From assembly GCF_006974105.1 (NCBI RefSeq), contig NZ_CP036282.1:3286001-3350000 (forward strand): a stretch of 64,000 nt of DNA, written 5' to 3'. This stretch comes from Rhodoferax aquaticus. GTDB taxonomy: Bacteria > Pseudomonadota > Gammaproteobacteria > Burkholderiales > Burkholderiaceae_C. The notes below the pieces were generated by a model. It searched no databases. It worked only from the letters and a program-made list of their open reading frames with translations, and was not told the DNA's origin. Both the position numbers and the translations under genes were made by a program. Positions within the stretch are counted from its first letter, which is position 1. Each line of letters starts with the position of its first letter. Of this stretch, positions 1 to 64,000 are shown in pieces.

Positions 1-1
1 C

Positions 2-508
2 CTGGATGCGGGCTACCCCGGCCAGGACCCGGCCAGCCGCAAGCCCAACCCGGACTTTGTGCTGAACCAGCCCCGCTATGCCGGTGCAAGCATCCTATTA
101 GCCCGCAAGAACTTCGGCTGCGGCTCCAGCCGTGAGCACGCGCCTTGGGCGATTGACCAATATGGCTTTCGCGCCATCATCGCGCCCAGCTACGCAGACA
201 TCTTCTTCAACAACTGCTTCAAGAACGGCCTGCTGCCGATCCAGCTGAGCGAAGCCCAAGTAGACCAGCTGTTCAATGAAGCACTGGCCTTCCCCGGCTA
301 CCAGCTCACTATCGACTTGGAGCGCCAGGTCATCGTGAAGCCGCAGGGCGAAGAAATTCCATTTGACGTACAAGCCTTCCGCAAGTACTGCTTGCTCAAC
401 GGCTTTGACGACATCGGCCTGACCCTGCGCCATGCCGACAAGATCAAGGCGTTCGAAGCCCAACGTTTGGCCACAAAACCCTGGTTAGCGCAGACCATGT
501 CTGCGTGA
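2..508 (+). CDS. leuD: 3-isopropylmalate dehydratase small subunit (5' end outside window)
   Basis: Small subunit of isopropylmalate isomerase, which with LeuC converts 2-isopropylmalate to 3-isopropylmalate in leucine synthesis. The open frame enters from the window edge and continues through the GTG at 59, which is an internal Val and not a start: the residues before it ([20 protein letters not shown]) are typical LeuD sequence. The swivel-domain motif [14 protein letters not shown] and the [14 protein letters not shown] segment identify the family. The stop lies 34 bases before leuB, in a leuCDB-type operon. Identification is secure; the N-terminal part is missing. Confidence 0.95.
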
Positions 509-509
509 G

Positions 510-528
510 CAGCTATCAAATTCATAGT
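510..528 (+). repeat. Dispersed palindromic repeat, copy A (first hairpin only)
   Basis: GCTAT, seven bases, ATAGT: the first hairpin of the repeat family described under the other copies. It sits between leuD and leuB just ahead of the leuB ribosome binding site (AAAGGA at 533-538). The second half of the element is absent, so this is a truncated copy. Confidence 0.5.
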
Positions 529-542
529 ATTCAAAGGACATC

Positions 543-1610
543 ATGAAAATCGCAGTTTTGCCGGGTGATGGCATCGGCACCGAGATCGTGGCGGAAGCCG
601 TCAAAGTACTGAACGCCCTGGACCTGAAGCTGGAAATGGAAACCGCACTCGTGGGCGGTTGCGCCTATGAGGCCCATGGCCACCCCCTGCCCGAAGCCAC
701 CCTCAAGCTGGCCAAAGAAGCGGACGCGGTGTTGTTCGGCGCAGTGGGCGACTGGAAGTATGACAAGCTGGAGCGCCAATTCCGCCCCGAGCAGGCCATC
801 CTGGGCCTGCGCAAGAATTTGGGCCTGTTTGCCAACTTCCGACCGGCCATCTGCTACGAGCAGCTGGTAGGCGCCTCCAGCCTCAAGCCCGAGCTGATTG
901 CGGGTCTGGACATCCTGATCATTCGCGAACTGACCGGCGACATCTACTTCGGCCAACCCCGTGGCCGTCGCATTGCAACAGACGGCCACTTCCCCGGTGC
1001 GGAAGAAGCGTTCGACACCATGCGCTACAGCCGCCCCGAGATTGAGCGCATCGCCCACGTGGCTTTCCAGGCAGCCCAGAAGCGCAACAAGCGCGTCACC
1101 AGTGTCGACAAAAACAATGTGCTGGAAACCTCGCAGCTCTGGAAAGACGTGATGGTCGAAGTGGGTCAACAGTACCCCGACGTAGAGCTGGACCACATGT
1201 TGGTGGACAACGCCGCCATGCAGCTGGTCAAGGCGCCCAAGAAGTTTGACGTGCTAGTGACCGGCAACATGTTCGGCGACATCCTGTCCGACGAAGCCTC
1301 CATGCTGACCGGCTCCATCGGCATGCTGCCTTCGGCCAGCCTGAACAGCAGCAACCAGGGCCTGTACGAGCCCAGCCACGGCAGCGCACCGGATATCGCC
1401 GGCAAAGGCATTGCCAACCCGCTGGCCACCATTTTGAGTGCGGCCATGATGTTGCGTTTCAGCCTGAACCAAGAAGTGGCCGCCCAGCGTATCGAAGCCG
1501 CTGTCAAGAAAGTGTTGGAACAAGGCTTGCGCACCGCCGACATTTACAGCGAAGGCACCACCCGCGTCAGCACTATTGAAATGGGTGCAGCTGTCGTCAA
1601 AGCCTTGTAA
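543..1610 (+). CDS. leuB: 3-isopropylmalate dehydrogenase
   Basis: NAD-dependent oxidative decarboxylation of 3-isopropylmalate to 2-oxoisocaproate, the third committed step of leucine synthesis; cytosolic homodimer. At 355 residues it has normal family length. Visible active-site elements are Y135 (in DIYFGQ), K190 (SVDKNN), D222 (VDNAAMQL) and the metal-binding D246 and D250 in [13 protein letters not shown], followed by the NAD-binding [10 protein letters not shown] segment. The ATG at 543 is preceded by AAAGGA. Co-transcribed with leuD; asd follows after a 223-base gap. Confidence 0.97.
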
Positions 1611-1833
1611 AAGCATCGTTTACAATTCGACCATGCTCAATCTGCACCCAAAACACGCTATTTTTGCCGCCCACTGCGGCAACGGAGTGTTTAGGCGCGC
1701 GGATACAGCGTGGTCGCAGTTGACCAAAACGACAACCATTACTGGCTAGTTCAGTTCGGTTCGTCGCGCCCCCACCGGCCAGACGAGCCGGGCAGATGAA
1801 ATTTTTGTTTCAACAATCTGAAAGGGCAACTTC
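1611..1833 (+). other. leuB-asd intergenic region; leader of asd with a possible 38-codon ORF
   Basis: This 223-base gap holds a -10-like TACAAT at 1621-1626 without a convincing -35, a small open frame from ATG 1633 to TAG 1749 (38 codons, no good ribosome binding site, not recognised), and a hairpin with arms CCGGC/GCCGG at 1775-1791. The ribosome binding site of asd (AAGGG) lies just before 1834. The small ORF could be a leader peptide or chance. No riboswitch class was recognised. Confidence 0.3.
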
Positions 1834-2970
1834 ATGAAAACAGGTAATTTGGTCGGCCTCGTGGGCTGGCGTGGCATGGTTGGTTCAGTCTTGATGGACC
1901 GTATGGCGCAGGAAAAAGACTTCGATCTCATCGAACCTGTCTTCTTTTCCACCAGCAATGCAGGCGGCAAGGCTCCAGCAGAGGCCAAGAACGAAACCAC
2001 GCTGCAAGACGCCTACAACATCGACGCCCTCAAGCGCTGCGACATCATCATCACCGCCCAAGGCGGCGACTACACCACCGAAGTGTTCCCTAAGCTGCGC
2101 GCGGCAGGATGGAACGGTCACTGGATCGACGCAGCCTCCACACTGCGCATGGAAAAAGACGCAGTGATCATCCTGGACCCTGTCAACATGCCCGTCATCC
2201 AAGACGCACTGACCAAGGGCGGGAAGAACTGGGTGGGCGGCAATTGCACTGTGAGCTGCATGCTGATGGGCGTAGGCGCACTGTACAAGGCCGGCCTCGT
2301 CGAGTGGATGAGCACACAGACTTACCAGGCGGCATCCGGCGGTGGCGCACAGCACATGCGCGAACTGCTAACCCAATACGGCACACTGAACGCGGAAGTC
2401 AAAGCCCTGCTCGACGACCCCAAGAGCGCTATTTTGGAAATCGATCGCAAAGTCATCGCCAAGCAACGCGCACTGACCGGTGCAGAAACTGCGAACTTCG
2501 GCGTGCCATTGGGTGGCTCTCTGATTCCATGGATCGACAAGGATCTAGGCAACGGCATGTCGAAAGAAGAGTGGAAGGGCATGGCCGAAACCAACAAAAT
2601 TTTGGGCATGGGAGAAGGCTTCGGCAGCTCCGCGATTCCCGTGGACGGTTTTTGTGTGCGAGTGGGCGCCATGCGTTGCCACAGCCAGGCTTTGACCTTC
2701 AAGCTCAAGAAGAACGTACCTGTAGCAGACATCGAAGCCATGATTGCTGCGGACAACCAGTGGGTCAAAGTGGTGCCTAACACCCGCGAAGCCACTATCC
2801 AGGCATTGACCCCTGTGGCTGTGACCGGCACCATGACCATCCCGGTGGGTCGCGTACGCAAGCTAGCCATGGGTCCAGAATACGTGGGCGCGTTCACCAT
2901 TGGTGACCAGTTGCTGTGGGGCGCCGCAGAACCGCTGCGTCGCATGCTGCGCATCTTGCTGAACGCCTAA
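1834..2970 (+). CDS. asd: Aspartate-semialdehyde dehydrogenase
   Basis: Reduces beta-aspartyl phosphate to aspartate semialdehyde with NADPH, the branch point for lysine/diaminopimelate, threonine and methionine. The N-terminal [18 protein letters not shown] is the Rossmann dinucleotide-binding start of the proteobacterial Asd type, and C138 in [12 protein letters not shown] is the catalytic nucleophile by family homology. At 378 residues it is close to the usual length of about 370. The gene lies between leuB and fimV, as in other Burkholderiales. Confidence 0.97.
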
Positions 2971-2997
2971 AGGAGACTGGCCATCGTTATGATGTGA

Positions 2998-3024
2998 CAA
3001 CAACAGCTTAAACTCCTGTTGTTG
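2998..3024 (+). terminator. Hairpin after asd, possible terminator
   Basis: Perfect 9-bp stem CAACAACAG / CTGTTGTTG with a 9-base loop, 28 bases after the asd stop. There is no T-tract, so if it ends transcription it may work with Rho or act as a 3' stabiliser. The rest of the gap to fimV (3025-3178) shows nothing else that I can name. Confidence 0.4.
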
Positions 3025-3178
3025 GCAAGGCCTGCAGGAGCTTACAAACTTAAAACATTTCTCAGCTTGTCAGCCTAAGACATTGATGTTAAGGTACTTT
3101 TTAAGTTTTAGAGTTGGGTTTTCTTGCCCACTAAATGGTAATTAATCGCCGCTCACCTGAGCACCGGAGGCTAATAAA

Positions 3179-5698
3179 TTGATAGCTAAGTCACATCGTT
3201 GGCAGAAGACAGCCGCAGCTGCGGCTGTCTTCGCTTTACTAGGATTGTCTGCAAGTGGCGCCCTCGCACTGTCTTTGGGTCGTTTGACAGTCCAGTCTGC
3301 GCTAGGGGAGCCCCTACGCGCCGAAATTGATGTGCCCGACATCAATGCCGAGGAAGCCGCATCCTTAAAAACTGCGGTCGCAGCGCCTACCGCATTCACT
3401 GCGGCCGGGCTTGAATACAACCCAGCCCTATCCAACCTCCAAGTCAGCCTACAGCGACGTGCAGATGGCCGGGCGTATATCAAACTTAGTAGCGACAGGC
3501 CTATCAACGACCCCTTCGTTGACATGATTTTGGAAACCAGTTGGTCGTCTGGTCGCATTGTCCGTGACTACACCATGCTGTTTGATCCCCCGTCGCTCAA
3601 GCAACAAGCGCCCAACCCCACCCTCGCGCAAACAAGCCCTGCGGTACAGGTCGCCCCCAAACAGACAACGGCGGATACCAATGCAAGCGACGCCTCTCGC
3701 CCTGCCGAGTCCAGTACAACGGCAACCGCCAAAGCAAGCAAGCCGCTCAAGATTGCCAACCCAACTGAACCAGTTTCTGCTGCTGACTCAGACAAAACTG
3801 TTACGGTAAAGAAAGGCGATACGGCAAGCAAAATCGCCAATGTGACCAAAGCCGAGGGCGTATCACTCGACCAAATGCTCGTTGCGCTGTTGCGTGCCAA
3901 CCCGGACGCCTTCGTCAAAGGCAATATCAACAGAATCCGCAGCGGTGCTGTCATGAACGTGCCTAGCTCAGAGCAGGCACTTTCTGTTCCAGCCGCTGAA
4001 GCAAGCCAGACAGTCCTTGCGCAAAGCAAAGACTTCAACACCTTCCGAACTAGTTTGGCCAATAACGCCCCTGTTGCCGCAGTGGTGACGGCTGACCGCA
4101 AGGCCAGCGGCAGCATTGAGGCAAAAGTAGAGGACAAAAAACCTGTATCAGGTACACCTGACAAGCTGAGCCTGTCCAAAGGCAGTGTGCAAGCCAAAGC
4201 AGCGGAAGAACAAATCGCAAAAGACAAAGCGGCAAAAGATGCATCTGCACGTACAGCAGAACTGAACAAAAACATTGAAGATCTAAAGAAAATAGGGGCA
4301 TCCACTGCGCCGGTTGCAGCAGCTCCCGCCGAATCCAAACCTGCAGCACCAGCAGTGGCGGCTGCGCCTCCCGTAGCAATAGCTGCGGCTCCTGCGCCAA
4401 CACCACCCCCTGCTCCTCAACCGGAGGCTGCTGCCGCCCCCGCGGAGCCAGTAGCAGCCCCCACCGCGCCAGCTGCGCCGGTGGTGCCTAAGCCACCCGC
4501 TGAGCCAACGCCAGTTGAGGAACCGAGCATCGTCGACGAATTGTTGGAAAACCCACTGCTTCCCGCTGCAGCCGGGGGGCTTATCGCATTGTTGGGTGGT
4601 TTTGCGTTTTGGCGTATTCGTCAGCGCAAGAAAGATGGTGGACAGATTGACAGTTCGTTTCTAGAAAGTCGGCTGCAACCAGACTCGTTCTTTGGCGCCA
4701 GCGGTGGGCAGCGGGTTGACACCAACCACGAGGCATCACTGAGTGGATCCTCGATGGTTTACTCACCCAGCCAATTAGATGCAGCTGACGACGTGGATCC
4801 AGTCGCTGAGGCTGATGTCTACCTTGCCTATGGGCGTGACCTTCAGGCAGAAGAGATTCTCAAAGAGGCCGTTCGTACGTCCCCTGGTCGCCTCGCCATC
4901 CACACGAAATTGCTAGAGATTTTTGCCAAGCGCAGGGACTTAAAAAGCTTTGAAACCACCGCAAAGCAAGTCTTTAAGCTGACTGGTCGTGACGCAACCG
5001 AATGGAGCAGGGTATGCGAAATGGGGCAGGAAATTGACCCAAGCAATCCCCTCTACCAACCGGGCGGCCAACCGGATGGTGAGGTCGTGCCATCAATCTT
5101 CGGCAACCTCACAACTTCCGCCGCTCCAGCAGCACAGGCGGCTGGTGTGGATCTTGATCTAGACCTTGATTTCTCGTTGGACGAGACTCCTCACAGCGCT
5201 GCTGCAGCGCAAGAGCCCGTCGCTCACGCCAAGCACGAGCAAACTGTTCAATTGCGCTCCGCCGAGCCTAAAGCAGACATTGAAATGGATTTTGAGTTAT
5301 CAGGGCAAGCACCGTTGGCCTCACCATTGCAGGTGGATGCAAATGCGTTACCAGATCTGGCGTTGTCCATGGAAGGTCTCGGCAGTTTGCCCGCAAGCGG
5401 TGGAAGTGCAGCTCCGACGGCCAAGCAAGAAGCGCCAACTGTGGATTTCGACTCTGGCATGCTGGAGTTTGATTTAGGTTCATTGTCTATGGACTTGGAC
5501 ACGCCTGCTGCGCAAGCTGAAGAGGCGCCGGTGAGCGAGAGCGGTAGCAACCCGCTTGAAACCAAATTGGCCTTGGCAGAAGAATTCGTCTCGATCGGCG
5601 ACGAAGACGGTGCTCGAGCTCTGATCGAAGAAGTGATTGCCGAATCTACCGGTGAAATGCGCGCCATGGCACAACGTGCATTAGCGAACCTGAGCTAA
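3179..5698 (+). CDS. fimV: FimV-type polar scaffold / peptidoglycan-binding membrane protein
   Basis: FimV family inner-membrane protein; in Pseudomonas it organises type IV pilus assembly and cell-pole functions. The 839 residues comprise a signal peptide (about 1-31), the conserved FimV N-terminal domain (about 32-140), a periplasmic LysM domain (about 205-262), a long Ala/Pro-rich linker (about 375-450), one membrane helix (PAAAGGLIALLGGFAFW, about 460-480) and an acidic cytoplasmic part ending in the FimV C-terminal motif (ETKLALAEEFVSIGDEDGAR). The start is TTG at 3179, set by GGAGG eight bases upstream. It lies between asd and truA, its usual place in Burkholderiales. Confidence 0.92.
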   Translation: MIAKSHRWQKTAAAAAVFALLGLSASGALALSLGRLTVQSALGEPLRAEIDVPDINAEEAASLKTAVAAPTAFTAAGLEYNPALSNLQVSLQRRADGRAYIKLSSDRPINDPFVDMILETSWSSGRIVRDYTMLFDPPSLKQQAPNPTLAQTSPAVQVAPKQTTADTNASDASRPAESSTTATAKASKPLKIANPTEPVSAADSDKTVTVKKGDTASKIANVTKAEGVSLDQMLVALLRANPDAFVKGNINRIRSGAVMNVPSSEQALSVPAAEASQTVLAQSKDFNTFRTSLANNAPVAAVVTADRKASGSIEAKVEDKKPVSGTPDKLSLSKGSVQAKAAEEQIAKDKAAKDASARTAELNKNIEDLKKIGASTAPVAAAPAESKPAAPAVAAAPPVAIAAAPAPTPPPAPQPEAAAAPAEPVAAPTAPAAPVVPKPPAEPTPVEEPSIVDELLENPLLPAAAGGLIALLGGFAFWRIRQRKKDGGQIDSSFLESRLQPDSFFGASGGQRVDTNHEASLSGSSMVYSPSQLDAADDVDPVAEADVYLAYGRDLQAEEILKEAVRTSPGRLAIHTKLLEIFAKRRDLKSFETTAKQVFKLTGRDATEWSRVCEMGQEIDPSNPLYQPGGQPDGEVVPSIFGNLTTSAAPAAQAAGVDLDLDLDFSLDETPHSAAAAQEPVAHAKHEQTVQLRSAEPKADIEMDFELSGQAPLASPLQVDANALPDLALSMEGLGSLPASGGSAAPTAKQEAPTVDFDSGMLEFDLGSLSMDLDTPAAQAEEAPVSESGSNPLETKLALAEEFVSIGDEDGARALIEEVIAESTGEMRAMAQRALANLS

Positions 5699-5740
5699 TT
5701 CAGGTCCACTTTCTGGGCTCCTAAACTTGGACTTGCTACC

Positions 5741-6526
5741 GTGGTGAGGATTGCGCTCGGAATCAGCTACAACGGGCAAGCGTACCAAGGATGGCAGAGC
5801 CAACCGAGTGGGCTTACTGTGCAAGACCGCTTAGAAGCGGCCTTAAGCAAGTTTGCCGATCAACGCATTGCAACGTTGTGTGCGGGCCGGACTGATGCCG
5901 GCGTGCATGCGCTCATGCAAGTAGTGCACTTTGATACCGACCGGATCCGCGATACCCACGCCTGGGTTCGCGGTACCAACGCCAACTTGGTCAAGAACAT
6001 CTCAGTGCAGTGGGCTGTTTCTACGAGTGATAGTTTCCACTGCCGTGCTAGCGCCATTTCGCGTCGCTATGCATATGTGGTACTCGAATCCCCTGTACGC
6101 CCCAGCGTAGATGCAGGGCGTGTAGGCTGGTGCTACGAGCCTCTGGATCAGACCGCCATGGAGACCGCAGCGAAGCACCTATTGGGTGAACAAGACTTCA
6201 CCTCATTTCGGGCCTCGCAATGCCAAGCGCTCAGCCCAGTCAAAACCATGGTAAAGATTGACATCTCAAAACGCGGAGCGTATTGGCGCTTTGATTTTGA
6301 GGCGAATGCCTTCCTGCACCACATGATCCGCAACATTATGGGGTGCTTGATTCAAGTCGGCAGGACGAGGCGGCCCGCCGAATGGATGCTGGAGGTGCTA
6401 CACGCCCGAGATCGCAGGGCTGCTGCACCTACGTTCTCTCCAGACGGCCTCTATTTTTTAGGGCCACAGTACGACCCACAATGGGGGATGCCAAACCGAA
6501 CCCCCGCCTTTGACATGCTTCCATGA
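5741..6526 (+). CDS. truA: tRNA pseudouridine(38-40) synthase TruA
   Basis: Converts uridines 38-40 of the tRNA anticodon arm to pseudouridine. The catalytic aspartate is D52 in CAGRTDAGVHA; the later ALSPVK and HHMIRNIMGCLIQVG segments are typical of TruA. Length 261 is normal. The start is GTG at 5741, with a second in-frame GTG at 5744, so the first residue could shift by one. The stop overlaps the trpF start by four bases (ATGA), so translation of the two is probably coupled. Confidence 0.95.
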   Translation: MVRIALGISYNGQAYQGWQSQPSGLTVQDRLEAALSKFADQRIATLCAGRTDAGVHALMQVVHFDTDRIRDTHAWVRGTNANLVKNISVQWAVSTSDSFHCRASAISRRYAYVVLESPVRPSVDAGRVGWCYEPLDQTAMETAAKHLLGEQDFTSFRASQCQALSPVKTMVKIDISKRGAYWRFDFEANAFLHHMIRNIMGCLIQVGRTRRPAEWMLEVLHARDRRAAAPTFSPDGLYFLGPQYDPQWGMPNRTPAFDMLP

Positions 6527-7242
6527 CGACATCCTCCCCCATTGCCCTCCGAACCCGAATCAAAATTTGCGGCCTCACCCGTGAGGCCGACGTAGATGCT
6601 GCGGTTGAAGCGGGGGCTGATGCCATTGGATTCGTCATGTACAGCAAAAGTCCCCGCTGCGTAAGCCCCTTCAGGGCTGCGGAACTCGCCTCTCGGCTGC
6701 CACCTTTCGTCACTCCTGTGCTTTTGTTCGTCAACGCAAGCGCTACAGAAATTGAAGCAACCTGCGCAATGGTGGCGGGGGCAACGCTTCAGTTCCACGG
6801 TGACGAAGAACATGAGGAATGCCAAAAAGGCAGTCTCAATGGCGCCCATGCCTATCTCCGCGCTGCCCGTATACCCTTGGGAGCAGAAGGCGCGAGCTTT
6901 GACCTAGTACACTACGTGCACCGTTATCCAAACGCCCAAGCCATTCTGTTAGACGCCCATGTGGACGGCTACGGTGGTGGTGGCAAAACATTCAATTGGT
7001 CACTTCTTCCTCCAAGCGTCAACGCTCACCTCGTCTTGAGTGGTGGACTCACCAGTGCAAACGTGGGCGATGGCATCGCGCAGGTCAGGCCGCGCTGTAA
7101 GTCGCTGGCTGTGGACGTGAGCTCCGGCGTCGAAGCCGAAGACGCTCACGGCAAGCCCCAGAAGGGCATCAAAGATCCCGAAAAAATACGCCAGTTCGTT
7201 GCCGCCGTGCGCGCGGCGGACCGGCATCTTGCAGGAATGTAA
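6523..7242 (+). CDS. trpF: Phosphoribosylanthranilate isomerase
   Basis: Amadori rearrangement of N-(5-phosphoribosyl)anthranilate in tryptophan synthesis; a TIM-barrel enzyme. C16 in RIKICGLT is the general base by homology, and the acid aspartate lies in [16 protein letters not shown]; the phosphate-binding ends LSGGLT and VDVSSGVE are present. Its 239 residues are slightly more than usual, mainly an 11-residue N-terminal extension. The start overlaps truA by four bases and trpB follows five bases after the stop. Confidence 0.96.
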
Positions 7243-7247
7243 ACACC

Positions 7248-8546
7248 ATGTTCGATTACCAACAACCCGACGCCAAAGGCCACTTCGGCAAATATGGCGG
7301 CAGCTTTGTCTCCGAGACACTGACCCACGCCATCAACGAGCTCAAAGACGCCTACGCCAAGTACCAGAACGACCCCGAGTTCCTGGCGGAATTCAAATCA
7401 GAGCTGGCGCACTTTGTCGGCCGCCCTTCCCCCGTGTACCACGCGGCCCGCATGAGCCGTGAAATGGGCGGCGCGCAGATCTTCCTGAAACGCGAAGACC
7501 TGAACCACACTGGCGCGCACAAAGTAAACAACACCATCGGCCAGGCCATGTTGGCCAAACGCATGGGCAAGCCCCGCGTGATTGCCGAAACCGGCGCCGG
7601 CCAGCACGGCGTGGCCACGGCCACGATTTGCGCCCGCTACGGGCTGGAATGTGTGGTCTACATGGGCAGCGAAGATGTGAAGCGCCAAAGCCCCAATGTG
7701 TATCGCATGAAGCTGCTGGGTGCCACCGTGGTGCCCGTGGAAAGCGGGAGCAAGACACTCAAGGACGCGCTCAACGAAGCCATGCGCGATTGGGTCGCCA
7801 ATGTGGACAACACCTTTTACATCATCGGCACCGTGGCAGGCCCGCACCCCTACCCCATGATGGTCCGTGACTTCCAAAGCGTGATCGGCAATGAGTGTCT
7901 GGTGCAAATGCCCGAGATGCTGGCAACCGCCGGCTGCAAAACCGAGCAGCCTGACGCGGTCATTGCCTGCGTGGGCGGTGGATCGAATGCCATGGGCATC
8001 TTCCACCCCTACATCCAGCACGACCGAACCCGCCTGATCGGCGTAGAAGCAGCAGGCGAAGGACTTGAGAGCGGCAAGCACTCTGCGTCCATCCAAAAGG
8101 GCAGCCCCGGCGTGCTGCACGGCAACCGTACTTATGTGCTGCAAGACGACAACGGCCAGGTCACCGAGACGCACAGTGTGAGCGCCGGCTTGGATTACCC
8201 GGGCGTGGGCCCTGAGCATGCTTTCTTGGCCGACATTGGCCGCGCACAATACGTGGGCATCACCGACAAGGAAGCGCTGGACGCTTTCCACTACCTGTGC
8301 CGCACCGAAGGCATCATCCCGGCGCTGGAATCCAGCCACGCCGTGGCCTACGCCATGAAGCTGGCCAAAACCATGCGCTCTGACCAAAGCATTCTGGTGA
8401 ACCTGTCCGGCCGTGGCGACAAGGACATCGGCACCGTGGCGGACCTGAGCAATGCCGACTTCTACTGCCGCCCAAGCTGCCGTGGCCAGTCGGTCAAAGG
8501 CGGCGAACAACCCGTGCATTTGGTGAAAGCAGGAGGTGCAGCATGA
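7248..8546 (+). CDS. trpB: Tryptophan synthase beta chain
   Basis: PLP enzyme joining indole and serine to make tryptophan, in an alpha2-beta2 complex with TrpA. The PLP lysine is K92 in [10 protein letters not shown]; the phosphate-binding glycine loop ([12 protein letters not shown]) and the NLSGRGDKD segment are intact. Length is 432, including a slightly long C-terminus. It sits five bases behind trpF and overlaps trpA by four bases (ATGA). Confidence 0.98.
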
Positions 8547-9412
8547 CCATCGTTCTCAAAGGCGCGGGGCTCTTGCAATCAGCACCCATCAAATCGCGCA
8601 CAACCGCGACCTTTCAAGCCCTCAAAGCCCAAGGTCGCAAGGCACTCATTCCGTTTGTTACCGCCGGCTACCCTTATGCCGACGTCACGCCCGAGCTCAT
8701 GCATGCCATGGTAGACGGTGGCGCCGACGTCATTGAGCTAGGCGTCCCGTTTTCGGACCCTAGTGCTGACGGCCCTGTGATCCAGAAAGCAGGGGACAAA
8801 GCGCTAGCGTTTGGCATCGGCATGGTGCAAGTGCTTGACATGGTGCGTGAGTTTAGAAAAACCAACCAAACCACCCCCGTCATCCTGATGGGCTACGCCA
8901 ACCCGGTGGAGCGCTACGATCAAAAACATGCCCGAGAAGGCGTGGAAAGCGCGTTTGTGGTCGATGCCTCGGCAGCAGGCGTGGATGGTGTTCTCATCGT
9001 CGACTACCCACCGGAAGAGTGCGAGGACTTTTCTATCAACTTGCGTGCCCACGGCATGGATTTGATTTTTTTACTGGCCCCCACCAGTACCGAAGAGCGT
9101 ATGCGCCAAGTCGCCCGGGTGGCCAGCGGGTATGTTTACTACGTATCGCTCAAAGGGGTGACCGGTTCCGGTGCTTTGGACACTGACGCGGTGGAAGCCA
9201 TGTTGCCGCGCATTCGCCAACACATCAAAGTGCCAGTGGGCGTGGGTTTTGGAATTCGGGACGCAGCAACCGCGCGCACCATCGCCCAAGTGGCTGACGC
9301 CGTGGTCATTGGTTCCAAGATCATTCAGTTGATTGAAAACCAGCCGCGCGACCAAGTGGCACACACTGCCAAAACCTTCTTGCAAGAGATCAGGTCGGCT
9401 TTGGAGTCATAA
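8543..9412 (+). CDS. trpA: Tryptophan synthase alpha chain
   Basis: Cleaves indole-3-glycerol phosphate and channels indole to TrpB. Catalytic residues by homology are E65 ([12 protein letters not shown]) and D76 (SADGPVIQ). At 289 residues it carries about 20 more N-terminal residues than the enteric protein. The ATG at 8543 is nevertheless supported, because AGGAGG lies just upstream inside trpB, and no better start is seen downstream. It overlaps the trpB stop by four bases. Confidence 0.97.
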
Positions 9413-9440
9413 TCGCCCCCCAATCTGAAGGAAACATCCT

Positions 9441-10313
9441 ATGAGCTGGCTTGAAAAACTGCTGCCCCCCAAAATTCAACAAACTGCCCCCGCGGACCGC
9501 CGCAGCGTTCCTGAAGGGCTGTGGATCAAGTGCCCCAGTTGCGAAACCGTTTTGTACAAAACGGACTTGGAACAGAACCAAAACGTCTGCCCTAGCTGCA
9601 GCCACCACCATCGTATTGGTGCGCGCGCGCGACTGGACGCGTTCTTGGACAACGAGGGGCGCTTTGAGATTGGGCAAGAGGTTTTGCCAGTGGACGCCCT
9701 CAAGTTCAAAGACAGCCGCAAGTACTCCGAGCGACTCAAGGAGGCGCTAGAAGCCACCGGTGAAACTGACGCTTTGGTGGTAATGGGCGGCGCGGTGCAC
9801 GGCATCAGCCTGATTGCGGCGTGCTTTGAATTTGAATTCATGGGCGGCAGCATGGGCTCTGTGGTGGGCGAGCGTTTTGTGCGCGGCGTAGAAATGGCCG
9901 TAGAGCAAAAAGTGCCCTTTCTGTGCTTTACCGCCACGGGTGGCGCGCGCATGCAAGAAGGCTTGCTTTCGCTCATGCAAATGGCCAAGACCAATGCGGC
10001 GTTGACCCGTTTGGCCAAGAAAGGCTTACCTTACATCAGTGTGCTGACCGATCCCACCATGGGCGGAGTCAGTGCGGGGTTTGCATTCTTGGGCGACGTA
10101 GTCATAGCCGAACCTAAGGCGTTGATTGGGTTTGCAGGCCCTCGCGTGATTGAATCTACTGTCAGAGTGACCTTGCCAGAAGGATTCCAGCGCTCCGAGT
10201 TCTTGCAGTCCAAGGGCGCGGTGGACCTGATCTGCGATCGACGCGAGCTGCGCAAAACAGTGGCCAACACCTTGGCGATGCTGCAACGCCAACCGGCTGA
10301 CGCGGTGATTTGA
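9441..10313 (+). CDS. accD: Acetyl-CoA carboxylase carboxyltransferase subunit beta
   Basis: Beta subunit of the carboxyltransferase that makes malonyl-CoA for fatty-acid synthesis. The N-terminal zinc ribbon is complete (C31, C34, C50, C53), followed by the crotonase-like carboxyltransferase fold ([31 protein letters not shown]). Length 290 is normal. It follows trpA by 28 bases, with GAAGGAAA as ribosome binding site. folC, which often follows accD in Burkholderiales, is absent; a strong terminator follows instead. Confidence 0.97.
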
Positions 10314-10330
10314 TTCAGCGAGCCTCATCC

Positions 10331-10364
10331 AAGGCCATTCACTGCAAAGTGAGTGGCCTTTTTT
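10331..10364 (+). terminator. Intrinsic terminator of the trp-accD operon
   Basis: A 13-bp stem with one G-T pair (AAGGCCATTCACT paired with AGTGAGTGGCCTT), a GCAA tetraloop and a run of six T. It lies 17 bases after the accD stop and is one of the clearest terminators in the window. Confidence 0.9.
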
Positions 10365-10390
10365 GTGGCGGAATGATTGCTTGCTTTGCG

Positions 10391-10966
10391 TCAGTAGGCA
10401 GTCAAGGCCAGCAGTGCCACACCCTGCAACTTGCCCAAGACGATCAAAGCGATCTGCAAGAGCACCAGCAAGACCAGGGGCGACAGATCTACCCCACCTA
10501 CCAAAGGCACCATGCGGCGCACGGGGCTTAAGGCAGGTGAAACCAATCGGTCCAGCAAATCTGCCACAAACGACTGGGTTTGCACCCATGACAGGACAGA
10601 GTAAGCAATCACCAGCATCACCAGCCCCGTAATGGCCATGCGCACAATGCCAAAGGCTGCGAGCACGGCAATAGAGGCCACACTTACTTTGGGCCCCGCC
10701 AACAACCATAAGAGGGAAAACTCTGCCAATTGCAAGAGATAAGCGGCCAACAAACTGGCCATGTCCCAACGCCCTACGGAGGGAACCACCCGGCGCAAGG
10801 GCAAAACCACCCAATCCGTGAGCGCGAAGATGAAGCGACCCATGGGGTTGCCCGAGCGTGCTGACATGGGAATGCGTTGGTACTGCATGTACAGGCGTAA
10901 CAGACAGGTGCCCGTCAAGAGACCAACACTAACTTCTAGCAGAAGAGAGAAAATTTCGTAGAGCAT
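10391..10966 (-). CDS. YggT family integral membrane protein
   Basis: Small polytopic membrane protein of the YggT family, found widely in bacteria and in chloroplasts (CCB3) and linked to osmotic tolerance and membrane organisation. It shows the expected duplicated layout: two hydrophobic halves, each with a conserved P-(I/L)R-R(V/M)-P segment (LPLRRVVPSVG and SPVRRMVPLVG). ATG at 10966 is preferred over the in-frame TTG at 10975. It faces lysS and converges on the accD terminator. Biochemical function is unknown. Confidence 0.85.
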   Translation of the reverse strand: MLYEIFSLLLEVSVGLLTGTCLLRLYMQYQRIPMSARSGNPMGRFIFALTDWVVLPLRRVVPSVGRWDMASLLAAYLLQLAEFSLLWLLAGPKVSVASIAVLAAFGIVRMAITGLVMLVIAYSVLSWVQTQSFVADLLDRLVSPALSPVRRMVPLVGGVDLSPLVLLVLLQIALIVLGKLQGVALLALTAY

Positions 10967-11095
10967 GGCGTCCAAGATGAGTGCGAGTGCATCATATCCG
11001 TAGCGACCTCTTAGAATCTACCCTTTTGCCACCGCACATTGCCGCGCTCTGCGCAGCATGCCTGAACCGCTCTAACGCTTCTATTCAACCGCTTT

Positions 11096-12643
11096 ATGTC
11101 AGACCAAACCACCCCCGCCCCCGCTCCGCAAGATGAAAACCAGTTAATGCTGGAGCGCCGCGAAAAGCTCAAAGCCATTCGCCAGCAGCAGACCGAGGGG
11201 AAAGGGGTGGCTTTTCCTAACGACTTCAAGCCCAGCCACAAGGCGGCCGAATTGTTTGCGGCCTACGAAGCACAAACCACAGAAGAGTTGGCCGCGGCGG
11301 GCGTCAAGGTCAAAGTGGCAGGCCGCATGATGCTCAAACGTGTGATGGGCAAGGCCAGTTTTTGCACCTTGCAAGACAGCTCCTTTGGTCCGTCTGCCGG
11401 TCGCATCCAAATCTATGTCAAAGGCGAAGATGTGGGCGCAGACCTGTACGCCCTGTTCAAGCACTGGGACTTGGGCGATATCGTGGCGGCAGAAGGTACC
11501 GTGTTCAAAACGAAGACCGGCGAGCTGTCCATCCACGCCACCAGCGTGCGTCTTTTGACCAAGAGCCTGCGCCCCATGCCGGACAAGTTCCACGGCATTG
11601 CGGACCAGGAAGTGAAGTACCGCCAGCGCTATGTGGACCTGATGACCGATGAAGCATCCCGCAAGCGCTTTGTGGCCCGCAGCAAGGCCGTGAGCGGCCT
11701 GCGCGACTTCATGGTGGCCCATGACTTCATGGAAGTGGAAACACCCATGCTGCACCCCATTCCCGGTGGTGCGAACGCTAAGCCCTTCAAAACCCACCAC
11801 AACGCGCTGGACCAAGAAATGTTCTTGCGCATTGCACCTGAGCTGTACCTCAAGCGCTTAATCGTCGGTGGCTTTGACCGCGTGTTTGAAATCAACCGCA
11901 GCTACCGCAACGAAGGTATCTCGGTGCGCCACAACCCTGAGTTCACCATGATGGAGTTCTACGCGGCGTACTGGAACTACCAAGACCTGATGAACTACAC
12001 CGAGGCGCTGATCCGTGACGCGGCCCTCAAAGCCACAGGCAGCCTGCAACTGAGCTATGCCGACAAGCCCGTGGACTTGGCCCAGCCCTTTGAGCGCTTG
12101 ACCATTCGCGAAGCCATCCTCAAGTACACCGAAGCTGGCGACAACGTGGACAACGCGGAGTGGCTGACCAACGCCCTCAAAAAGCTGGGGCTAAACGAAG
12201 CCAAGAACCGCTTGGCGGGCCGCAGCTTGGCCAGCTTGCAAGTGCTGTACTTTGAAGAAACCGTGGAAGAAAAGCTCTGGAACCCCACCTTCATCATGGA
12301 GCACCCGACCGAGATTTCGCCACTGGCCCGCGCCAATGATGAGCGCCCCGAGGTGACCGAGCGTTTTGAGCTCTACATCACCGGACGCGAATTCGGCAAT
12401 GGCTTCTCGGAATTGAACGATGCCGAAGACCAAGCCGCCCGCTTCCAATCCCAAGTCAACGCCAAAGACAGTGGAGACGACGAAGCCATGCACTTCGACC
12501 ACGACTTTGTGCGCGCACTGGAATACGGCATGCCGCCCACCGGCGGTTGCGGTATCGGTATTGACCGCTTGATGATGCTGCTCACCGACAGCGCCAGCAT
12601 CCGCGACGTGATCTTGTTCCCTGCACTGCGTCGCGAAGGCTAA
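11096..12643 (+). CDS. lysS: Lysyl-tRNA synthetase, class II
   Basis: Charges tRNA-Lys. It has an N-terminal OB-fold anticodon-binding domain (about 80-180) and a class II catalytic core with motif 1 ([14 protein letters not shown]), motif 2 ([20 protein letters not shown]) and motif 3 ([14 protein letters not shown]). Length 515 is normal. The 129 bases upstream, shared with the divergent yggT, contain a TAGAAT at 11012-11017 but no good -35. It is a single gene closed by the terminator at 12667-12707. Confidence 0.97.
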
Positions 12644-12666
12644 GCCGCACCCAAGCTCCACCATGC

Positions 12667-12707
12667 AAAGGCCGTGTACGGCGCCTAGGCGCTGCACACG
12701 GCCTTTT
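12667..12707 (+). terminator. Intrinsic terminator of lysS
   Basis: An 11-bp outer stem (AAAGGCCGTGT paired with ACACGGCCTTT) carries a second inner helix (GGCGCC/GGCGCT) and ends in four T, 23 bases after the lysS stop. The short T-tract makes it a little weaker than the accD terminator. Confidence 0.75.
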
Positions 12708-12729
12708 GTCTAGTGCTCAAAAACAGAGA

Positions 12730-12790
12730 GAAATATGCCTCCAGCGCCCATCCAGTATGCGCAAGCAGCTACAAAACCAATAGCAAACGC
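12730..12790 (-). repeat. Dispersed palindromic repeat, copy B (complete)
   Basis: Read on the minus strand: GCTAT, seven bases, GTAGC, then TGCTTGCGC and GGGCGCTGGAGGC. It is the most complete copy in the window. It covers the ATG at 12735 and most of the first 18 codons of the following open frame. Confidence 0.65.
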
Positions 12791-13310
12791 AGGGTTGCGC
12801 TATTTGCAAGGGTACCCAAGCAGCACGCTGGACCAGATTCAGAGCATGCTGCAGGCCCAAAAGCTCGGGACTTGGCTGTCCAACAAATATGCAGCCAGCC
12901 ACGGCATGCGCACCGACCGTGCGCTGTACGACTACGTGCAAGACCTCAAAGGTGAATTCCTGAAGGGGGCAGACCCTTTGAGCAAAGTGGCATTTGACAG
13001 CAAGCTGCATGTGGTGCAGCACGCCTTGGGCACCCACACCACAATTTCGCGGGTGCAAGGCTCCAAGCTCAAAGCCAAGCGCGAGATCCGGGTGGCCAGC
13101 CTGTTCAAAGAAGTGCCCGAGCCGTTTTTGAAAATGATTGTGGTCCATGAACTGGCGCACTTGCGGGAGCGGGAGCACGACAAAGCGTTTTACAAACTTT
13201 GCGCCTATATGGAGCCCAGCTACCACCAGCTGGAGTTTGAAGTGCGGGTCTACCTTACCCATGTGGAGTCGACCGGCCAGCGCCTGTGGAGCAGCGGGCC
13301 CGACGCTTAA
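12735..13310 (+). CDS. YgjP-like zinc metallopeptidase family (DUF45)
   Basis: The HELAHLREREHDKAFY segment is the zinc-binding HExxH motif of the YgjP/DUF45 family, related to WLM and SprT metallopeptidases; the substrate is unknown. Homologous sequence begins near residue 21 (LRYLQGYP). The first 18-20 residues (MPPAPIQYAQ onward) are encoded by the dispersed repeat at 12730-12790. The true start could be TTG at 12795, but no ribosome binding site is well placed for it, whereas AGAGAG stands four bases before the ATG at 12735. The repeat may therefore supply the start codon. Confidence 0.8.
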   Translation: MPPAPIQYAQAATKPIANAGLRYLQGYPSSTLDQIQSMLQAQKLGTWLSNKYAASHGMRTDRALYDYVQDLKGEFLKGADPLSKVAFDSKLHVVQHALGTHTTISRVQGSKLKAKREIRVASLFKEVPEPFLKMIVVHELAHLREREHDKAFYKLCAYMEPSYHQLEFEVRVYLTHVESTGQRLWSSGPDA

Positions 13311-13333
13311 GCGCTGGTCGCGCGCCTTGCCGC

Positions 13334-14845
13334 TCAGTCCATGAGCCCAAAAAACGACTTCATGCGCGCCAACAAGTCGTCACTGGGTGCGGCATGGGCT
13401 AGGTGTTTGGCAGCCTGCACTTTGGCATCAAACACCTTGCGGCGCTCGGCCAGCACCGCAGAAATAGCGTCTGCCATGCCGGGGCGCGCAGCCAGCACTT
13501 GGGCAAAACCTACTTTGTCCAAGCGGTAGCAGTCCACATCGGTCACGGCCCACACGCTCGCACTGCGAGGCTCGCCGGTGAGCATACCCATCTCCCCAAA
13601 GAAATCGCCATCGTGCAAGGCGCTAACCGGCGTACTGATGCCATCGGTTTCTACCAGCACCGAGGCCTCACCCTGCACAATGAGATAGAGCCAGTGCGCC
13701 ACTGCGCCTTGGCGGGTCAAGGTGCTGCCCTTCACAAAAGGGGCGTGCACCAAGTGCTGGGCCAAGGCTTCTTGCTCGGCCACCGACAAGTTGGCAAACA
13801 AGGCCGTGCGCTGCACCGCGGCCAAGCGCTTTTGCAAGTCACGTTTTTCCTGGGCCAGGCGCCAGTTGTCGTTTTCCTTGATCATCAGCCGCTCTTCTTG
13901 CTCCAGCCCCAGGCCCACACCAGCACGCACCAGCGCGGCCAAGGCATGCATGCGCACGGCGGAGTCGGTCGGGTCATCGAATTGGGGGGCGGTTAACCAA
14001 TAGCGCAGCCCGTAGCGGTAAAAGCCACCTGCGGTGTCCATCAACACCGCGCTGGCGGCGGGGCTAGCGGCGACATGGGCGATGTGGCCGTCCGCCACGG
14101 CCTGTTCCAAGGCAGCAATTACCACGCTTGGTACAGCACTCGCCTCCACATTGAAAAACACGGCACGCCGCCATGCCGAGCCGGTGTCCACTTGGCTGCG
14201 CAATACAGCAAAGCGGTTTTTCATGAGCCAGCTGTTGGGCACCACCACGGTTTCGCCGGTGCGCGTTTCAATAGCGGTGTAGCGCCAACGCACGTCCACC
14301 ACGCGCCCGCTGATGTCATCCATGCGCACCCATTCGCCCACCCGCAAGGAGTTGTCCAGCTGCAATGCGACACCGCCCAGCACATTGCCCAAGGTGTCTT
14401 GCATGGCAAAAGCCAGCACCGCAGTGATGATGGCCGAGGTGGTGAAAAGCTGCGCCGCATCCACACCCGACATGCGCATCCACAGGAGTACCCAGCCGAT
14501 AGAGAGGCTGGTCACCGTCAAATCTTGCGCAATGCGTGGTGCCTTAATGCCCACCGCGGGCATCAGCCCATGAAAAAGCGCGAGCACTGTGAGCTGAATC
14601 ATGGCCAATACCACCAAGGCAGTCACCAGGCCTTCCACCAGAGAGGCGCCGGCGGCTTGCACATAAGGCAATGCCAACACCGCACCCAGCTGCCCCACCC
14701 CACTTAGGGCCAGCAAGCTCCATGTGGGCACCAGCTCAGAGCGCAAGGCGGGCTTTAGCCAGCGCAAGACCAGGGCCACCAAGGCCGTCACCACCATGGC
14801 CCACAGCAGGTCTTTTTGCATCAGCGCCACAAACATGGTGTTCAT
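13334..14845 (-). CDS. MscS-family channel with C-terminal cyclic-nucleotide-binding domain
   Basis: The N-terminal third is hydrophobic, with several helices (about 10-175), leading into the MscS pore and beta domain (QDTLGNVLGGVALQLDNSLR, then VGEWVRMDDISG). After the MscS cytoplasmic region and a charged helix (about 325-345), residues about 350-465 form a cyclic-nucleotide-binding domain with the phosphate cassette DGDFFGEMGMLTGEPRSASV, including its arginine. This matches bacterial cyclic-nucleotide-gated MscS-like channels, in which ligand binding rather than tension may open the pore. The 503 residues are encoded by a monocistronic gene convergent with the YgjP-like gene. The ligand (cAMP or cGMP) cannot be read from the sequence. 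Confidence 0.88.
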   Translation of the reverse strand: MNTMFVALMQKDLLWAMVVTALVALVLRWLKPALRSELVPTWSLLALSGVGQLGAVLALPYVQAAGASLVEGLVTALVVLAMIQLTVLALFHGLMPAVGIKAPRIAQDLTVTSLSIGWVLLWMRMSGVDAAQLFTTSAIITAVLAFAMQDTLGNVLGGVALQLDNSLRVGEWVRMDDISGRVVDVRWRYTAIETRTGETVVVPNSWLMKNRFAVLRSQVDTGSAWRRAVFFNVEASAVPSVVIAALEQAVADGHIAHVAASPAASAVLMDTAGGFYRYGLRYWLTAPQFDDPTDSAVRMHALAALVRAGVGLGLEQEERLMIKENDNWRLAQEKRDLQKRLAAVQRTALFANLSVAEQEALAQHLVHAPFVKGSTLTRQGAVAHWLYLIVQGEASVLVETDGISTPVSALHDGDFFGEMGMLTGEPRSASVWAVTDVDCYRLDKVGFAQVLAARPGMADAISAVLAERRKVFDAKVQAAKHLAHAAPSDDLLARMKSFFGLMD

Positions 14846-14873
14846 TGGGGGTCACAAGCTCCGTGAAAGTGTT

Positions 14874-15086
14874 TCAGCGTGGGCGCAAAGGGTCCAACAA
14901 GGCAGATAGACCATTGTGGTCAATTTCATGCATAAGAGCCAGCAGACGGCCAATCTCGCCTTGGGGAAAGCCCTCACGGGCAAACCAGTTCAAATAGTCC
15001 CCTGGCAGGTCGGCAATCAAACGCCCTTGGTACTTGCCAAAGGGCATGCTGCGTTCCACCAGTAACTGCAAGTCTTGCGGCTGCAT
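14874..15086 (-). CDS. DUF3820 family small protein
   Basis: A 70-residue protein with the DUF3820 signature SMPFGKYQGRLIADLPGDYL followed by NWFAREGF. Members are small cytosolic proteins of unknown function, sometimes fused to nucleases. The ATG at 15086 is chosen over a longer frame reaching back into yciH, because the extra N-terminal residues are not family-like and this ATG lies five bases after the yciH stop. The two genes are probably co-transcribed. Confidence 0.75.
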   Translation of the reverse strand: MQPQDLQLLVERSMPFGKYQGRLIADLPGDYLNWFAREGFPQGEIGRLLALMHEIDHNGLSALLDPLRPR

Positions 15087-15091
15087 ACGGC

Positions 15092-15454
15092 TTAGCCGCC
15101 CGCGCGCTTGACGGTAAAGCCCTTGGCTTTGAGCGCCTCGATCAGGCGTTCGCAATGGTCGCCCTGCACTTCAATCACACCGTCTTTCACCGTGCCACCG
15201 GAGCCGCACAAGGTTTTGAGCTGCTTGCCTAAGGCGGTGAGCGCAGCGTCGTCCAAGTCCAGCCCACGCACCAAGGTGACACCTTTGCCTGCACGACCTT
15301 TGGTTTCGCGCGAGACGCGCACAATGCCATCCCCCGTAGGCCGTTTGGGAGCTGCCTTGCACACGCACTGCGCAATGGGTTGGCGGCAATCAGGGCACAT
15401 ACGCCCGCTGTCGGTGGAGTACACCAAGGAGCCAGAAGAGAGTCTAGATTTCAT
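15092..15454 (-). CDS. yciH: SUI1/YciH family translation-factor-like protein
   Basis: Bacterial homologue of eukaryotic initiation factor eIF1 (SUI1 fold), reported to affect initiation fidelity. The C-terminal core has the SUI1 pattern KGVTLVRGL, LKTLCGSGGTVKDGVIEVQG and a final beta-strand with KAKGFTVKRAG. The N-terminus carries a possible zinc knuckle, CPDCRQPIAQCVC. At 120 residues it is of normal length. It starts at ATG 15454 and is divergent from the 15.6 kb unit. Confidence 0.88.
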   Translation of the reverse strand: MKSRLSSGSLVYSTDSGRMCPDCRQPIAQCVCKAAPKRPTGDGIVRVSRETKGRAGKGVTLVRGLDLDDAALTALGKQLKTLCGSGGTVKDGVIEVQGDHCERLIEALKAKGFTVKRAGG

Positions 15455-15534
15455 ACAGAAGGTCTACCGTAACAATACGAAGGGCTTTGAATCCGGGTAT
15501 TGTCACGGATCAAGCAGCGCACTCTAAAGTAGGT

Positions 15535-15585
15535 GTTTGCTACTATTTTTGTAGCTATTTGCGCACATTCCATGGGGGCAATGTG
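15535..15585 (+). repeat. Dispersed palindromic repeat, copy C
   Basis: GCTAC, seven bases, GTAGC at 15539-15555, then TATTTGCGC and a degenerate second half. It lies in the 173-base gap between yciH and the start of the NRPS unit, where the promoters of both divergent units should be, so it may influence either of them. No clear promoter hexamers are seen in this gap. Confidence 0.5.
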
Positions 15586-15627
15586 CCAAAATGCGCACTC
15601 TTTTCGTTGGAAATCAGGAATTCATTC

Positions 15628-15855
15628 ATGTCTCGTCAAAGTGTTTGGGCTACCAAAGTGACTGCCTTGCTACAAGGCGGTAACAGCCAGGCGGCATTGG
15701 CCCAGATCAAGGTGGCCCCTTCGGTGAAAGACTTGCAGCAGCTGCGCATCATGCTGAGCAACACCAAGCTGCTGGCCCAACACCCGAATGTAGACGCAGC
15801 TACCAACGACCAAATCGTAGCCCTCTCATCGCCACGCCTGCACCGCTCGCCTTGA
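15628..15855 (+). CDS. Small protein of unknown function (75 aa), first gene of the NRPS unit
   Basis: I do not recognise this family. The chosen ATG at 15628 follows TCAGGA; the same frame is open further upstream, but that part overlaps a repeat and looks non-coding. The product (MSRQSVWATKVTALLQGGNS onward) is soluble, rich in Ala, Gln, Leu and Ser, has no Cys and no membrane segment, and looks helical. Its stop is 12 bases before the NRPS start, which suggests co-transcription and a role with the synthetase, but nothing in the sequence names that role. Confidence 0.6.
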   Translation: MSRQSVWATKVTALLQGGNSQAALAQIKVAPSVKDLQQLRIMLSNTKLLAQHPNVDAATNDQIVALSSPRLHRSP

Positions 15856-15867
15856 GCCAGGTGCCCA

Positions 15868-18800
15868 GTGAACCCTAAGGCAATGCTCGGGGCACCGCCC
15901 CACAACCCCCATGTGTTGCAAGGCCCTGTGCGGGAAGACCTGCTGCGCACTGAGGTACTCGCGGACATCCTAGAAGCTACGGCACAACGCCAACCTGAGC
16001 ACATCGCACTGGAGTTTGGCGACACTCGCCTGAGTTACGCAGAACTCAACGCGCAAGCGGACCACCTCGCCTCACATATGCTGGCCCAAGGTGTCGCCGC
16101 TGGCCACATCGTGGGGCTCTGGATGCCACGTGGGGCTGCCTTGTGGGTGGCGCAAGCCGCCATTGCAAAAACCGGAGCCGCATGGCTGCCGCTAGACGCG
16201 GACACGCCGCCAGAGCGCGTGTTGGTGTGCTTGCAAGATGCCCACGCCAAAGGCCTGCTCACTGCGAACAGCCAACTACAAACACTGCCCCCCGCCCTCC
16301 ACCAGGCTCTCAGCGACAACGGCGCCATCTGGCTTGAAGACACCCTGCACGCCACGCCGTGTGCACCCCAGCGCAGGGGCCCCGTTGCACCCAGCGACCC
16401 GGCGTATGTGATCTACACCTCTGGCTCCACCGGCAAGCCCAAGGGGATAGCCATCAGCCAAGGCAGCATTTGCCACTTTTTGCGCAGCGAGAACAGCCAG
16501 CTGGGCGTGCAAGCCAACGACCGGGTCTACCAAGGGTTTTCCGCGGCCTTTGACATGTCGTTTGAAGAGGTATGGATCAGCTACCTGGTGGGAGCCACGC
16601 TGTGGATTGCGCCCAAGGCGCTCGCGACTGACCCGGAACAACTGCCCGTGGCCCTGCAGCAGCAAGGCATCACCGTATTGCACGCAGTCCCCACGCTCTT
16701 GGCACTATTCAGCCAAGACGTGCCCAGTCTGCGCATCATCAACCTCGGTGGCGAAATGTGCCCACCTAGCTTGGTAGAGCGCTGGGCCACACCCAAGCGC
16801 GCGGTGTTCAACACCTACGGCCCGACCGAGGCCACGGTGTCAGCCAGCTTGGCTCGCTTGCATTCGGGCCAGCCGGTGACCATTGGCGCGCCACTGCCCA
16901 ACTACAGCCTGCTCATCATCGCCCCTGACACAGAACAAGGCCTGCGCCTCTTGCCGCTGGGCGAGGTGGGTGAGCTATGCATCAGTGGTCCCGGCGTATC
17001 CGCAGGCTACTTGGGGCGACCTGAGTTGACGGCTGAGAAGTTTTTGCCCAATCCCTGGAGCCAAACACCCCACGACCAACGCCTCTACCGCACCGGAGAC
17101 TTGGCGCGCATTGATGCACATGGCACGGTGCAATGCTTAGGGCGCACGGACGACCAAGTCAAGATTCGTGGATTCCGGGTGGAACTGGGCGAGATTGAGG
17201 CCACGCTGACCAAGCAGCCGGGCATAGGCACAGCCGCCGTGATCTTGCGCAGCGAAGAAGGCCTGGACCAATTGATTGCCTTTGTGGTGCGCGACACCGC
17301 AGGCCTTGATGGCCCGCCCCTTGACACGCTGGCCTTGCGCAGTGCCTTGGGGGCCAGCATGCCCGCGTACATGGTGCCCAGCCATTTTGAAACCCTGGCC
17401 CAAATGCCTCGCCTGCCATCCGGCAAGATTGACCGCAACGCACTCAAGGCACGCCCCTTACAGGCGCCCAGCGCAGCGCAAGCACACGGCGACACCCCGG
17501 AAACCCCGGCAGAAGCAGCCTTGTTTGCCGCGCTGGCCAAGCTCTTTGCCGGGCAAGCCATTGTGCGCAGCGCAGACTTTTTCACTGATTTGGGTGGGCA
17601 CTCCCTGTTTGCAGCCCGCTTGGCCTCCGCCCTGCGCAGCAACCCGGCGTTTGCCCATGTGACGGTGCGCGACATTTACCAAAACCGCACCGTGGGCGAT
17701 ATAGCGAAGGCGATGTCTGCCGACGTAGCGGTCGCAGCCGTGGTGGACACGCATTGGGAGGTGCCCAGCAGCCTCAAGCGCTGGGTGTGCGCAGCGGCAC
17801 AAGCCGCAGCCATTCCGGGCTTGGTCGCGCTGCGCATGGGCCAATGGTTGGCCCCGTTTTTCACCTACCACTTTTTCACCGGGGAGCCTGACGACTCGGT
17901 GGCGCTGGCCATTGGCGCATCGGTCTTGGCGTTTCTGGCCGCAACGCTCTTGGAGTTTGCCCTCGCTATTGTTGGTAAATGGCTCATCGCAGGTCGCTTG
18001 CGGGCGGGACGCTACCCCTTGTGGGGCTGGACGTTTTACCGCTGGTGGCTGGCCGACCGCTTGGTGGAAGCCGCCCCCGCGTATTTGCTCAGCGGCTCCA
18101 GCTTGTATGCCTGGTGGCTGCGTGCTTTGGGTGCGCGCGTGGGGCGCGATGCGGTCATTGGCTCCATCACGCTGCGTGCCCCAGACTTGCTAAACCTAGG
18201 CGATGGCGTGAGCGTGGGCAACGCGGTGAACTTAGAGAACGCCCGGGTGGAACACGGCTACTTGGTGCTGGGCCCTATCACCTTGGGCAAAGACGCAAGC
18301 GTAGGTTCTTATACCGTGCTGGAGGGCAATACCAGCCTGGGATACCTGGGCCACTTAGAAGGACAGTCTGCCTTACGAGACGGCGAACATGTGCCCGCGC
18401 AACGCGTGTGGTCGGGCTCTCCGGCGCGCGACGTGGGAGCTTTCGACACGGCAGCCCAAGCCACACGCCCAGCCACAGGCATGCTGTGGCACACCTTTGA
18501 AGCAGCGTACTTTGCGGCAGGTGCCCTGCTGATTGCCACCTTGTTTTTTCTGCCGGTCTTTCCTAGCTTTATCCTGATTGACTGGATCGACAACAGCGAC
18601 CGTTTCCCTTGGCTGGCCAGTGAGGACACCACTTGGGACTTACTCAAGTACTTCGTGCTGGCATTTCCGGCAGCGGGCACGCTCATTGTGCTCACAGCGC
18701 TGCTATCAGCTGCCATACGCTGGACCGCCCTACCCCGCATGCAGCCCGGCACCTGGCCAGTGCACAGCTGGGTGTACTGCGCCCGCTGGCTGGTCAACCA

Positions 18801-19923
18801 GATTCAAGAGTCCAGCCTGCATGTGTTGCACGGGGTCTATGCCACCGTGTTCGCGCCCGCGTGGTACCGGCTCTTGGGTGCCAAAGTGGGGCGTGATGCG
18901 GAGATTTCTTCTGCGCTGGGCCTGGTGCCCGACATGCTCACCTTGGGTGACGAAACCTTTATCGCCGACGCGGTGATGCTGGGTGATGAGCATATTGATG
19001 GCGGCTGGATGACCATGCGACCAACCGTGGTCTCCAAACGTAGTTTCATCGGCAACGGCGCCTATGTACCCGATGGCACCACCGTGCCTGAGAATGTGCT
19101 GATTGGCGTGCACTCCAGCGTGCCCGCAAGTACCCGCATGCGCGATGGCGACACCTGGCTGGGCTCGCCGCCAATCCATCTTCCAGCGCGTGAACAAACC
19201 TCGGGCTTCCCGGAAACCCTGACCTACAAGCCCTCCATCTACCGGCGCATCGCGCGCGGCCTGATTGAGGCGTTTCGCATCGTGGCGCCGCATGCTTTTG
19301 TCATCTCGGTGGGCTACACCATCGTGCTCAAAGTGATGCCGTTGGCAGGTGAAGAGCGCTGGGGCGATGTGGCCAGCTACCTCACGGTAGCAGGCCTACT
19401 CTACGGCGTGGGCACCTTTGTGTTTGTGGTGCTGCTCAAGTGGCTGCTACTGGGCCGCTACCGCAAAAGCAGCGCACCGATGTGGACGCGCTTTGTGTGG
19501 CTCTCAGAAGCCGTTACCAATATGTTTGAAGGCCTCGCCGTACCTAACTTTTTGAGCTACCTGCGCGGCACGCCTTGGCTGCCTGTCGCCTTTAACATTT
19601 TGGGCGCACGCATTGGCAAAGGGGTGTACTTGGACACCACCGACATCACCGAGTTTGACTGCGCCCACATTGGCGACTACAGCGAGCTCAATGCCCTGTG
19701 CTGCCCGCAAACCCATTTGTTTGAAGACCGTGTGATGAAAATCGATACCGTGGTCATTGGCCGCAAGGTCAACCTCGGCCCGCGTGCCTCCGTCCTCTAT
19801 GGCGCCGTAGTGGGTGACAACGCCATGCTAGGCCCCCTCACCTTGGCCATGAAGGGCGAGCATATCCCTGCGGGTTCCAGTTGGGCAGGTTGCCCGGCAG
19901 CGCCTCGGCGTGTGGCAGCGTAA
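15868..19923 (+). CDS. Pls/PosA-type membrane non-ribosomal peptide synthetase
   Basis: Single-module synthetase of 1351 residues. The adenylation domain (about 25-525) has YTSGSTGKPKG at 183-193, NTYGPTEATV, the YRTGD motif and the A10 lysine K520 in PSGKIDR. A carrier domain follows (about 545-615) with phosphopantetheine serine S579 in DLGGHSLF. There is no condensation or thioesterase domain. The rest alternates hydrophobic helices (about 677-708, 870-953, 1135-1197) with three left-handed beta-helix (hexapeptide) domains (about 753-855, 1003-1105, 1244-1345). This is the layout of epsilon-poly-lysine synthetase (about 1319 residues) and PosA-like enzymes, in which the three tandem domains join monomers. 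GTG at 15868 is chosen; ATG at 15883 is an alternative. The product is unknown. Confidence 0.9.
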   Translation: MNPKAMLGAPPHNPHVLQGPVREDLLRTEVLADILEATAQRQPEHIALEFGDTRLSYAELNAQADHLASHMLAQGVAAGHIVGLWMPRGAALWVAQAAIAKTGAAWLPLDADTPPERVLVCLQDAHAKGLLTANSQLQTLPPALHQALSDNGAIWLEDTLHATPCAPQRRGPVAPSDPAYVIYTSGSTGKPKGIAISQGSICHFLRSENSQLGVQANDRVYQGFSAAFDMSFEEVWISYLVGATLWIAPKALATDPEQLPVALQQQGITVLHAVPTLLALFSQDVPSLRIINLGGEMCPPSLVERWATPKRAVFNTYGPTEATVSASLARLHSGQPVTIGAPLPNYSLLIIAPDTEQGLRLLPLGEVGELCISGPGVSAGYLGRPELTAEKFLPNPWSQTPHDQRLYRTGDLARIDAHGTVQCLGRTDDQVKIRGFRVELGEIEATLTKQPGIGTAAVILRSEEGLDQLIAFVVRDTAGLDGPPLDTLALRSALGASMPAYMVPSHFETLAQMPRLPSGKIDRNALKARPLQAPSAAQAHGDTPETPAEAALFAALAKLFAGQAIVRSADFFTDLGGHSLFAARLASALRSNPAFAHVTVRDIYQNRTVGDIAKAMSADVAVAAVVDTHWEVPSSLKRWVCAAAQAAAIPGLVALRMGQWLAPFFTYHFFTGEPDDSVALAIGASVLAFLAATLLEFALAIVGKWLIAGRLRAGRYPLWGWTFYRWWLADRLVEAAPAYLLSGSSLYAWWLRALGARVGRDAVIGSITLRAPDLLNLGDGVSVGNAVNLENARVEHGYLVLGPITLGKDASVGSYTVLEGNTSLGYLGHLEGQSALRDGEHVPAQRVWSGSPARDVGAFDTAAQATRPATGMLWHTFEAAYFAAGALLIATLFFLPVFPSFILIDWIDNSDRFPWLASEDTTWDLLKYFVLAFPAAGTLIVLTALLSAAIRWTALPRMQPGTWPVHSWVYCARWLVNQIQESSLHVLHGVYATVFAPAWYRLLGAKVGRDAEISSALGLVPDMLTLGDETFIADAVMLGDEHIDGGWMTMRPTVVSKRSFIGNGAYVPDGTTVPENVLIGVHSSVPASTRMRDGDTWLGSPPIHLPAREQTSGFPETLTYKPSIYRRIARGLIEAFRIVAPHAFVISVGYTIVLKVMPLAGEERWGDVASYLTVAGLLYGVGTFVFVVLLKWLLLGRYRKSSAPMWTRFVWLSEAVTNMFEGLAVPNFLSYLRGTPWLPVAFNILGARIGKGVYLDTTDITEFDCAHIGDYSELNALCCPQTHLFEDRVMKIDTVVIGRKVNLGPRASVLYGAVVGDNAMLGPLTLAMKGEHIPAGSSWAGCPAAPRRVAA

Positions 19924-19946
19924 GGAGCATGGCCTTGACCGGAGGC

Positions 19947-19982
19947 AGCCCCATGGCCAGCCCCATGGCAAGCCCGATGGCG
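19947..19982 (+). repeat. Three tandem 12-base units at the PPTase start
   Basis: AGCCCCATGGCC, AGCCCCATGGCA and AGCCCGATGGCG in a row, with a degenerate fourth unit after them. Each carries an in-frame ATG (19953, 19965, 19977), giving Met-Ala-Ser-Pro repeats. Unit gain or loss would not shift the frame but would change the number of start codons and the spacing to GGAGG at 19941-19945. Confidence 0.7.
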
Positions 19983-20636
19983 AGGGCATGGCCCATCGAG
20001 TCCGACCGGGCGGTGGCGGACCTGCTCAGTGCAGGGCACACCGTTGTTTTTGTCCACACGCCGGATACCGAGGACAGAACCCTGGCCCGGCACGCAGTGC
20101 GCACTGCCTTGCGCGACGTACTGGCGCGCTATTTCGATTGCAGCGGTGATGGCATCGCCTTGCAGCAAGTGCCCGGCTACGGAGTGCGCGTATTGCCAGG
20201 CGCAAGCTTTCCCGTGCACAAGCTTCCAACTGGTAGGCCATTGGCATTTACTTCGATCAGCCACGCGCCGGGCTTAAGCGCAGTCGCCATTGACGTGCAA
20301 GGTGCGGTGGGCTTGGACGTGCTGCGTAACGACACCAGGTTGAACGATGTAGAAGAAATGGCCCACCTTGCCAATGACTATTTAGGCCCCCATGCGGCCC
20401 AGGCATTACAAGCAATCGCTCCCGCAGAACGCCTAGCCGCCTTCTTGCAAGCGTGGGTGGCGCATGAGGCCAAGCTCAAGTGCTTGGGGGTAGGCTTGGT
20501 GGAGTGGTCGCCAAGGCTAGACCGGCAGTTACAACACTGCAGCACGCGCCACATCGCGTTGCCCGCCCCGTTCTTGGGTGCACTGTCAGGTGTGCACCGC
20601 TTTGACAGCGGCAAGTTGTCGCGCAGCCATCACTAG
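19953..20636 (+). CDS. 4'-phosphopantetheinyl transferase superfamily protein (Sfp-type)
   Basis: Likely activates the carrier domain of the adjacent synthetase by moving phosphopantetheine from CoA to S579. The superfamily signature is present: GLDVLR (metal-binding Asp) and, about 55 residues on, WVAHEAKLKCLG, where the usual W-x-x-K-E-A-x-x-K reads H-E, keeping the Glu and the final Lys. Upstream HAVRTALRDVLARYF and SISHAPGLSAVAI fit the fold. ATG at 19953 is preferred because GGAGG lies seven bases before it; the ATG at 19929 has its AAGGAG only one base away. It begins 30 bases after the NRPS stop and ends in a convergent 4-base overlap with the next gene. Confidence 0.8.
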   Translation: MASPMASPMARAWPIESDRAVADLLSAGHTVVFVHTPDTEDRTLARHAVRTALRDVLARYFDCSGDGIALQQVPGYGVRVLPGASFPVHKLPTGRPLAFTSISHAPGLSAVAIDVQGAVGLDVLRNDTRLNDVEEMAHLANDYLGPHAAQALQAIAPAERLAAFLQAWVAHEAKLKCLGVGLVEWSPRLDRQLQHCSTRHIALPAPFLGALSGVHRFDSGKLSRSHH

Positions 20637-21058
20637 AGTCCAGCAGGGCTGGCGGGCCCGCCCAGGTCGAAAACCGGATCGACTGGCACTTGCAGCCCTG
20701 TCGCAAGATGGTTCGTTTTCGCTGCCAGCCCGATGATGGCCAGCAGCTCTGCATGCTGCTCCGAACCCATACCTTTCGCACGAGCGGCTGCGGTGTGCGA
20801 ATGCACGCAGTAGCTGCAGCCGTTGGCGATCGACACGGCGATGTAGATCATCTCCTTGGTCAAGGGGTCTAGCAGAGTTTCGGTCGCCATGAGGCGTTTG
20901 ACGTCCGCCCAGGTGGTTTCAAGCAAGCCCGGATCAAAAGCCAACGAGCGCCACATGTTGTTCACGAAATCCGTCTTACGCGTCGCACGAATGTCGTCAA
21001 ACACGGCTTTAACGCGGGGATTGTTCTCAGGGGAAGTCGCTTGTGGAGTCGTGGCCAT
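20633..21058 (-). CDS. AhpD-like / carboxymuconolactone decarboxylase family protein
   Basis: A 141-residue all-helical protein with the CMD-family redox motif CSYCVHSHTAAARAKGM (CxxC followed by H), as in AhpD-type peroxidase partners. The preceding EMIYIAVSIANG is also typical. It probably acts as a thiol-dependent peroxidase or reductase, but the substrate cannot be given. The gene is convergent with the phosphopantetheinyl transferase and shares its four stop bases. It is not clearly part of either neighbouring unit. Confidence 0.82.
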   Translation of the reverse strand: MATTPQATSPENNPRVKAVFDDIRATRKTDFVNNMWRSLAFDPGLLETTWADVKRLMATETLLDPLTKEMIYIAVSIANGCSYCVHSHTAAARAKGMGSEQHAELLAIIGLAAKTNHLATGLQVPVDPVFDLGGPASPAGL

Positions 21059-21120
21059 AACGGGTACCTAACTGTGAGGGCTCGTAGTCTTTACGAAGCG
21101 TGCCGGATGCCCAACACCCT

Positions 21121-22215
21121 TTAAGGCAACCAGTCCAGCGCTTGCATGTATTGGGGCTGCACCATCAGCTCGTCCCACTCCGGTGCGGGCGTTTTGGGCA
21201 AGAGGGCTAAGCGGCGCAGCTCGCTGTGCTCTTGGGGTTGCCAGTGGCCTTTGAGTTGGGCTTCGGTGAGGCCTGCAATCAAGTCGTCTGGCGCACTACC
21301 GCCGCCCTCTGCGGTGGACAAAGACTGGTTACACAGCACGGCCAAGTCGCACCCAGCTTTAAGTGCGGCCAAGGTGGACTCGGTGTAGCTAATGGCTGCG
21401 CCACCAATTTCGCGGCCACCGGCCATGGAGAGGTCATCGCTGAAGATGGCACCGCCAAAGCCCAAGCGGCCACGCAAGATGTCGTTGAGCCACACCGATG
21501 AAAACCCTGCCGGGCGCTTGTCGACCTTGGGGTAGACCACGTGCGCGGGCATCACGGCGGAGAGCGAGTTGCTCAGCCAGCGGTACGGTGCAGCGTCATC
21601 TGCGAGGATGGCCGTCAGGCTGCGCTTGTCCACTGGCACGGCCACATGGGAGTCCGCTGCCACGAAGCCGTGGCCGGGGAAGTGCTTGCCGCAGTTGGCC
21701 ATGCCACTGAGCATGAGACCGTGCATCACGCTCTTGGCCAGCAGACCCACCACACGGGGGTCACGCGCAAAAGCGCGGTCGCCAATGGCGCTGCAATGGC
21801 CGTAGTCCAGGTCCAGCACGGGGGTGAAGCTCAGGTCTACGCCGCAGGCGCGCAGCTCAGCGCCCAAGACATAGCCACAGGCCGTGGCCGCGTTAGTGGC
21901 GTCCATGGGGCCTGCATGCTTGTTGCCCTTGGGTTCGGCCATCCACATCTCACCCAAGGCGCGCATGGGTGGCAGGTGGGTGAAGCCGTCGGTCTTGAAG
22001 CGTTGGACGCGCCCACCTTCGTGGTCCACGCAAATCAACAGATCGGGGCGATTTTTTTTGGCTGCGCGGCACAGGGCCGTGAGTTGCTCACGGTCTTTCC
22101 AGTTACGCGCAAACAGAATCAAGCCACCGACCAAAGGGTGCTTCAGGCGGGCGCGGTCTAGGGCCGTAAGGGTGTGACCGGCGATGTCGATCACGAGGGG
22201 GGCGTGCTGGCTCAT
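21121..22215 (-). CDS. nagZ: Beta-N-acetylhexosaminidase NagZ
   Basis: Glycoside hydrolase family 3 enzyme that removes N-acetylglucosamine from muropeptides during cell-wall recycling. Visible are the substrate-binding CVDHEGGRVQRF, the KHFPGHG(F)VAADSH loop with the catalytic His-Asp elements, and the nucleophile aspartate in IFSDDLSM. The frame extends upstream to 22338, but the extension runs through a dispersed repeat and is not family-like; ATG 22215 (MSQHAPLVIDIAG) is the right start and gives 364 residues. It follows acpS on the same strand. Confidence 0.94.
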   Translation of the reverse strand: MSQHAPLVIDIAGHTLTALDRARLKHPLVGGLILFARNWKDREQLTALCRAAKKNRPDLLICVDHEGGRVQRFKTDGFTHLPPMRALGEMWMAEPKGNKHAGPMDATNAATACGYVLGAELRACGVDLSFTPVLDLDYGHCSAIGDRAFARDPRVVGLLAKSVMHGLMLSGMANCGKHFPGHGFVAADSHVAVPVDKRSLTAILADDAAPYRWLSNSLSAVMPAHVVYPKVDKRPAGFSSVWLNDILRGRLGFGGAIFSDDLSMAGGREIGGAAISYTESTLAALKAGCDLAVLCNQSLSTAEGGGSAPDDLIAGLTEAQLKGHWQPQEHSELRRLALLPKTPAPEWDELMVQPQYMQALDWLP

Positions 22216-22248
22216 GGTGAAGGTCTTTCCAGAGGTCAAAATTGAATT

Positions 22249-22293
22249 GCTATTAAATGCATAGCTGCTTACGCTTATTCCATGGGTGGGAGC
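22249..22293 (+). repeat. Dispersed palindromic repeat, copy D
   Basis: GCTAT, seven bases, ATAGC at 22249-22265, then TGCTTACGCTTATTCCATGGG. It lies between acpS and nagZ, just upstream of the nagZ start on the opposite strand, so a transcript of acpS-nagZ would carry the reverse complement as a folded spacer. Confidence 0.65.
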
Positions 22294-22307
22294 AGTACTT
22301 TTTGCCA

Positions 22308-22724
22308 TTATGGATGCGGCATATGCTCCACTACACAAAAGCTGGCGGCGTAATCGGTCTCATCCGTCACGGTGATGTGGGCGTGCAACTGGCGTGATTC
22401 AAACCATTCTTTCAGCGCACCGTGCAGCACCAGGTAAGGCTGGCCCGCCTGCGGATGGCCTTGGGGGCGGTTGGCGATCTCGCAGTTGCGCCAGGTCATA
22501 GGCATGCGCATGCCCATGCCTATGGCTTTGCTAAACGCTTCTTTGGCGCTGAAACGCGTAGCCAGGTAGCTCACGCCGCGCTGCGGCCAGCGGGCGCCAC
22601 GGGCCTTCCACACGGCCAATTCGTTTTCGCCCAAGACCCGCGCGGGAAAGCGCTCGCCATGGCGCTCTAGGCTCTCGCGAATGCGGCGCACATCGCAAAT
22701 GTCGGTGCCAATGCCGTAAATCAT
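22308..22724 (-). CDS. acpS: Holo-[acyl-carrier-protein] synthase
   Basis: Transfers phosphopantetheine to the fatty-acid carrier protein (AcpP, encoded at 35.3-35.6 kb here). The group I signature is clear: [14 protein letters not shown] at the N-terminus and [15 protein letters not shown] in the middle. The ATG at 22724 gives 138 residues; longer frames are out of family. It lies ten bases after the pdxJ stop, in the order rnc-era-recO-pdxJ-acpS. It is the second phosphopantetheinyl transferase of the window. Confidence 0.95.
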
Positions 22725-22734
22725 GAGCGCAACC

Positions 22735-23517
22735 TCAATCGCGAGAGAGGCACGTTTGGTAGGCCTGCACGGTGGCGGTGTAGCCCAGCTCCAAGGCGTC
22801 GGCAATCAAGGCATGGCCAATCGACACCTCTGCCACGCCAGGCACTTGGCGCACAAAGGCGGCTAGGTTGTCGCGGTTCAAGTCATGGCCTGCATTCACA
22901 CCCAGGCCAACCTCTAGCGCAGCTTGCGCTGCGGCTGCAAAGCGGGCGAGTTGGGTAGCCTGCTCAGGCGTGCCCCACGCTGCGGCATAGGGCTCGGTGT
23001 AGAGCTCAATGCGGTCGGCACCCAAGGCCTTGGCATGGGCCATGGCTGCGGGCTCGGCATCCATAAAGAGGCTCACCCGCAAGCCCAAGGCATGGGCCTG
23101 CGCAATGAGTGGGCGCAAGCGCTCGTTGTCTGCAGGCAGGTTCCAGCCGTGGTCGCTGGTGAACTGGTCTTCACCGTCCGGCACAAAAGTGACTTGGTGC
23201 ACGGGCAACTGGCGCTCGCGCAGGTCTTGCACGCAGTCCATGAGGTTTTGAAACGGGTTGCCTTCCACGTTGAACTCGCGGTCGGGCCAGGCTTTCATCA
23301 AAGCAGCCAACTCGCGCACGTCGTCAGCGCGAATATGGCGTGCATCTGGCCGTGGGTGCACAGTAATGCCATCGGCCCCGGCTTGCAGGCACAGCGTGGC
23401 AGCGCGGGTCACGCTGGGAATGCCCAGGTGGCGGGTGTTGCGCACCAAGGCCACTTTGTTCAAATTCACCGAAAGATGGGTCTTGGTGGGAAGCGAGTTG
23501 ACGGTTGCTTGGGTCAT
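22735..23517 (-). CDS. pdxJ: Pyridoxine 5'-phosphate synthase
   Basis: Condenses 1-deoxyxylulose 5-phosphate with 3-amino-2-oxopropyl phosphate in the last step of the DXP-dependent vitamin B6 route. A TIM barrel of 260 residues with the PdxJ segments [53 protein letters not shown] and [14 protein letters not shown] at 23517 lies four bases past the recO stop, within the same operon. Confidence 0.97.
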
Positions 23518-23521
23518 GGTG

Positions 23522-24271
23522 TTAAAGCGCCTGAATGTCGATCATCATCTGGCGGGTGCGCAGTGTTTTGACGCCGCAATGGTAGTGCAGCAAGGCCCGC
23601 AATTGTGGCTTGAGTGCTGCATTGCATTCAGAGCTTGCGCGCAAGGTGGGGGTGAAGGGCATGGGCGCATCTAAGGCATCTTGCAGCCGCTCCCACTGGG
23701 CGCCCGCTATGCCATTGCGCTCATCGGCATGGGCTTGGCGCAAGCCCCCTTCTGCCACCAGCACATACAAAGCGTGCGGATCTAGATCACGCAAGGTCAT
23801 GGTTTGCACATGCAGCTGGGGCAAGAGGCCAATTTCGCGCAAGAGCAAGAGCTCAAACGTGCGCAGCGCGGCCTCTAGTACCTCGCCATGCTGGCTGGCA
23901 ATGACTTGCACCACTTGCGAATACACATCAAACAAGGTGGGGTGCGGGTCATCACGCGCCAAGAGGGTGAGCAGCAGCTCGTTGAGGTAATAGCCCGAGA
24001 GCAAGGCCTCGCCAGTGGGCATGACATGGCCGCCCTGCCATTCAGCACTTTTGAGCGTGCGGATTTCGGCTTCCCCACCATATGCCACATGCAGCATTTG
24101 CAGCGGCAACAAGATGGGGCGGAAACTGGAGGTAGGCCGCTTGGCACCCTTGGCCACCAAGGCAATGCGGCCATGGTGGCGGGTGAACACCTCTAGGATC
24201 AGGCTGGTCTCGCTCCAGTCGTAGCGGTGCAGCACATACGTGGGCTCCTCAGAGATCCTTTTGCTTGCCAC
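23522..24271 (-). CDS. recO: DNA repair protein RecO
   Basis: RecFOR-pathway mediator that loads RecA on gapped DNA. An N-terminal OB-fold ([37 protein letters not shown]) is followed by a helical domain ([24 protein letters not shown]) typical of RecO. The zinc-binding cysteines found in many RecO proteins are not conserved here. The start is GTG at 24271. The 249 residues are of usual length. era lies 37 bases upstream. Confidence 0.93.
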
Positions 24272-24308
24272 AGATGGGGGTCGCTACGGGCGGCCAACTA
24301 GCCGCAGA

Positions 24309-25325
24309 TCATTGGTAGCCAAAGCTGCGTACACGCGCTTCGTCGTCCGCCCAACCGGAGCGCACTTTGACCCACAGCTCGATGAACACTTTGGCGTCTA
24401 AGGACTTTTCCAGCTCCACACGGGTTTCCATACCGATGCGTTTGATGCGCTCGCCCTTGTCACCGATAACCATCGCTTTGTGGCCATCGCGCTCTACGAC
24501 GATGGTGGCGGCAATCTTGAGCAAGCGCTTTTGCTTGCCGCGACCCGCTTCTTCTTCAAACTTATCAATCACCACCGTGGAGGTGTAAGGCAACTCGTCG
24601 CCTGTGAGACGAAACAGCTTTTCGCGCACGGTTTCGCTGGCCAAAAACTTTTCGCTGCGGTCGGTGAGTTCGTCTTCGGCGTACCACCAGGCTTGCTCGG
24701 GCAGGTACTTCTCGCAGATGTCGAGCATGCGCTCGATGTCTTTGGCGTTCTTGGCAGAGATCGGCACAAACTCTGCAAACGCGTGCTTTTGCTGCATGTC
24801 TTGCAACCAAGGCGCAATGTCAGAGCGGCGCGTGACCTGGTCCAACTTGTTGGCTACCAACAAAGTGGGGATGTCTTTGTTCAGCAAGGCCAGCACTTTG
24901 GCATCCGCTTGGTTAAACATGCCGGCTTCCACCACAAACAAGATCAAATCCACATCGCCCACCGCGCCTTGGACGGTCTTGTTCAAAGAGCGATTCAAGG
25001 CATTGTTGTGGCGGGTTTGAAAGCCCGGTGTATCCACAAACACAAACTGGGTGGCACCCCGCGTATGCATGCCTGTGATGCGGTGGCGTGTGGTTTGCGC
25101 CTTGCGGGAGGTAATGCTGATCTTCTGCCCGACCAAAGCGTTCATCAGCGTGGACTTGCCCACGTTGGGCTTGCCCACAATGGCCACCAAGCCACACCGT
25201 TGACCGGCGATCTCCTCACCCGCAGTGCTTGCGGGGCGCAAGCCTTTGAGCATGCTTTCCAAGTCATTTTGGCCCTCTGCGCCCGTGGAATCTGCGGGAG
25301 GCACTATATTTTTAGGAGCAGTCAT
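24309..25325 (-). CDS. era: GTPase Era
   Basis: Essential GTPase that binds 16S rRNA near its 3' end during 30S assembly. G1 (GKPNVGKST), G3 (DTPGFQT) and G4 (NKLD) are intact, and the C-terminal KH domain contains the GDKGERIK loop. The 338 residues include about 40 more at the N-terminus than the enteric protein, a low-complexity stretch. ATG at 25325 overlaps the rnc stop by four bases (ATGA), which supports this start. Confidence 0.97.
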
Positions 25326-26008
25326 TTGTTAGCCTTTGCTTTGAGTGTTTGCAACATTGCGTGTGCGGCGGCCTGTTCGCCGGCACGGCGGGACCCGCCT
25401 ATGCCGCGCTCTGCCAAGCGCAACTCTGGAATTTCGCATTCCACATCAAAGCTTTGCTTATGCGCAGCTCCAATGGTGCCTACCACGGTATAGGTCGGCA
25501 ACTTCATTTTGCGACCCTGAAGCCACTCTTGCAACTCCGTTTTCGCGTCTTTCCCTATGGCCTGCATTTGGGGGTTGATTTCGACGGCCTTGTACAGGCG
25601 GTGCACCAGTGCTTGTGCGGGCGGAAACCCTGCGTCAAGATACACAGCACCAATGATGGCCTCTAGCGCGTCGGCCAATATGGAAGGACGCTTTTGCCCC
25701 CCAGACTGGACTTCGCCCTCGCCGAGCTTGATGACTTCAGATAGACCTAGCCCGACGGCAAGCTGATGCAAGGTGTCTTGCTTGACCAAATTGGCACGGA
25801 CGCGCGACAGGTCCCCCTCGGGCAGGGAAGACAAGCGGGCATAAAGGAGATCGGACACCGCCAAGCTCAACACCGAGTCGCCAAGAAACTCAAGACGCTC
25901 GTAGTGGTCAAGGGAAAAGCTGCGATGGGTAAGTGCTCGGTGGAGCAGAGAGATGTCGGAGAACTGATGCTGCAGGCGGCGCTGCAGCTCCACAATTTTT
26001 GCTGTCAC
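25322..26008 (-). CDS. rnc: Ribonuclease III
   Basis: Double-strand-specific RNase processing rRNA precursors and mRNAs. The catalytic signature [17 protein letters not shown] and the second metal-site [15 protein letters not shown] are intact, with a C-terminal double-stranded RNA-binding domain ([11 protein letters not shown] to QAAAHAML). The start is GTG at 26008, one base after the stop of the upstream gene, giving 228 residues, which is the family length; the frame's earlier ATG would overlap that gene by 74 bases. Confidence 0.95.
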
Positions 26009-26009
26009 G

Positions 26010-26360
26010 TTATTTGGAACGACCTTCGTATTTGAGTGTGAGGTAAGCAGGCCCCGCCAGATGGATCTCGCGGGAGTAGGCAAAGCTCACCACCACTTTG
26101 TCACCTTCTTTGGTGACTTCTATGTCCTTGGCACTCACGCTCTTGATGTTATCGATCTGCGCGGCCTTGTCGAATATGACGCGGACTTCTGCCGGCGTTT
26201 GGCCTTCTTTTGCCTTGTTGACGGCCTTTTCAACGGCCAAGTACTCCACGTAAGTCGGAAACACTTGCGCGGACACCACACCAATCATGGCCAAGGTAGC
26301 CCCCCAAAACACAAGGCCCAAGAAAGAAACACCGCGTTGCGAATGACGTGAAGAAACCAT
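26010..26360 (-). CDS. DUF4845 family membrane-anchored protein
   Basis: A small protein with an N-terminal signal-anchor helix (GVSFLGLVFWGATLAMIGVV, then SAQVFPTYVEY), followed by a soluble domain of about 75 residues. This is the DUF4845 family, regularly encoded between lepB and rnc in Betaproteobacteria and Gammaproteobacteria. Function is unknown; the pilin-like N-terminus suggests a membrane or export role. ATG at 26360 (116 residues) is preferred to the earlier ATG at 26396. Confidence 0.82.
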   Translation of the reverse strand: MVSSRHSQRGVSFLGLVFWGATLAMIGVVSAQVFPTYVEYLAVEKAVNKAKEGQTPAEVRVIFDKAAQIDNIKSVSAKDIEVTKEGDKVVVSFAYSREIHLAGPAYLTLKYEGRSK

Positions 26361-26401
26361 GGTATGCGAACTCCAATCCTTGGCGGAACGTGCCAAGCCA
26401 G

Positions 26402-27367
26402 TTAATCAAAAGAACCGATGCGCTTGATATTGCCCAGGTTCATCCAAACGAAGAAAGCTTTGCCCACGATGTTCTTCTCAGGCACAAAGCCCCAGTAGCG
26501 AGAATCCAGTGAATTGTCACGGTTGTCGCCCATCATGAAATAGTGGCCTTCAGGCACCGTGCACGTTACGCCCTCTACGGTGTAACTGCAGCCATTGCGC
26601 CCTTCAAAATTATCTGCGCCCGCCACGAAGGCTGGACGGTCATCATCGTTAAGAAAACGGTGTTTTTTGTCACCCAATGTTTCTTCATACTGTTTGAAGT
26701 AACGCATGGTATCGGTGTCCAAAAACTCTGGCACCCCATTGGTTTCTACAGGATTGCCATTGATGGTCAGGCGCTTATTCAAATAGGCCACCTTGTCGCC
26801 AGGCAAGCCAACCACCCGCTTGATGTAGTCCAAGCTGGGCTTTGGAGGATAGCGAAACACCATCACATCACCACGCTTGGGGGGCGTGCCTTCCGTAATT
26901 TTGGTATTGAGGACCGGCAATCGCAAGCCGTAGGTGAATTTATTCACCAAGATCAAATCACCCACCAGCAGGGTAGGAATCATGGACCCCGACGGAATCT
27001 TGAACGGCTCAAACAAGAACGAGCGCAGGAAAAAGACCGCAATAATCACGGGGAACAGGCCTGCTGTCCAGTCTAGCCACCAAGGCTGCATCAACAACTT
27101 CTGGCGGGCTTGTGCAATATCGCCGTCCACTTGTTTGATGCCCAACTTGTCAAGCTCTGCGCGGCGATGTAGATCGTGGGCTTCTAGAGCGGCGGCGGCG
27201 GCCTGGCGTTGGGGAAGAAAGTAAAAGCGCTCTGCCAACCAGTAGATCCCTGTGACCACGGTTGCCAAAAACAAGAGCAGGGCAAAGTTACCTTCTACGG
27301 CCCCAAAATACCAAGAGCCTGCGTACAGCACGAATGCGCCCAGAACCACTGAAGTTAAGGCTTGCAT
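26402..27367 (-). CDS. lepB: Signal peptidase I
   Basis: Membrane serine protease that cleaves signal peptides of exported proteins. Two N-terminal hydrophobic stretches (about 5-50) and one more (about 100-117) precede the periplasmic catalytic domain. The Ser/Lys dyad is S128 in IPSGSMIPTL and K183 in YIKRVVGLPGD; box E is GDNRDNSLDSRYWGFVP. Length 321 is normal. Its ATG overlaps the lepA stop by one base (TAATG), the usual lepA-lepB pairing. Confidence 0.97.
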   Translation of the reverse strand: MQALTSVVLGAFVLYAGSWYFGAVEGNFALLLFLATVVTGIYWLAERFYFLPQRQAAAAALEAHDLHRRAELDKLGIKQVDGDIAQARQKLLMQPWWLDWTAGLFPVIIAVFFLRSFLFEPFKIPSGSMIPTLLVGDLILVNKFTYGLRLPVLNTKITEGTPPKRGDVMVFRYPPKPSLDYIKRVVGLPGDKVAYLNKRLTINGNPVETNGVPEFLDTDTMRYFKQYEETLGDKKHRFLNDDDRPAFVAGADNFEGRNGCSYTVEGVTCTVPEGHYFMMGDNRDNSLDSRYWGFVPEKNIVGKAFFVWMNLGNIKRIGSFD

Positions 27368-29178
27368 TAATCTTCCACCTGCAAAATGGCCAAAAATGCC
27401 TCTTGTGGCACCTCCACCGAACCGATTTGTTTCATGCGCTTTTTACCTGCTTTTTGTTTTTCAAGGAGTTTGCGTTTGCGCGAGATATCGCCGCCGTAGC
27501 ATTTGGCAAGCACGTTCTTGCGCAGGGCTTTAATTGTCTCACGGGCAATGATGTTGGCCCCAATGGCCGCTTGGATCGCCACGTCGTACATCTGACGCGA
27601 AATAATTTCTCGCATTTTCCCGACCACCGCGCGGCCCCGGTACTGGCTCTGGCTACGGTGCAGCATGATGGACAGAGCGTCCACCTTTTCTGAGTTCAAC
27701 AAAATATCGACCTTGACCACGTCGGCAGCACGGTACTCTTTGAACTCATAGTCCATAGAAGCGTAGCCTCGGCTGACACTCTTTAACTTGTCAAAGAAGT
27801 CCAACACAATCTCCGCCAGCGGCATTTCATAGGTCAACACGACTTGTCGCCCCTTGTAGACCATGCTGATCTGGACACCGCGTTTCTGGTTTGCCAAAGT
27901 CATGACAACCCCGACATATTCTTGCGGCATGTACAGGTGCACCGTGACAATGGGTTCGCGTATTTCGGCGGTCTTGCTCACCTCAGGCATCTTGGAGGGG
28001 TTCTCCACCATGATGACTTCGCCGTCTGCCTTCATCACTTCATAAACCACGCTGGGCGCTGTCGTGATCAGGTCTTGGTCAAACTCGCGCTCCAGCCGCT
28101 CTTGCACAATTTCCATGTGCAGCAGCCCCAAAAATCCGCAGCGGAATCCGAAGCCCAAAGCCTGTGAGACTTCGGGTTCGTAATGCAATGACGCATCGTT
28201 GAGCTTGAGTTTTTCAAGCGCGTCGCGCAAGGAGTCGTACTCGCTCGCCTCGGTGGGATACAAACCAGCAAAGACCTGGGGTTGAATCTCCTTAAAGCCA
28301 GGCAAAGCCTCTGTCGCTGTCGCAGCCGCACCACCAGTGCCGGGCTTGATGAGCGTCACTGTGTCGCCGACCTTGGCGGCCTGCAATTCTTTGATACCAG
28401 CGATGATGTACCCCACCTCACCCGCCTCCAAGGAGGCACGGGGTTGGTTGGCTGGGGTAAAGACACCTAGGTTATCGGCGTTATAGGTCGCACCTGACGC
28501 CATCATTTTGATACGCTCACCTTTGGCAAGGCGGCCATCGACCACACGCACCAACATCACGACACCCACATAAGGATCGAACCAGCTGTCAATAATCATG
28601 GCCCGAAGCGCAGCAGCGGGGTTGCCCTTGGGATGCGGTATCTTGGCAACGATGGCTTCCAAGATATCGTCAATACCTAGACCGGTTTTGGCAGAACAGA
28701 CGATGGCATCGGTCGCATCGATGCCAATGACGTCTTCAATTTCACTTCTGGCATTGTCGGGATCTGCATTGGGCAGGTCGATCTTGTTCAGTACAGGGAG
28801 TACTTCCACATTCAGGTCCAAGGCCGTATAGCAGTTAGCAACTGTTTGCGCTTCCACGCCTTGGCTGGCATCGACGACCAGCAAAGCACCTTCGCAAGCA
28901 GACAGGGAGCGGCTGACTTCATATGAAAAGTCAACGTGACCGGGCGTATCAATAAGGTTCAGGTTGTAGACCTGCCCATTTTTGGCCTTGTACTGCAGTG
29001 CTGCGGTTTGCGCCTTGATGGTAATACCGCGCTCTTTCTCAATGTCCATGGAGTCCAGAACTTGGGCTTCCATATCTCTTGCCTCGAGGCCACCGCAACG
29101 CTGAATCAGGCGATCAGCCAGAGTAGATTTGCCATGGTCAATGTGGGCGATGATCGAAAAATTTCTGATGTGATTCAT
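27367..29178 (-). CDS. lepA: Elongation factor 4 (LepA)
   Basis: Ribosome-dependent GTPase that acts on stalled or back-translocating ribosomes. The GTPase domain has [26 protein letters not shown] and [11 protein letters not shown]; the EF-G-like domains and the specific C-terminal domain ([24 protein letters not shown]) follow. ATG 29178 ([16 protein letters not shown]) is used rather than the TTG one codon earlier, giving 603 residues. A terminator hairpin sits 43 bases upstream of the start. Confidence 0.98.
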
Positions 29179-29221
29179 CAAGGAACTACTTCAAGGTGAT
29201 GGGTAAAAAGAGACAGGCAAG

Positions 29222-29252
29222 AAAAAAGGGCGCGTCACAATGAGACGCGCCC
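29222..29252 (-). terminator. Intrinsic terminator between mucD and lepA
   Basis: On the minus strand: a perfect 9-bp stem GGGCGCGTC / GACGCGCCC, a 7-base loop and six T. It would end transcripts coming from the rpoE-mucD operon. Because it lies only 43 bases before the lepA start, it could also regulate lepA if a promoter lies further upstream (a TACAAT -10-like hexamer is at 29294-29299 on the minus strand). Confidence 0.88.
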
Positions 29253-29661
29253 TAAACCAACAATCTTTGGCAACTGCGAAGGTTGGGTCTTCATTGTAGG
29301 TAAAAAGTTTTGTGAGCACAGTCCAAAAACTGGGGATTCGGTGGAGTTGCGACACAACAACACCAATTTTATGCACAACTTATTCACAAGTTAATAGGTT
29401 TGCCCTGCATAACATGTGAGGCACCTGTGGATCCGCTGTGGGCAAAAACACAATCCCGCATTGTGAACTAATTGCACCAGCGAATACAAGCAATGCAAGA
29501 GACAGAGGCTCTATTCTAACCAAAAGCAAAACAGGGCCTTAGGGACGACGGTGTGCACCACATCATGCCCGTGTTGCAGGAAACACACCATTTTCGCCAA
29601 CTCCCCCCGCCATGTCCCGGCCAATACCCAACTGCAGCGAGGGGTTACCTGACAGCGGATG
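29253..29661. promoter_or_regulatory. 409-base gene-free gap with a DnaA-box pair
   Basis: No convincing gene was found here. The gap contains two exact matches to the DnaA-box consensus TTATNCACA in direct tandem, TTATGCACA at 29369-29377 and TTATTCACA at 29380-29388, then an inverted near-match TGTGGATCC at 29426-29434 and a weaker TGTGGGCAA at about 29437. The function is open: DnaA titration or DnaA control of a neighbouring gene. dnaA and dnaN are not here, so an origin is not supported. Confidence 0.5.
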
Positions 29662-31128
29662 CTACTTGGATGGCCGAATCACGGCGTATTGGGTCCAATC
29701 ACCGCGCCGGTACAGAACCGTTATAGGTTTACTCTTGTCTTGTTTGGCCAGTAGAGTGTCGAACTCTTTCGCACTGGCAATCTCGGATGTACCAACGGAG
29801 AGAATGACGTCTCCTTCCTGTAAGCCGGCCCGAGCTGCTGAGTCAACAGCAGCATCAACGCGAACACCTGCTTTAACCTTTAATTCTTTCCTTTGTGCAT
29901 CCGTCAAGTCAGACACCGTCAGACCGAAGACTTGGCTCGCAGTAGAGGACTTTTTCTTGTCTTCTCCAGACCCGCCCTTGGATGCAACTTTTTCTGGCTC
30001 AATTTCAGCAACCGTGATGATGAAGTCTTTGTAAGCACCGCGGCGGAACACTGTCACCGTGCTCTTACTACCCGGCTTGGTACCTCCCACCAAACGGGGC
30101 AGATCGCTCGACTTCTCAATCAGCTTGCCGTCAAACTTGGTAATGATGTCACCCGCTTCTACGCCTGCCTTCTCCGCTGGCGCACCGGTTTCCACACCCC
30201 GTACCAGAGCTCCTATGGGTTTACCTAGGCCTAATGACTCCGCTACTTCTTTGCTTACCTGCTCAATCTGCACGCCAATGCGCCCACGTGAGACGCGCCC
30301 TGATGCGCGCAGTTGATCGCTAACCCGCACGGCTTCGTCCATCGGAATCGAGAAAGAAATGCCCATAAACCCACCAGAGCGAGAATAGATCTGGCTGTTG
30401 ATTCCCACGACTTCACCCCGCATATTGATCAGGGGGCCTCCAGAGTTGCCCGGGTTGATGGCTACGTCGGTTTGTATAAAGGGCAAGAAATCACCGGTGT
30501 CTCGCTGCTTGGCACTGACAATGCCCGCCGTTACGGTATTTTCCAGTCCAAAGGGGGAACCAATCGCCATCACCCACTCGCCCACCTTCAGGCGATTGAC
30601 ATCACCAATCTTCACGGCAGGCAGACCTGTAGCCTCAATTTTGACCACCGCCACATCGCTACGTTTGTCAGCACCAATCACCTTGGCTTTGAATTCGCGC
30701 TTGTCGGTCAACGTAACCAAGAGTTCATCCGCACCGTCAATCACATGCGCATTGGTCATGATGAGCCCATCAGAGGACAAGATAAACCCGCTACCTACGC
30801 CGCGTGGCTGCTCTTCTTCTTGCGGTTGAGGTCGATTTTGCCGTGGCGCTTGCCTGGGTACGTTGGGAATAGGTATACCAAAGCGCTTGAAGAACTCAAG
30901 CATTTCCTCGTCCCCGGGACTGCCCTGTTGTGCGCGCGGGTTTACTTTCTCAAGCGTCCGAATATTGACCACAGACGGTCCGACCTGCTCTACGAGATCA
31001 GTGAAGTCTGGGAGTGCCCTGGCCTGGGCTTGGGCTGGGCTAACCCCTAGCAATGGCACCAAGGACCCCAGTCCCAAGGCAAACGCCAAGGTGAGGGCTT
31101 TGAGTGAAGTCGCACGGTTTTGAAACAT
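29662..31128 (-). CDS. mucD: DegP/MucD-type periplasmic serine protease
   Basis: HtrA-family protease and chaperone of the envelope. A signal peptide (about 1-36, ending AQAQA) is followed by the trypsin-like domain with triad H128 (TNAHVIDG), D158 (KRSDVAVV) and S229 (NPGNSGGP), then two PDZ domains (about 270-360 and 390-485). The start is ATG 31128, eight bases after AGGAG; an upstream in-frame ATG touches the AGGAG and is unlikely. It is last in the rpoE-rseA-rseB-mucD order, so sigma-E control is expected. Confidence 0.95.
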   Translation of the reverse strand: MFQNRATSLKALTLAFALGLGSLVPLLGVSPAQAQARALPDFTDLVEQVGPSVVNIRTLEKVNPRAQQGSPGDEEMLEFFKRFGIPIPNVPRQAPRQNRPQPQEEEQPRGVGSGFILSSDGLIMTNAHVIDGADELLVTLTDKREFKAKVIGADKRSDVAVVKIEATGLPAVKIGDVNRLKVGEWVMAIGSPFGLENTVTAGIVSAKQRDTGDFLPFIQTDVAINPGNSGGPLINMRGEVVGINSQIYSRSGGFMGISFSIPMDEAVRVSDQLRASGRVSRGRIGVQIEQVSKEVAESLGLGKPIGALVRGVETGAPAEKAGVEAGDIITKFDGKLIEKSSDLPRLVGGTKPGSKSTVTVFRRGAYKDFIITVAEIEPEKVASKGGSGEDKKKSSTASQVFGLTVSDLTDAQRKELKVKAGVRVDAAVDSAARAGLQEGDVILSVGTSEIASAKEFDTLLAKQDKSKPITVLYRRGDWTQYAVIRPSK

Positions 31129-31195
31129 TATTTCCATCTCCTGTTACTGATCGTTCAGTGAAATACAAGTCGCCAAGTGTTGCGTTTAAGTCGTT

Positions 31196-32206
31196 CTATT
31201 GCTTACGTTCGAGCGCCAAGGCAAACGCCTTGACCGTGCTGGCGGGCACTTCTCCGACCGCCGTTATCCACCATTCGTTCACACGGCGCGCGTAAATGTG
31301 AGTCGCCCCCCCAAGATCGGTTGGACCTTGTCGAACATGCCTTCGCACATCAAATGCCTCAACAAAAAGTGAGACGGTCGCGAGTCCATCAGAGAATGTC
31401 CATTGCATGGAACCATCGTGGCGCGAATAGCTCGCCTGAGACGCCGCATTGGGCCACTGAAAACAGCCCGTGGGCTTGAAACCTGCGACAGTTTGCTTCA
31501 ACGCCCAACCCTCTTCGTCCGGGTTCGCCTTGTGTAGCTCTGGGCGCTCGACCCGATAGCCCTCGGTAGCCCGCATCAACTGGCCCAAGTTGTGCATGCT
31601 CACTGGTGCATTCAGGCTAAGCTCAGAAAATGCACTTTGCTCGATGACTTGTCCCTCTGTGGTTACCGTTTGCAACTGAACAATGAGCCCTGTTCTTTTT
31701 TCACTCCAGACACGATAGCCAAAACGCAGCGCGTCTTTCGGCGTAAGACCAACCACGTCAGCCTGAAGTCCAGCAACCCTCTCATTGGGATAAGACTTCA
31801 GCTCATAGAAGCTATCAATGTCGGTGTCCTTTGATTTCAGCAAACCGGGAAACAAGCCAAGGGAATCACGCTTCTCCAGCACGGCAAGTTTGATCGTCGG
31901 ATAGAAAGTGATGACCTGGTCATCACGCCGAATGGTGGAGCGTGGAGCACCAGTTAGTGACTCAACGCGCTCCATTTGCTGCTCGCCGTCACAAACGTGC
32001 CATATCTTTGCACTCGCCATCTGACCGCCCGCCCGTACAACGTAGGTGCCGGTGTAAGCCAATTGGCGAGACGCTTGGTACCCTTTTTGCAACCATGTTT
32101 TGATAGGTGTATTGGTTCCGACTGTGGGCTCGGCCTGTGTGTTAACGCTTATGAAAAGGGAAAATGCAAGCAAAATCACTTTGCAAGTCGGTCCAAAACC
32201 TATCAC
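31196..32206 (-). CDS. rseB: RseB/MucB, periplasmic regulator of sigma E
   Basis: Binds the periplasmic part of RseA and shields it from proteolysis until it senses mislocalised lipoproteins or lipids. A signal peptide ending about residue 25 (NTQAEP) is followed by the two MucB/RseB domains (LAYTGTYVVRAGGQM early; GFKPTGCFQWP and a C-terminal domain with WWITAVGEVP). Its ATG overlaps the rseA stop by four bases. Length 336 is normal for the family. Confidence 0.92.
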   Translation of the reverse strand: MIGFGPTCKVILLAFSLFISVNTQAEPTVGTNTPIKTWLQKGYQASRQLAYTGTYVVRAGGQMASAKIWHVCDGEQQMERVESLTGAPRSTIRRDDQVITFYPTIKLAVLEKRDSLGLFPGLLKSKDTDIDSFYELKSYPNERVAGLQADVVGLTPKDALRFGYRVWSEKRTGLIVQLQTVTTEGQVIEQSAFSELSLNAPVSMHNLGQLMRATEGYRVERPELHKANPDEEGWALKQTVAGFKPTGCFQWPNAASQASYSRHDGSMQWTFSDGLATVSLFVEAFDVRRHVRQGPTDLGGATHIYARRVNEWWITAVGEVPASTVKAFALALERKQ

Positions 32207-32838
32207 TTGGCAGGTCTTTCAAATGTGGCATTGCGCAAAAATCCTGAAGGCATTTGCAAAGCCGAGTGACCGCCTTGCAACTGATGCGCAGCAAGCAACG
32301 CGTCTAGCGCAGGATCTCTGATCATTACTGCTGGTCCAGTCGAGTCCACAACAAACTCTACAGGCGCATTAGTTGCTTCGATGATGACTGCCTTAGGTTG
32401 CGAAACCTCAGCAACCTGGACCAACGCCGTCTGCTGTAGCAACCCTAAACCTAGCGCACCAGATAGAACCGAAGCAATGATTGCAACCATTGGCTTCCAT
32501 CTACTCTTGAAATTACTGACAGCGACGGCAGGCGGAGCATCCGCCCGAACAGAAACCTCCCTCAAAGCGGTATCAAGGGGCGCAGCGATTGGAACTACGG
32601 CTTCTCGAGCCAGTCGTCGCTCAAAGTTTGCCAAGAATGACTGTGCAGCGATGGGATCTTCGGGTTCGCCACGCATGACTTGCCCTAGTACTTGGTAGCT
32701 TATCCACGTTGTTTCCAAGTCTGGAGAGCTTCCCAGTTCTTCAGCTGCCCCCAATCCACTCAGACCTTCTACTTGGCCGTCAAACAGGGTCGACAAATAC
32801 TCGTCTGAATGTGATGCAGAAGATGTCATATCAGTCAT
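32203..32838 (-). CDS. rseA: Anti-sigma E factor RseA/MucA
   Basis: Membrane anti-sigma factor holding RpoE inactive. The cytoplasmic N-terminal domain (about 10-80) includes EYLSTLFDGQVEG and WISYQVLGQVMRGE, typical RseA segments; one membrane helix lies at about 115-134 (MVAIIASVLSGALGLGLL), with a periplasmic tail of about 75 residues. It begins two bases after the rpoE stop and overlaps rseB by four bases. An alternative start is the ATG three codons downstream. Confidence 0.92.
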   Translation of the reverse strand: MTDMTSSASHSDEYLSTLFDGQVEGLSGLGAAEELGSSPDLETTWISYQVLGQVMRGEPEDPIAAQSFLANFERRLAREAVVPIAAPLDTALREVSVRADAPPAVAVSNFKSRWKPMVAIIASVLSGALGLGLLQQTALVQVAEVSQPKAVIIEATNAPVEFVVDSTGPAVMIRDPALDALLAAHQLQGGHSALQMPSGFLRNATFERPAK

Positions 32839-32840
32839 GT

Positions 32841-33461
32841 CTACCAGCGTTTGCCTGTGCGTTTTTCAAGCAGAGGTTTGATTTTTTGGGAAACAGCCTC
32901 GCGCGCTCGAAAGATGCGCGAGCGAACGGTCCCAATGGGGCACTCCATAAGCTCAGCAATTTCCTCATAGCTCAAACCATCGATTTCACGCAGTGTGATT
33001 GCTTGTTTAAGATCCGCTGGCAAAGCCTCTAAGGCAGCATTGACAACCGTCGCAATTTCCTTGGCTGCCAGTGCAGACTCAGGTGTTTCGTCACTGGTTA
33101 GTTCAGGCTTTCTCCAAGAAGTTTCATCCTCATCGTCAGAATCGCCAAAATTATCGGTGACCGTGGGATTGCGCTTTAGGTCAAGCAAGGATTTTTTAGC
33201 GGTATTGATCGCAATCCTATAGAGCCAAGTGTAGAACTGCGCGTCGCCACGGAACTGGTGCAATGCGCGATAGGCTCTTATGAAGGTTTCTTGGGCGATG
33301 TCTTCTACTAGATCAACATCGCGCACCATGCGACCAATGAGACGTTGGATGCGCCGTTGGTACTTGAGCACCAATAGTCCGTATGCGCGCTGGTCCCCAG
33401 CCAAAGTCCGTTGAACCAAAGTCCAATCAGTGTCGTCGTTGGGCGCGGGACTATTGCTCAA
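32841..33461 (-). CDS. rpoE: RNA polymerase sigma factor RpoE (AlgU)
   Basis: Extracytoplasmic-function sigma factor for envelope stress. Region 2 (LVLKYQRRIQRLIGRMVRD, EDIAQETFIRAYRAL) and region 4 (LSYEEIAELMECPIGTVRSR) are intact and joined by an acidic linker (about 95-130). Length 206 is slightly longer than the enteric protein owing to that linker. ATG at 33461 overlaps the upstream gene by four bases. No sigma-E-type promoter was found immediately upstream. Confidence 0.97.
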   Translation of the reverse strand: MSNSPAPNDDTDWTLVQRTLAGDQRAYGLLVLKYQRRIQRLIGRMVRDVDLVEDIAQETFIRAYRALHQFRGDAQFYTWLYRIAINTAKKSLLDLKRNPTVTDNFGDSDDEDETSWRKPELTSDETPESALAAKEIATVVNAALEALPADLKQAITLREIDGLSYEEIAELMECPIGTVRSRIFRAREAVSQKIKPLLEKRTGKRW

Positions 33462-33928
33462 AAAAACTCCTCTATGGGTCGGTTTTTCGTCAATGCGGTT
33501 TGCCTGCTACGTCCAACTGCGTAAACTGCGCGTCTGAATGCCAACCATTGGAGCGCCAAAGAGCTCCGCTCCAACCAAAGCCATACTGAGTCTTGCTCTT
33601 CATTGACGACATGAACGAGCATGAGAGTCTGAATGTCCAGCCGCACTGCGATATGGCATGGCGAAGCAGTGGGAAACCGAGTCCAAGCCCAGTTCATGCC
33701 ATCCCAGCTCAGACGTCCAGTGTGCGCGTTTCTTGAAGTCCTCGAGCCAATCAAAACCAACACCAGAAACAGATAGGCGAGTGCCAAGTAGCCCAATGTA
33801 GCCCAAGCCATACCGCTAAACAAAAGGGAAAGGTTCAACGCGAACGCTAGTGACAACGCCCCTACCAACAATCTATTAGGGATTGTCGACGGTCCAATGA
33901 CGCAACTGACGGCAGGAGCCTTATGCAT
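33458..33928 (-). CDS. YgfX-like membrane protein upstream of rpoE
   Basis: A 156-residue protein with two N-terminal hydrophobic helices (about 18-62) and a Trp-rich cytosolic part ending VWLWLERSSLALQWLAFRRAVY. The layout and this final motif resemble the YgfX (CptA) family, which in enterobacteria partners the SdhE/CptB protein; no sdhE is seen nearby. Its stop overlaps rpoE by four bases, so it is translationally coupled to the sigma factor. The family call is by pattern only. Confidence 0.55.
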   Translation of the reverse strand: MHKAPAVSCVIGPSTIPNRLLVGALSLAFALNLSLLFSGMAWATLGYLALAYLFLVLVLIGSRTSRNAHTGRLSWDGMNWAWTRFPTASPCHIAVRLDIQTLMLVHVVNEEQDSVWLWLERSSLALQWLAFRRAVYAVGRSRQTALTKNRPIEEFF

Positions 33929-33962
33929 TACCTAGGCTGCGCCGCTCTGTTGTGGCACTTAC

Positions 33963-35207
33963 TCAAATGCGCTTGAACACCAAAGTACCGTTGGTGCCGC
34001 CGAAGCCGAAGTTGTTCTTGACAGCCACATCGATCTTCATGTCGCGCGCAACATTGGCGCAGTAGTCAAGGTCGCACTCCGGGTCTTGATTAAAAATGTT
34101 GATGGTTGGTGGGCTTTTCTGATGATGAACGGCGAGCACAGTAAACACTGACTCAATACCACCAGCCCCGCCCAGCAAATGACCAGTCATGGACTTTGTG
34201 GAATTCACCACAACCTTCTTTACATGATCGCCTAAGGCGGCCTTGATCGCTTTGGTTTCATTCACATCGCCCAAAGGCGTCGATGTCCCATGGGCGTTCA
34301 AGTAATCAACCTTATCAACATTGACCTGGGCATTGCGCAGCGCACTCAACATCGCGCGGCGTGGGCCATCCATGTTGGGAGCTGTCATGTGACCGGCATC
34401 GGCGCTCATGCCAAAACCAGCAAGTTCTGCATAAATCTTGGCACCACGGGCTTTGGCATGCTCGTACTCTTCCAACACCAAAATCCCCCCGCCCTCCCCC
34501 AACACAAAGCCATCGCGATCGCGGTCCCAAGGGCGTGACGCCGTCGTTGGGTCGTCGTTTCGGGTACTCAAAGCACGCATTGCAGCAAAACCACCAATGC
34601 CAAGCGGGGAAACTGTACTTTCAGAGCCTCCCGCAATCATGACATCTGCATCTCCGTACTCAATCATTCGTCCGGCTTCACCGATGCAATGAAGACCCGT
34701 GGTGCAGGCTGTGACGATTGCAATATTGGGCCCTTTGAAGCCATAGCGCATCGAAACATGCCCAGCGGTCATATTGATGATCGTGCCGGGTACAAAAAAG
34801 GGAGAAATCCGACGTGGCCCACGATTCACATACTCACTATGCATGCTCTCTATCATCGGCAAGCCACCAATTCCAGAACCAATGACGCATCCGATACGGG
34901 TAGCCTCATCTTCACTGAGCGCATCCCCGGTCAGCAAGCCAGAGTCTTGAATCGCCTGTGCAGCAGCAGCAATGCCGTAATGGATGAAGGCATCCATTGA
35001 GCGCGATTCTTTGGGAGGAATATAGGCGTCTAGGTTGAAGTTGCGCACCTCGCCTGCGATCTTGCAGGAAAACGCAGATGCGTCAAACTTCGATATCAAA
35101 TCAATTCCCGACTTGCCTGCCAATAGATTGGCCCAAGCCTCTTCAACTGTATTTCCAACTGGGCTTACACAACCCAGACCAGTAACCACAACGCGACGAC
35201 GAGACAT
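33963..35207 (-). CDS. fabF: Beta-ketoacyl-ACP synthase II
   Basis: Condensing enzyme elongating fatty acids. The Cys-His-His triad is visible: C168 in [10 protein letters not shown], one His in [11 protein letters not shown] and one in [13 protein letters not shown]. At 414 residues it has normal length. Its neighbours acpP upstream and the rpoE operon downstream are typical for Burkholderiales. A UUCG-type hairpin lies between acpP and this gene. Confidence 0.98.
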
Positions 35208-35309
35208 AGAAGTATGTATTCAGCAGTTTGCCAATGAAGCGCCGTTAGTACGGCAGGATCATGGCCCGGCAGACGGTTGCAATAGCCCCCGTATCTGCCC
35301 AAGCCGTTT

Positions 35310-35323
35310 GACACCGAAGTGTC
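35310..35323 (-). other. Small hairpin between acpP and fabF
   Basis: On the minus strand a 5-bp stem GACAC/GTGTC closes a TTCG tetraloop 13-26 bases after the acpP stop. There is no T-tract. It could protect the abundant acpP message from 3' decay or act as a processing point; that is inference. Confidence 0.35.
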
Positions 35324-35335
35324 GTGAAAACCAAA

Positions 35336-35584
<249 letters not shown>

Positions 35585-35675
35585 CTAAGGGTAGTAAATT
35601 AATCCGTGATTTTACCCGGGCTTAGAGCACTGCCCCTAACCGGACGACCGAACGGACAAATCGGCCTATTTTTGA

Positions 35676-36422
35676 CTACATGTACATGCCACCGTTGACA
35701 TGTAGCTCTTGGCCTGTAATGTAGTTGGCCGCAGGAGACGCAAGATAAGCCACCGCATGGGCAATATCAGCCGGCTTGCCCAATCGACCTAAAGGAATTT
35801 GGCTCAAAAGTGCTTTTTGCTGATCTTCCTGCAAACCAGCCGTCATATCAGTCTCAATAAACCCCGGCGCAACGCAGTTAACAGTAATGCCACGAGAGCC
35901 CAGCTCCCGCGCCAGTGCGCGGGTCATACCTGCAACCCCTGCTTTGGCAGCCGCATAATTTGCTTGTCCGGGGTTGCCGGATGCACCAACAACCGAGGTG
36001 ATGCTCACGATACGTCCGTAGCGTTGTTTCATCATGGAGCGCATCACGGCACGACTCATGCGAAAGACACCTTTTAGGTTGGTGTCTAGAACAGCATCCC
36101 AGTCATCATCCTTCATGCGCATTGCCAAAGTATCCCGCGTGATGCCTGCGTTGTTAACTAGCACATGCACCCCTCCAAGCTCTTTGACTACGGCATCCAC
36201 AAACGCATCCGAAGCAGCACCATCTGTCACATTCAAAGTGCGACCGTCACATCCTGCAAAAGCAGCCAATGCTTCACGGATGCTCTTAGCTCCGTTGTCC
36301 GTCGTCGCAGTACCGATGACCTTAAAGCCGTTCTTCGCCAGTTCTAGTGCAATAGCAGCACCGATGCCACGGGATGCACCAGTGACCAAGGCAATCTGAC
36401 CTTCGGTTTTGACTTCACTCAT
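35676..36422 (-). CDS. fabG: 3-oxoacyl-ACP reductase
   Basis: NADPH-dependent reductase of the fatty-acid cycle, short-chain dehydrogenase fold. The dinucleotide-binding TGASRGIG, NNAGITRD and the catalytic triad S143, Y156, K160 (YAAAK) are in place. Length 248 is normal. It overlaps fabD by four bases (ATGA). Confidence 0.98.
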   Translation of the reverse strand: MSEVKTEGQIALVTGASRGIGAAIALELAKNGFKVIGTATTDNGAKSIREALAAFAGCDGRTLNVTDGAASDAFVDAVVKELGGVHVLVNNAGITRDTLAMRMKDDDWDAVLDTNLKGVFRMSRAVMRSMMKQRYGRIVSITSVVGASGNPGQANYAAAKAGVAGMTRALARELGSRGITVNCVAPGFIETDMTAGLQEDQQKALLSQIPLGRLGKPADIAHAVAYLASPAANYITGQELHVNGGMYM

Positions 36423-37369
36423 TCCAAGTTCCCTTTTACTTCTTGCAAACCCGCTGGATCAGCCAAAGAGTACCCGCTTAACTCAGGGTCAATCCGTTTG
36501 GCCAGCCCGGCCAACACCTTACCAGGACCGCATTCCACAAGTGTCGAAACACCCAAAGCCTTGATGGCTTGCACGGTCTCAACCCAACGCACGGGACCAA
36601 ATGCCTGTCGGTACAACGCATCCTTAATCTCTGCAACACTTACCGCCACGGCAACGTCGATATTGTTGATCAGTGCGACTTGCGGCATAGCCATCTCCAT
36701 AGCCTCCAAACGCGCACGCAGCGTGATGGCTGCGGGTTGCATGAGGCTTGAGTGAAATGGCGCTGAGACAGGCAAAAGCAAAGCGCGCTTTGCCCCAGCC
36801 GCCTTCAGTACTTCGCAGGCTTTGTCGACCGCCGCTTTGGTTCCGGCAATAACTGTCTGGGAAGGGTCATTAAAGTTAACCGCCTCGACTACCTCACCCG
36901 ACTCGCCCCCAAAAGCCGCCGTAACTTCCGCACAACCGGCCGCAACTCTCATGGCATCCATGCCCAACACGGCGGCCATCGCGCCAGTACCCACCGGAAC
37001 AGCATCTTGCATTGCCTGTGCCCGCAAGCGAACCAAAGGAGCAGCTTGGGCCAAGCTTAGGGCGCCAGCCGCCACCAATGCGGAGTACTCCCCCAATGAA
37101 TGCCCAGCCAACACAGCGGGCATGACACCGACCTCAGCCATCCATACCCGATAAGCAGCCACTCCAGCGACTAGCATCACCGGCTGGGTATTGGTCGTCA
37201 GGGCAAGGTCTTCTTTGGGCCCATCTTGTATCAGTTGTGTCAAATTTTCTTGCAGAGCGTCTGATGCTTCTTCGAGAACTAGCTTCACCGCTTGGTGGTC
37301 ACCCCAAGCATTCAGCATCCCAACTGATTGCGAACCTTGACCAGGAAAAACAAATGCAAAAGTCTTCAT
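36419..37369 (-). CDS. fabD: Malonyl-CoA-ACP transacylase
   Basis: Moves malonyl groups from CoA to AcpP. The nucleophile is S91 in AGHSLGEYSALVAAG; the partner His lies in VSAPFHSSLM. The N-terminal FVFPGQGSQ is typical. Length 316 is normal. It is followed by fabG with a 4-base overlap, and a dispersed repeat separates it from fabH. Confidence 0.98.
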   Translation of the reverse strand: MKTFAFVFPGQGSQSVGMLNAWGDHQAVKLVLEEASDALQENLTQLIQDGPKEDLALTTNTQPVMLVAGVAAYRVWMAEVGVMPAVLAGHSLGEYSALVAAGALSLAQAAPLVRLRAQAMQDAVPVGTGAMAAVLGMDAMRVAAGCAEVTAAFGGESGEVVEAVNFNDPSQTVIAGTKAAVDKACEVLKAAGAKRALLLPVSAPFHSSLMQPAAITLRARLEAMEMAMPQVALINNIDVAVAVSVAEIKDALYRQAFGPVRWVETVQAIKALGVSTLVECGPGKVLAGLAKRIDPELSGYSLADPAGLQEVKGNLE

Positions 37370-37388
37370 AAAACCTATAGATAAATGA

Positions 37389-37434
37389 CTCTAGCGCCCA
37401 TAGAGTAAGCGCCAGTAGCTACATATTTAAGAGC
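37389..37434 (-). repeat. Dispersed palindromic repeat, copy E
   Basis: On the minus strand: GCTCT, seven bases, GTAGC (37418-37434), then TACTGGCGCTTACTCTATGGG and GCGCTAGAG. It fills most of the fabH-fabD gap, and the TAG within GTAGC is the fabH stop codon, so the element forms the end of the fabH reading frame. Confidence 0.65.
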
Positions 37435-38396
37435 ACAGCACCCCAGGTAAATCCACCACCTACGCCCTCGAGCAGCGCCAAATCTCCAAGCTTGACTTTA
37501 CCGTTACGCACTCCCCAGTCCAAGGCCAACGGAATAGAGGCGGCAGAGGTATTGCCATGTTGGTCAACGGTGACTATTACTTTACCCATTGGAAGTTTCA
37601 GTTTTCTTGCAGTGCTTTGCATAATGCGAATGTTGGCTTGATGCGGGATCAACCAATCAATATCAGCCTCGCTCTTACCTGCTTTTGACAGGGTTGCACG
37701 CGCCGCATCCTCAAGCACGCCAACGGCCAGTTTGAACACGGCCTGGCCATCCATTTTGAGCAATGGATCGCCCATCACCTCGCCGCCAGCAACATGGCCA
37801 GGCACACACAATATGCCAACATGCTTACCATCTGCATGCAAATCACTAGCCAAGATTCCTGGCGTTTCGGATGCCTCTAGAACCACGGCCCCAGCCCCAT
37901 CGCCGAACAATACGCACGTGGCGCGGTCCTTAAAGTCCAGTAAACGGGAAAACACTTCGGCACCGACAACCAAAGCTTTGCTTGCACTGCCAGCCCTAAT
38001 CATCGCGTCGGCCACGCTCAAAGCATATACAAACCCGCTGCACACAGCCTGAACATCAAACGCAGCACACCCATTGGCTCCGATTTTTTGCTGCAATATG
38101 CATGCAGTTGATGGGAAGACCATGTCCGGTGTAGAGGTCGCCACAATGATCAGATCTATGTCTTGTGGACCACAACCAGCAGCTTGCATTGCACGGTTTG
38201 CGGCCTCTACCGCCAAATCACTGCTAAACACACCGTCAGCAACGAAGTGCCTGGCCTTTATGCCCGTGCGCTCAACAATCCACTCGTCGGAAGTTTCTAC
38301 ACCTTGAGCAGCCAAATCAGAGGCCAACTGCGCGTTAGTGATGGGTTGCCCAGGCAAAAAACTGCCCGTGCCGGTAATTTTCGAAAAACGTGTCAT
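37419..38396 (-). CDS. fabH: Beta-ketoacyl-ACP synthase III
   Basis: Starts fatty-acid synthesis by condensing acetyl-CoA with malonyl-ACP. C119 in [10 protein letters not shown], the His of [13 protein letters not shown] and the Asn of [13 protein letters not shown] form the triad. ATG 38396 is used in place of the TTG one codon upstream, giving 325 residues. The last codons run into the dispersed repeat, which supplies the TAG stop. It follows plsX closely. Confidence 0.97.
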
Positions 38397-38418
38397 CAAT
38401 ATGGTGTTTGACCGTGCA

Positions 38419-39450
38419 CTAAGTGCTGCTTAAATTTTCTACAGCCGCCAACACGGGCGCCGTTTGGGCAATGCGCACTTGAACTCGGCCTAGCAAGTTG
38501 TTTCGGGCTGCATCATACGCGCGGTTCAAAGCATTCCCAAACGCCATCGCATCAGCAGAGCCATGGCTTTTGAACACCAAGCCCCGTAAGCCTAGCAGCG
38601 CAGCACCGTTGTAACGACGGTGATCCACGCGATTTTTAAGAGCATTTAATACAGAATAGGCGGCGATAGCCGCAATTTTCGTAAATACATTCTTAGAAAA
38701 CTCCGCCTTCAAAAAGGCGCCAATCATAGAGGCAAGCCCCTCTCCCGTCTTTAAGGCCACATTGCCCACAAAGCCATCGCACACCACGATATCCACGGTG
38801 CCCTTGAAGATGTCGTTACCTTCAACGTTTCCAAAGAAATTCAAATCACCCGACTTAGCTGCCACACGTAGTAATTCACCGGCTTTTTTGATGACTTCGT
38901 TGCCCTTGATCACCTCTTCGCCGATATTGAGCAAGCCCACGGAAGGTGCCTCCTCATTAGTCAAGACAGAGACCAAAGCGGAACCCATGACGGCGAATTG
39001 CAGCAGATGCGCGGCCGAGCAATCCACATTGGCACCTAAATCCAATACAGTGGTGGCCCCACCCTTCGCGTTTGGAAACTGACCTGCAATGGCTGGACGA
39101 TCAATCCCGTCCAAGGTTTTAAGTACATACCTCGAAATAGCCATCAATGCGCCTGTATTGCCTGCGGAAACGGCAGCCTGAGCAGCCCCGTTCTTGACCT
39201 GCTCAACGGTCACACGCATCGAAGAATCTTTCTTGCGACGCAAAGCAATCTCCAACGGATCGTCCATGGTCACGACTTCCGTAGCCAACACCACACTTGC
39301 ACGCGGGTGCGCAAACTCACCCAGATGTTCGGCCAAACCCACCAAAATGAGCTTGGCGTCAGGGTGTTGGTCTAAAAACTGCGTACAAGCGGGCAAGGTC
39401 ACCACGGGACCATGGTCACCCCCCATACAGTCAACGGCAATGGTGATCAT
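38419..39450 (-). CDS. plsX: Phosphate acyltransferase PlsX
   Basis: Makes acyl-phosphate from acyl-ACP for phospholipid synthesis by PlsY. The N-terminal [11 protein letters not shown] and later [21 protein letters not shown] and [16 protein letters not shown] are family hallmarks. Length 343 is normal. It lies between rpmF and fabH, as in most proteobacteria. Confidence 0.97.
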
Positions 39451-39500
39451 GAAAATCTTTTTCCTAAAAAATGCAAAACAAGTGCCCCAGAAATGACAAA

Positions 39501-39534
39501 AGCCCGTCGCTGCAAGCGATTGCAGCTTCGGGCT
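39501..39534 (-). terminator. Terminator or attenuator hairpin between rpmF and plsX
   Basis: Minus strand: a two-part stem, AGCCCG/CGGGCT outside and GCTGCAA/TTGCAGC inside with a 2-by-2 mismatch between them, a 4-base loop and then TTTT. Because rpmF and plsX are usually co-transcribed, partial termination here would lower the level of plsX-fab relative to ribosomal protein message. Confidence 0.6.
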
Positions 39535-39552
39535 TCAGTTAATCAACGTGAG

Positions 39553-39735
39553 TTAAGCTTCTGATTTTGTCTTCAAAACTTTACGGCCACGATAAAAGCC
39601 TGTAGGGCTGATGTGGTGGCGCAAATGCGTCTCACCTGTTGTGGACTCAACCGCAATACCAGGCACAACCAATGCATTGTGCGAACGGTGCATTCCGCGC
39701 TTGGAAGGAGATTTTTTGTTTTGTTGGACGGCCAT
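39553..39735 (-). CDS. rpmF: 50S ribosomal protein L32
   Basis: A 60-residue basic protein with the L32 pattern [19 protein letters not shown], then [33 protein letters not shown]. It has no zinc-binding cysteines, so it is the Cys-free form, as in most proteobacteria. The DUF177 gene lies 115 bases upstream, the usual pairing. Confidence 0.97.
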
Positions 39736-39850
39736 GATTCGCTCCAGGACAGGTGTGCTGCGCAGGCCGCAACACTCAAAAGGGTTAGTGAAAACGCGAT
39801 GGTTTACCCACGCGAAGCCTCAAATTATATCCCATATTCATAAAACCCCG

Positions 39851-40393
39851 CTAGCTCTTTTTCTTGAGTTGCTCCAGCACCGCAAAAGGATTGGGTTTGG
39901 GCTCGTCTTCCTCCGCAAAATCGGCATCCCTCGCTTCAAGTTTCACGGGCACCGGACACACCTCGTGCTTAGGAACAGGCGGCAATGCCATGAGCAACTC
40001 GTCCTCAACCAAAGCCAACAGATCAAAGTCTCGGCTAGCGACCAAAACATCCTCTTCAGATTCTTCATCTTCGGTCTCCGCCAAGGCCTCGGTGGCCACA
40101 AACCGGAACGAGCGCTCTGCAGAAATGCCAACATCCACAGGTCCAAGACATCGTTGGCACGTCATGGCGAGCACCGTGCGCGCTTCAAGATGCAACCACG
40201 CATGCTCGCCCTGTGCTTCGTCGCCGCGCATTTCACCTTGCGCCGTAAACTCCACCAGTACAGAGGCAGCGCCAGTCACGGACTCTTGGATCAGACGCTC
40301 AAAGTCACCTAAGCGGACGGTGCCAGAGCAAGTCCCAGCCAACCGGGCAAAGACTTCAACATTCAAGTGCTGGGGTAGATAGTCATTTTTCAT
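39851..40393 (-). CDS. yceD: YceD/DUF177 family 23S rRNA accumulation protein
   Basis: The YceD (DUF177) family is associated with 23S rRNA and large-subunit maturation and is nearly always next to rpmF. Visible hallmarks are MTCQRCLGPVDVGI and the acidic segment leading to DLLALVEDELLMALP, then HEVCPVP. Length 180 is normal. It is divergent from maf with only 26 bases between the start codons. Confidence 0.88.
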   Translation of the reverse strand: MKNDYLPQHLNVEVFARLAGTCSGTVRLGDFERLIQESVTGAASVLVEFTAQGEMRGDEAQGEHAWLHLEARTVLAMTCQRCLGPVDVGISAERSFRFVATEALAETEDEESEEDVLVASRDFDLLALVEDELLMALPPVPKHEVCPVPVKLEARDADFAEEDEPKPNPFAVLEQLKKKS

Positions 40394-40419
40394 GGCTGCA
40401 GTGTAAGAGAATCACCCCT

Positions 40420-41031
40420 ATGAACGCCACGCCTCCATTAAAACTCATACTGGGATCCAGCTCCGTATATCGACGCGAGTTGCTTGATCGACTGCGCCTT
40501 AACTACAGCGTTGAGTCCCCCCAAGTAGACGAAACTCCTTTTGCCCATGAGCGCCCTGCAGATCTAGCGATTCGCCTAGCCTTGGCGAAAGCCTGTGCGG
40601 TGGCGACTAAGTTTCCAGCAGCTGTCGTCATCGGCTCAGACCAAGTTGCCGATCTCGACGGTGAACCTCTGGGGAAGCCGGGTTCTCATGCGCGCGCGGT
40701 GGTACAGCTTCAACGTATGCGTGGCCGCACCGTGGTGTTTCAAACTGCTGTGGCGGTCGTTTGCTTGGGAACTGGCTTTTCCCAGCACGCATTGGCGCCG
40801 GTTCGCGTCACATTTCGCGATTTGACCGACGAAGAAATCGAAAACTACCTGCTTGCCGAGCAACCCTACGACTGCGCTGGCAGTGCAAAGAGTGAGGGGC
40901 TAGGCATTAGCCTTTTGGAATCCATAGAAAGCGATGACCCTACCGCTTTGATCGGCCTCCCACTGATTCGCACAAGTGCCATGCTGCGCTCCGCGGGCAT
41001 CTCCTTACTGCATCGGCGTACCGCACCATGA
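40420..41031 (+). CDS. maf: Maf/YceF-type nucleoside triphosphate pyrophosphatase
   Basis: Hydrolyses modified or non-canonical nucleotides; in the YceF subgroup 7-methyl-GTP. LILGSSSVYRRELLDRL is the substrate loop, VIGSDQVADLDG holds the catalytic aspartate, and the C-terminal SDDPTALIGLPL is typical. Length 203 is normal. The end overlaps the next gene by four bases. The subgroup is inferred from its position beside yceD and rpmF. Confidence 0.9.
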   Translation: MNATPPLKLILGSSSVYRRELLDRLRLNYSVESPQVDETPFAHERPADLAIRLALAKACAVATKFPAAVVIGSDQVADLDGEPLGKPGSHARAVVQLQRMRGRTVVFQTAVAVVCLGTGFSQHALAPVRVTFRDLTDEEIENYLLAEQPYDCAGSAKSEGLGISLLESIESDDPTALIGLPLIRTSAMLRSAGISLLHRRTAP

Positions 41032-41819
41032 GTCAGCCAGCGGAGACTACCTCAATGAGCGCCAGGCTAGGGCGACTCTATCTTGTGCCTGCACCCCTAG
41101 ATTTTTCGTGTGCCACGCAAGCGCCCTTGGAAAATGCAATCCCCAAGGGCACGCTGCAAGTTGCTGCATCTTTACAACATTGGGTATGCGAAAACGCCAA
41201 ATCAACACGCGCCTACCTCAAGCGAGTTGGCGAAATTACCCCGCTTTGTGTGCCGGTTCAAAGCATGCAATTGCAAGAGTTGCCACGGGAGGTGCACAAA
41301 AAGGGTGACCACCAAGGTGGATTTGACGCACAGTACCTCCTCAAGCCAGCTCTCACCGGATCCGATGTAGGACTGGTCAGCGAAGCGGGTATGCCAGCCA
41401 TTGCGGACCCGGGCTCTTCCGTCGTGCGGGCTGCACACACTCTAGGTCTGCAAGTCATACCGTTGGTCGGCCCGGTGTCCTTGCTCCTCGCATTGGCAGC
41501 GAGTGGTCTCAATGGCCAGAGTTTTGCTTTTGTAGGTTATTTGCCTGCAACGCCTGCAGAACGCAACCAAAAAATAAAAGAGCTTGAGTCACTTGCTCTG
41601 AAGACAGGGCAAACGCAACTGTTTATTGAAACGCCCTACCGCAACCAAGCATTGCTACAAGCCTTAATCCAAGGCTTACAACACAACACGCGGCTGGCAA
41701 GCGCCAGTGGGCTCACTTTAGACAATGCTGCGTGCCATAGCGATTTAGTCAAGCGCTGGAAACAAGCACCTTGGCCAGTGTCAAACGATACCCCTACAGT
41801 GTTTGCAATAGGACGTTAG
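41028..41819 (+). CDS. RsmI-like SAM-dependent methyltransferase paralogue
   Basis: Tetrapyrrole-methylase fold related to RsmI (16S rRNA C1402 2'-O-methyltransferase). The middle is clearly of this type: GLVSEAGMPAIADPGSSVVR, then LVGPVSLLLALAASGLNGQSFAFVGYLP and FIETPYRNQALL. The N-terminus differs: the PIGN-type start and the EDTR segment of true RsmI are missing. It is probably a paralogue with another RNA or small-molecule target. It is coupled to maf by a 4-base overlap; an in-frame ATG at 41055 is a possible shorter start. Confidence 0.78.
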   Translation: MSQPAETTSMSARLGRLYLVPAPLDFSCATQAPLENAIPKGTLQVAASLQHWVCENAKSTRAYLKRVGEITPLCVPVQSMQLQELPREVHKKGDHQGGFDAQYLLKPALTGSDVGLVSEAGMPAIADPGSSVVRAAHTLGLQVIPLVGPVSLLLALAASGLNGQSFAFVGYLPATPAERNQKIKELESLALKTGQTQLFIETPYRNQALLQALIQGLQHNTRLASASGLTLDNAACHSDLVKRWKQAPWPVSNDTPTVFAIGR

Positions 41820-41878
41820 GCAAATCGCGCAGGGGCTGACCAAATGGCTACAGGTTGGGCGCTTTCCCCAATGAACTA

Positions 41879-42916
41879 TTAGCGCAGGACAGGTGTGGCC
41901 TGCAAGGCGCTGGCAGCTCCTTGCCCAATGGATGCCCCAAACCGCTTCACAAGGCGCTCTGCCACATTGTCTCTGCGGGTGTAGTCGATCAAGTCCTCCG
42001 CCTTCACGACTTCACGCGCCACAAAATCCAAATTCCCCAGCTGGTCTGCCAAGCCCATTTCTACGGCTTGCTGACCTGTCCAAAACAAACCACTGAAGGT
42101 TTCAGGCGTTTCTTTCAGTCTCGCACCTCGGCCCTTCTTCACAACAGCAATGAATTGCTGGTGAATTTGGTCTAGCATGGCTTGGGCAAACGCACGTTGC
42201 TTTTCAGTTTGGGGACTAAATGGGTCCAAAAAACCCTTGTTTTCACCCGCAGTCATCAGCCGCCGCTCTACGCCTAACTTATCCATCAACCCCGTAAACC
42301 CGAACCCATCCATCAGTACGCCAATGCTTCCGACCACGCTGGCTTTGTCGACAAAAATTTGGTCGGCGCCTGCGGCAATGTAGTAAGCCGCTGATGCGCA
42401 AGTCTCTTCGACCACCGCGTACACGGGTTTGTTGTGCTTGGCCTTCAGTCGATAGATCTCATCATTGATGATGCCTGCTTGCACTGGGCTTCCACCGGGT
42501 GAGTTAATCAACAAAACCACTGCCTGCGCACCACTGTCTTCGAACGCACTGCGCATTGCTGACACCACCAACTCTGCGCTTGCTTCTGCCCCAGCGCCAA
42601 TTTCACCTTTGATTTCGACTACAGCGGTGTGGGGCTTGGACACGTCGGAGGCGCTACCGCCACGCCACAAGCCAACCCAAACCAGCCCCACCAAAAACAT
42701 CAACCACGCAATACGAATTCCGTTGCGCCAGCGCCGCGCAACGCGCTGCTCTTGCAAGGACGCCATAGCTAAACGCTCCAAGGTAGCACGCTCCCAACCA
42801 GGGGATGTCGCACTCATAGATGCTTCACTTTTAGGAGCGTCATACGTATATCCCCCGGGCGGCTCTGGCACTTTTTGATCGAACTCAGGGTCAGAGGGAA
42901 ATCGGGTATCAGTCAT
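41879..42916 (-). CDS. sppA: Signal peptide peptidase SppA (S49 family)
   Basis: Membrane serine protease degrading released signal peptides. One membrane helix (IAWLMFLVGLVWVGLW) follows an N-terminal cytosolic stretch; the S49 core has VLLINSPGGSPVQAG, the probable nucleophile serine in TCASAAYYIAAGAD and the probable lysine base in TAGENKGFLDPFS. It is the short, single-core form. ATG 42916 lies just after the Rieske stop; GTG at 42928, overlapping that gene, is an alternative. Confidence 0.92.
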   Translation of the reverse strand: MTDTRFPSDPEFDQKVPEPPGGYTYDAPKSEASMSATSPGWERATLERLAMASLQEQRVARRWRNGIRIAWLMFLVGLVWVGLWRGGSASDVSKPHTAVVEIKGEIGAGAEASAELVVSAMRSAFEDSGAQAVVLLINSPGGSPVQAGIINDEIYRLKAKHNKPVYAVVEETCASAAYYIAAGADQIFVDKASVVGSIGVLMDGFGFTGLMDKLGVERRLMTAGENKGFLDPFSPQTEKQRAFAQAMLDQIHQQFIAVVKKGRGARLKETPETFSGLFWTGQQAVEMGLADQLGNLDFVAREVVKAEDLIDYTRRDNVAERLVKRFGASIGQGAASALQATPVLR

Positions 42917-42917
42917 A

Positions 42918-43292
42918 TCAGAACTCACAAGGTTTCAAGTTAGGTGCAGTATGCCAGTGCACGACGCCATCGCGTTCGGTCAAGGCGATCTTGATCAAGC
43001 CGCCGCGGCAAGGACCACCGCGGCACTCTCCAGTTGTGGGGCTGTACATGGCGCCATGGGTGGCGCACATCAGCCATTGCCCCGTCAAGTCGAAAAACTG
43101 GTTGGGTTGGTAATCCATTTCCATCGGCACGTGCGAGCAGCGGTTGAGGTAGGCATAGGCAACCCCCTGAAACCGCACGGCAAACCCTTGGCAGGTCTGG
43201 CCGCAGTACACCACGTCAAACGGGACAGCTTGTGCACTGTCTTTCAAGTCTGCTGAATTGCACAGCGTAAGCACTTGTTGATCGCTACTCAT
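42918..43292 (-). CDS. Rieske [2Fe-2S] domain protein
   Basis: A stand-alone Rieske ferredoxin-like protein of 124 residues. Both cluster-binding boxes are present, CSHVPMEMDY (C-x-H) and CATHGAMYSPTTGEC (C-x-x-H). There is no signal peptide, so it is cytosolic; it could serve as an electron carrier for an oxygenase or a redox sensor. The partner is unknown. It lies between a HAD phosphatase and sppA and is probably co-transcribed with both. Confidence 0.88.
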   Translation of the reverse strand: MSSDQQVLTLCNSADLKDSAQAVPFDVVYCGQTCQGFAVRFQGVAYAYLNRCSHVPMEMDYQPNQFFDLTGQWLMCATHGAMYSPTTGECRGGPCRGGLIKIALTERDGVVHWHTAPNLKPCEF

Positions 43293-43311
43293 TGCGCAAC
43301 AGCTCCCACGG

Positions 43312-43992
43312 TTAGCCGTTGTCCATGAGCCATAGATGCAACTCCGCTACGGTGTGTGCAACAAAGCGAGGTTCCAACACATCAAACGCAGACGGCGCGT
43401 GGGCGCCATAGCTCACCCCCACGCTGGCGCAACCAGCGTTGCGCGCCATTTGTAAGTCATGGGTGGTGTCACCAATCATGAGCACACGATGCGGCTCCAC
43501 ACCAAACTCGGCCATCAATTCTTGCAACATCAGCGGGTGGGGCTTGCCCGCTGTCTCATCGGCTGTACGGGAGGCATGAAAGAGCCCATGCAAGTCTTCA
43601 AACTGCAGCACCTCGTCCAACCCGCGCCGGCTCTTGCCTGTGGCTACCGCCAAAAAGTGCTGCCGTTCTTTCAAAGCGTGCAACATGGCCAACGCCCCCG
43701 GAAACAAGGTGATGTCGTGTTGGTGCTGGGAGTAGTGGTGCTTGTACCGTGCACCAAGCTCCGGGTATTTGCTTTGGGGCACATCTGGGGCAGCATGGGC
43801 CAACGCCTCCATCAAACCCAGGCCAATCACATAAGACGCGTCTTGGTCACTGGGCACCGTGCCGCCGACATCAGCCACGGCCAACTGAATGCAGCGAGTG
43901 ATGCTAGCCGTCGAGTCAAACAAGGTACCGTCCCAATCAAAGGCAATGAGGTCGAACTGGCGCGCACGGCTGGATTTAGGGCTTGGCTTCAT
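43312..43992 (-). CDS. HAD-superfamily hydrolase, phosphoglycolate phosphatase-like
   Basis: HAD subfamily IA phosphatase with motif I FDWDGTLFDST, motif II VATGKSRRGL, the motif III lysine in TAGKPHPLM and motif IV MIGDTTHDLQMA. At 226 residues it resembles Gph and RluC-linked phosphatases; the substrate is not certain. It follows rluC on the same strand, an order common in Betaproteobacteria. Confidence 0.88.
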   Translation of the reverse strand: MKPSPKSSRARQFDLIAFDWDGTLFDSTASITRCIQLAVADVGGTVPSDQDASYVIGLGLMEALAHAAPDVPQSKYPELGARYKHHYSQHQHDITLFPGALAMLHALKERQHFLAVATGKSRRGLDEVLQFEDLHGLFHASRTADETAGKPHPLMLQELMAEFGVEPHRVLMIGDTTHDLQMARNAGCASVGVSYGAHAPSAFDVLEPRFVAHTVAELHLWLMDNG

Positions 43993-44035
43993 CGTAAAGG
44001 TGTGTTCAATGGTGTGGGAATCGCGTGGTCACAGG

Positions 44036-45067
44036 TCAGCCGGCGGTTGGCAATGTGGCTGACTGAAATTGCGCAAGCTCAGGCGGCAAGTCTGCCAACA
44101 ATTCCAAGCGCTCGCCACTGGAAGGGTGATTGCACTGCAAGCGCCAAGCATGCAAAAACATGCGTTTGAGTGCGACGCCACCCACCCCACGCAACAACTC
44201 TTTGTTCAATTCAAAGTTTCCATACTTGTCATCTCCCAAGATAGGCATGCCTTCCGACGCCAAATGCACACGGATTTGGTGGGTGCGCCCGGTTTTGATC
44301 GTCACTTCCAGCAAGGACGTTGTTGTGGAACTGGCGCGGACCTTCACCAAGGTCAAAGATGGCATGCCATCGGGATCGTCTTTGGACACCACTTTGACGC
44401 GACGCTCTCCTTCGCCAGAGCCTCCATCCGCCACCAAATACTTGTGCAAAGGCTTATCAAGCACCTTCTTATTGGTTGGCCACTGGCCATTGACCATAGC
44501 CAAGTAGGTCTTTCCGGTAGCCCGGTCACGAAACTGGTCTTGCAAGTGTTTAAGCGCACTGCGCTTCTTGGCGATCAGCAAAATGCCACTGGTTTCTCGG
44601 TCTAAGCGGTGCACCAGTTCTAAGAATGGTGCCTTGGGCCGCGCCATGCGCAATTGTTCAATCACGCCAAAGCTAACGCCAGAACCGCCATGCACCGCCA
44701 CACCCGCAGGCTTATTGATGGCCAAGAAGAAGTCGTCTTCAAACAAAACAGGGAAGCTCTTGGCCGGCACAAATGCGGCGGCCTGTTGCGCCATGGCTTG
44801 GTCTTTTTGCTCCGCACGCTCAGACACACGCACCGGAGGCAGCCGCACGACATCCCCTTCAGCAAGCCGGGTATCTGCGGAGGCCCGGCCCTTGTTAACC
44901 CGGACTTCGCCGCTTCGGATGATGCGGTAAACATGGGTTTTGGGCACACCTTTGAGTTGGCGCATCAAATAGTTGTCCAAACGTTGGCCATCACCGTCCT
45001 CCCCCACCGTGACCGATTTGACTTGAGCCCCCACAGGGGCAGGTTTGGCATCTATAATGTGTTTCAC
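44036..45067 (-). CDS. rluC: 23S rRNA pseudouridine(955/2504/2580) synthase RluC
   Basis: An N-terminal S4 RNA-binding domain (GQRLDNYLMRQLKGVPKTHV, then VRVNKGRASADTRLAEGDVV) is followed by the RluA-family catalytic domain with the active aspartate in LVHRLDRETSGILL. Length 343 is normal for RluC. It is divergent from rne, the classic rluC-rne arrangement, which favours RluC over other RluA members. A -10-like TATAAT for rne lies within the first codons of this gene. Confidence 0.93.
   Translation of the reverse strand: MKHIIDAKPAPVGAQVKSVTVGEDGDGQRLDNYLMRQLKGVPKTHVYRIIRSGEVRVNKGRASADTRLAEGDVVRLPPVRVSERAEQKDQAMAQQAAAFVPAKSFPVLFEDDFFLAINKPAGVAVHGGSGVSFGVIEQLRMARPKAPFLELVHRLDRETSGILLIAKKRSALKHLQDQFRDRATGKTYLAMVNGQWPTNKKVLDKPLHKYLVADGGSGEGERRVKVVSKDDPDGMPSLTLVKVRASSTTTSLLEVTIKTGRTHQIRVHLASEGMPILGDDKYGNFELNKELLRGVGGVALKRMFLHAWRLQCNHPSSGERLELLADLPPELAQFQSATLPTAG
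45053..45058 (+). promoter_or_regulatory. Candidate -10 of the rne promoter
   Basis: A perfect TATAAT on the plus strand, inside the 5' end of the divergent rluC. No good -35 stands 16-18 bases upstream (a TTGACT is too far away, at 45018-45023). If used, it gives rne an untranslated leader of roughly 500 bases. Confidence 0.35.
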
Positions 45068-45248
45068 TAGCGGCGCGCTGTAAGTGGTTGATTTGTCTGG
45101 AGTTTAGTCCACACAACCCTTAAAGGCCTGCTAGAAGGTCGATGTTGCCGCTTTGTAGTGCACGCAAATCACACGCCAGATGCCTGTGATGGCCTGTAGA
45201 CAACGTGGTCAAGCCAACGAATTGAAATACTGATACGGAATACCCAAA

Positions 45249-45273
45249 GTTTGCAGACTCTGCGTCTGCGAAC
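45249..45273 (+). promoter_or_regulatory. Hairpin in the rne leader
   Basis: Arms GTT-T-GCAGAC and GTCTGC-G-AAC around a 5-base loop, with a single T/G mismatch. It lies about 50 bases before the leader terminator and may pair or compete with it. The known autoregulation of rne through 5' leader hairpins in enterobacteria makes such a structure plausible. Confidence 0.45.
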
Positions 45274-45315
45274 GGAATGAATCGAGATGTTTGTGTTGTT
45301 CAGCCTGATTTCCCT

Positions 45316-45351
45316 GTGCCTGCGAGACGTTCGCGTCTCGTTTTTTGGCAC
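45316..45351 (+). terminator. Intrinsic terminator inside the rne leader
   Basis: A 7-bp stem CGAGACG/CGTCTCG with a TTCG tetraloop is followed at once by six T; an outer GTGCC/GGCAC pairing encloses both. It stands about 210 bases before the rne start on the sense strand, so it would stop transcripts early unless it is conditional. It may also end a short leader RNA. Confidence 0.8.
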
Positions 45352-45362
45352 ATATCAGCCTA

Positions 45363-45405
45363 TTGCGCGCTTCTATAAAGCGCAGCCAGCTACAAATACG
45401 ATAGC
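45363..45405 (-). repeat. Dispersed palindromic repeat, copy F
   Basis: On the minus strand: GCTAT, seven bases, GTAGC, then TGGCTGCGC and a second hairpin GCGCTT-N4-GAAGCGC. It lies in the rne leader just after the intrinsic terminator. The remaining leader (45406-45562) holds nothing that I can name apart from the ribosome binding site (GAAGAAGGA). Confidence 0.65.
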
Positions 45406-45562
45406 AGGCACACAAATCCCCCCCCTCGTCCCCATCCACGCGCCTACGCTTCGACACCTCGTGTAAATCGAAGTTCTCCGGCAATTCCACCTCACTTCAG
45501 TTCGTTAGTCAGACATCGTTAGCCCAACTTGGGCATGTGTTTACTGAAGAAGGATGCAATCC

Positions 45563-48500
45563 ATGAAACGGATGCTGATTAACGCTACGCAGGCGGAAGA
45601 ACGCCGCTTGGCCATAGTCGATGGACAAAAACTACTCGACTACGAAATTGAAATTGAAGGCCGCGAACAGCGCAAGGGCAACATCTACAAAGCGGTGGTC
45701 ACCCGCGTAGAGCCATCGCTTGAAGCCTGCTTTGTTGACTACGGTGAAGATCGCCACGGCTTCTTGCCGTTCAAGGAAATCTCAAGGCAATACTTCCAAC
45801 AAGGTGTTTCGGTTAGCCAAGCGCGCATCCAAGATGCGATCCGCGAAGGCCAAGAACTCTTGGTGCAAGTGGAAAAAGAAGAGCGTGGTAACAAAGGCGC
45901 AGCGCTGACCACATTTGTTTCGCTGGCTGGTCGCTACGTCGTGCTGATGCCCAACAACCCCCGTGGTGGTGGCGTATCGCGCCGCATTGAAGGTGATGAC
46001 CGCGCAGAGCTCAAAGAAGCACTGGACCAACTGGAATACCCCAACGGCATGAGCATCATTGCCCGCACAGCTGGCATTGGCCGAAGTGCGCCTGAGTTGC
46101 AGTGGGACTTAAACTATTTGCTCAAGCTTTGGGGTGCCATTGACGGTGCAGCCAAAGGTGGCAAGGGTGCCTATCTGATTTACCAAGAGTCGTCCTTGGT
46201 GATCCGCGCGATCCGCGACTATTTCAACAACGACATCGGCGATATTCTCATCGACACCGATGACGTGTACGAGCAAGCGCAACAGTTCATGGCGCATGTG
46301 ATGCCTGAACACGCAGCACGCGTCAAACGTTACCGTGACGACGCACCGCTGTTCAGCCGCTTCCAAATTGAACACCAAATCGAGTCTGCTTACGCTCGCA
46401 CCGTGCAACTGCCAAGCGGCGGCGCGATTGTGATCGACCACACCGAAGCCCTGGTGTCCGTAGACGTCAACTCGGCCCGCGCCATCAAAGGCAGCGACAT
46501 CGAAGAAACCGCCACACGCACCAACTTGGAAGCTGCCGACGAAGTAGCGCGCCAAATGCGTTTGCGTGACTTGGGTGGCTTGATCGTGATCGACTTTATC
46601 GACATGGAAGAAAGCCGCAACCGCCGTGACGTGGAGAACCGCCTGCGCGACGCCCTGCGCCAAGACCGCGCCCGTGTGCAATTTGGCACCATCAGCAAAT
46701 TCGGCTTGATGGAAATGAGCCGCCAACGTTTGCGCCCTGCTTTGAGCGAAGGTGCATCCATCCCCTGCCCACGCTGCGGCGGCTCTGGCCACATCCGCGA
46801 CACAGAGTCAAGCGCGTTGCAAATTCTGCGCATCATTCAAGAAGAGTCCCTGAAAGACAACACCGCTTCCGTCCTGTGCCAAGTGCCTGTGGATGTTGCG
46901 TCTTACTTGTTGAATGAAAAGCGCACCGAAATCGCCAAGATTGAGTTGAAGCAACGCATCAACGTGCTGATGGTGCCCAACAAGACCTTGGAAACACCGA
47001 ACTACCGCTTGGAGCGCCTCAAGCACGATGATCCACGTTTGGACCACATCGAAGCCAGCTACAAGATGGCCGAAGAAATCGAAGACCCCACTTCGGTCAC
47101 TCGCCGCTCGCAAGAACCCACCAATAAGCAAACGCCCATCATCAAGGGCGTGTTGCCGGATGCACCTGCGCCCGTTGCTGTACCAAAGCCAGAGGCCACA
47201 AAAGCTGCTGCATTAGTTCCACGCGCGCAAGTGCCCGCAACAAGCAGCGCTGCCGCTGGCAAAGGCTTCTTTGGTTGGCTGAAAGCGTTGTTTGTTGGCA
47301 GCGACACACCTGCCACCAAGCCCGTGGCCACCACACCTGCACCCAAGGCGGATGAAAAGCGTGAAGACCGAAACGCACGCAATGGCAACCGCCAAGGCGG
47401 ACGCAACGGCGAGGCACGTTCCGATGCACGCCCAGAAGGCCGCAATGACACCCGTGGTGCCCGCCCAGCGGGCCGCAACGATAACCGTGACACACGCGGT
47501 GGTCGTGGGGGTCGCGGTGGACGCAATGAAGGCGCGGCTGGCGCCCAACGTGAGCGCTTTGACGGTGAAGGTCGCGCAGCAGAAGGTGTGACACCCACCT
47601 TGGATGCGAACCAAGCGCAACAAGAGCAAGCGCGCAGCGAAGGCCGACCAGAGCGTGGTCCACGCAATGAGCGTGGAGACCGCAACAACCGCCAGCAAGG
47701 CCGTGGCGGCGATCGCCAAGAGTCTGCAGAGCGTAACCAAGACGGCCGCAATGAAGCTCGCACGGAAGCACCAGCTGACGAGCGCGCTAACCGCAACGCC
47801 GAAGGCGACGCCAATGCACGTTCAGACGCTCCCGAGGCACGTGAAGGTCGCAACTCCCGGGGACGCGGCAACCGTGGCGGACGTGGGCCTCGCCAAGACG
47901 ATGCGAACCGGGTGGCCAATGGCGAATCACAGGCACAACTAGGCTTCGGCGAAGCCAATGGTTCGGAAGCCACGGCCTCCACAGCGGAAGCAACTCAGTC
48001 CCCAGCACCTGCTGGCAACGTCCGCAATGAAGGCCAAGAGCCACGCGAAAAGCGTTCCCGCGACCGTTACGGCCGTGACCGTGGCCCTCGTGGCGACCGC
48101 GCTCCGCGCAATGAGTCAGCGCAAGCTGAAGTTAACGGTGAGTCTGCCGCGCAAGCGACAGATGTTTCCCACGCAGGCCAAGGCAATGCACCTGCTCCCA
48201 CGCCTGTGGAAGTGGCAGCGCCAGTCGCTAGCCATGCCGTTACAGCACCTGCTGTCAACACGGTAGAGCCAGCGCAAATGGGCGCCGCCGCACCTCAAGC
48301 TGTGGCGCGGCAAGCAAGCCCCACGGCAGCTGCGCCCAACAGCGTCGGCATGCCTAGGGTGGCGAGCTACACATTGCCTAGCGAAACAATGGAACAAATC
48401 GCCCAAGCCGCTGGTCTGCAATGGGTTAACTCCAACGCTGAGCGCGTAGCTGCAGTGCGCGCTGCCATTGAGGCAGAACCTAAGCCAGTGCATGTTCCCC

Positions 48501-48610
48501 GCGAACGGCCAGCTCCAGTGGAGCCAGACAACAGCCCACTCATCTTGGTAGAAACCAAGCGAGACCTACGCAACATGACCTTGCCGTTTGAGGCAACACA
48601 AGAAGCGTAG
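45563..48610 (+). CDS. rne: Ribonuclease E
   Basis: Endonuclease of mRNA decay and rRNA processing; scaffold of the degradosome. The N-terminal catalytic half has the S1 domain (GNIYKAVVTRVEPSLEACFVDYG), the metal-binding aspartates in VDVNSARAIKG and VIDFIDMEE, and the zinc-link CPRCGGSG. The C-terminal half (about 600-960) is disordered and rich in Arg, Gly and Asn (GGRGGRGGRN), likely RNA- and partner-binding. It ends with a short conserved helix region (YTLPSETMEQIAQAAGLQWV). ATG 45563 (MKRMLINATQAEE) is the family start; the ATG nine bases earlier touches the ribosome binding site. Confidence 0.97.
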   Translation: MKRMLINATQAEERRLAIVDGQKLLDYEIEIEGREQRKGNIYKAVVTRVEPSLEACFVDYGEDRHGFLPFKEISRQYFQQGVSVSQARIQDAIREGQELLVQVEKEERGNKGAALTTFVSLAGRYVVLMPNNPRGGGVSRRIEGDDRAELKEALDQLEYPNGMSIIARTAGIGRSAPELQWDLNYLLKLWGAIDGAAKGGKGAYLIYQESSLVIRAIRDYFNNDIGDILIDTDDVYEQAQQFMAHVMPEHAARVKRYRDDAPLFSRFQIEHQIESAYARTVQLPSGGAIVIDHTEALVSVDVNSARAIKGSDIEETATRTNLEAADEVARQMRLRDLGGLIVIDFIDMEESRNRRDVENRLRDALRQDRARVQFGTISKFGLMEMSRQRLRPALSEGASIPCPRCGGSGHIRDTESSALQILRIIQEESLKDNTASVLCQVPVDVASYLLNEKRTEIAKIELKQRINVLMVPNKTLETPNYRLERLKHDDPRLDHIEASYKMAEEIEDPTSVTRRSQEPTNKQTPIIKGVLPDAPAPVAVPKPEATKAAALVPRAQVPATSSAAAGKGFFGWLKALFVGSDTPATKPVATTPAPKADEKREDRNARNGNRQGGRNGEARSDARPEGRNDTRGARPAGRNDNRDTRGGRGGRGGRNEGAAGAQRERFDGEGRAAEGVTPTLDANQAQQEQARSEGRPERGPRNERGDRNNRQQGRGGDRQESAERNQDGRNEARTEAPADERANRNAEGDANARSDAPEAREGRNSRGRGNRGGRGPRQDDANRVANGESQAQLGFGEANGSEATASTAEATQSPAPAGNVRNEGQEPREKRSRDRYGRDRGPRGDRAPRNESAQAEVNGESAAQATDVSHAGQGNAPAPTPVEVAAPVASHAVTAPAVNTVEPAQMGAAAPQAVARQASPTAAAPNSVGMPRVASYTLPSETMEQIAQAAGLQWVNSNAERVAAVRAAIEAEPKPVHVPRERPAPVEPDNSPLILVETKRDLRNMTLPFEATQEA

Positions 48611-48620
48611 TCAATATGGG

Positions 48621-48676
48621 GCCCCTTAAAAGGGGCGCCAACCAAAAAAAAGGGCACCTCAAGTGCCCTTTTTTTT
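48621..48676. terminator. Bidirectional terminator between rne and the GGDEF gene
   Basis: A first hairpin GCCCCTT/AAGGGGC (48621-48636) is followed by the main one: eight A, GGGCAC, a 5-base loop, GTGCCC and eight T (48644-48676). The A- and T-tracts on both sides make it work for both converging genes. Confidence 0.92.
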
Positions 48677-48691
48677 GCGTGATCACGGCGA

Positions 48692-49768
48692 TCAAAAAAC
48701 GTCAACAGCCCCCACTCTAGGCGCATCCCCAAAGCAGCCTTTGCGCACCAAGTCGATATGGCTAAACACTTTGTTTTTCCCATGGTTCTGCGCGAAATCC
48801 ACTGCACGCTCAGCACGTTCCAAAGCAGCACTCGGAGAGTCGTCGGGAGAGATACGGGTGAAGCCCCCGCACGCTGTTACACGGCCCACTTGGGGAAAGT
48901 TAAACTTCTCCATGTTGACACGAAAACGCTCAAACGCAGCCAACACCAGTGTCTCATCGGGGCAATGCATCAACACAGCAAACTGCTCCCCTCCAAATCG
49001 GTAAATTCGGTCATAGGTGCGAAAGGTATTGTTCATGATGCGTGCTACCAGCAGCAACACTTCTTCGGCAATGAGATGGCCGTGTTGATCACCAATTTTC
49101 CCAAAGTCATCGACTGTCACGGTACCTAGCCAGTAATTGGGAGGAACACGATGGCGACGCTCTTGACCGGGCGTTACAGCGGCTTCCAGCAGTTTCAAGT
49201 GCGTGGACTGACCTTCATCCAACTCTTCAAGCACTGCCCTGTAAAACGTGTCATCCAAAGACTTGCGATTCAATAGTCCTGTCAGCGGGTCGCGATCGCT
49301 GTACGCCAAAAGGTTGTACATGTTGAGGAACACGCGGTGCAGTTCCCCGATGGCTTGCAACTGTTCACCGGTGAGGATGGTTCCCGAATGAATTTCGATC
49401 ACGCCATCGTCATCGTTGCGAGAATCCAAAAACAAGGGTATGTAGGTAATCCGAGGCCCTTCTTCGCCGGCCCAAGCAACCACCACGCGCTGGCGTTCGC
49501 GCACACAGTTGAAGCGGTCTTTCAATTCTTCAATGGGGCTTAACTCTTGAAACTCAACGCGCAGGGGGTCCACCACTTTTCCGCCACCCCGGGCGTCCAT
49601 GGTGGCGACTTCCAGCCATCGCTTGGAGCCCTCTTCGCTTAGCACGCGAGCAATCACTACACGGTCTATGGGGAGCAAGTCAATCAAGGCCTTCGCCAAG
49701 GTCAACTCCAAAAGATCCCTATCCCTATGATCCGTCAGCTTGATGAGGTGTTCAATAAGTTTGGCCAT
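48692..49768 (-). CDS. Degenerate GGDEF-domain protein
   Basis: An N-terminal GAF-like sensory region (about 1-165) is followed by a diguanylate-cyclase fold (YSDRDPLTGLLNRKSLDD onward). The active-site motif reads RFGGEQFAVLM, that is GGEQF with Gln in place of the conserved Glu. The inhibitory-site motif RxxD (RTYD), five residues upstream, is intact. It may thus bind c-di-GMP without making it. The family position is certain, the activity is not. ATG 49768 is used; GTG 49774, seven bases after AGGG, is equally possible. It follows hemY by about 30 bases. Confidence 0.85.
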   Translation of the reverse strand: MAKLIEHLIKLTDHRDRDLLELTLAKALIDLLPIDRVVIARVLSEEGSKRWLEVATMDARGGGKVVDPLRVEFQELSPIEELKDRFNCVRERQRVVVAWAGEEGPRITYIPLFLDSRNDDDGVIEIHSGTILTGEQLQAIGELHRVFLNMYNLLAYSDRDPLTGLLNRKSLDDTFYRAVLEELDEGQSTHLKLLEAAVTPGQERRHRVPPNYWLGTVTVDDFGKIGDQHGHLIAEEVLLLVARIMNNTFRTYDRIYRFGGEQFAVLMHCPDETLVLAAFERFRVNMEKFNFPQVGRVTACGGFTRISPDDSPSAALERAERAVDFAQNHGKNKVFSHIDLVRKGCFGDAPRVGAVDVF

Positions 49769-49799
49769 TTGCACATAATAGCCCTGAATACGAAATCCG

Positions 49800-51086
49800 T
49801 CATCTTTTTGCAGTCTCCGCCAATGCAGCTTTATAGGCGTGTGTGGCCGCATTCGTATCTTGTCTATGCTCCGCCATTTCGGCGAGAGCCTGCCAAGCAT
49901 CACGACGCAAGCCAGCGTCTTTGAGCATCAACAGTGACTGCTTTAGCATTTGCTGCGCTTTACCCCATAGACTCAATCGCATACAAACCACGCCCGCCAG
50001 GTACTGCAATTCTGCGTCACGAGGGTTAGACATTTGGGCAGCTTCGACGCGTGTCAGCCATTGCGCGTCCGGAGCACCGTCAGGAGCAGCGAAACCCCGC
50101 TCAAGCACTCTGACCAAGCGCACGCGCTGGGGAGCAGAGAGACCATCAGCGGCACCCAATCGCTCCCAAATCGGCAATAGCCATTGGCGAGACAGGGGCA
50201 CCAAGCCACCTTGGTCTAGCAAGCGTTCTGCGGCTTCCAAAGCTACTTCAGGCGTTTCTTGCTCCGAACTCTCCAGCGAGGACCACACCCTTTGGATTTG
50301 CACCTGATCATGCGCATCGCGAATCAACTCAATCGCGAGACCACGGGCAATGCTTCTTCCGGCAGTCTCAGTAAATGCGCGATGCTTGGTCAATAAGCGA
50401 GCGGTTTCTAAGGCTACTCTGGCCTGCCCAGCAAGTCTGGCAACCTTAAAGCGCAAGCGCAAGGCCACTGTACGGCGCGAAGCGCCTTGCGGCAACTGGT
50501 CAAGCCATTCCAAAGAAGCTGCAGCATCACGATCGTCAAATTTCCAGCGCGCAGCGCGCAAAACTACTCCGTCACGCACATCTTGCGCGTCACGACGATC
50601 CGATTCAACCAGCGCCTGCTGAAAATGACTTTCTCGCGTTGCGCGGTCTTGCACCGCATGGGCACTTTCTGCCGCCAAAAGATGGGCAATCGCCCTTAGC
50701 CGCCCCACATACTCTAGGCGCTCACCGCCCTGGCTTACCGAACTCTCCAATGCAACAACCAGCTCAGCGGCCTTGCGCGCACGTACAAATCGGCCAGACA
50801 CCAAGTGCGCCAAGGACTCTAGCAAAGCGCTTTGAATAGCGCGTTCTTTCTGAGACAAACGCCAGCGCCTCGCCTGCCGAGGAATACTCAACAGTCCAGA
50901 AACTGCACGTAGTGCTAAGTGCAAGACCACAAAAGCCAACACCAACAGGAGCACAAACAAATTCAAAGACAGGTCGATCCGGTGTGGATACCAGTACAGA
51001 GTGACCGTACTTTGGTTATTTCCTGCAAAAAGCGCGCTGGCGGTGGCTATGCCAAACAACGCAAACAGCCATAAAACAGCCCGCAT
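49800..51086 (-). CDS. hemY: HemY, heme-biosynthesis-associated TPR membrane protein
   Basis: Proteobacterial HemY (not the protoporphyrinogen oxidase of the same name). Two N-terminal membrane helices (about 3-20 and 40-62) flank the periplasmic YWYPHRIDLSLN loop typical of the family; the remainder is a TPR-like helical repeat domain. The role is unclear, thought to be late in the heme pathway or its coordination. ATG 51086 follows the hemX stop by one base; the longer frame into hemX is rejected. Length is 428. Confidence 0.9.
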   Translation of the reverse strand: MRAVLWLFALFGIATASALFAGNNQSTVTLYWYPHRIDLSLNLFVLLLVLAFVVLHLALRAVSGLLSIPRQARRWRLSQKERAIQSALLESLAHLVSGRFVRARKAAELVVALESSVSQGGERLEYVGRLRAIAHLLAAESAHAVQDRATRESHFQQALVESDRRDAQDVRDGVVLRAARWKFDDRDAAASLEWLDQLPQGASRRTVALRLRFKVARLAGQARVALETARLLTKHRAFTETAGRSIARGLAIELIRDAHDQVQIQRVWSSLESSEQETPEVALEAAERLLDQGGLVPLSRQWLLPIWERLGAADGLSAPQRVRLVRVLERGFAAPDGAPDAQWLTRVEAAQMSNPRDAELQYLAGVVCMRLSLWGKAQQMLKQSLLMLKDAGLRRDAWQALAEMAEHRQDTNAATHAYKAALAETAKR

Positions 51087-51087
51087 A

Positions 51088-52131
51088 TCAGCGTCCCGCC
51101 GCCGCAGTAGAGAGCGCGGCCAAGGTGTCTTCCACTCTTGGAAGTTCAAGGGATTTCATCTGCCCTTGAATCTGCTGAAGCAAATTAATTGCGGTTTGCG
51201 TCTTGCGCGAGGAATTGTCGAAATACTTGGCCAAAATGGCAGCCGCACTGGCTAAGTCAGACCGAGACGAATCAATTTGCCGAGAGAGCAAGCCGAGTCG
51301 GGCATTGAGTAGCTTCAACTTGACGTTCTCACGCAAGAAAAATGATTGCTCAGGAGACAGCATGGCAGCTTCGGGATCTTCAATCTTGCTAACTCGCACC
51401 AAGTTGCGCAGTTCTTGCTGAACCGCGCCAAGCAATCGCCCAGACCAGTCTGCCACTGACTCTTGTGCTTTGCGTTGCAAAACTTCCTTTGATTTAGGGG
51501 ATGCCACCGCGTTTGCAACATTCAGTTCGTCAGTCAACAGCACCAGCTCGTCCATCTTGATCAAAAGTGCGGGGGTGTCTGCAACTGCAGTAGCCTTGAT
51601 GCGCGCAATGTCACGCGCAATCGCACGCTGCAATGGGGTGAGCCTTGGCTGAGCGGCCCTATTGACACGCAGCTCCGCACTTTTCAGAGCAGCTAGCAGA
51701 GGTTCCACACTCCCGGCCAGCTGCGCTTGCTGCTGGGCTAAGCGCACTGCAGACTCTATGTCTACTACCAAGTTTTCGTCGCGTGACCTAGACAGACTCT
51801 GAATCAACTCTTCAAGCTGGGTACGTTGCAATGACACCTCACTCAATCGGGTTTCCGCAACCGCGAGCTTGGCCGCAGTTTCCAGAGCCAACTCTTGCGC
51901 TTGTCGCGCAGTACTCCGCGCTTCGGAGGCATTGGAACCGGCATCGGCACTTTGCCTTGCTAATTGCTCTTGAATACCACTGAGCTTCTGCCACATCATG
52001 GCCGAAGAAACCAAACCTATCGTCGCAACGAACGCTGCCACGGTGACTAGACGCGGAAGTTTGACTCCACTCACAGGCGGCTCTGAAGGGCTTTGCGCGG
52101 ACTCTGCAATCACGGTGGGCTCGGTGTTCAT
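51088..52131 (-). CDS. hemX: HemX-family membrane protein
   Basis: HemX of the hemCDXY cluster: a short cytosolic N-terminus, one membrane helix (VTVAAFVATIGLVSSAMMW, about 29-47), a coiled-coil stretch (about 50-115) and a helical periplasmic domain. Earlier annotation as uroporphyrin-III methyltransferase applies to a different family; no methyltransferase motif is seen here. Its ATG overlaps hemD by four bases. Confidence 0.87.
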   Translation of the reverse strand: MNTEPTVIAESAQSPSEPPVSGVKLPRLVTVAAFVATIGLVSSAMMWQKLSGIQEQLARQSADAGSNASEARSTARQAQELALETAAKLAVAETRLSEVSLQRTQLEELIQSLSRSRDENLVVDIESAVRLAQQQAQLAGSVEPLLAALKSAELRVNRAAQPRLTPLQRAIARDIARIKATAVADTPALLIKMDELVLLTDELNVANAVASPKSKEVLQRKAQESVADWSGRLLGAVQQELRNLVRVSKIEDPEAAMLSPEQSFFLRENVKLKLLNARLGLLSRQIDSSRSDLASAAAILAKYFDNSSRKTQTAINLLQQIQGQMKSLELPRVEDTLAALSTAAAGR

Positions 52132-52922
52132 CGGAGTGATTCTATAGACGCCCTGATATCGACCAACAAGGGCCGTGACTCACAAACAACATCAAAGCCA
52201 AGTTCTCTCGCGGCCCGAGCAATACGCGGATGCGTCGCCACAGCACGTCCTCGGGACCAATCGTGCCCCGGTAAAGATATGCCAAGGTTTGCAATTGCTT
52301 CAGAGCTGCTAAACAGCCACACGCTTCCATCGTGAGAAGCAGCGAGGGCCAACGCCTTTTGCGCTTCGTTGAGCTGCGGCGCTACACGCTGATAGGCCAC
52401 CACAAACTCAACCCAAGCGCCTTGCCTACGCGCTTGATCTGCGAACCAATCCCGCCCGACCCCGTCCCCCGCAGCGGCACCATGTTCCCCTGAACCACGC
52501 ACGATCAACAAGCGAAAGCCAGTCTTCACTTGGCCCTTCACTACGGCCCACAAAGCTTCAGAATCAAACTGCCCCACTTCAAGCGCTGGCACGTCCACAC
52601 ATTCTGCAGCCACGCCCTGCTGCATCAGCGCGTGATAGCTGCCGGGTCCCGGCACAAATGCTCTTGTTTTTGTAGCTGACTGCACTGTAAACATGTGCGC
52701 TACCGTTGGTTTAGATGCAAAAAAATAGGCCACAGCATTGCCACTGACAAACATGACTGCATCAAACTCGGCCAATCTTTTCCAAGCCTTGTGCACGGGC
52801 GCCTCGTCCATGGCTGCGCGCACCTCAATCAAGGGCAAGGCATACGCATCAAAACCCGCGCTGGCCAAGTCTTTGACCCATTTTTGGGCGTCAAGTACAG
52901 GGCGGGTTACCAGCACTCGCAT
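52128..52922 (-). CDS. hemD: Uroporphyrinogen-III synthase
   Basis: Closes hydroxymethylbilane with inversion of ring D. This fast-evolving family is recognised here by its two-domain layout (VTRPVLDAQKWVKDLASAGF at the start; MFVSGNAVAYFFA; FVPGPGSYHALMQQGV; LLIVRGSGEHG; WLFSSSEAIANL) and by its position between hemC and hemX. Length 264 is normal. Residues about 73-88 (KPTVAHMFTVQSATKT) are encoded by a dispersed repeat, in a region that is variable in the family. It begins two bases after the hemC stop. Confidence 0.92.
   Translation of the reverse strand: MRVLVTRPVLDAQKWVKDLASAGFDAYALPLIEVRAAMDEAPVHKAWKRLAEFDAVMFVSGNAVAYFFASKPTVAHMFTVQSATKTRAFVPGPGSYHALMQQGVAAECVDVPALEVGQFDSEALWAVVKGQVKTGFRLLIVRGSGEHGAAAGDGVGRDWFADQARRQGAWVEFVVAYQRVAPQLNEAQKALALAASHDGSVWLFSSSEAIANLGISLPGHDWSRGRAVATHPRIARAARELGFDVVCESRPLLVDIRASIESLR
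52660..52706 (+). repeat. Dispersed palindromic repeat, copy G, inside hemD
   Basis: GCTCT, seven bases, GTAGC at 52660-52676, then TGACTGCAC and a second-half GTGCGCTACC. The copy is diverged but keeps the 5-7-5 spacing. It is wholly within the hemD reading frame, which it passes without a stop. Confidence 0.55.
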
Positions 52923-52924
52923 CG

Positions 52925-53860
52925 TCAGACGCTGCTGTTTGCAGCCAGCGTTCCGCCTTGCGCTGCTACTCCACGCTGGAGTTGCTGTGCTACGGACTCA
53001 CCAAGCGTGTTCGCTGCTACGGCATCGGTTACCTCACCGTGCGCACGGGCATGCACCAAAGGAAACTGCCCAGTGGGGTCGCCCCAGGCAGCTGTGATGT
53101 GCATGTGCGAGCCTTGCAATGTTGCATAGGCGGCCAGTGGCATTGAACAACTGCCACCCATGACTCGGCTCACCGCGCGTTCAGCGGTGACGCACAGCCA
53201 AGTTGGCAAGTGCATCAATGGTGCCAATAGGCTGGCAACGTCAGAGCGATCAGACCGAATTTCAATACCTAGGGCGCCTTGACCAGCGGCAGGCAACATC
53301 TGCTCAGGCTCGAATGCGTGACGCATGCGCGCGCTTAGTCCCAAACGCTTAAGACCCGCTGCAGCAAGCACGATGCCGTCGTACAGGCCGTCATCCAGTT
53401 TTTTCAAACGGGTATCCAGATTGCCGCGCAATGCCTCTATCTTCAGATCAGGGCGTGCGGCACGCAAAAGTGCCATGCGTCGCAAACTAGAAGTTCCCAC
53501 CACAGCGCCCTGTGGCAGATCAGCCAATCGGGCGTAGCGGTTGGAGACCCACGCATCCCTCGGGTCCTCACGCTCTAGGACACACACCAACGCAAAGCCT
53601 GGAGGCAGCTCCATCGGCACGTCTTTGAGAGAATGCACGGCCAAGTCTGCGTGACCCGTTTCCAGTGCGGTCTCTAACTCTTTCACGAAGAGACCTTTGC
53701 CACCGACTTTGCTTAAGCTGCGATCCAGTATCTGGTCACCACGGGTGGTCATGCCCAAGAGCTGTACTGCGTGCCCGTGTTGCTCCAGCAAGGCCTTAAC
53801 GTGTTCAGCCTGCCACAGTGCAAGTCTGCTTTCCCTTGTAGCAATGGTGTAATTTCGCAA
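52925..53860 (-). CDS. hemC: Porphobilinogen deaminase (hydroxymethylbilane synthase)
   Basis: Polymerises four porphobilinogens into hydroxymethylbilane. C238 in [13 protein letters not shown] carries the dipyrromethane cofactor; [30 protein letters not shown] and GTSSLRR are family motifs. Length 311 is normal. The start is TTG at 53860, with GAGTGGG about eight bases upstream; no ATG fits the N-terminus. The gene is divergent from ppc, with about 90 bases between the starts. Confidence 0.96.
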
Positions 53861-53950
53861 AATCGTAACCCACTCGTAATCAGTTTGAAGCCTGAGATGC
53901 TAGCATGGGCTTTCACGCCTTTTCTCAACCCTCCCCCTCTCTCGCAAGCC

Positions 53951-56785
53951 ATGAAACCAGCACCTACCAACGAGTCGGCCAAGCGCGCCAAAGACAATGA
54001 ACGCCCATTGGTGGAAGACATTCGCCTCTTGGGGCGCATTCTGGGAGACGTGATTCGTGAGCAAGAAGGCGTGCAAGCGTATGAGTTGATCGAGCAGATC
54101 CGCACCTTGTCGGTGGCCTTTCGCAGAGATGCTGACCAAGAAGCCGACCGCGCATTGAAGAAATTGCTCAAAAGCCTCAGCGGTGATCAAACCGTCAGCG
54201 TGATCCGCGCGTTCACCTATTTCAGCCATTTGGCCAACTTGGCTGAAGACCGTCACCACATCCGACGCCGCGCCATCCATGAGCGCGCCGGCGACACCCA
54301 AGAAGGCAGTATTGAGGTCGCCATGTCCCGCTTGCGTTGGGCAGGCATTGCACCCAAAACCATTGCCGCAACTTTGGCTGAAAGCTATGTTGCGCCCGTG
54401 CTTACCGCCCACCCGACCGAAGTGCAGCGCAAGAGCATCTTGGATGCCGAACGCGGCATAGCCAAGTTGCTGACCGCACGCGACGAAATCAAAGCCCACG
54501 CGGCCTCTTTTGAAAGCAAAAAAGATGCACTAACGCCCAAAGAACTGGCCGCCAATGAGGCACATATGCGGGCCTTGGTCATGCAGCTATGGCAAACACG
54601 CCTGCTGCGCTACAGCAAGCTCACCGTTGCAGACGAGGTAGAAAACGCCTTGAGCTATTACGAGTCGACTTTCTTGCGTGAGATTCCTAAGCTGTACGCC
54701 GACTTGGAAGACAGGTTGGGCGAGCATGCTGTGCACAGCTTCTTTCGCATGGGTCAATGGATTGGGGGTGACCGAGATGGCAACCCCAACGTGAGTGCGC
54801 AAACCCTAGAGTACGCCTTGCGCCGCCAATCCGAAGTTGCGTTGCGCCATTACCTGACCGAGGTGCATTTTTTAGGCGGTGAGCTCTCCATTTCTGCGAT
54901 GTTGGCCCAATGCACGCCTGAAATGACCGCTTTGGCAGAGAGCTCGCCCGACCAAAACGAGCATCGCAAGGACGAACCCTATCGACGGGCGCTTACTGGC
55001 GTTTATGCACGCTTGGCGGCAACTTTGAAAGACCTCACCGGAACCGAGGCGGCTCGCCACGCAGTGGCACCACAGAATGCATACACCAGCGCCGAGGCGT
55101 TTGTGGCTGACCTGCGCACCATTGAGACCTCACTCAAGAGCAACCACGCATCCGCCTTGGTCTCGCAACGCTTGCGTCCGCTGATTCGCGCCGCTGAAGT
55201 GTTCGGATTCCATTTGGCTACGGTTGACTTACGGCAAAGCTCCGACAAGCACGAGGAGGTGGTTGCAGAGTTGCTGGCGACAGCCCGCATAGAAAGCAAC
55301 TACAGCAATTTGGACGAAATGGCAAAACGCCGTGTGTTGCTGGGCTTGCTCAACGACGCGCGTGCGTTGCGCGTTCACGGCGCGACTTACAGTGCCCATG
55401 CCCTAGGCGAATTGGCCATTTTTGCCATGGCCAAGGTCATGCGCGAACGCTTTGGCAACCATGCTATTCGCCACTACATCATCAGCCATACAGAAACCGT
55501 CAGCGACTTGCTAGAAGTGTTGGTGCTGCAAAAAGAAGTGGGGCTGATGCGCGGCACGTTAGACACGCAGGCGCTGTGCGACCTCATTGTGGTGCCACTG
55601 TTTGAGACCATTGAAGACTTGCGCAACGCTGCGCCCATCATGGGCGACTTTTACGCCTTGCCCGGCGTCACCGAATTGATTACCCGCAGTGGCGCTGAGC
55701 AAGACATCATGCTGGGTTACTCCGACAGCAACAAAGATGGAGGAATTTTTACCAGCAATTGGGAGTTGTACCGCGCAGAGATTGCCTTGGTCGAGTTATT
55801 TGACGAACTCAACGCCAAGGTGAAGGGTGACAAGAAAGTGCAGTTGCGCATGTTCCACGGCCGTGGCGGCACGGTTGGTCGCGGCGGTGGCCCAAGCTAC
55901 CAAGCGATTTTGGCCCAACCCCCTGGTACTGTACGCGGCCAGATTCGTCTGACCGAGCAGGGCGAAGTGATTGGTTCTAAATACGCCAACCCGGAAATCG
56001 GACGACGCAACTTAGAAACCTTGGTCGCCGCTACGCTAGAAGCTACCCTGCTGCAACCTACCAAGTCCGCTACCAAGGCGTATTTGGATGCTGCTGCTGA
56101 GCTGTCCATCAACAGCATGGCGGCATACCGCGCACTGGTGTATGAAACCCCGGGTTTCACTGAGTACTTTTTCAGCTCCACGCCTATTCGGGAAATTGCG
56201 GAGCTCAATATTGGCTCTCGCCCTGCTTCGCGCAAAGCGTCTCAGCGCATCGAAGACCTGCGCGCTATTCCGTGGGGCTTTAGCTGGGGCCAATGCCGCT
56301 TGACCTTACCTGGTTGGTTCGGCTTTGGCTCTGCCGTGCAAACCTTCATTGATGCTGCAGGTGCTACCCACGCAAAAGACCGCACCGCACTGCTGCAAAA
56401 GATGTACCGCCAGTGGCCCTTCTTTCGCACCTTACTGTCCAATATGGACATGGTGATGGCTAAAAGCGATTTGGCGCTGGCTTCACGCTATGCCGAGTTG
56501 GTGAGTAACGCACGCCTGCGCAAGAAGATCTTTACAGCCATTGAAGCCGAATGGCACAGCACGGCGCAGGCGTTGGCACTCATCACGGGAGAGAAACACC
56601 GCCTAAGCAACAATGCTGCCCTGCAGCGCTCGATACGCCACCGCTTCCCGTACATCGACCCTTTGCACCATCTGCAAGTGGAACTGGTGCGCCGGTACCG
56701 AGAAGGTAAGGCCGACGAGCGGGTACAACGCGGCATTCATATCTCCATCAATGGAATAGCGGCGGGTCTGCGCAATACGGGCTAA
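53951..56785 (+). CDS. ppc: Phosphoenolpyruvate carboxylase
   Basis: Anaplerotic enzyme making oxaloacetate from PEP and bicarbonate. Catalytic segments are [26 protein letters not shown] (here [13 protein letters not shown]), [26 protein letters not shown] and the C-terminal RNTG. Length 944 is normal. The frame is open 180 bases further upstream, but ATG 53951 ([19 protein letters not shown]) is chosen because the extension is not family-like and lies across the hemC start region. The gene is divergent from hemC and convergent with algR. Confidence 0.96.
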
Positions 56786-56793
56786 GCAAGCAT

Positions 56794-56819
56794 GCGCGCT
56801 TGGGCACTCTCAAGCGCGC
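56794..56819. terminator. Hairpin between convergent ppc and algR
   Basis: Perfect 9-bp stem GCGCGCTTG/CAAGCGCGC with an 8-base loop, touching the algR stop. There is no T-tract on either side; it may stabilise both 3' ends or act with Rho. Confidence 0.5.
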
Positions 56820-57559
56820 TAACGCCTCACCAATTCACGGACCGCAGCCAACTGCCTGCGTGACACGTTCACTACATCGCTAGTCCCGTGCATATGTACC
56901 GCCCAGCCTTCCCCGTCCTCAGGGTCAAAGTGCTTTTCCAATGAACGCATGGCACCACGTGCCACCAAAGCGTTGCGGTGCACCCGCAAGTATCGGTCTG
57001 CATACTTCTCCTCAAGCTCGTTAAGCGAGCCCTCGAGGATGTAGCTGCGCTCAGCAGTGCGCACAGTGATGTACTTCTGCTCGGCCTTAAAGTAAATGAC
57101 CTGCTGCAAAGATACACGCTCGGTGCGTCCGCGCTCATGGATCACCACGCACTCTTCTGGCTCTATCCACTGGGGTTGGGTCGCTTTTTGAGACACATGC
57201 CGCTCTACTTTGAGTAAGGCGGCTTGCAAACGCTCCAAGCGCACAGGCTTGGTCAGGTAGTCCACCGCCTCTAGCTCAAACGCTTGTACCGCATGCTCCA
57301 AGTACGCGGTCACAAACACCAAAGCCGGCGGATTGGGTAGCGAGCGCAAGACCTTTCCAAAGGCCAATCCGTCCGCGCCAGGCATGTGCACATCCACCAA
57401 AGCCACGTCAAACACTTGGCGCTGCAAAAGTTCCATGGCTTGCACTGCATTGGCCGCCTCGGCTTGCACAACCGCCTTGGGTGAAGGGCAATCCCCCAAC
57501 AAAGTGCGCAGACGCGCGCGCGCCAAATTTTCGTCATCCACAAGCAGCACACGAATCAT
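56819..57559 (-). CDS. algR: AlgR-type LytTR response regulator
   Basis: A receiver domain (about 1-120) with phospho-acceptor D56 in ALVDVHMPGADGL and the KP switch lysine in YLTKPVRLE, followed by a LytTR DNA-binding domain (about 140-245; IYFKAEQKYITVRT, RYLRVHRNALV). Length 246 matches AlgR. It is paired with the upstream histidine kinase by a 4-base overlap. In Pseudomonas AlgR controls alginate, twitching and biofilm genes; the targets here are unknown. Confidence 0.92.
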   Translation of the reverse strand: MIRVLLVDDENLARARLRTLLGDCPSPKAVVQAEAANAVQAMELLQRQVFDVALVDVHMPGADGLAFGKVLRSLPNPPALVFVTAYLEHAVQAFELEAVDYLTKPVRLERLQAALLKVERHVSQKATQPQWIEPEECVVIHERGRTERVSLQQVIYFKAEQKYITVRTAERSYILEGSLNELEEKYADRYLRVHRNALVARGAMRSLEKHFDPEDGEGWAVHMHGTSDVVNVSRRQLAAVRELVRR

Positions 57560-58593
57560 GCAGGCACCTCTATACGCACTTGGAACATGCCTTTTTTATA
57601 CCCACTTTTGAAGTGTCCCTCCACATCATGCAGCAAGCCCAAGCGATCTCGCACATTGCGAAGTGCAAGGCCTTGGCCAGTCTCCCCTGGCCCTGCTGGC
57701 ACGGTGTTGGTAACTTTAATGACCACCATGGGCCCACGCAGTTCGGTGGATATCTGCAGATCAGCGCCAGACTCACTCGGTTCAACGCCGTGGTGCACCG
57801 CATTCTCCACCAAGGGTTGCAAAAGTAGCGGCGGTAGTTTGGCTGTGTTGGCGGCATCATCAAGCAGCCACTGAACCCGCAGTCGGCCGCCAAAGCGCAC
57901 CTGCTCTATGGCCAAGTAACGCTTAGCCAGCAAAATTTCATCCGCGAGTGTTACAGAGTCTCCGCGGTCCAGCAAAGCATGTCGAAAGAGATCGCTCAGA
58001 TCTTCCAGCAAAGTCTCTGCCTTGGCGGGTTCGGCGCGCACCAAAGAAATCGCACTATTCAGCGTATTGAAAAGGAAATGGGGCCGTATGCGCGATTGCA
58101 GCTCAGTCAAACGTGCCGTCGTGTCTGCAGGCAAACGCCCCTTGGCACGCATAACCAGCGCTGCCACCAAAATGGCGCTCAAAAAAGCCCCGCTGGCCGC
58201 TGCAGCCCCCCACGGTGGGCGCTCCAACAAACCCGACCACCACAGCATGGCGCAACCGTAGACTCCTGCCGCACTGCCCATTGAGATCGCAATCGCATAC
58301 TGCGTCGATGATTGCAGCCTTCGCAATAGGTTCTTCAAGGAGCACGTCACCAAGAGCCACACTACAGTAGCCGGCAGCGCTCCACCCGTAACGAGTGCAA
58401 AGCGCGCCATCCCATCCCAGGTGCTTTGAGCGACAAACATGACCCCGGTACCCACCGCAAGCTCGACCAATAACACCGCGCGCAAGACCACGCCCAACTG
58501 GCAAGCATCGAAAACAAATGGCAACACCGCCAAGCGACTACTCGCGTCCGGCGCGGTGTTCTGGAACGTCGATAATATTTGGGTATCTTTCAT
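57556..58593 (-). CDS. algZ: AlgZ/LytS-type sensor histidine kinase
   Basis: A polytopic N-terminal half with about four hydrophobic segments (about 35-150) is followed by a His_kinase domain with the phospho-histidine in [16 protein letters not shown] and an ATPase domain with [13 protein letters not shown] and [16 protein letters not shown] 58593 (345 residues) is preferred; a GTG at 58626 is in frame but would reach into the argH leader. It forms the AlgZR pair with the next gene. Divergent from argH, as in Pseudomonas. Confidence 0.9.
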
Positions 58594-58631
58594 GCACCCG
58601 CATTCTGACGCTATTAACTGATCCACCTACC

Positions 58632-60086
58632 ATGTCACAAAACCAGTTCGACAAAAAATCCGAGGCGTGGTCCGCGCTGTTCTCTGAGCCCATGAGCGAT
58701 TTGGTTAAGCGCTACACCTCCAGCGTCTTTTTTGACAAGCGCCTGTGGCAGGCGGACATCACGGGCTCCTTGGCACATGCGGAAATGCTAGCGGCCCAGG
58801 GCATCATCACAACGCAAGACCATGCTTCCATACAAAAAGGCATGGCCCAAATTTGGACAGAAATCGAATCCGGCCAGTTCGAATGGCAACTCGACCTTGA
58901 AGATGTACACCTCAACATTGAAGCTCGTCTGACCCAACTGGTGGGTGACGCTGGCAAGCGCTTGCACACCGGTCGCAGCCGCAATGACCAAGTGGCCACC
59001 GATGTGCGCCTGTGGCTGCGGGGCGAAATTGACCTGATCGGCGAGCTGCTCGTTGATCTGCAAAAGTCACTGGTCGAAGTCGCGCAAAAGCATGTCGACG
59101 TGATCTTGCCGGGCTTTACCCACTTGCAAGTGGCCCAGCCGATTAGCTTTGGCCACCACATGTTGGCCTACGTAGAAATGTTCAGCCGTGACGCAGAACG
59201 ATTCAATGAAGTGCGTCGGAGAACCAACCGCTTGCCCCTGGGTGCGGCCGCGTTGGCAGGCACTAGCTACCCGCTTGACCGTGAGCGCGTAGCTAGCACG
59301 CTTGGCATGGTGGACGAACAGGGCCACCCATCTGTGTGCCAAAACAGCTTGGACGCTGTGAGCGACCGTGACTTTGCGATCGAATTCACTGCCGCTGCTA
59401 CTCTGTGCATGGTGCACATCAGCCGCATGAGCGAGGAACTCATTTTGTGGATGAGTCAAAACTTTGCCTTTGTGCAAATTGCGGACCGCTTCACCACTGG
59501 CAGCTCCATCATGCCGCAGAAAAAGAACCCTGATGTACCAGAGCTGGCACGCGGCAAAACTGGCCGCGTGGTTGGCCACCTGATGGGGCTCATCACGCTG
59601 ATGAAAGGCCAACCCTTGGCCTACAACAAAGACAACCAGGAAGACAAAGAGCCCTTGTTTGACACGGTAGACACCCTCAAAGACACGCTGCGCATCTTCT
59701 CTGAGATGGTGGGCGGCCAAGTGAACCCGGCCACTGGCGCCAAAGAAGGCGGTATCACGGTCAGGCCCGAAGCCATGGAGCGGGCTACCCTCAAGGGGTA
59801 TGCCACGGCAACCGATTTGGCCGACTACTTGGTCAAAAAGGGGCTGCCATTTCGCGATGCCCACGAAACGGTGGCCCACGCCGTGAAGGCAGCCATTGCG
59901 CATCAAGTGGACTTGTCAGAACTGCCCCTGGCCGTGCTCCAAGGCTTTAATACCAGCATTGAAAAAGACGTCTACGACGTTTTGTCACTGCGGGGCTCCT
60001 TGAATGCTCGCAATATTTTGGGCGGCACAGCACCTGCCCAAGTGCTACGCCAAATCGCCCGTCACCAAGCCCGGCTGGCGAACTAG
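58632..60086 (+). CDS. argH: Argininosuccinate lyase
   Basis: Splits argininosuccinate into arginine and fumarate. The superfamily signature [15 protein letters not shown] is intact; [16 protein letters not shown] and [16 protein letters not shown] hold further active-site residues. ATG 58632 ([13 protein letters not shown]) gives 484 residues, slightly above the enteric 457-460. The frame's earlier start overlaps algZ and is rejected. Confidence 0.97.
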
Positions 60087-60145
60087 GCTTTTTTGCCAAC
60101 TAAATCACAAGCGGGGTTTGCCACTAGCGCAGACCCCGCTTTTTT
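60067..60145 (+). terminator. Tandem terminators of argH
   Basis: A weak hairpin AAGCC/GGCTT spans the argH stop and runs into six T. A stronger one follows at 60110-60145: stem AGCGGGGT/ACCCCGCT, 15-base loop, six T. Together they should end argH transcripts before the sensor kinase. Confidence 0.85.
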
Positions 60146-60204
60146 GTTTGCGCTGTCACGGCAAGCATGTAAACTGGCTTCACAGACTTGCAGAGAGGCT
60201 TCGT

Positions 60205-61758
60205 TTGGACAAGTTAACGCTTCGGCAAATCATGATGTTGGTCGTGGTGCTAGGCATCGTGGGGCCTGCTTTGATACTGGGCTATGTCTTGTTGCACGAC
60301 CGGTACAGCCAAGAAGTGGACCTGCGGGTGCGCCGCCCCATGACCAACTATGCCGAGATGTTGGCCCAATCCTCTTCTGGCCCGCTATGGTCTTTTGACC
60401 ATGCCATCGGCTCTCAAATTGTGGATTCGGTGATGAAGAACACCGAAGTTGTGAGCATCGTCATAGAGGCCGACAACCACGAAAAATTTGTGTCCCACGA
60501 AATTCCAAGCCGCCGTGTGGGCGACTTGCTGCGTGAGCAGCGCCCCATCTTTTATGCCAACTCACAAATTGGCACAGTGAAAATCGAAGTCAGTGCGGGC
60601 TTGATCAAACAAGGTATCTTGTTGGACTTTTTCAAGCTGGTGGCAGCCTTGGTGCTGCAAGTCGCGCTGTCGGTCGGCTTGATTCTGATGCTGCTTGAGC
60701 GACGCATGGTGCGTCCCATCATGCATTTGCGCCTAAGTGCCGCCAAGCTTGCCAGTGGCCGCCTCGACGAGGCCGTTACCGTGCGCCGCCAAGACGAGCT
60801 GGGCAAGCTCGCACAAGACTTGGACAGCATGCGTATTTCCTTGGGCACCACGTTGACCGAGCGTGACCAACTCAACGCCAGCCTTGAGCAGAGGGTGCAA
60901 GAACGCACGCAAGCCCTGCAAGCGTCCAACGAAGAACTGTCCAGCACATTGGATCAACTACAAGCCAGCCAACGCGCACTGGTGCAAAAAGAAAAGTTGG
61001 CTTCCTTAGGGGCTTTGGTCTCAGGGGTTGCCCATGAGCTCAACACCCCCTTGGGGGTATCGGTCACCATCGCAAGCTCCTTCCAGGACCAAAACAAGGC
61101 CTTGGAAGAAGCCATAGCCCATGGACTCACCCGATCAGCACTCAACAGTTTTCATGAACGCTACGTGAATGGCACCGCGCTTCTGGTCCAAAACCTTCAG
61201 CGGGCGGCTACTTTGGTTACCCGATTCAAGCAGGTGTCCACCGACCGGGCCAGCGAACAACGCCGCAAGTTCCAACTCAAAGACGTCGTAGAAGAAGTCA
61301 TCTTCATCAATGCACCTAGTTTTGACAAAACGCCCCACAAAATCACCTTAGACATTGGCGAAGGTCTAGCGTTCGACAGCTACCCGGGCCCATTGGGGCA
61401 GGTCATTACCAACCTGATCCAAAACGCATTTGTCCATGCCTTTGACCCGCACACGTCAGGAACATTGCATATCTCGGCCCGCAGCCCAGTTATGGGTGCG
61501 ATTCAAATCAAAGTACACGACAACGGAAAAGGCATACCCGGGTCGGACATTCAGCACATCTTCGATCCCTTCTTTACGACCAAGCTTGGCCAAGGAGGCA
61601 GTGGATTGGGGTTGAACATCGTTTACAACATTGTCACGGCCACCTTAGGCGGCGATATCGTGGTCGACAGCCAGGTGGGTTCGGGCACCACGTTCACAAT
61701 GGTGCTCCCCAACACGGCCCCAGAGCGCAGACGCAAAGGCTCCCCCGCGCGCGCCTAA
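60205..61758 (+). CDS. Sensor histidine kinase (first of a tandem pair)
   Basis: A membrane helix at about 7-28, a periplasmic sensor region with GPLWSFDHAIGSQIVDSV, a second helix at about 145-165, a HAMP-like linker with RRQDELGKLAQDLDSM, a coiled coil, the H-box SGVAHELNTPLGV (H277) and an HATPase domain (NLIQNAFVHAFDP, DNGKGIP, GGSGLGLNIVYNIV). The start is TTG 60205, six bases after GAGAGG; longer frames cross the argH terminator. At 517 residues it has no receiver domain and no response regulator lies next to it. It closely resembles the next gene. Confidence 0.87.
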   Translation: MDKLTLRQIMMLVVVLGIVGPALILGYVLLHDRYSQEVDLRVRRPMTNYAEMLAQSSSGPLWSFDHAIGSQIVDSVMKNTEVVSIVIEADNHEKFVSHEIPSRRVGDLLREQRPIFYANSQIGTVKIEVSAGLIKQGILLDFFKLVAALVLQVALSVGLILMLLERRMVRPIMHLRLSAAKLASGRLDEAVTVRRQDELGKLAQDLDSMRISLGTTLTERDQLNASLEQRVQERTQALQASNEELSSTLDQLQASQRALVQKEKLASLGALVSGVAHELNTPLGVSVTIASSFQDQNKALEEAIAHGLTRSALNSFHERYVNGTALLVQNLQRAATLVTRFKQVSTDRASEQRRKFQLKDVVEEVIFINAPSFDKTPHKITLDIGEGLAFDSYPGPLGQVITNLIQNAFVHAFDPHTSGTLHISARSPVMGAIQIKVHDNGKGIPGSDIQHIFDPFFTTKLGQGGSGLGLNIVYNIVTATLGGDIVVDSQVGSGTTFTMVLPNTAPERRRKGSPARA

Positions 61759-61852
61759 GCCGTGCCACCGCACAGCGACCACTTGCGCCATGGGCCCAGT
61801 GGTATCCCAAGGCAAAATCGTATATGGTTAGGGTCCTTAGCAGGGACCACTG

Positions 61853-63418
61853 ATGCATACCATTCGACTGCGGTTTGTTGCACTGTTCATGGTCGCCACG
61901 ACCCTTACCTTGGCATTGTTCGGTATTTATGCCCAACAACTGCTCTCTAGCGAACTAGAGCAACGCTTTGAGTCCGTACAAACGGAAACCCTGCAACGTC
62001 TAAGACTCAGCACCGTCCAGCCCGTATGGGACTTCAATGCCTTGGAGATTCAAAACGTGCTGTTGGCTGAGATACAACCCCTAGAGGTCGCTGCCATTCA
62101 GGTTTTGGACGCAAAAGGCAAAGTGTTTGCCGCCATTGCCCGAGATGCTTCCGGCCAAGCGGTAGCGGGCTTGGTGCCAAGCAGCACGAGTTCCATACGC
62201 CGTACCACCGACCTGTTTCGTGAGAACACACTGACGGGCAATGTCAAAGACAGCGTTGTAAACATCCGCATTGGCCAAGTGGTTGTGGACTTTTCGCGTG
62301 CGCGCATAGACCAAGCTCTTGCATCTGACACCCTGCGCCGCATAGTGGAGATCATTGTGATTGATGCGGTGCTGCTGCTCGCATTGGCATTTAGCTTACG
62401 CACCGTATTTACACCCTTGGCCGCCCTGCGCGACGCACTGTTCAGCTTGGCCCAGCAAGACGATGAAGAAGTTCGCGAACTTCCAGAAGACAAGCGCAAT
62501 GAATTTGGCGAAGTCATCAAAGGCTTTAACCTCACCCAACGCAAGCTCAAAGGCGTCATGCAACGCCGGCGTGTGTCTGAGGAAGCTCTGCGCCATGCAG
62601 TCGAAAAAACGGAGGCCGCCTACGCAGAACTCCAATCCACGCAGGCCGCCCTGATTCAATCGGAGCGTCTTGCCAGCTTAGGCGGATTGGTAGCGGGAGT
62701 CGCCCATGAAATCAACACCCCCATTGGTGTCGCACTGACCAGCGCCTCTGTGTTGAACGAAGGCACGACCCAGCTGCGCGACAGCATCGAAGGTGGCTCC
62801 ATTCGCAAGTCGGAAGTCATGGCCTACTTGAACATGGCGGAAGAAGCCTCACGCCTCATACTGACCAATGCACAGCGTGCCGCACAGTTGATACACAGTT
62901 TCAAGCAAGTGGCCGTAGACCAAACCAGTGAAATGCGCCGCGAATACGAGCTAGGTGGCTACCTCCAAGAAGTCGTATCCAGCCTTAGGCCCACGATCAA
63001 ACAAGGGCACGGGCAAGTCAGCATCCATTGCCCAAGCCCCGTGCTGGTTGAAGGCCTGCCAGGTGCTATGGCGCAGGTGCTCACCAACCTCATCATGAAC
63101 GCACTCACCCACGCCTTTGAGCCGGGGGTAGGTGGTCAAATTGATATCCACGTCAGCAGCGCCGGTGACACCGTAACGTTGAGCTTGAGCGACAACGGGC
63201 GCGGAATCCCCTCTGAAGACATAAGCAAGGTGTTTGACCCTTTCTTCACCACGCGCCGCGGACGTGGCGGCACAGGTCTGGGCCTCAACATTGTGTACAA
63301 CATCGTCACCAGCCGCTTTGCAGGCAGCATTGAAGTCAGCAGCACGGTGGGCACGGGCACCACGTTCACCATGCGCTTTCCCAGAGTGCTGCCCCCTAGC
63401 ACCAACAAGCCAGCTTAG
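61853..63418 (+). CDS. Sensor histidine kinase (second of a tandem pair)
   Basis: Same plan as the preceding kinase: helix at about 7-27, periplasmic sensor with VQPVWDFNALEIQNVLL, helix at about 168-187, HAMP-like linker, H-box AGVAHEINTPIGV (H285), N-box NLIMNALTHAFEP, DNGRGIP and GGTGLGLNIVYNIV. Length is 521. The shared motifs and spacing indicate duplication followed by divergence of the sensor parts. It begins 95 bases after its paralogue and its stop overlaps the convergent LysR gene by four bases. No cognate regulator is visible. Confidence 0.88.
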   Translation: MHTIRLRFVALFMVATTLTLALFGIYAQQLLSSELEQRFESVQTETLQRLRLSTVQPVWDFNALEIQNVLLAEIQPLEVAAIQVLDAKGKVFAAIARDASGQAVAGLVPSSTSSIRRTTDLFRENTLTGNVKDSVVNIRIGQVVVDFSRARIDQALASDTLRRIVEIIVIDAVLLLALAFSLRTVFTPLAALRDALFSLAQQDDEEVRELPEDKRNEFGEVIKGFNLTQRKLKGVMQRRRVSEEALRHAVEKTEAAYAELQSTQAALIQSERLASLGGLVAGVAHEINTPIGVALTSASVLNEGTTQLRDSIEGGSIRKSEVMAYLNMAEEASRLILTNAQRAAQLIHSFKQVAVDQTSEMRREYELGGYLQEVVSSLRPTIKQGHGQVSIHCPSPVLVEGLPGAMAQVLTNLIMNALTHAFEPGVGGQIDIHVSSAGDTVTLSLSDNGRGIPSEDISKVFDPFFTTRRGRGGTGLGLNIVYNIVTSRFAGSIEVSSTVGTGTTFTMRFPRVLPPSTNKPA

Positions 63419-63999
63419 GCCCAATCAGGCGCCATAGCGCGCACGGTGTCCAGCACCATTTGCTTGTTGGCGTCTACCCGCTTGCCACTGCGCCACGCAA
63501 CCATCACCTCCCACTCCCACAAAGGCAGATCTTGTAGGTCAAGCTTGACCAGGCGCCCCTCGCGCAAGTCGCGTTTGGCGGCCACCTCGGGCATGAAGGT
63601 CAAAAATCCATGCTCTAACGCCATCTCCCGCGCCGCACTGGCAGGCTGCACCGTGTGGATAGGCCCAGGCACGGTGCGCAAGGTGCGCAGCAGGTCAATC
63701 AACTGGTAGCAGCCATCGCCCCATGACTGCGGGGCCAAGCGGGCGTTGGCCACCTCGGCCAAGCTGCGGGGTTTGGACTTGGCCAAGGAATGGCTTTTGT
63801 GCACCACCGCAATAATGGGTGAGCGCCATAGCTTTTCCATCTGAATGCCCGCCATGGGTGGGCACTTGATCACAAAACCCAGCTGCGACTTGCCCGTGAG
63901 CAGCTCTTCCATGATGGCCGGTGAATGGTCAGTGCGGCAGCGAATCTCAATCGGCGCTTGCGCCAAGGCCAACAAAATAGGGCCGAACACCACCGAGCT
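63415..63999 (-). CDS. LysR-family transcriptional regulator (5' end outside window)
   Basis: The visible 194 residues form most of the LysR substrate-binding domain: EIRCRTDHSPAIMEELLTGK, LGFVIKCPPMAGIQMEKLW, and EHGFLTFMPEVAAKRDLREG. The DNA-binding helix-turn-helix lies beyond the window. The frame continues to the window edge, so the GTG near 63993 is not the start. The effector and target are unknown; the gene is convergent with the second sensor kinase. Confidence 0.82.
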   Translation of the reverse strand, partial: SSVVFGPILLALAQAPIEIRCRTDHSPAIMEELLTGKSQLGFVIKCPPMAGIQMEKLWRSPIIAVVHKSHSLAKSKPRSLAEVANARLAPQSWGDGCYQLIDLLRTLRTVPGPIHTVQPASAAREMALEHGFLTFMPEVAAKRDLREGRLVKLDLQDLPLWEWEVMVAWRSGKRVDANKQMVLDTVRAMAPDWA

Positions 64000-64000
64000 C

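Follow-up and report, generated by a model that had tools for sequence, protein, structure and literature searches.

A Rhodoferax aquaticus locus with a predicted delta-poly-L-ornithine synthetase of the PosA type and an adjacent phosphopantetheinyl transferase

PosA of Acinetobacter baumannii is a delta-poly-L-ornithine synthetase whose published product is 7-12 units long in vitro (PMC10522769). Streptomyces Pls joins an adenylation-carrier (A-T) portion to a part that has six membrane segments as well as three domains related to acetyltransferases, and it is described as lacking condensation and thioesterase domains (PMC8117764). To these systems we compared a locus at 15628-20636 of a 64,000-nucleotide stretch of Rhodoferax aquaticus DNA (the window), in which three open reading frames lie on the + strand: a 75-aa ORF (15628-15855); a 1351-aa Pls/PosA-family synthetase with a GTG start (15868-19923), which is a predicted delta-poly-L-ornithine synthetase; and an Sfp-type phosphopantetheinyl transferase (PPTase; 19929-20636), which starts at either ATG 19929 or ATG 19953. 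The gap between the first two genes is 12 bases, and that between the synthetase and the PPTase is 5 or 29 bases, depending on the start codon. The domain and architecture matches across this region are far beyond chance, and the locus is probably a two-gene PosA-type module of synthetase and PPTase. Promoter-like sites numbered 0 against 1.5 expected, and terminator-like sites 8 against 6.2 expected.

The synthetase belongs to the known Pls/PosA family, as TIGR02353 matches it at 837.3 bits (cut-off 423.1) over profile positions 2-695 of 695. Its N-terminal part comprises (i) an adenylation (A) domain (residues 27-528; 15946-17451; PF00501 and PF13193), in which the core motifs of such domains can be read, and (ii) a carrier (PCP) domain (residues 552-615; 17521-17712; PF00550), whose phosphopantetheine serine, S579, is kept in all 126 aligned proteins. 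In the C-terminal half, a hydropathy scan and the helices of a structure model show six hydrophobic segments that alternate, pair by pair, with three beta-helix repeat regions, C1, C2 and C3. The first pair (residues 640-658 and 684-702; 17785-17973) precedes C1 (17998-18477), the second (residues 886-904 and 929-947; 18523-18708) precedes C2 (18748-19227), and the third (residues 1138-1156 and 1172-1190; 19279-19437) precedes C3 (19453-19920), the proposed catalytic repeat; all of these features are on the + strand. Segment 640-658 is weak, scoring 1.43 when the soluble A-carrier part reaches up to 1.52 in the same scan, and the model has a helix there. The model of this half is confident (pLDDT 93, pTM 0.91), and a profile search detected hexapeptide repeats in the protein. 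Condensation and thioesterase domains were absent from the Pfam matches at E <= 0.001, in which four families matched. The initial annotation had proposed a Pls/PosA architecture without these two domain types, and TIGR02353, Pfam, hydropathy and the model agree on it. The fold check that it had called for likewise returned three homologous tandem beta-helix domains (model, Foldseek, hhalign), matched to beta-helix acetyltransferases, there being no solved Pls C-terminal half to compare with.

To place the synthetase, we used 124 stretches, 122 of which gave a synthetase (L071 and L194, with no open frame above 1000 aa, were left out, as were the partial matches L164 and L189 from the wide stretches). 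One protein cut by a contig end, L218, is kept in the 126-row alignment and left out of the smaller alignments A1 (53 rows) and A2-A4 (44 rows). The ten pocket residues of the synthetase (D229, M230, E233, H272, N292, G294, T316, V324, S325 and K520) read DMEHNGTVSK, which matches at all ten positions the PosA code given in PMC10522769; an A. baumannii homologue that we read has these ten residues too. Among the 122 synthetases, 93 carry this code, 4 have S for T (DMEHNGSVSK), and the remaining 25 carry other codes, nine in all, including one with a single differing position; the code thus separates groups. The A. baumannii homologue (record CP040041; 52.8% identity over 1345 columns) and the synthetase share a clade of 98 of the 126 tips (support 0.995), all of which have DMEHNGTVSK or DMEHNGSVSK. 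The best PDB match of the A domain is the PosA A-core (8g95/8g96), at 511 bits, barely above linear gramicidin synthase A at 503 bits (two stretches). Because these scores hardly split the two enzymes, the case for ornithine rests on pocket and tree, which make delta-poly-L-ornithine the likely product; the code itself predicts the activated amino acid, and neither polymerisation nor the linking amine. An amino-acid homopolymer, which the initial annotation had put forward by likeness to epsilon-poly-L-lysine synthetase, is still the most likely product, with L-ornithine in place of lysine indicated by the pocket code and the phylogeny. Its other option, the capping of a membrane-bound acceptor, gains no support from these data.

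Left-handed beta-helix acetyltransferases are homotrimers that use acetyl-CoA as donor. For some of them, this character is described in PMC3046976. Such enzymes are the leading Foldseek matches of the C-half model, and both Foldseek and VIA-align liken the C-half to enzymes that acylate sugars and small molecules; the VIA-align rows cover mainly C1 and have little bearing on C2 and C3. The three repeats are homologous to one another, with hhalign values of 7e-30 for C1 against C3 and 3e-20 for C2 against C3. Of the two repeats compared with Escherichia coli LacA, C3 (6.9e-10) and C1 (3.2e-9) match about equally, and C3 is therefore not singled out by fold similarity. Its conservation is distinct: near-invariant polar residues among the 126 proteins number 11 in C3, 5 in C2 and 1 in C1, and those of C3 that we list are Q1281, H1283, E1286, K1291, Y1311, K1329 and E1331. 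H1283, the only histidine of the C-half that is conserved throughout, is kept in 125 of the 126, the sole exception being the truncated L218; the equivalent position holds Ala in C1 (A792 here; 109/126) and Glu in C2 (E1041 here; 108/126). The loop that carries H1283 corresponds to that of LacA H115, but hhalign offsets the two histidines by four residues, so the correspondence is one of loop and not of exact residue. One Streptomyces Pls retains H1283 but differs in this alignment at E1286, K1291, Y1311 and K1329, which are therefore not strictly required. Since only C3 keeps the universal histidine, in the loop of the catalytic base of the beta-helix acetyltransferases, these sequence comparisons suggest one active site per synthetase, in C3.

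The PPTase matches PF01648 at 29.5 bits (cut-off 25), and in 72 aligned PPTases D130 and K184 are each conserved in 71 and E180 in all 72 (numbering of the 235-aa protein), which supports the Sfp-type assignment made in the initial annotation. The catalytic Glu is preceded by Lys in Sfp, whereas this position varies in the present group, the listed forms having H, R, W, Q, F or L. This PPTase and AcpS are the only PF01648 proteins found in the genome, and no A domain of the genome apart from that of the synthetase passes the TIGR01733 cut-off; the PPTase probably switches on the synthetase. For the linkage count, the duplicate pairs L069/L146 and L072/L155 were merged, which gave 120 distinct loci. 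A PPTase gene lies downstream in 73 of the 95 distinct PosA-code loci (69 directly, 4 behind a phospholipase gene), and 21 of the 95 have no downstream PPTase. None was found downstream in the 25 loci with other codes, a count that may be too low, as the profile was built from synthetase-linked PPTases that are mostly PosA-type; one of these loci (L209) has a PPTase directly upstream. For one A. baumannii copy, an incomplete gene table lists 11 features in the surroundings without a PPTase among them, and the PPTase profile also matched nothing in that stretch. Linkage to PosA-type synthetases is therefore common but not universal.

The surroundings of 94 loci were compared by clustering neighbour ORFs of at least 80 aa, picked greedily by length, with L190-L219 left out. 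Besides the synthetase and PPTase, 16 clusters reach three genus labels, and none occurs in more than 17 of the 94 loci. By eye, the clusters include two-component proteins, a LysR regulator and a phospholipase group. An ABC-type ATPase in 6 loci and a permease in 8 were also recognised, each at a median distance above 4 kb. Some other neighbour clusters resemble shadow ORFs. No widely shared transporter, hydrolase or regulator was found beside the PosA-type loci in this clustering, and such a shared neighbour was rejected on the same 17-locus maximum. The initial annotation had noted no transporter or hydrolase nearby and had argued that the product may stay at the cell surface or leave through the synthetase; because PosA-type loci share no such gene widely, the absence says little about the product's destination.

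In our judgement, the whole is probably best explained by a two-gene PosA-type module that would make delta-poly-L-ornithine at a single C3 site. The PPTase would modify S579, in the carrier of the synthetase itself, with phosphopantetheine, and the A domain would adenylate L-ornithine and then load it onto the carrier arm as a thioester. The membrane-embedded C-half, putatively a pseudo-trimer in which one chain holds three repeats like beta-helix acyltransferases, would repeatedly take ornithyl from the carrier and pass it to the delta-amine of the growing ornithine chain, using one catalytic site in C3 with H1283, where the carrier arm would take the place of acetyl-CoA. The resulting short cationic isopeptide, delta-poly-L-ornithine, would be released to the envelope or medium. 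It is improbable that the synthetase instead loads ornithine and adds a single residue, or a small number of them, to an acceptor in the membrane, either a lipid or a glycan of the envelope, with no free homopolymer. That outcome would suit a membrane-embedded C-half similar to enzymes that acylate sugars and small molecules, as well as the lack of a widely shared exporter-like cluster beside the loci; however, the nearest characterised relative, PosA, has an identical pocket and yields free chains of 7-12 units in vitro, and the family products named in PMC10522769 are polymers. Moreover, no acceptor pathway stands out among the neighbour clusters, judged by eye, at the frequencies given above.

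In one branch of 12 tips, five tips that represent four distinct genomes have an Ottowia-type operon, with a gene for an outer-membrane phospholipase A1 between the synthetase and PPTase genes. Among the matches listed in our literature search, none linked a phospholipase to such synthetases. If true, this linkage gives a genetic clue to the way Gram-negative cells deal with a polycation, by release or self-protection. We tentatively propose, at somewhat less than even confidence, that the polymerising half of Pls/PosA enzymes works as a single beta-helix acyltransferase rather than as three condensation domains, in which C1 and C2 are without the histidine and all growth would occur at H1283 of C3 with the carrier arm replacing acetyl-CoA, and that in this one branch the phospholipase A1 would release the polycation or shield the outer membrane.

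The initial annotation had described a three-gene unit around a Pls/PosA-type synthetase; the ORFs, their common strand and the domains are real, but the unit comprises two genes, with the 75-aa ORF outside it. It is very unlikely that all three genes act as a unit in which the 75-aa protein serves the synthetase as a small conserved partner, even if the 12-base same-strand spacing makes co-transcription likely and the arrangement recurs in five related loci, window included. Against it, homologues of the ORF (E <= 0.01) were found in 58, and the full synthetase in at least 13 (three candidates per genome scored), of the same 200 family genomes; both are present in 5 genomes and adjacent in 2. 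The ORF adjoins the synthetase in only 5 of the 94 loci and was not found in the other 89, one of which has fewer than 400 bases upstream. Furthermore, in L006 it lies between nagZ and a SUI1 gene without a synthetase, at an apparently empty site. These counts, together with the L006 site, led us to reject the ORF as a partner. It is a real conserved gene; because many relatives keep it without a synthetase, one of them with that apparently empty site, it looks like a bystander already at the site before the synthetase. The 75-aa protein had no Pfam, NCBIfam or PHROGs match, and a PHROGs search of this protein and the PPTase gave nothing useful.

A Streptomyces-type epsilon-poly-L-lysine synthetase is barely credible and was rejected on pocket residue and clade: the architecture is the same, and an annotated Streptomyces Pls is 33% identical to the synthetase over 1351 columns, but position two of the pocket holds the Met of PosA instead of the Ala of Pls, the tree places the synthetase with PosA, and PosA itself prefers ornithine over lysine by more than 160-fold and forms no lysine polymer, according to PMC10522769.

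The two-gene module thus most resembles PosA, with which it shares the ten pocket residues, the architecture and, through the A. baumannii homologue, a clade. It differs in that posA is described in PMC10522769 as a single-gene operon, whereas here a PPTase gene directly follows. With Pls, the synthetase shares the domain order, membrane segments and three repeats; the Streptomyces protein differs in its overall sequence (~33% identity), in its pocket (DAESIGTVVK) and in the M1 metallopeptidase gene that follows pls. The PPTase resembles Sfp-type enzymes in its PF01648 match and in D130, E180 and K184, and differs from them in the variable residue before the catalytic Glu. Among our set of relatives, which is the best 80 of 176, PosA-type systems spread over Burkholderiales and two Pseudomonas genomes, and the literature searched yielded one characterised enzyme, that of Acinetobacter; the linked PPTase that is frequent in these systems makes co-expression simple. 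Finally, the C-terminal repeats share the left-handed fold of galactoside and maltose O-acetyltransferases, serine acetyltransferase and type B chloramphenicol acetyltransferase, with a histidine in the corresponding loop of C3. They differ from these in belonging, all three, to a single membrane-embedded polypeptide, in a donor that would be carrier-bound, and in a conserved histidine confined to one repeat, H1283, a residue by which polymerisation without condensation domains could be probed.

The initial annotation had placed three reading frames here, namely a 75-residue frame (window 15628-15855, + strand), a 1351-residue synthetase (15868-19923, + strand), and an Sfp-type PPTase (PF01648) whose gene ends at 20636, and all three were confirmed at those positions. 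The large protein is matched in full by TIGR02353 (837 bits; cut-off, 423), the NCBI model for synthetases of the Pls/PosA family, a name already in NCBI use for such proteins (Pls, the epsilon-poly-L-lysine synthetase of Streptomyces; PosA, the delta-poly-L-ornithine synthetase of Acinetobacter baumannii). Pfam recognised in it the A domain, the carrier, and the hexapeptide repeats, with no match to a condensation or thioesterase domain; hydropathy gave three pairs of membrane segments, six in total, of which the first segment is weak. Residues 636-1351 (the C-half) yielded a confident AlphaFold2 model (pLDDT 93, pTM 0.91) in which helices alternate with three beta-helix regions. In Foldseek, this model matched beta-helix acetyltransferases; the VIA-align matches covered mainly the first repeat. 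None of the matches listed was a Pls/PosA C-terminal half of solved structure.

Of the three beta-helix repeats of the C-half (C1, C2, and C3), the first two are each homologous to C3 (hhalign, 7e-30 for C1 with C3 and 3e-20 for C2 with C3). Across 126 proteins, one polar residue of C1, five of C2, and 11 of C3 are conserved at 96% or more; a set of 53 C-halves reaches down to 22% identity with that of the window. His1283 in C3 is kept in 125 of the 126 proteins, the sole gap belonging to a truncated sequence (L218), and each of the other C-half histidines of the window protein is common to 98 at most. The positions aligned with His1283 are mostly Ala792 in C1 and mostly Glu1041 in C2. C3 aligned with Escherichia coli LacA (6.9e-10) such that His1283 falls in the loop holding LacA His115, the catalytic histidine of that enzyme, with an offset of four residues between the two. 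Since C1 fits LacA about equally well (3.2e-9), the case for C3 is one of residue conservation and not of fold similarity. From the conserved C3 residues, together with the LacA loop correspondence, we infer a single putative active site in C3, at which the phosphopantetheine arm of the carrier would take the place of acetyl-CoA. According to the accessible text of PMC3046976, a catalytic histidine in a protruding loop is common to all crystallised members of the beta-helix family, and in the related acetyltransferase described there the active site lies at the interface of adjacent subunits. The three repeats have already been modelled as one pseudo-symmetric domain (PMC10522769), and the accessible portion of that paper names no catalytic residue in them. 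Conservation in the C-half offers a testable hint about mechanism.

Of 95 distinct loci whose pocket code is of the PosA type, 69 have the PPTase gene directly downstream of the synthetase; in the other 26, it stands behind another gene (four), is absent downstream (21), or the contig ends there (one). None of the 25 loci with other codes has a downstream PPTase by our profile; most of the sequences behind this profile came from PosA-type loci, and PPTases of other loci may escape it. One of these 25 (L209; code DLEDIGSVVK) carries a PPTase directly upstream on the same strand (12317-13069). The profile likewise found no match in the stretches surrounding the synthetase of A. baumannii, that of Azospirillum, and two from Streptomyces. 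Because AcpS and the linked PPTase are the only PF01648 matches in the window's genome, and no A domain of that genome other than the synthetase's passes the TIGR01733 cut-off, the two proteins are probably dedicated to each other. In Sfp, a Lys precedes the catalytic Glu; among 72 aligned PPTases of the surveyed loci this residue, which lies within the motif W...EA.LKC, is variable, the printed forms showing H, R, W, Q, F, or L. In the literature searched, mostly outside subscription journals, we found no report of a PPTase linked to such synthetases.

In four distinct genomes, the synthetase and PPTase genes are separated by a phospholipase A1 gene, with PF02253 spanning the full length in L147 (14127-15371), L155 (14081-15472; same synthetase as L072), and L153 (10266-11723), and with a phmmer match only in L070 (6147-7574). 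Counted from the open frame, the gap behind the synthetase is 4 to 29 bases in three loci and 264 in L070. The branch that contains these loci (support, 0.823) has 12 tips in all, and seven of them have no such gene at that place. One genome (G015) holds two tandem synthetase-phospholipase-PPTase modules (L070 and L071), the second synthetase appearing as two pieces. E. coli PldA is described in the accessible text of PMC5874903 as regulating outer-membrane homeostasis, and antimicrobial peptides as perturbing the outer leaflet; polycation release and self-protection are both possible roles for the linked phospholipase. The phospholipase of the window's genome is encoded away from the synthetase, so neither role applies directly to the window.

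The conserved 75-aa protein, which has no match in Pfam, NCBIfam, or PHROGs, has relatives in 58 of 200 family genomes, and a full synthetase occurs in 13 of the 200 (three candidates scored per genome). Both occur together in five (G000, G125, G039, G071, and G146) and adjoin only in the window's own genome and G125; across loci, the small gene precedes the synthetase in five of 94. One genome (L006) shows the order AcpS, NagZ, 75-aa ORF, SUI1 gene, and QSreg without a synthetase, which looks like an empty site. Given these counts and this order, the 75-aa gene probably occupied this site already when the synthetase and PPTase genes either entered it or were lost from it. The G+C content falls from about 0.56-0.63 over the first 26 kb of the window to about 0.51-0.56 at 26001-46000, and the 2-kb block at 46001-48000 has an unusually high AT skew (0.226). 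The family is patchy: at E <= 1e-60, TIGR02353 matched nine genomes in a class sample of 369 and 25 in a phylum sample of 299. Of 7994 candidates scored in a protein search, 3101 were listed at E <= 1e-20, and the literature searched, again mostly without subscription journals, contained no biochemical study of a Burkholderiales PosA.

In a PDB sequence search, the best match of the synthetase was the PosA A-core of A. baumannii (8g95/8g96; 511 bits). Linear gramicidin synthase A came close behind with 503 bits over two stretches, and the Pls A domain 7wew scored far lower, at 282 bits. Read against PosA, its ten pocket residues are DMEHNGTVSK, a code identical in 93 of 122 synthetases and altered to S for T in four, with nine other codes among the remaining 25. 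A FastTree phylogeny of 126 tips placed the window and A. baumannii proteins in one clade of 98 (support, 0.995), the nearest neighbours of the former being Rhodoferax and Comamonadaceae sequences. The code printed for PosA in the accessible portion of PMC10522769 is that of the window; there, Met218 is proposed to limit substrate length, and L-ornithine is preferred over L-lysine by >160-fold in kcat/KM. In one Streptomyces Pls, His1283 is kept in the alignment, but four of the other C3 residues differ. The A. baumannii homologue shares the pocket code and 52.8% identity over 1345 columns with the window synthetase; in a Streptomyces protein with a Pls annotation, the pocket reads DAESIGTVVK and the identity is 33%.
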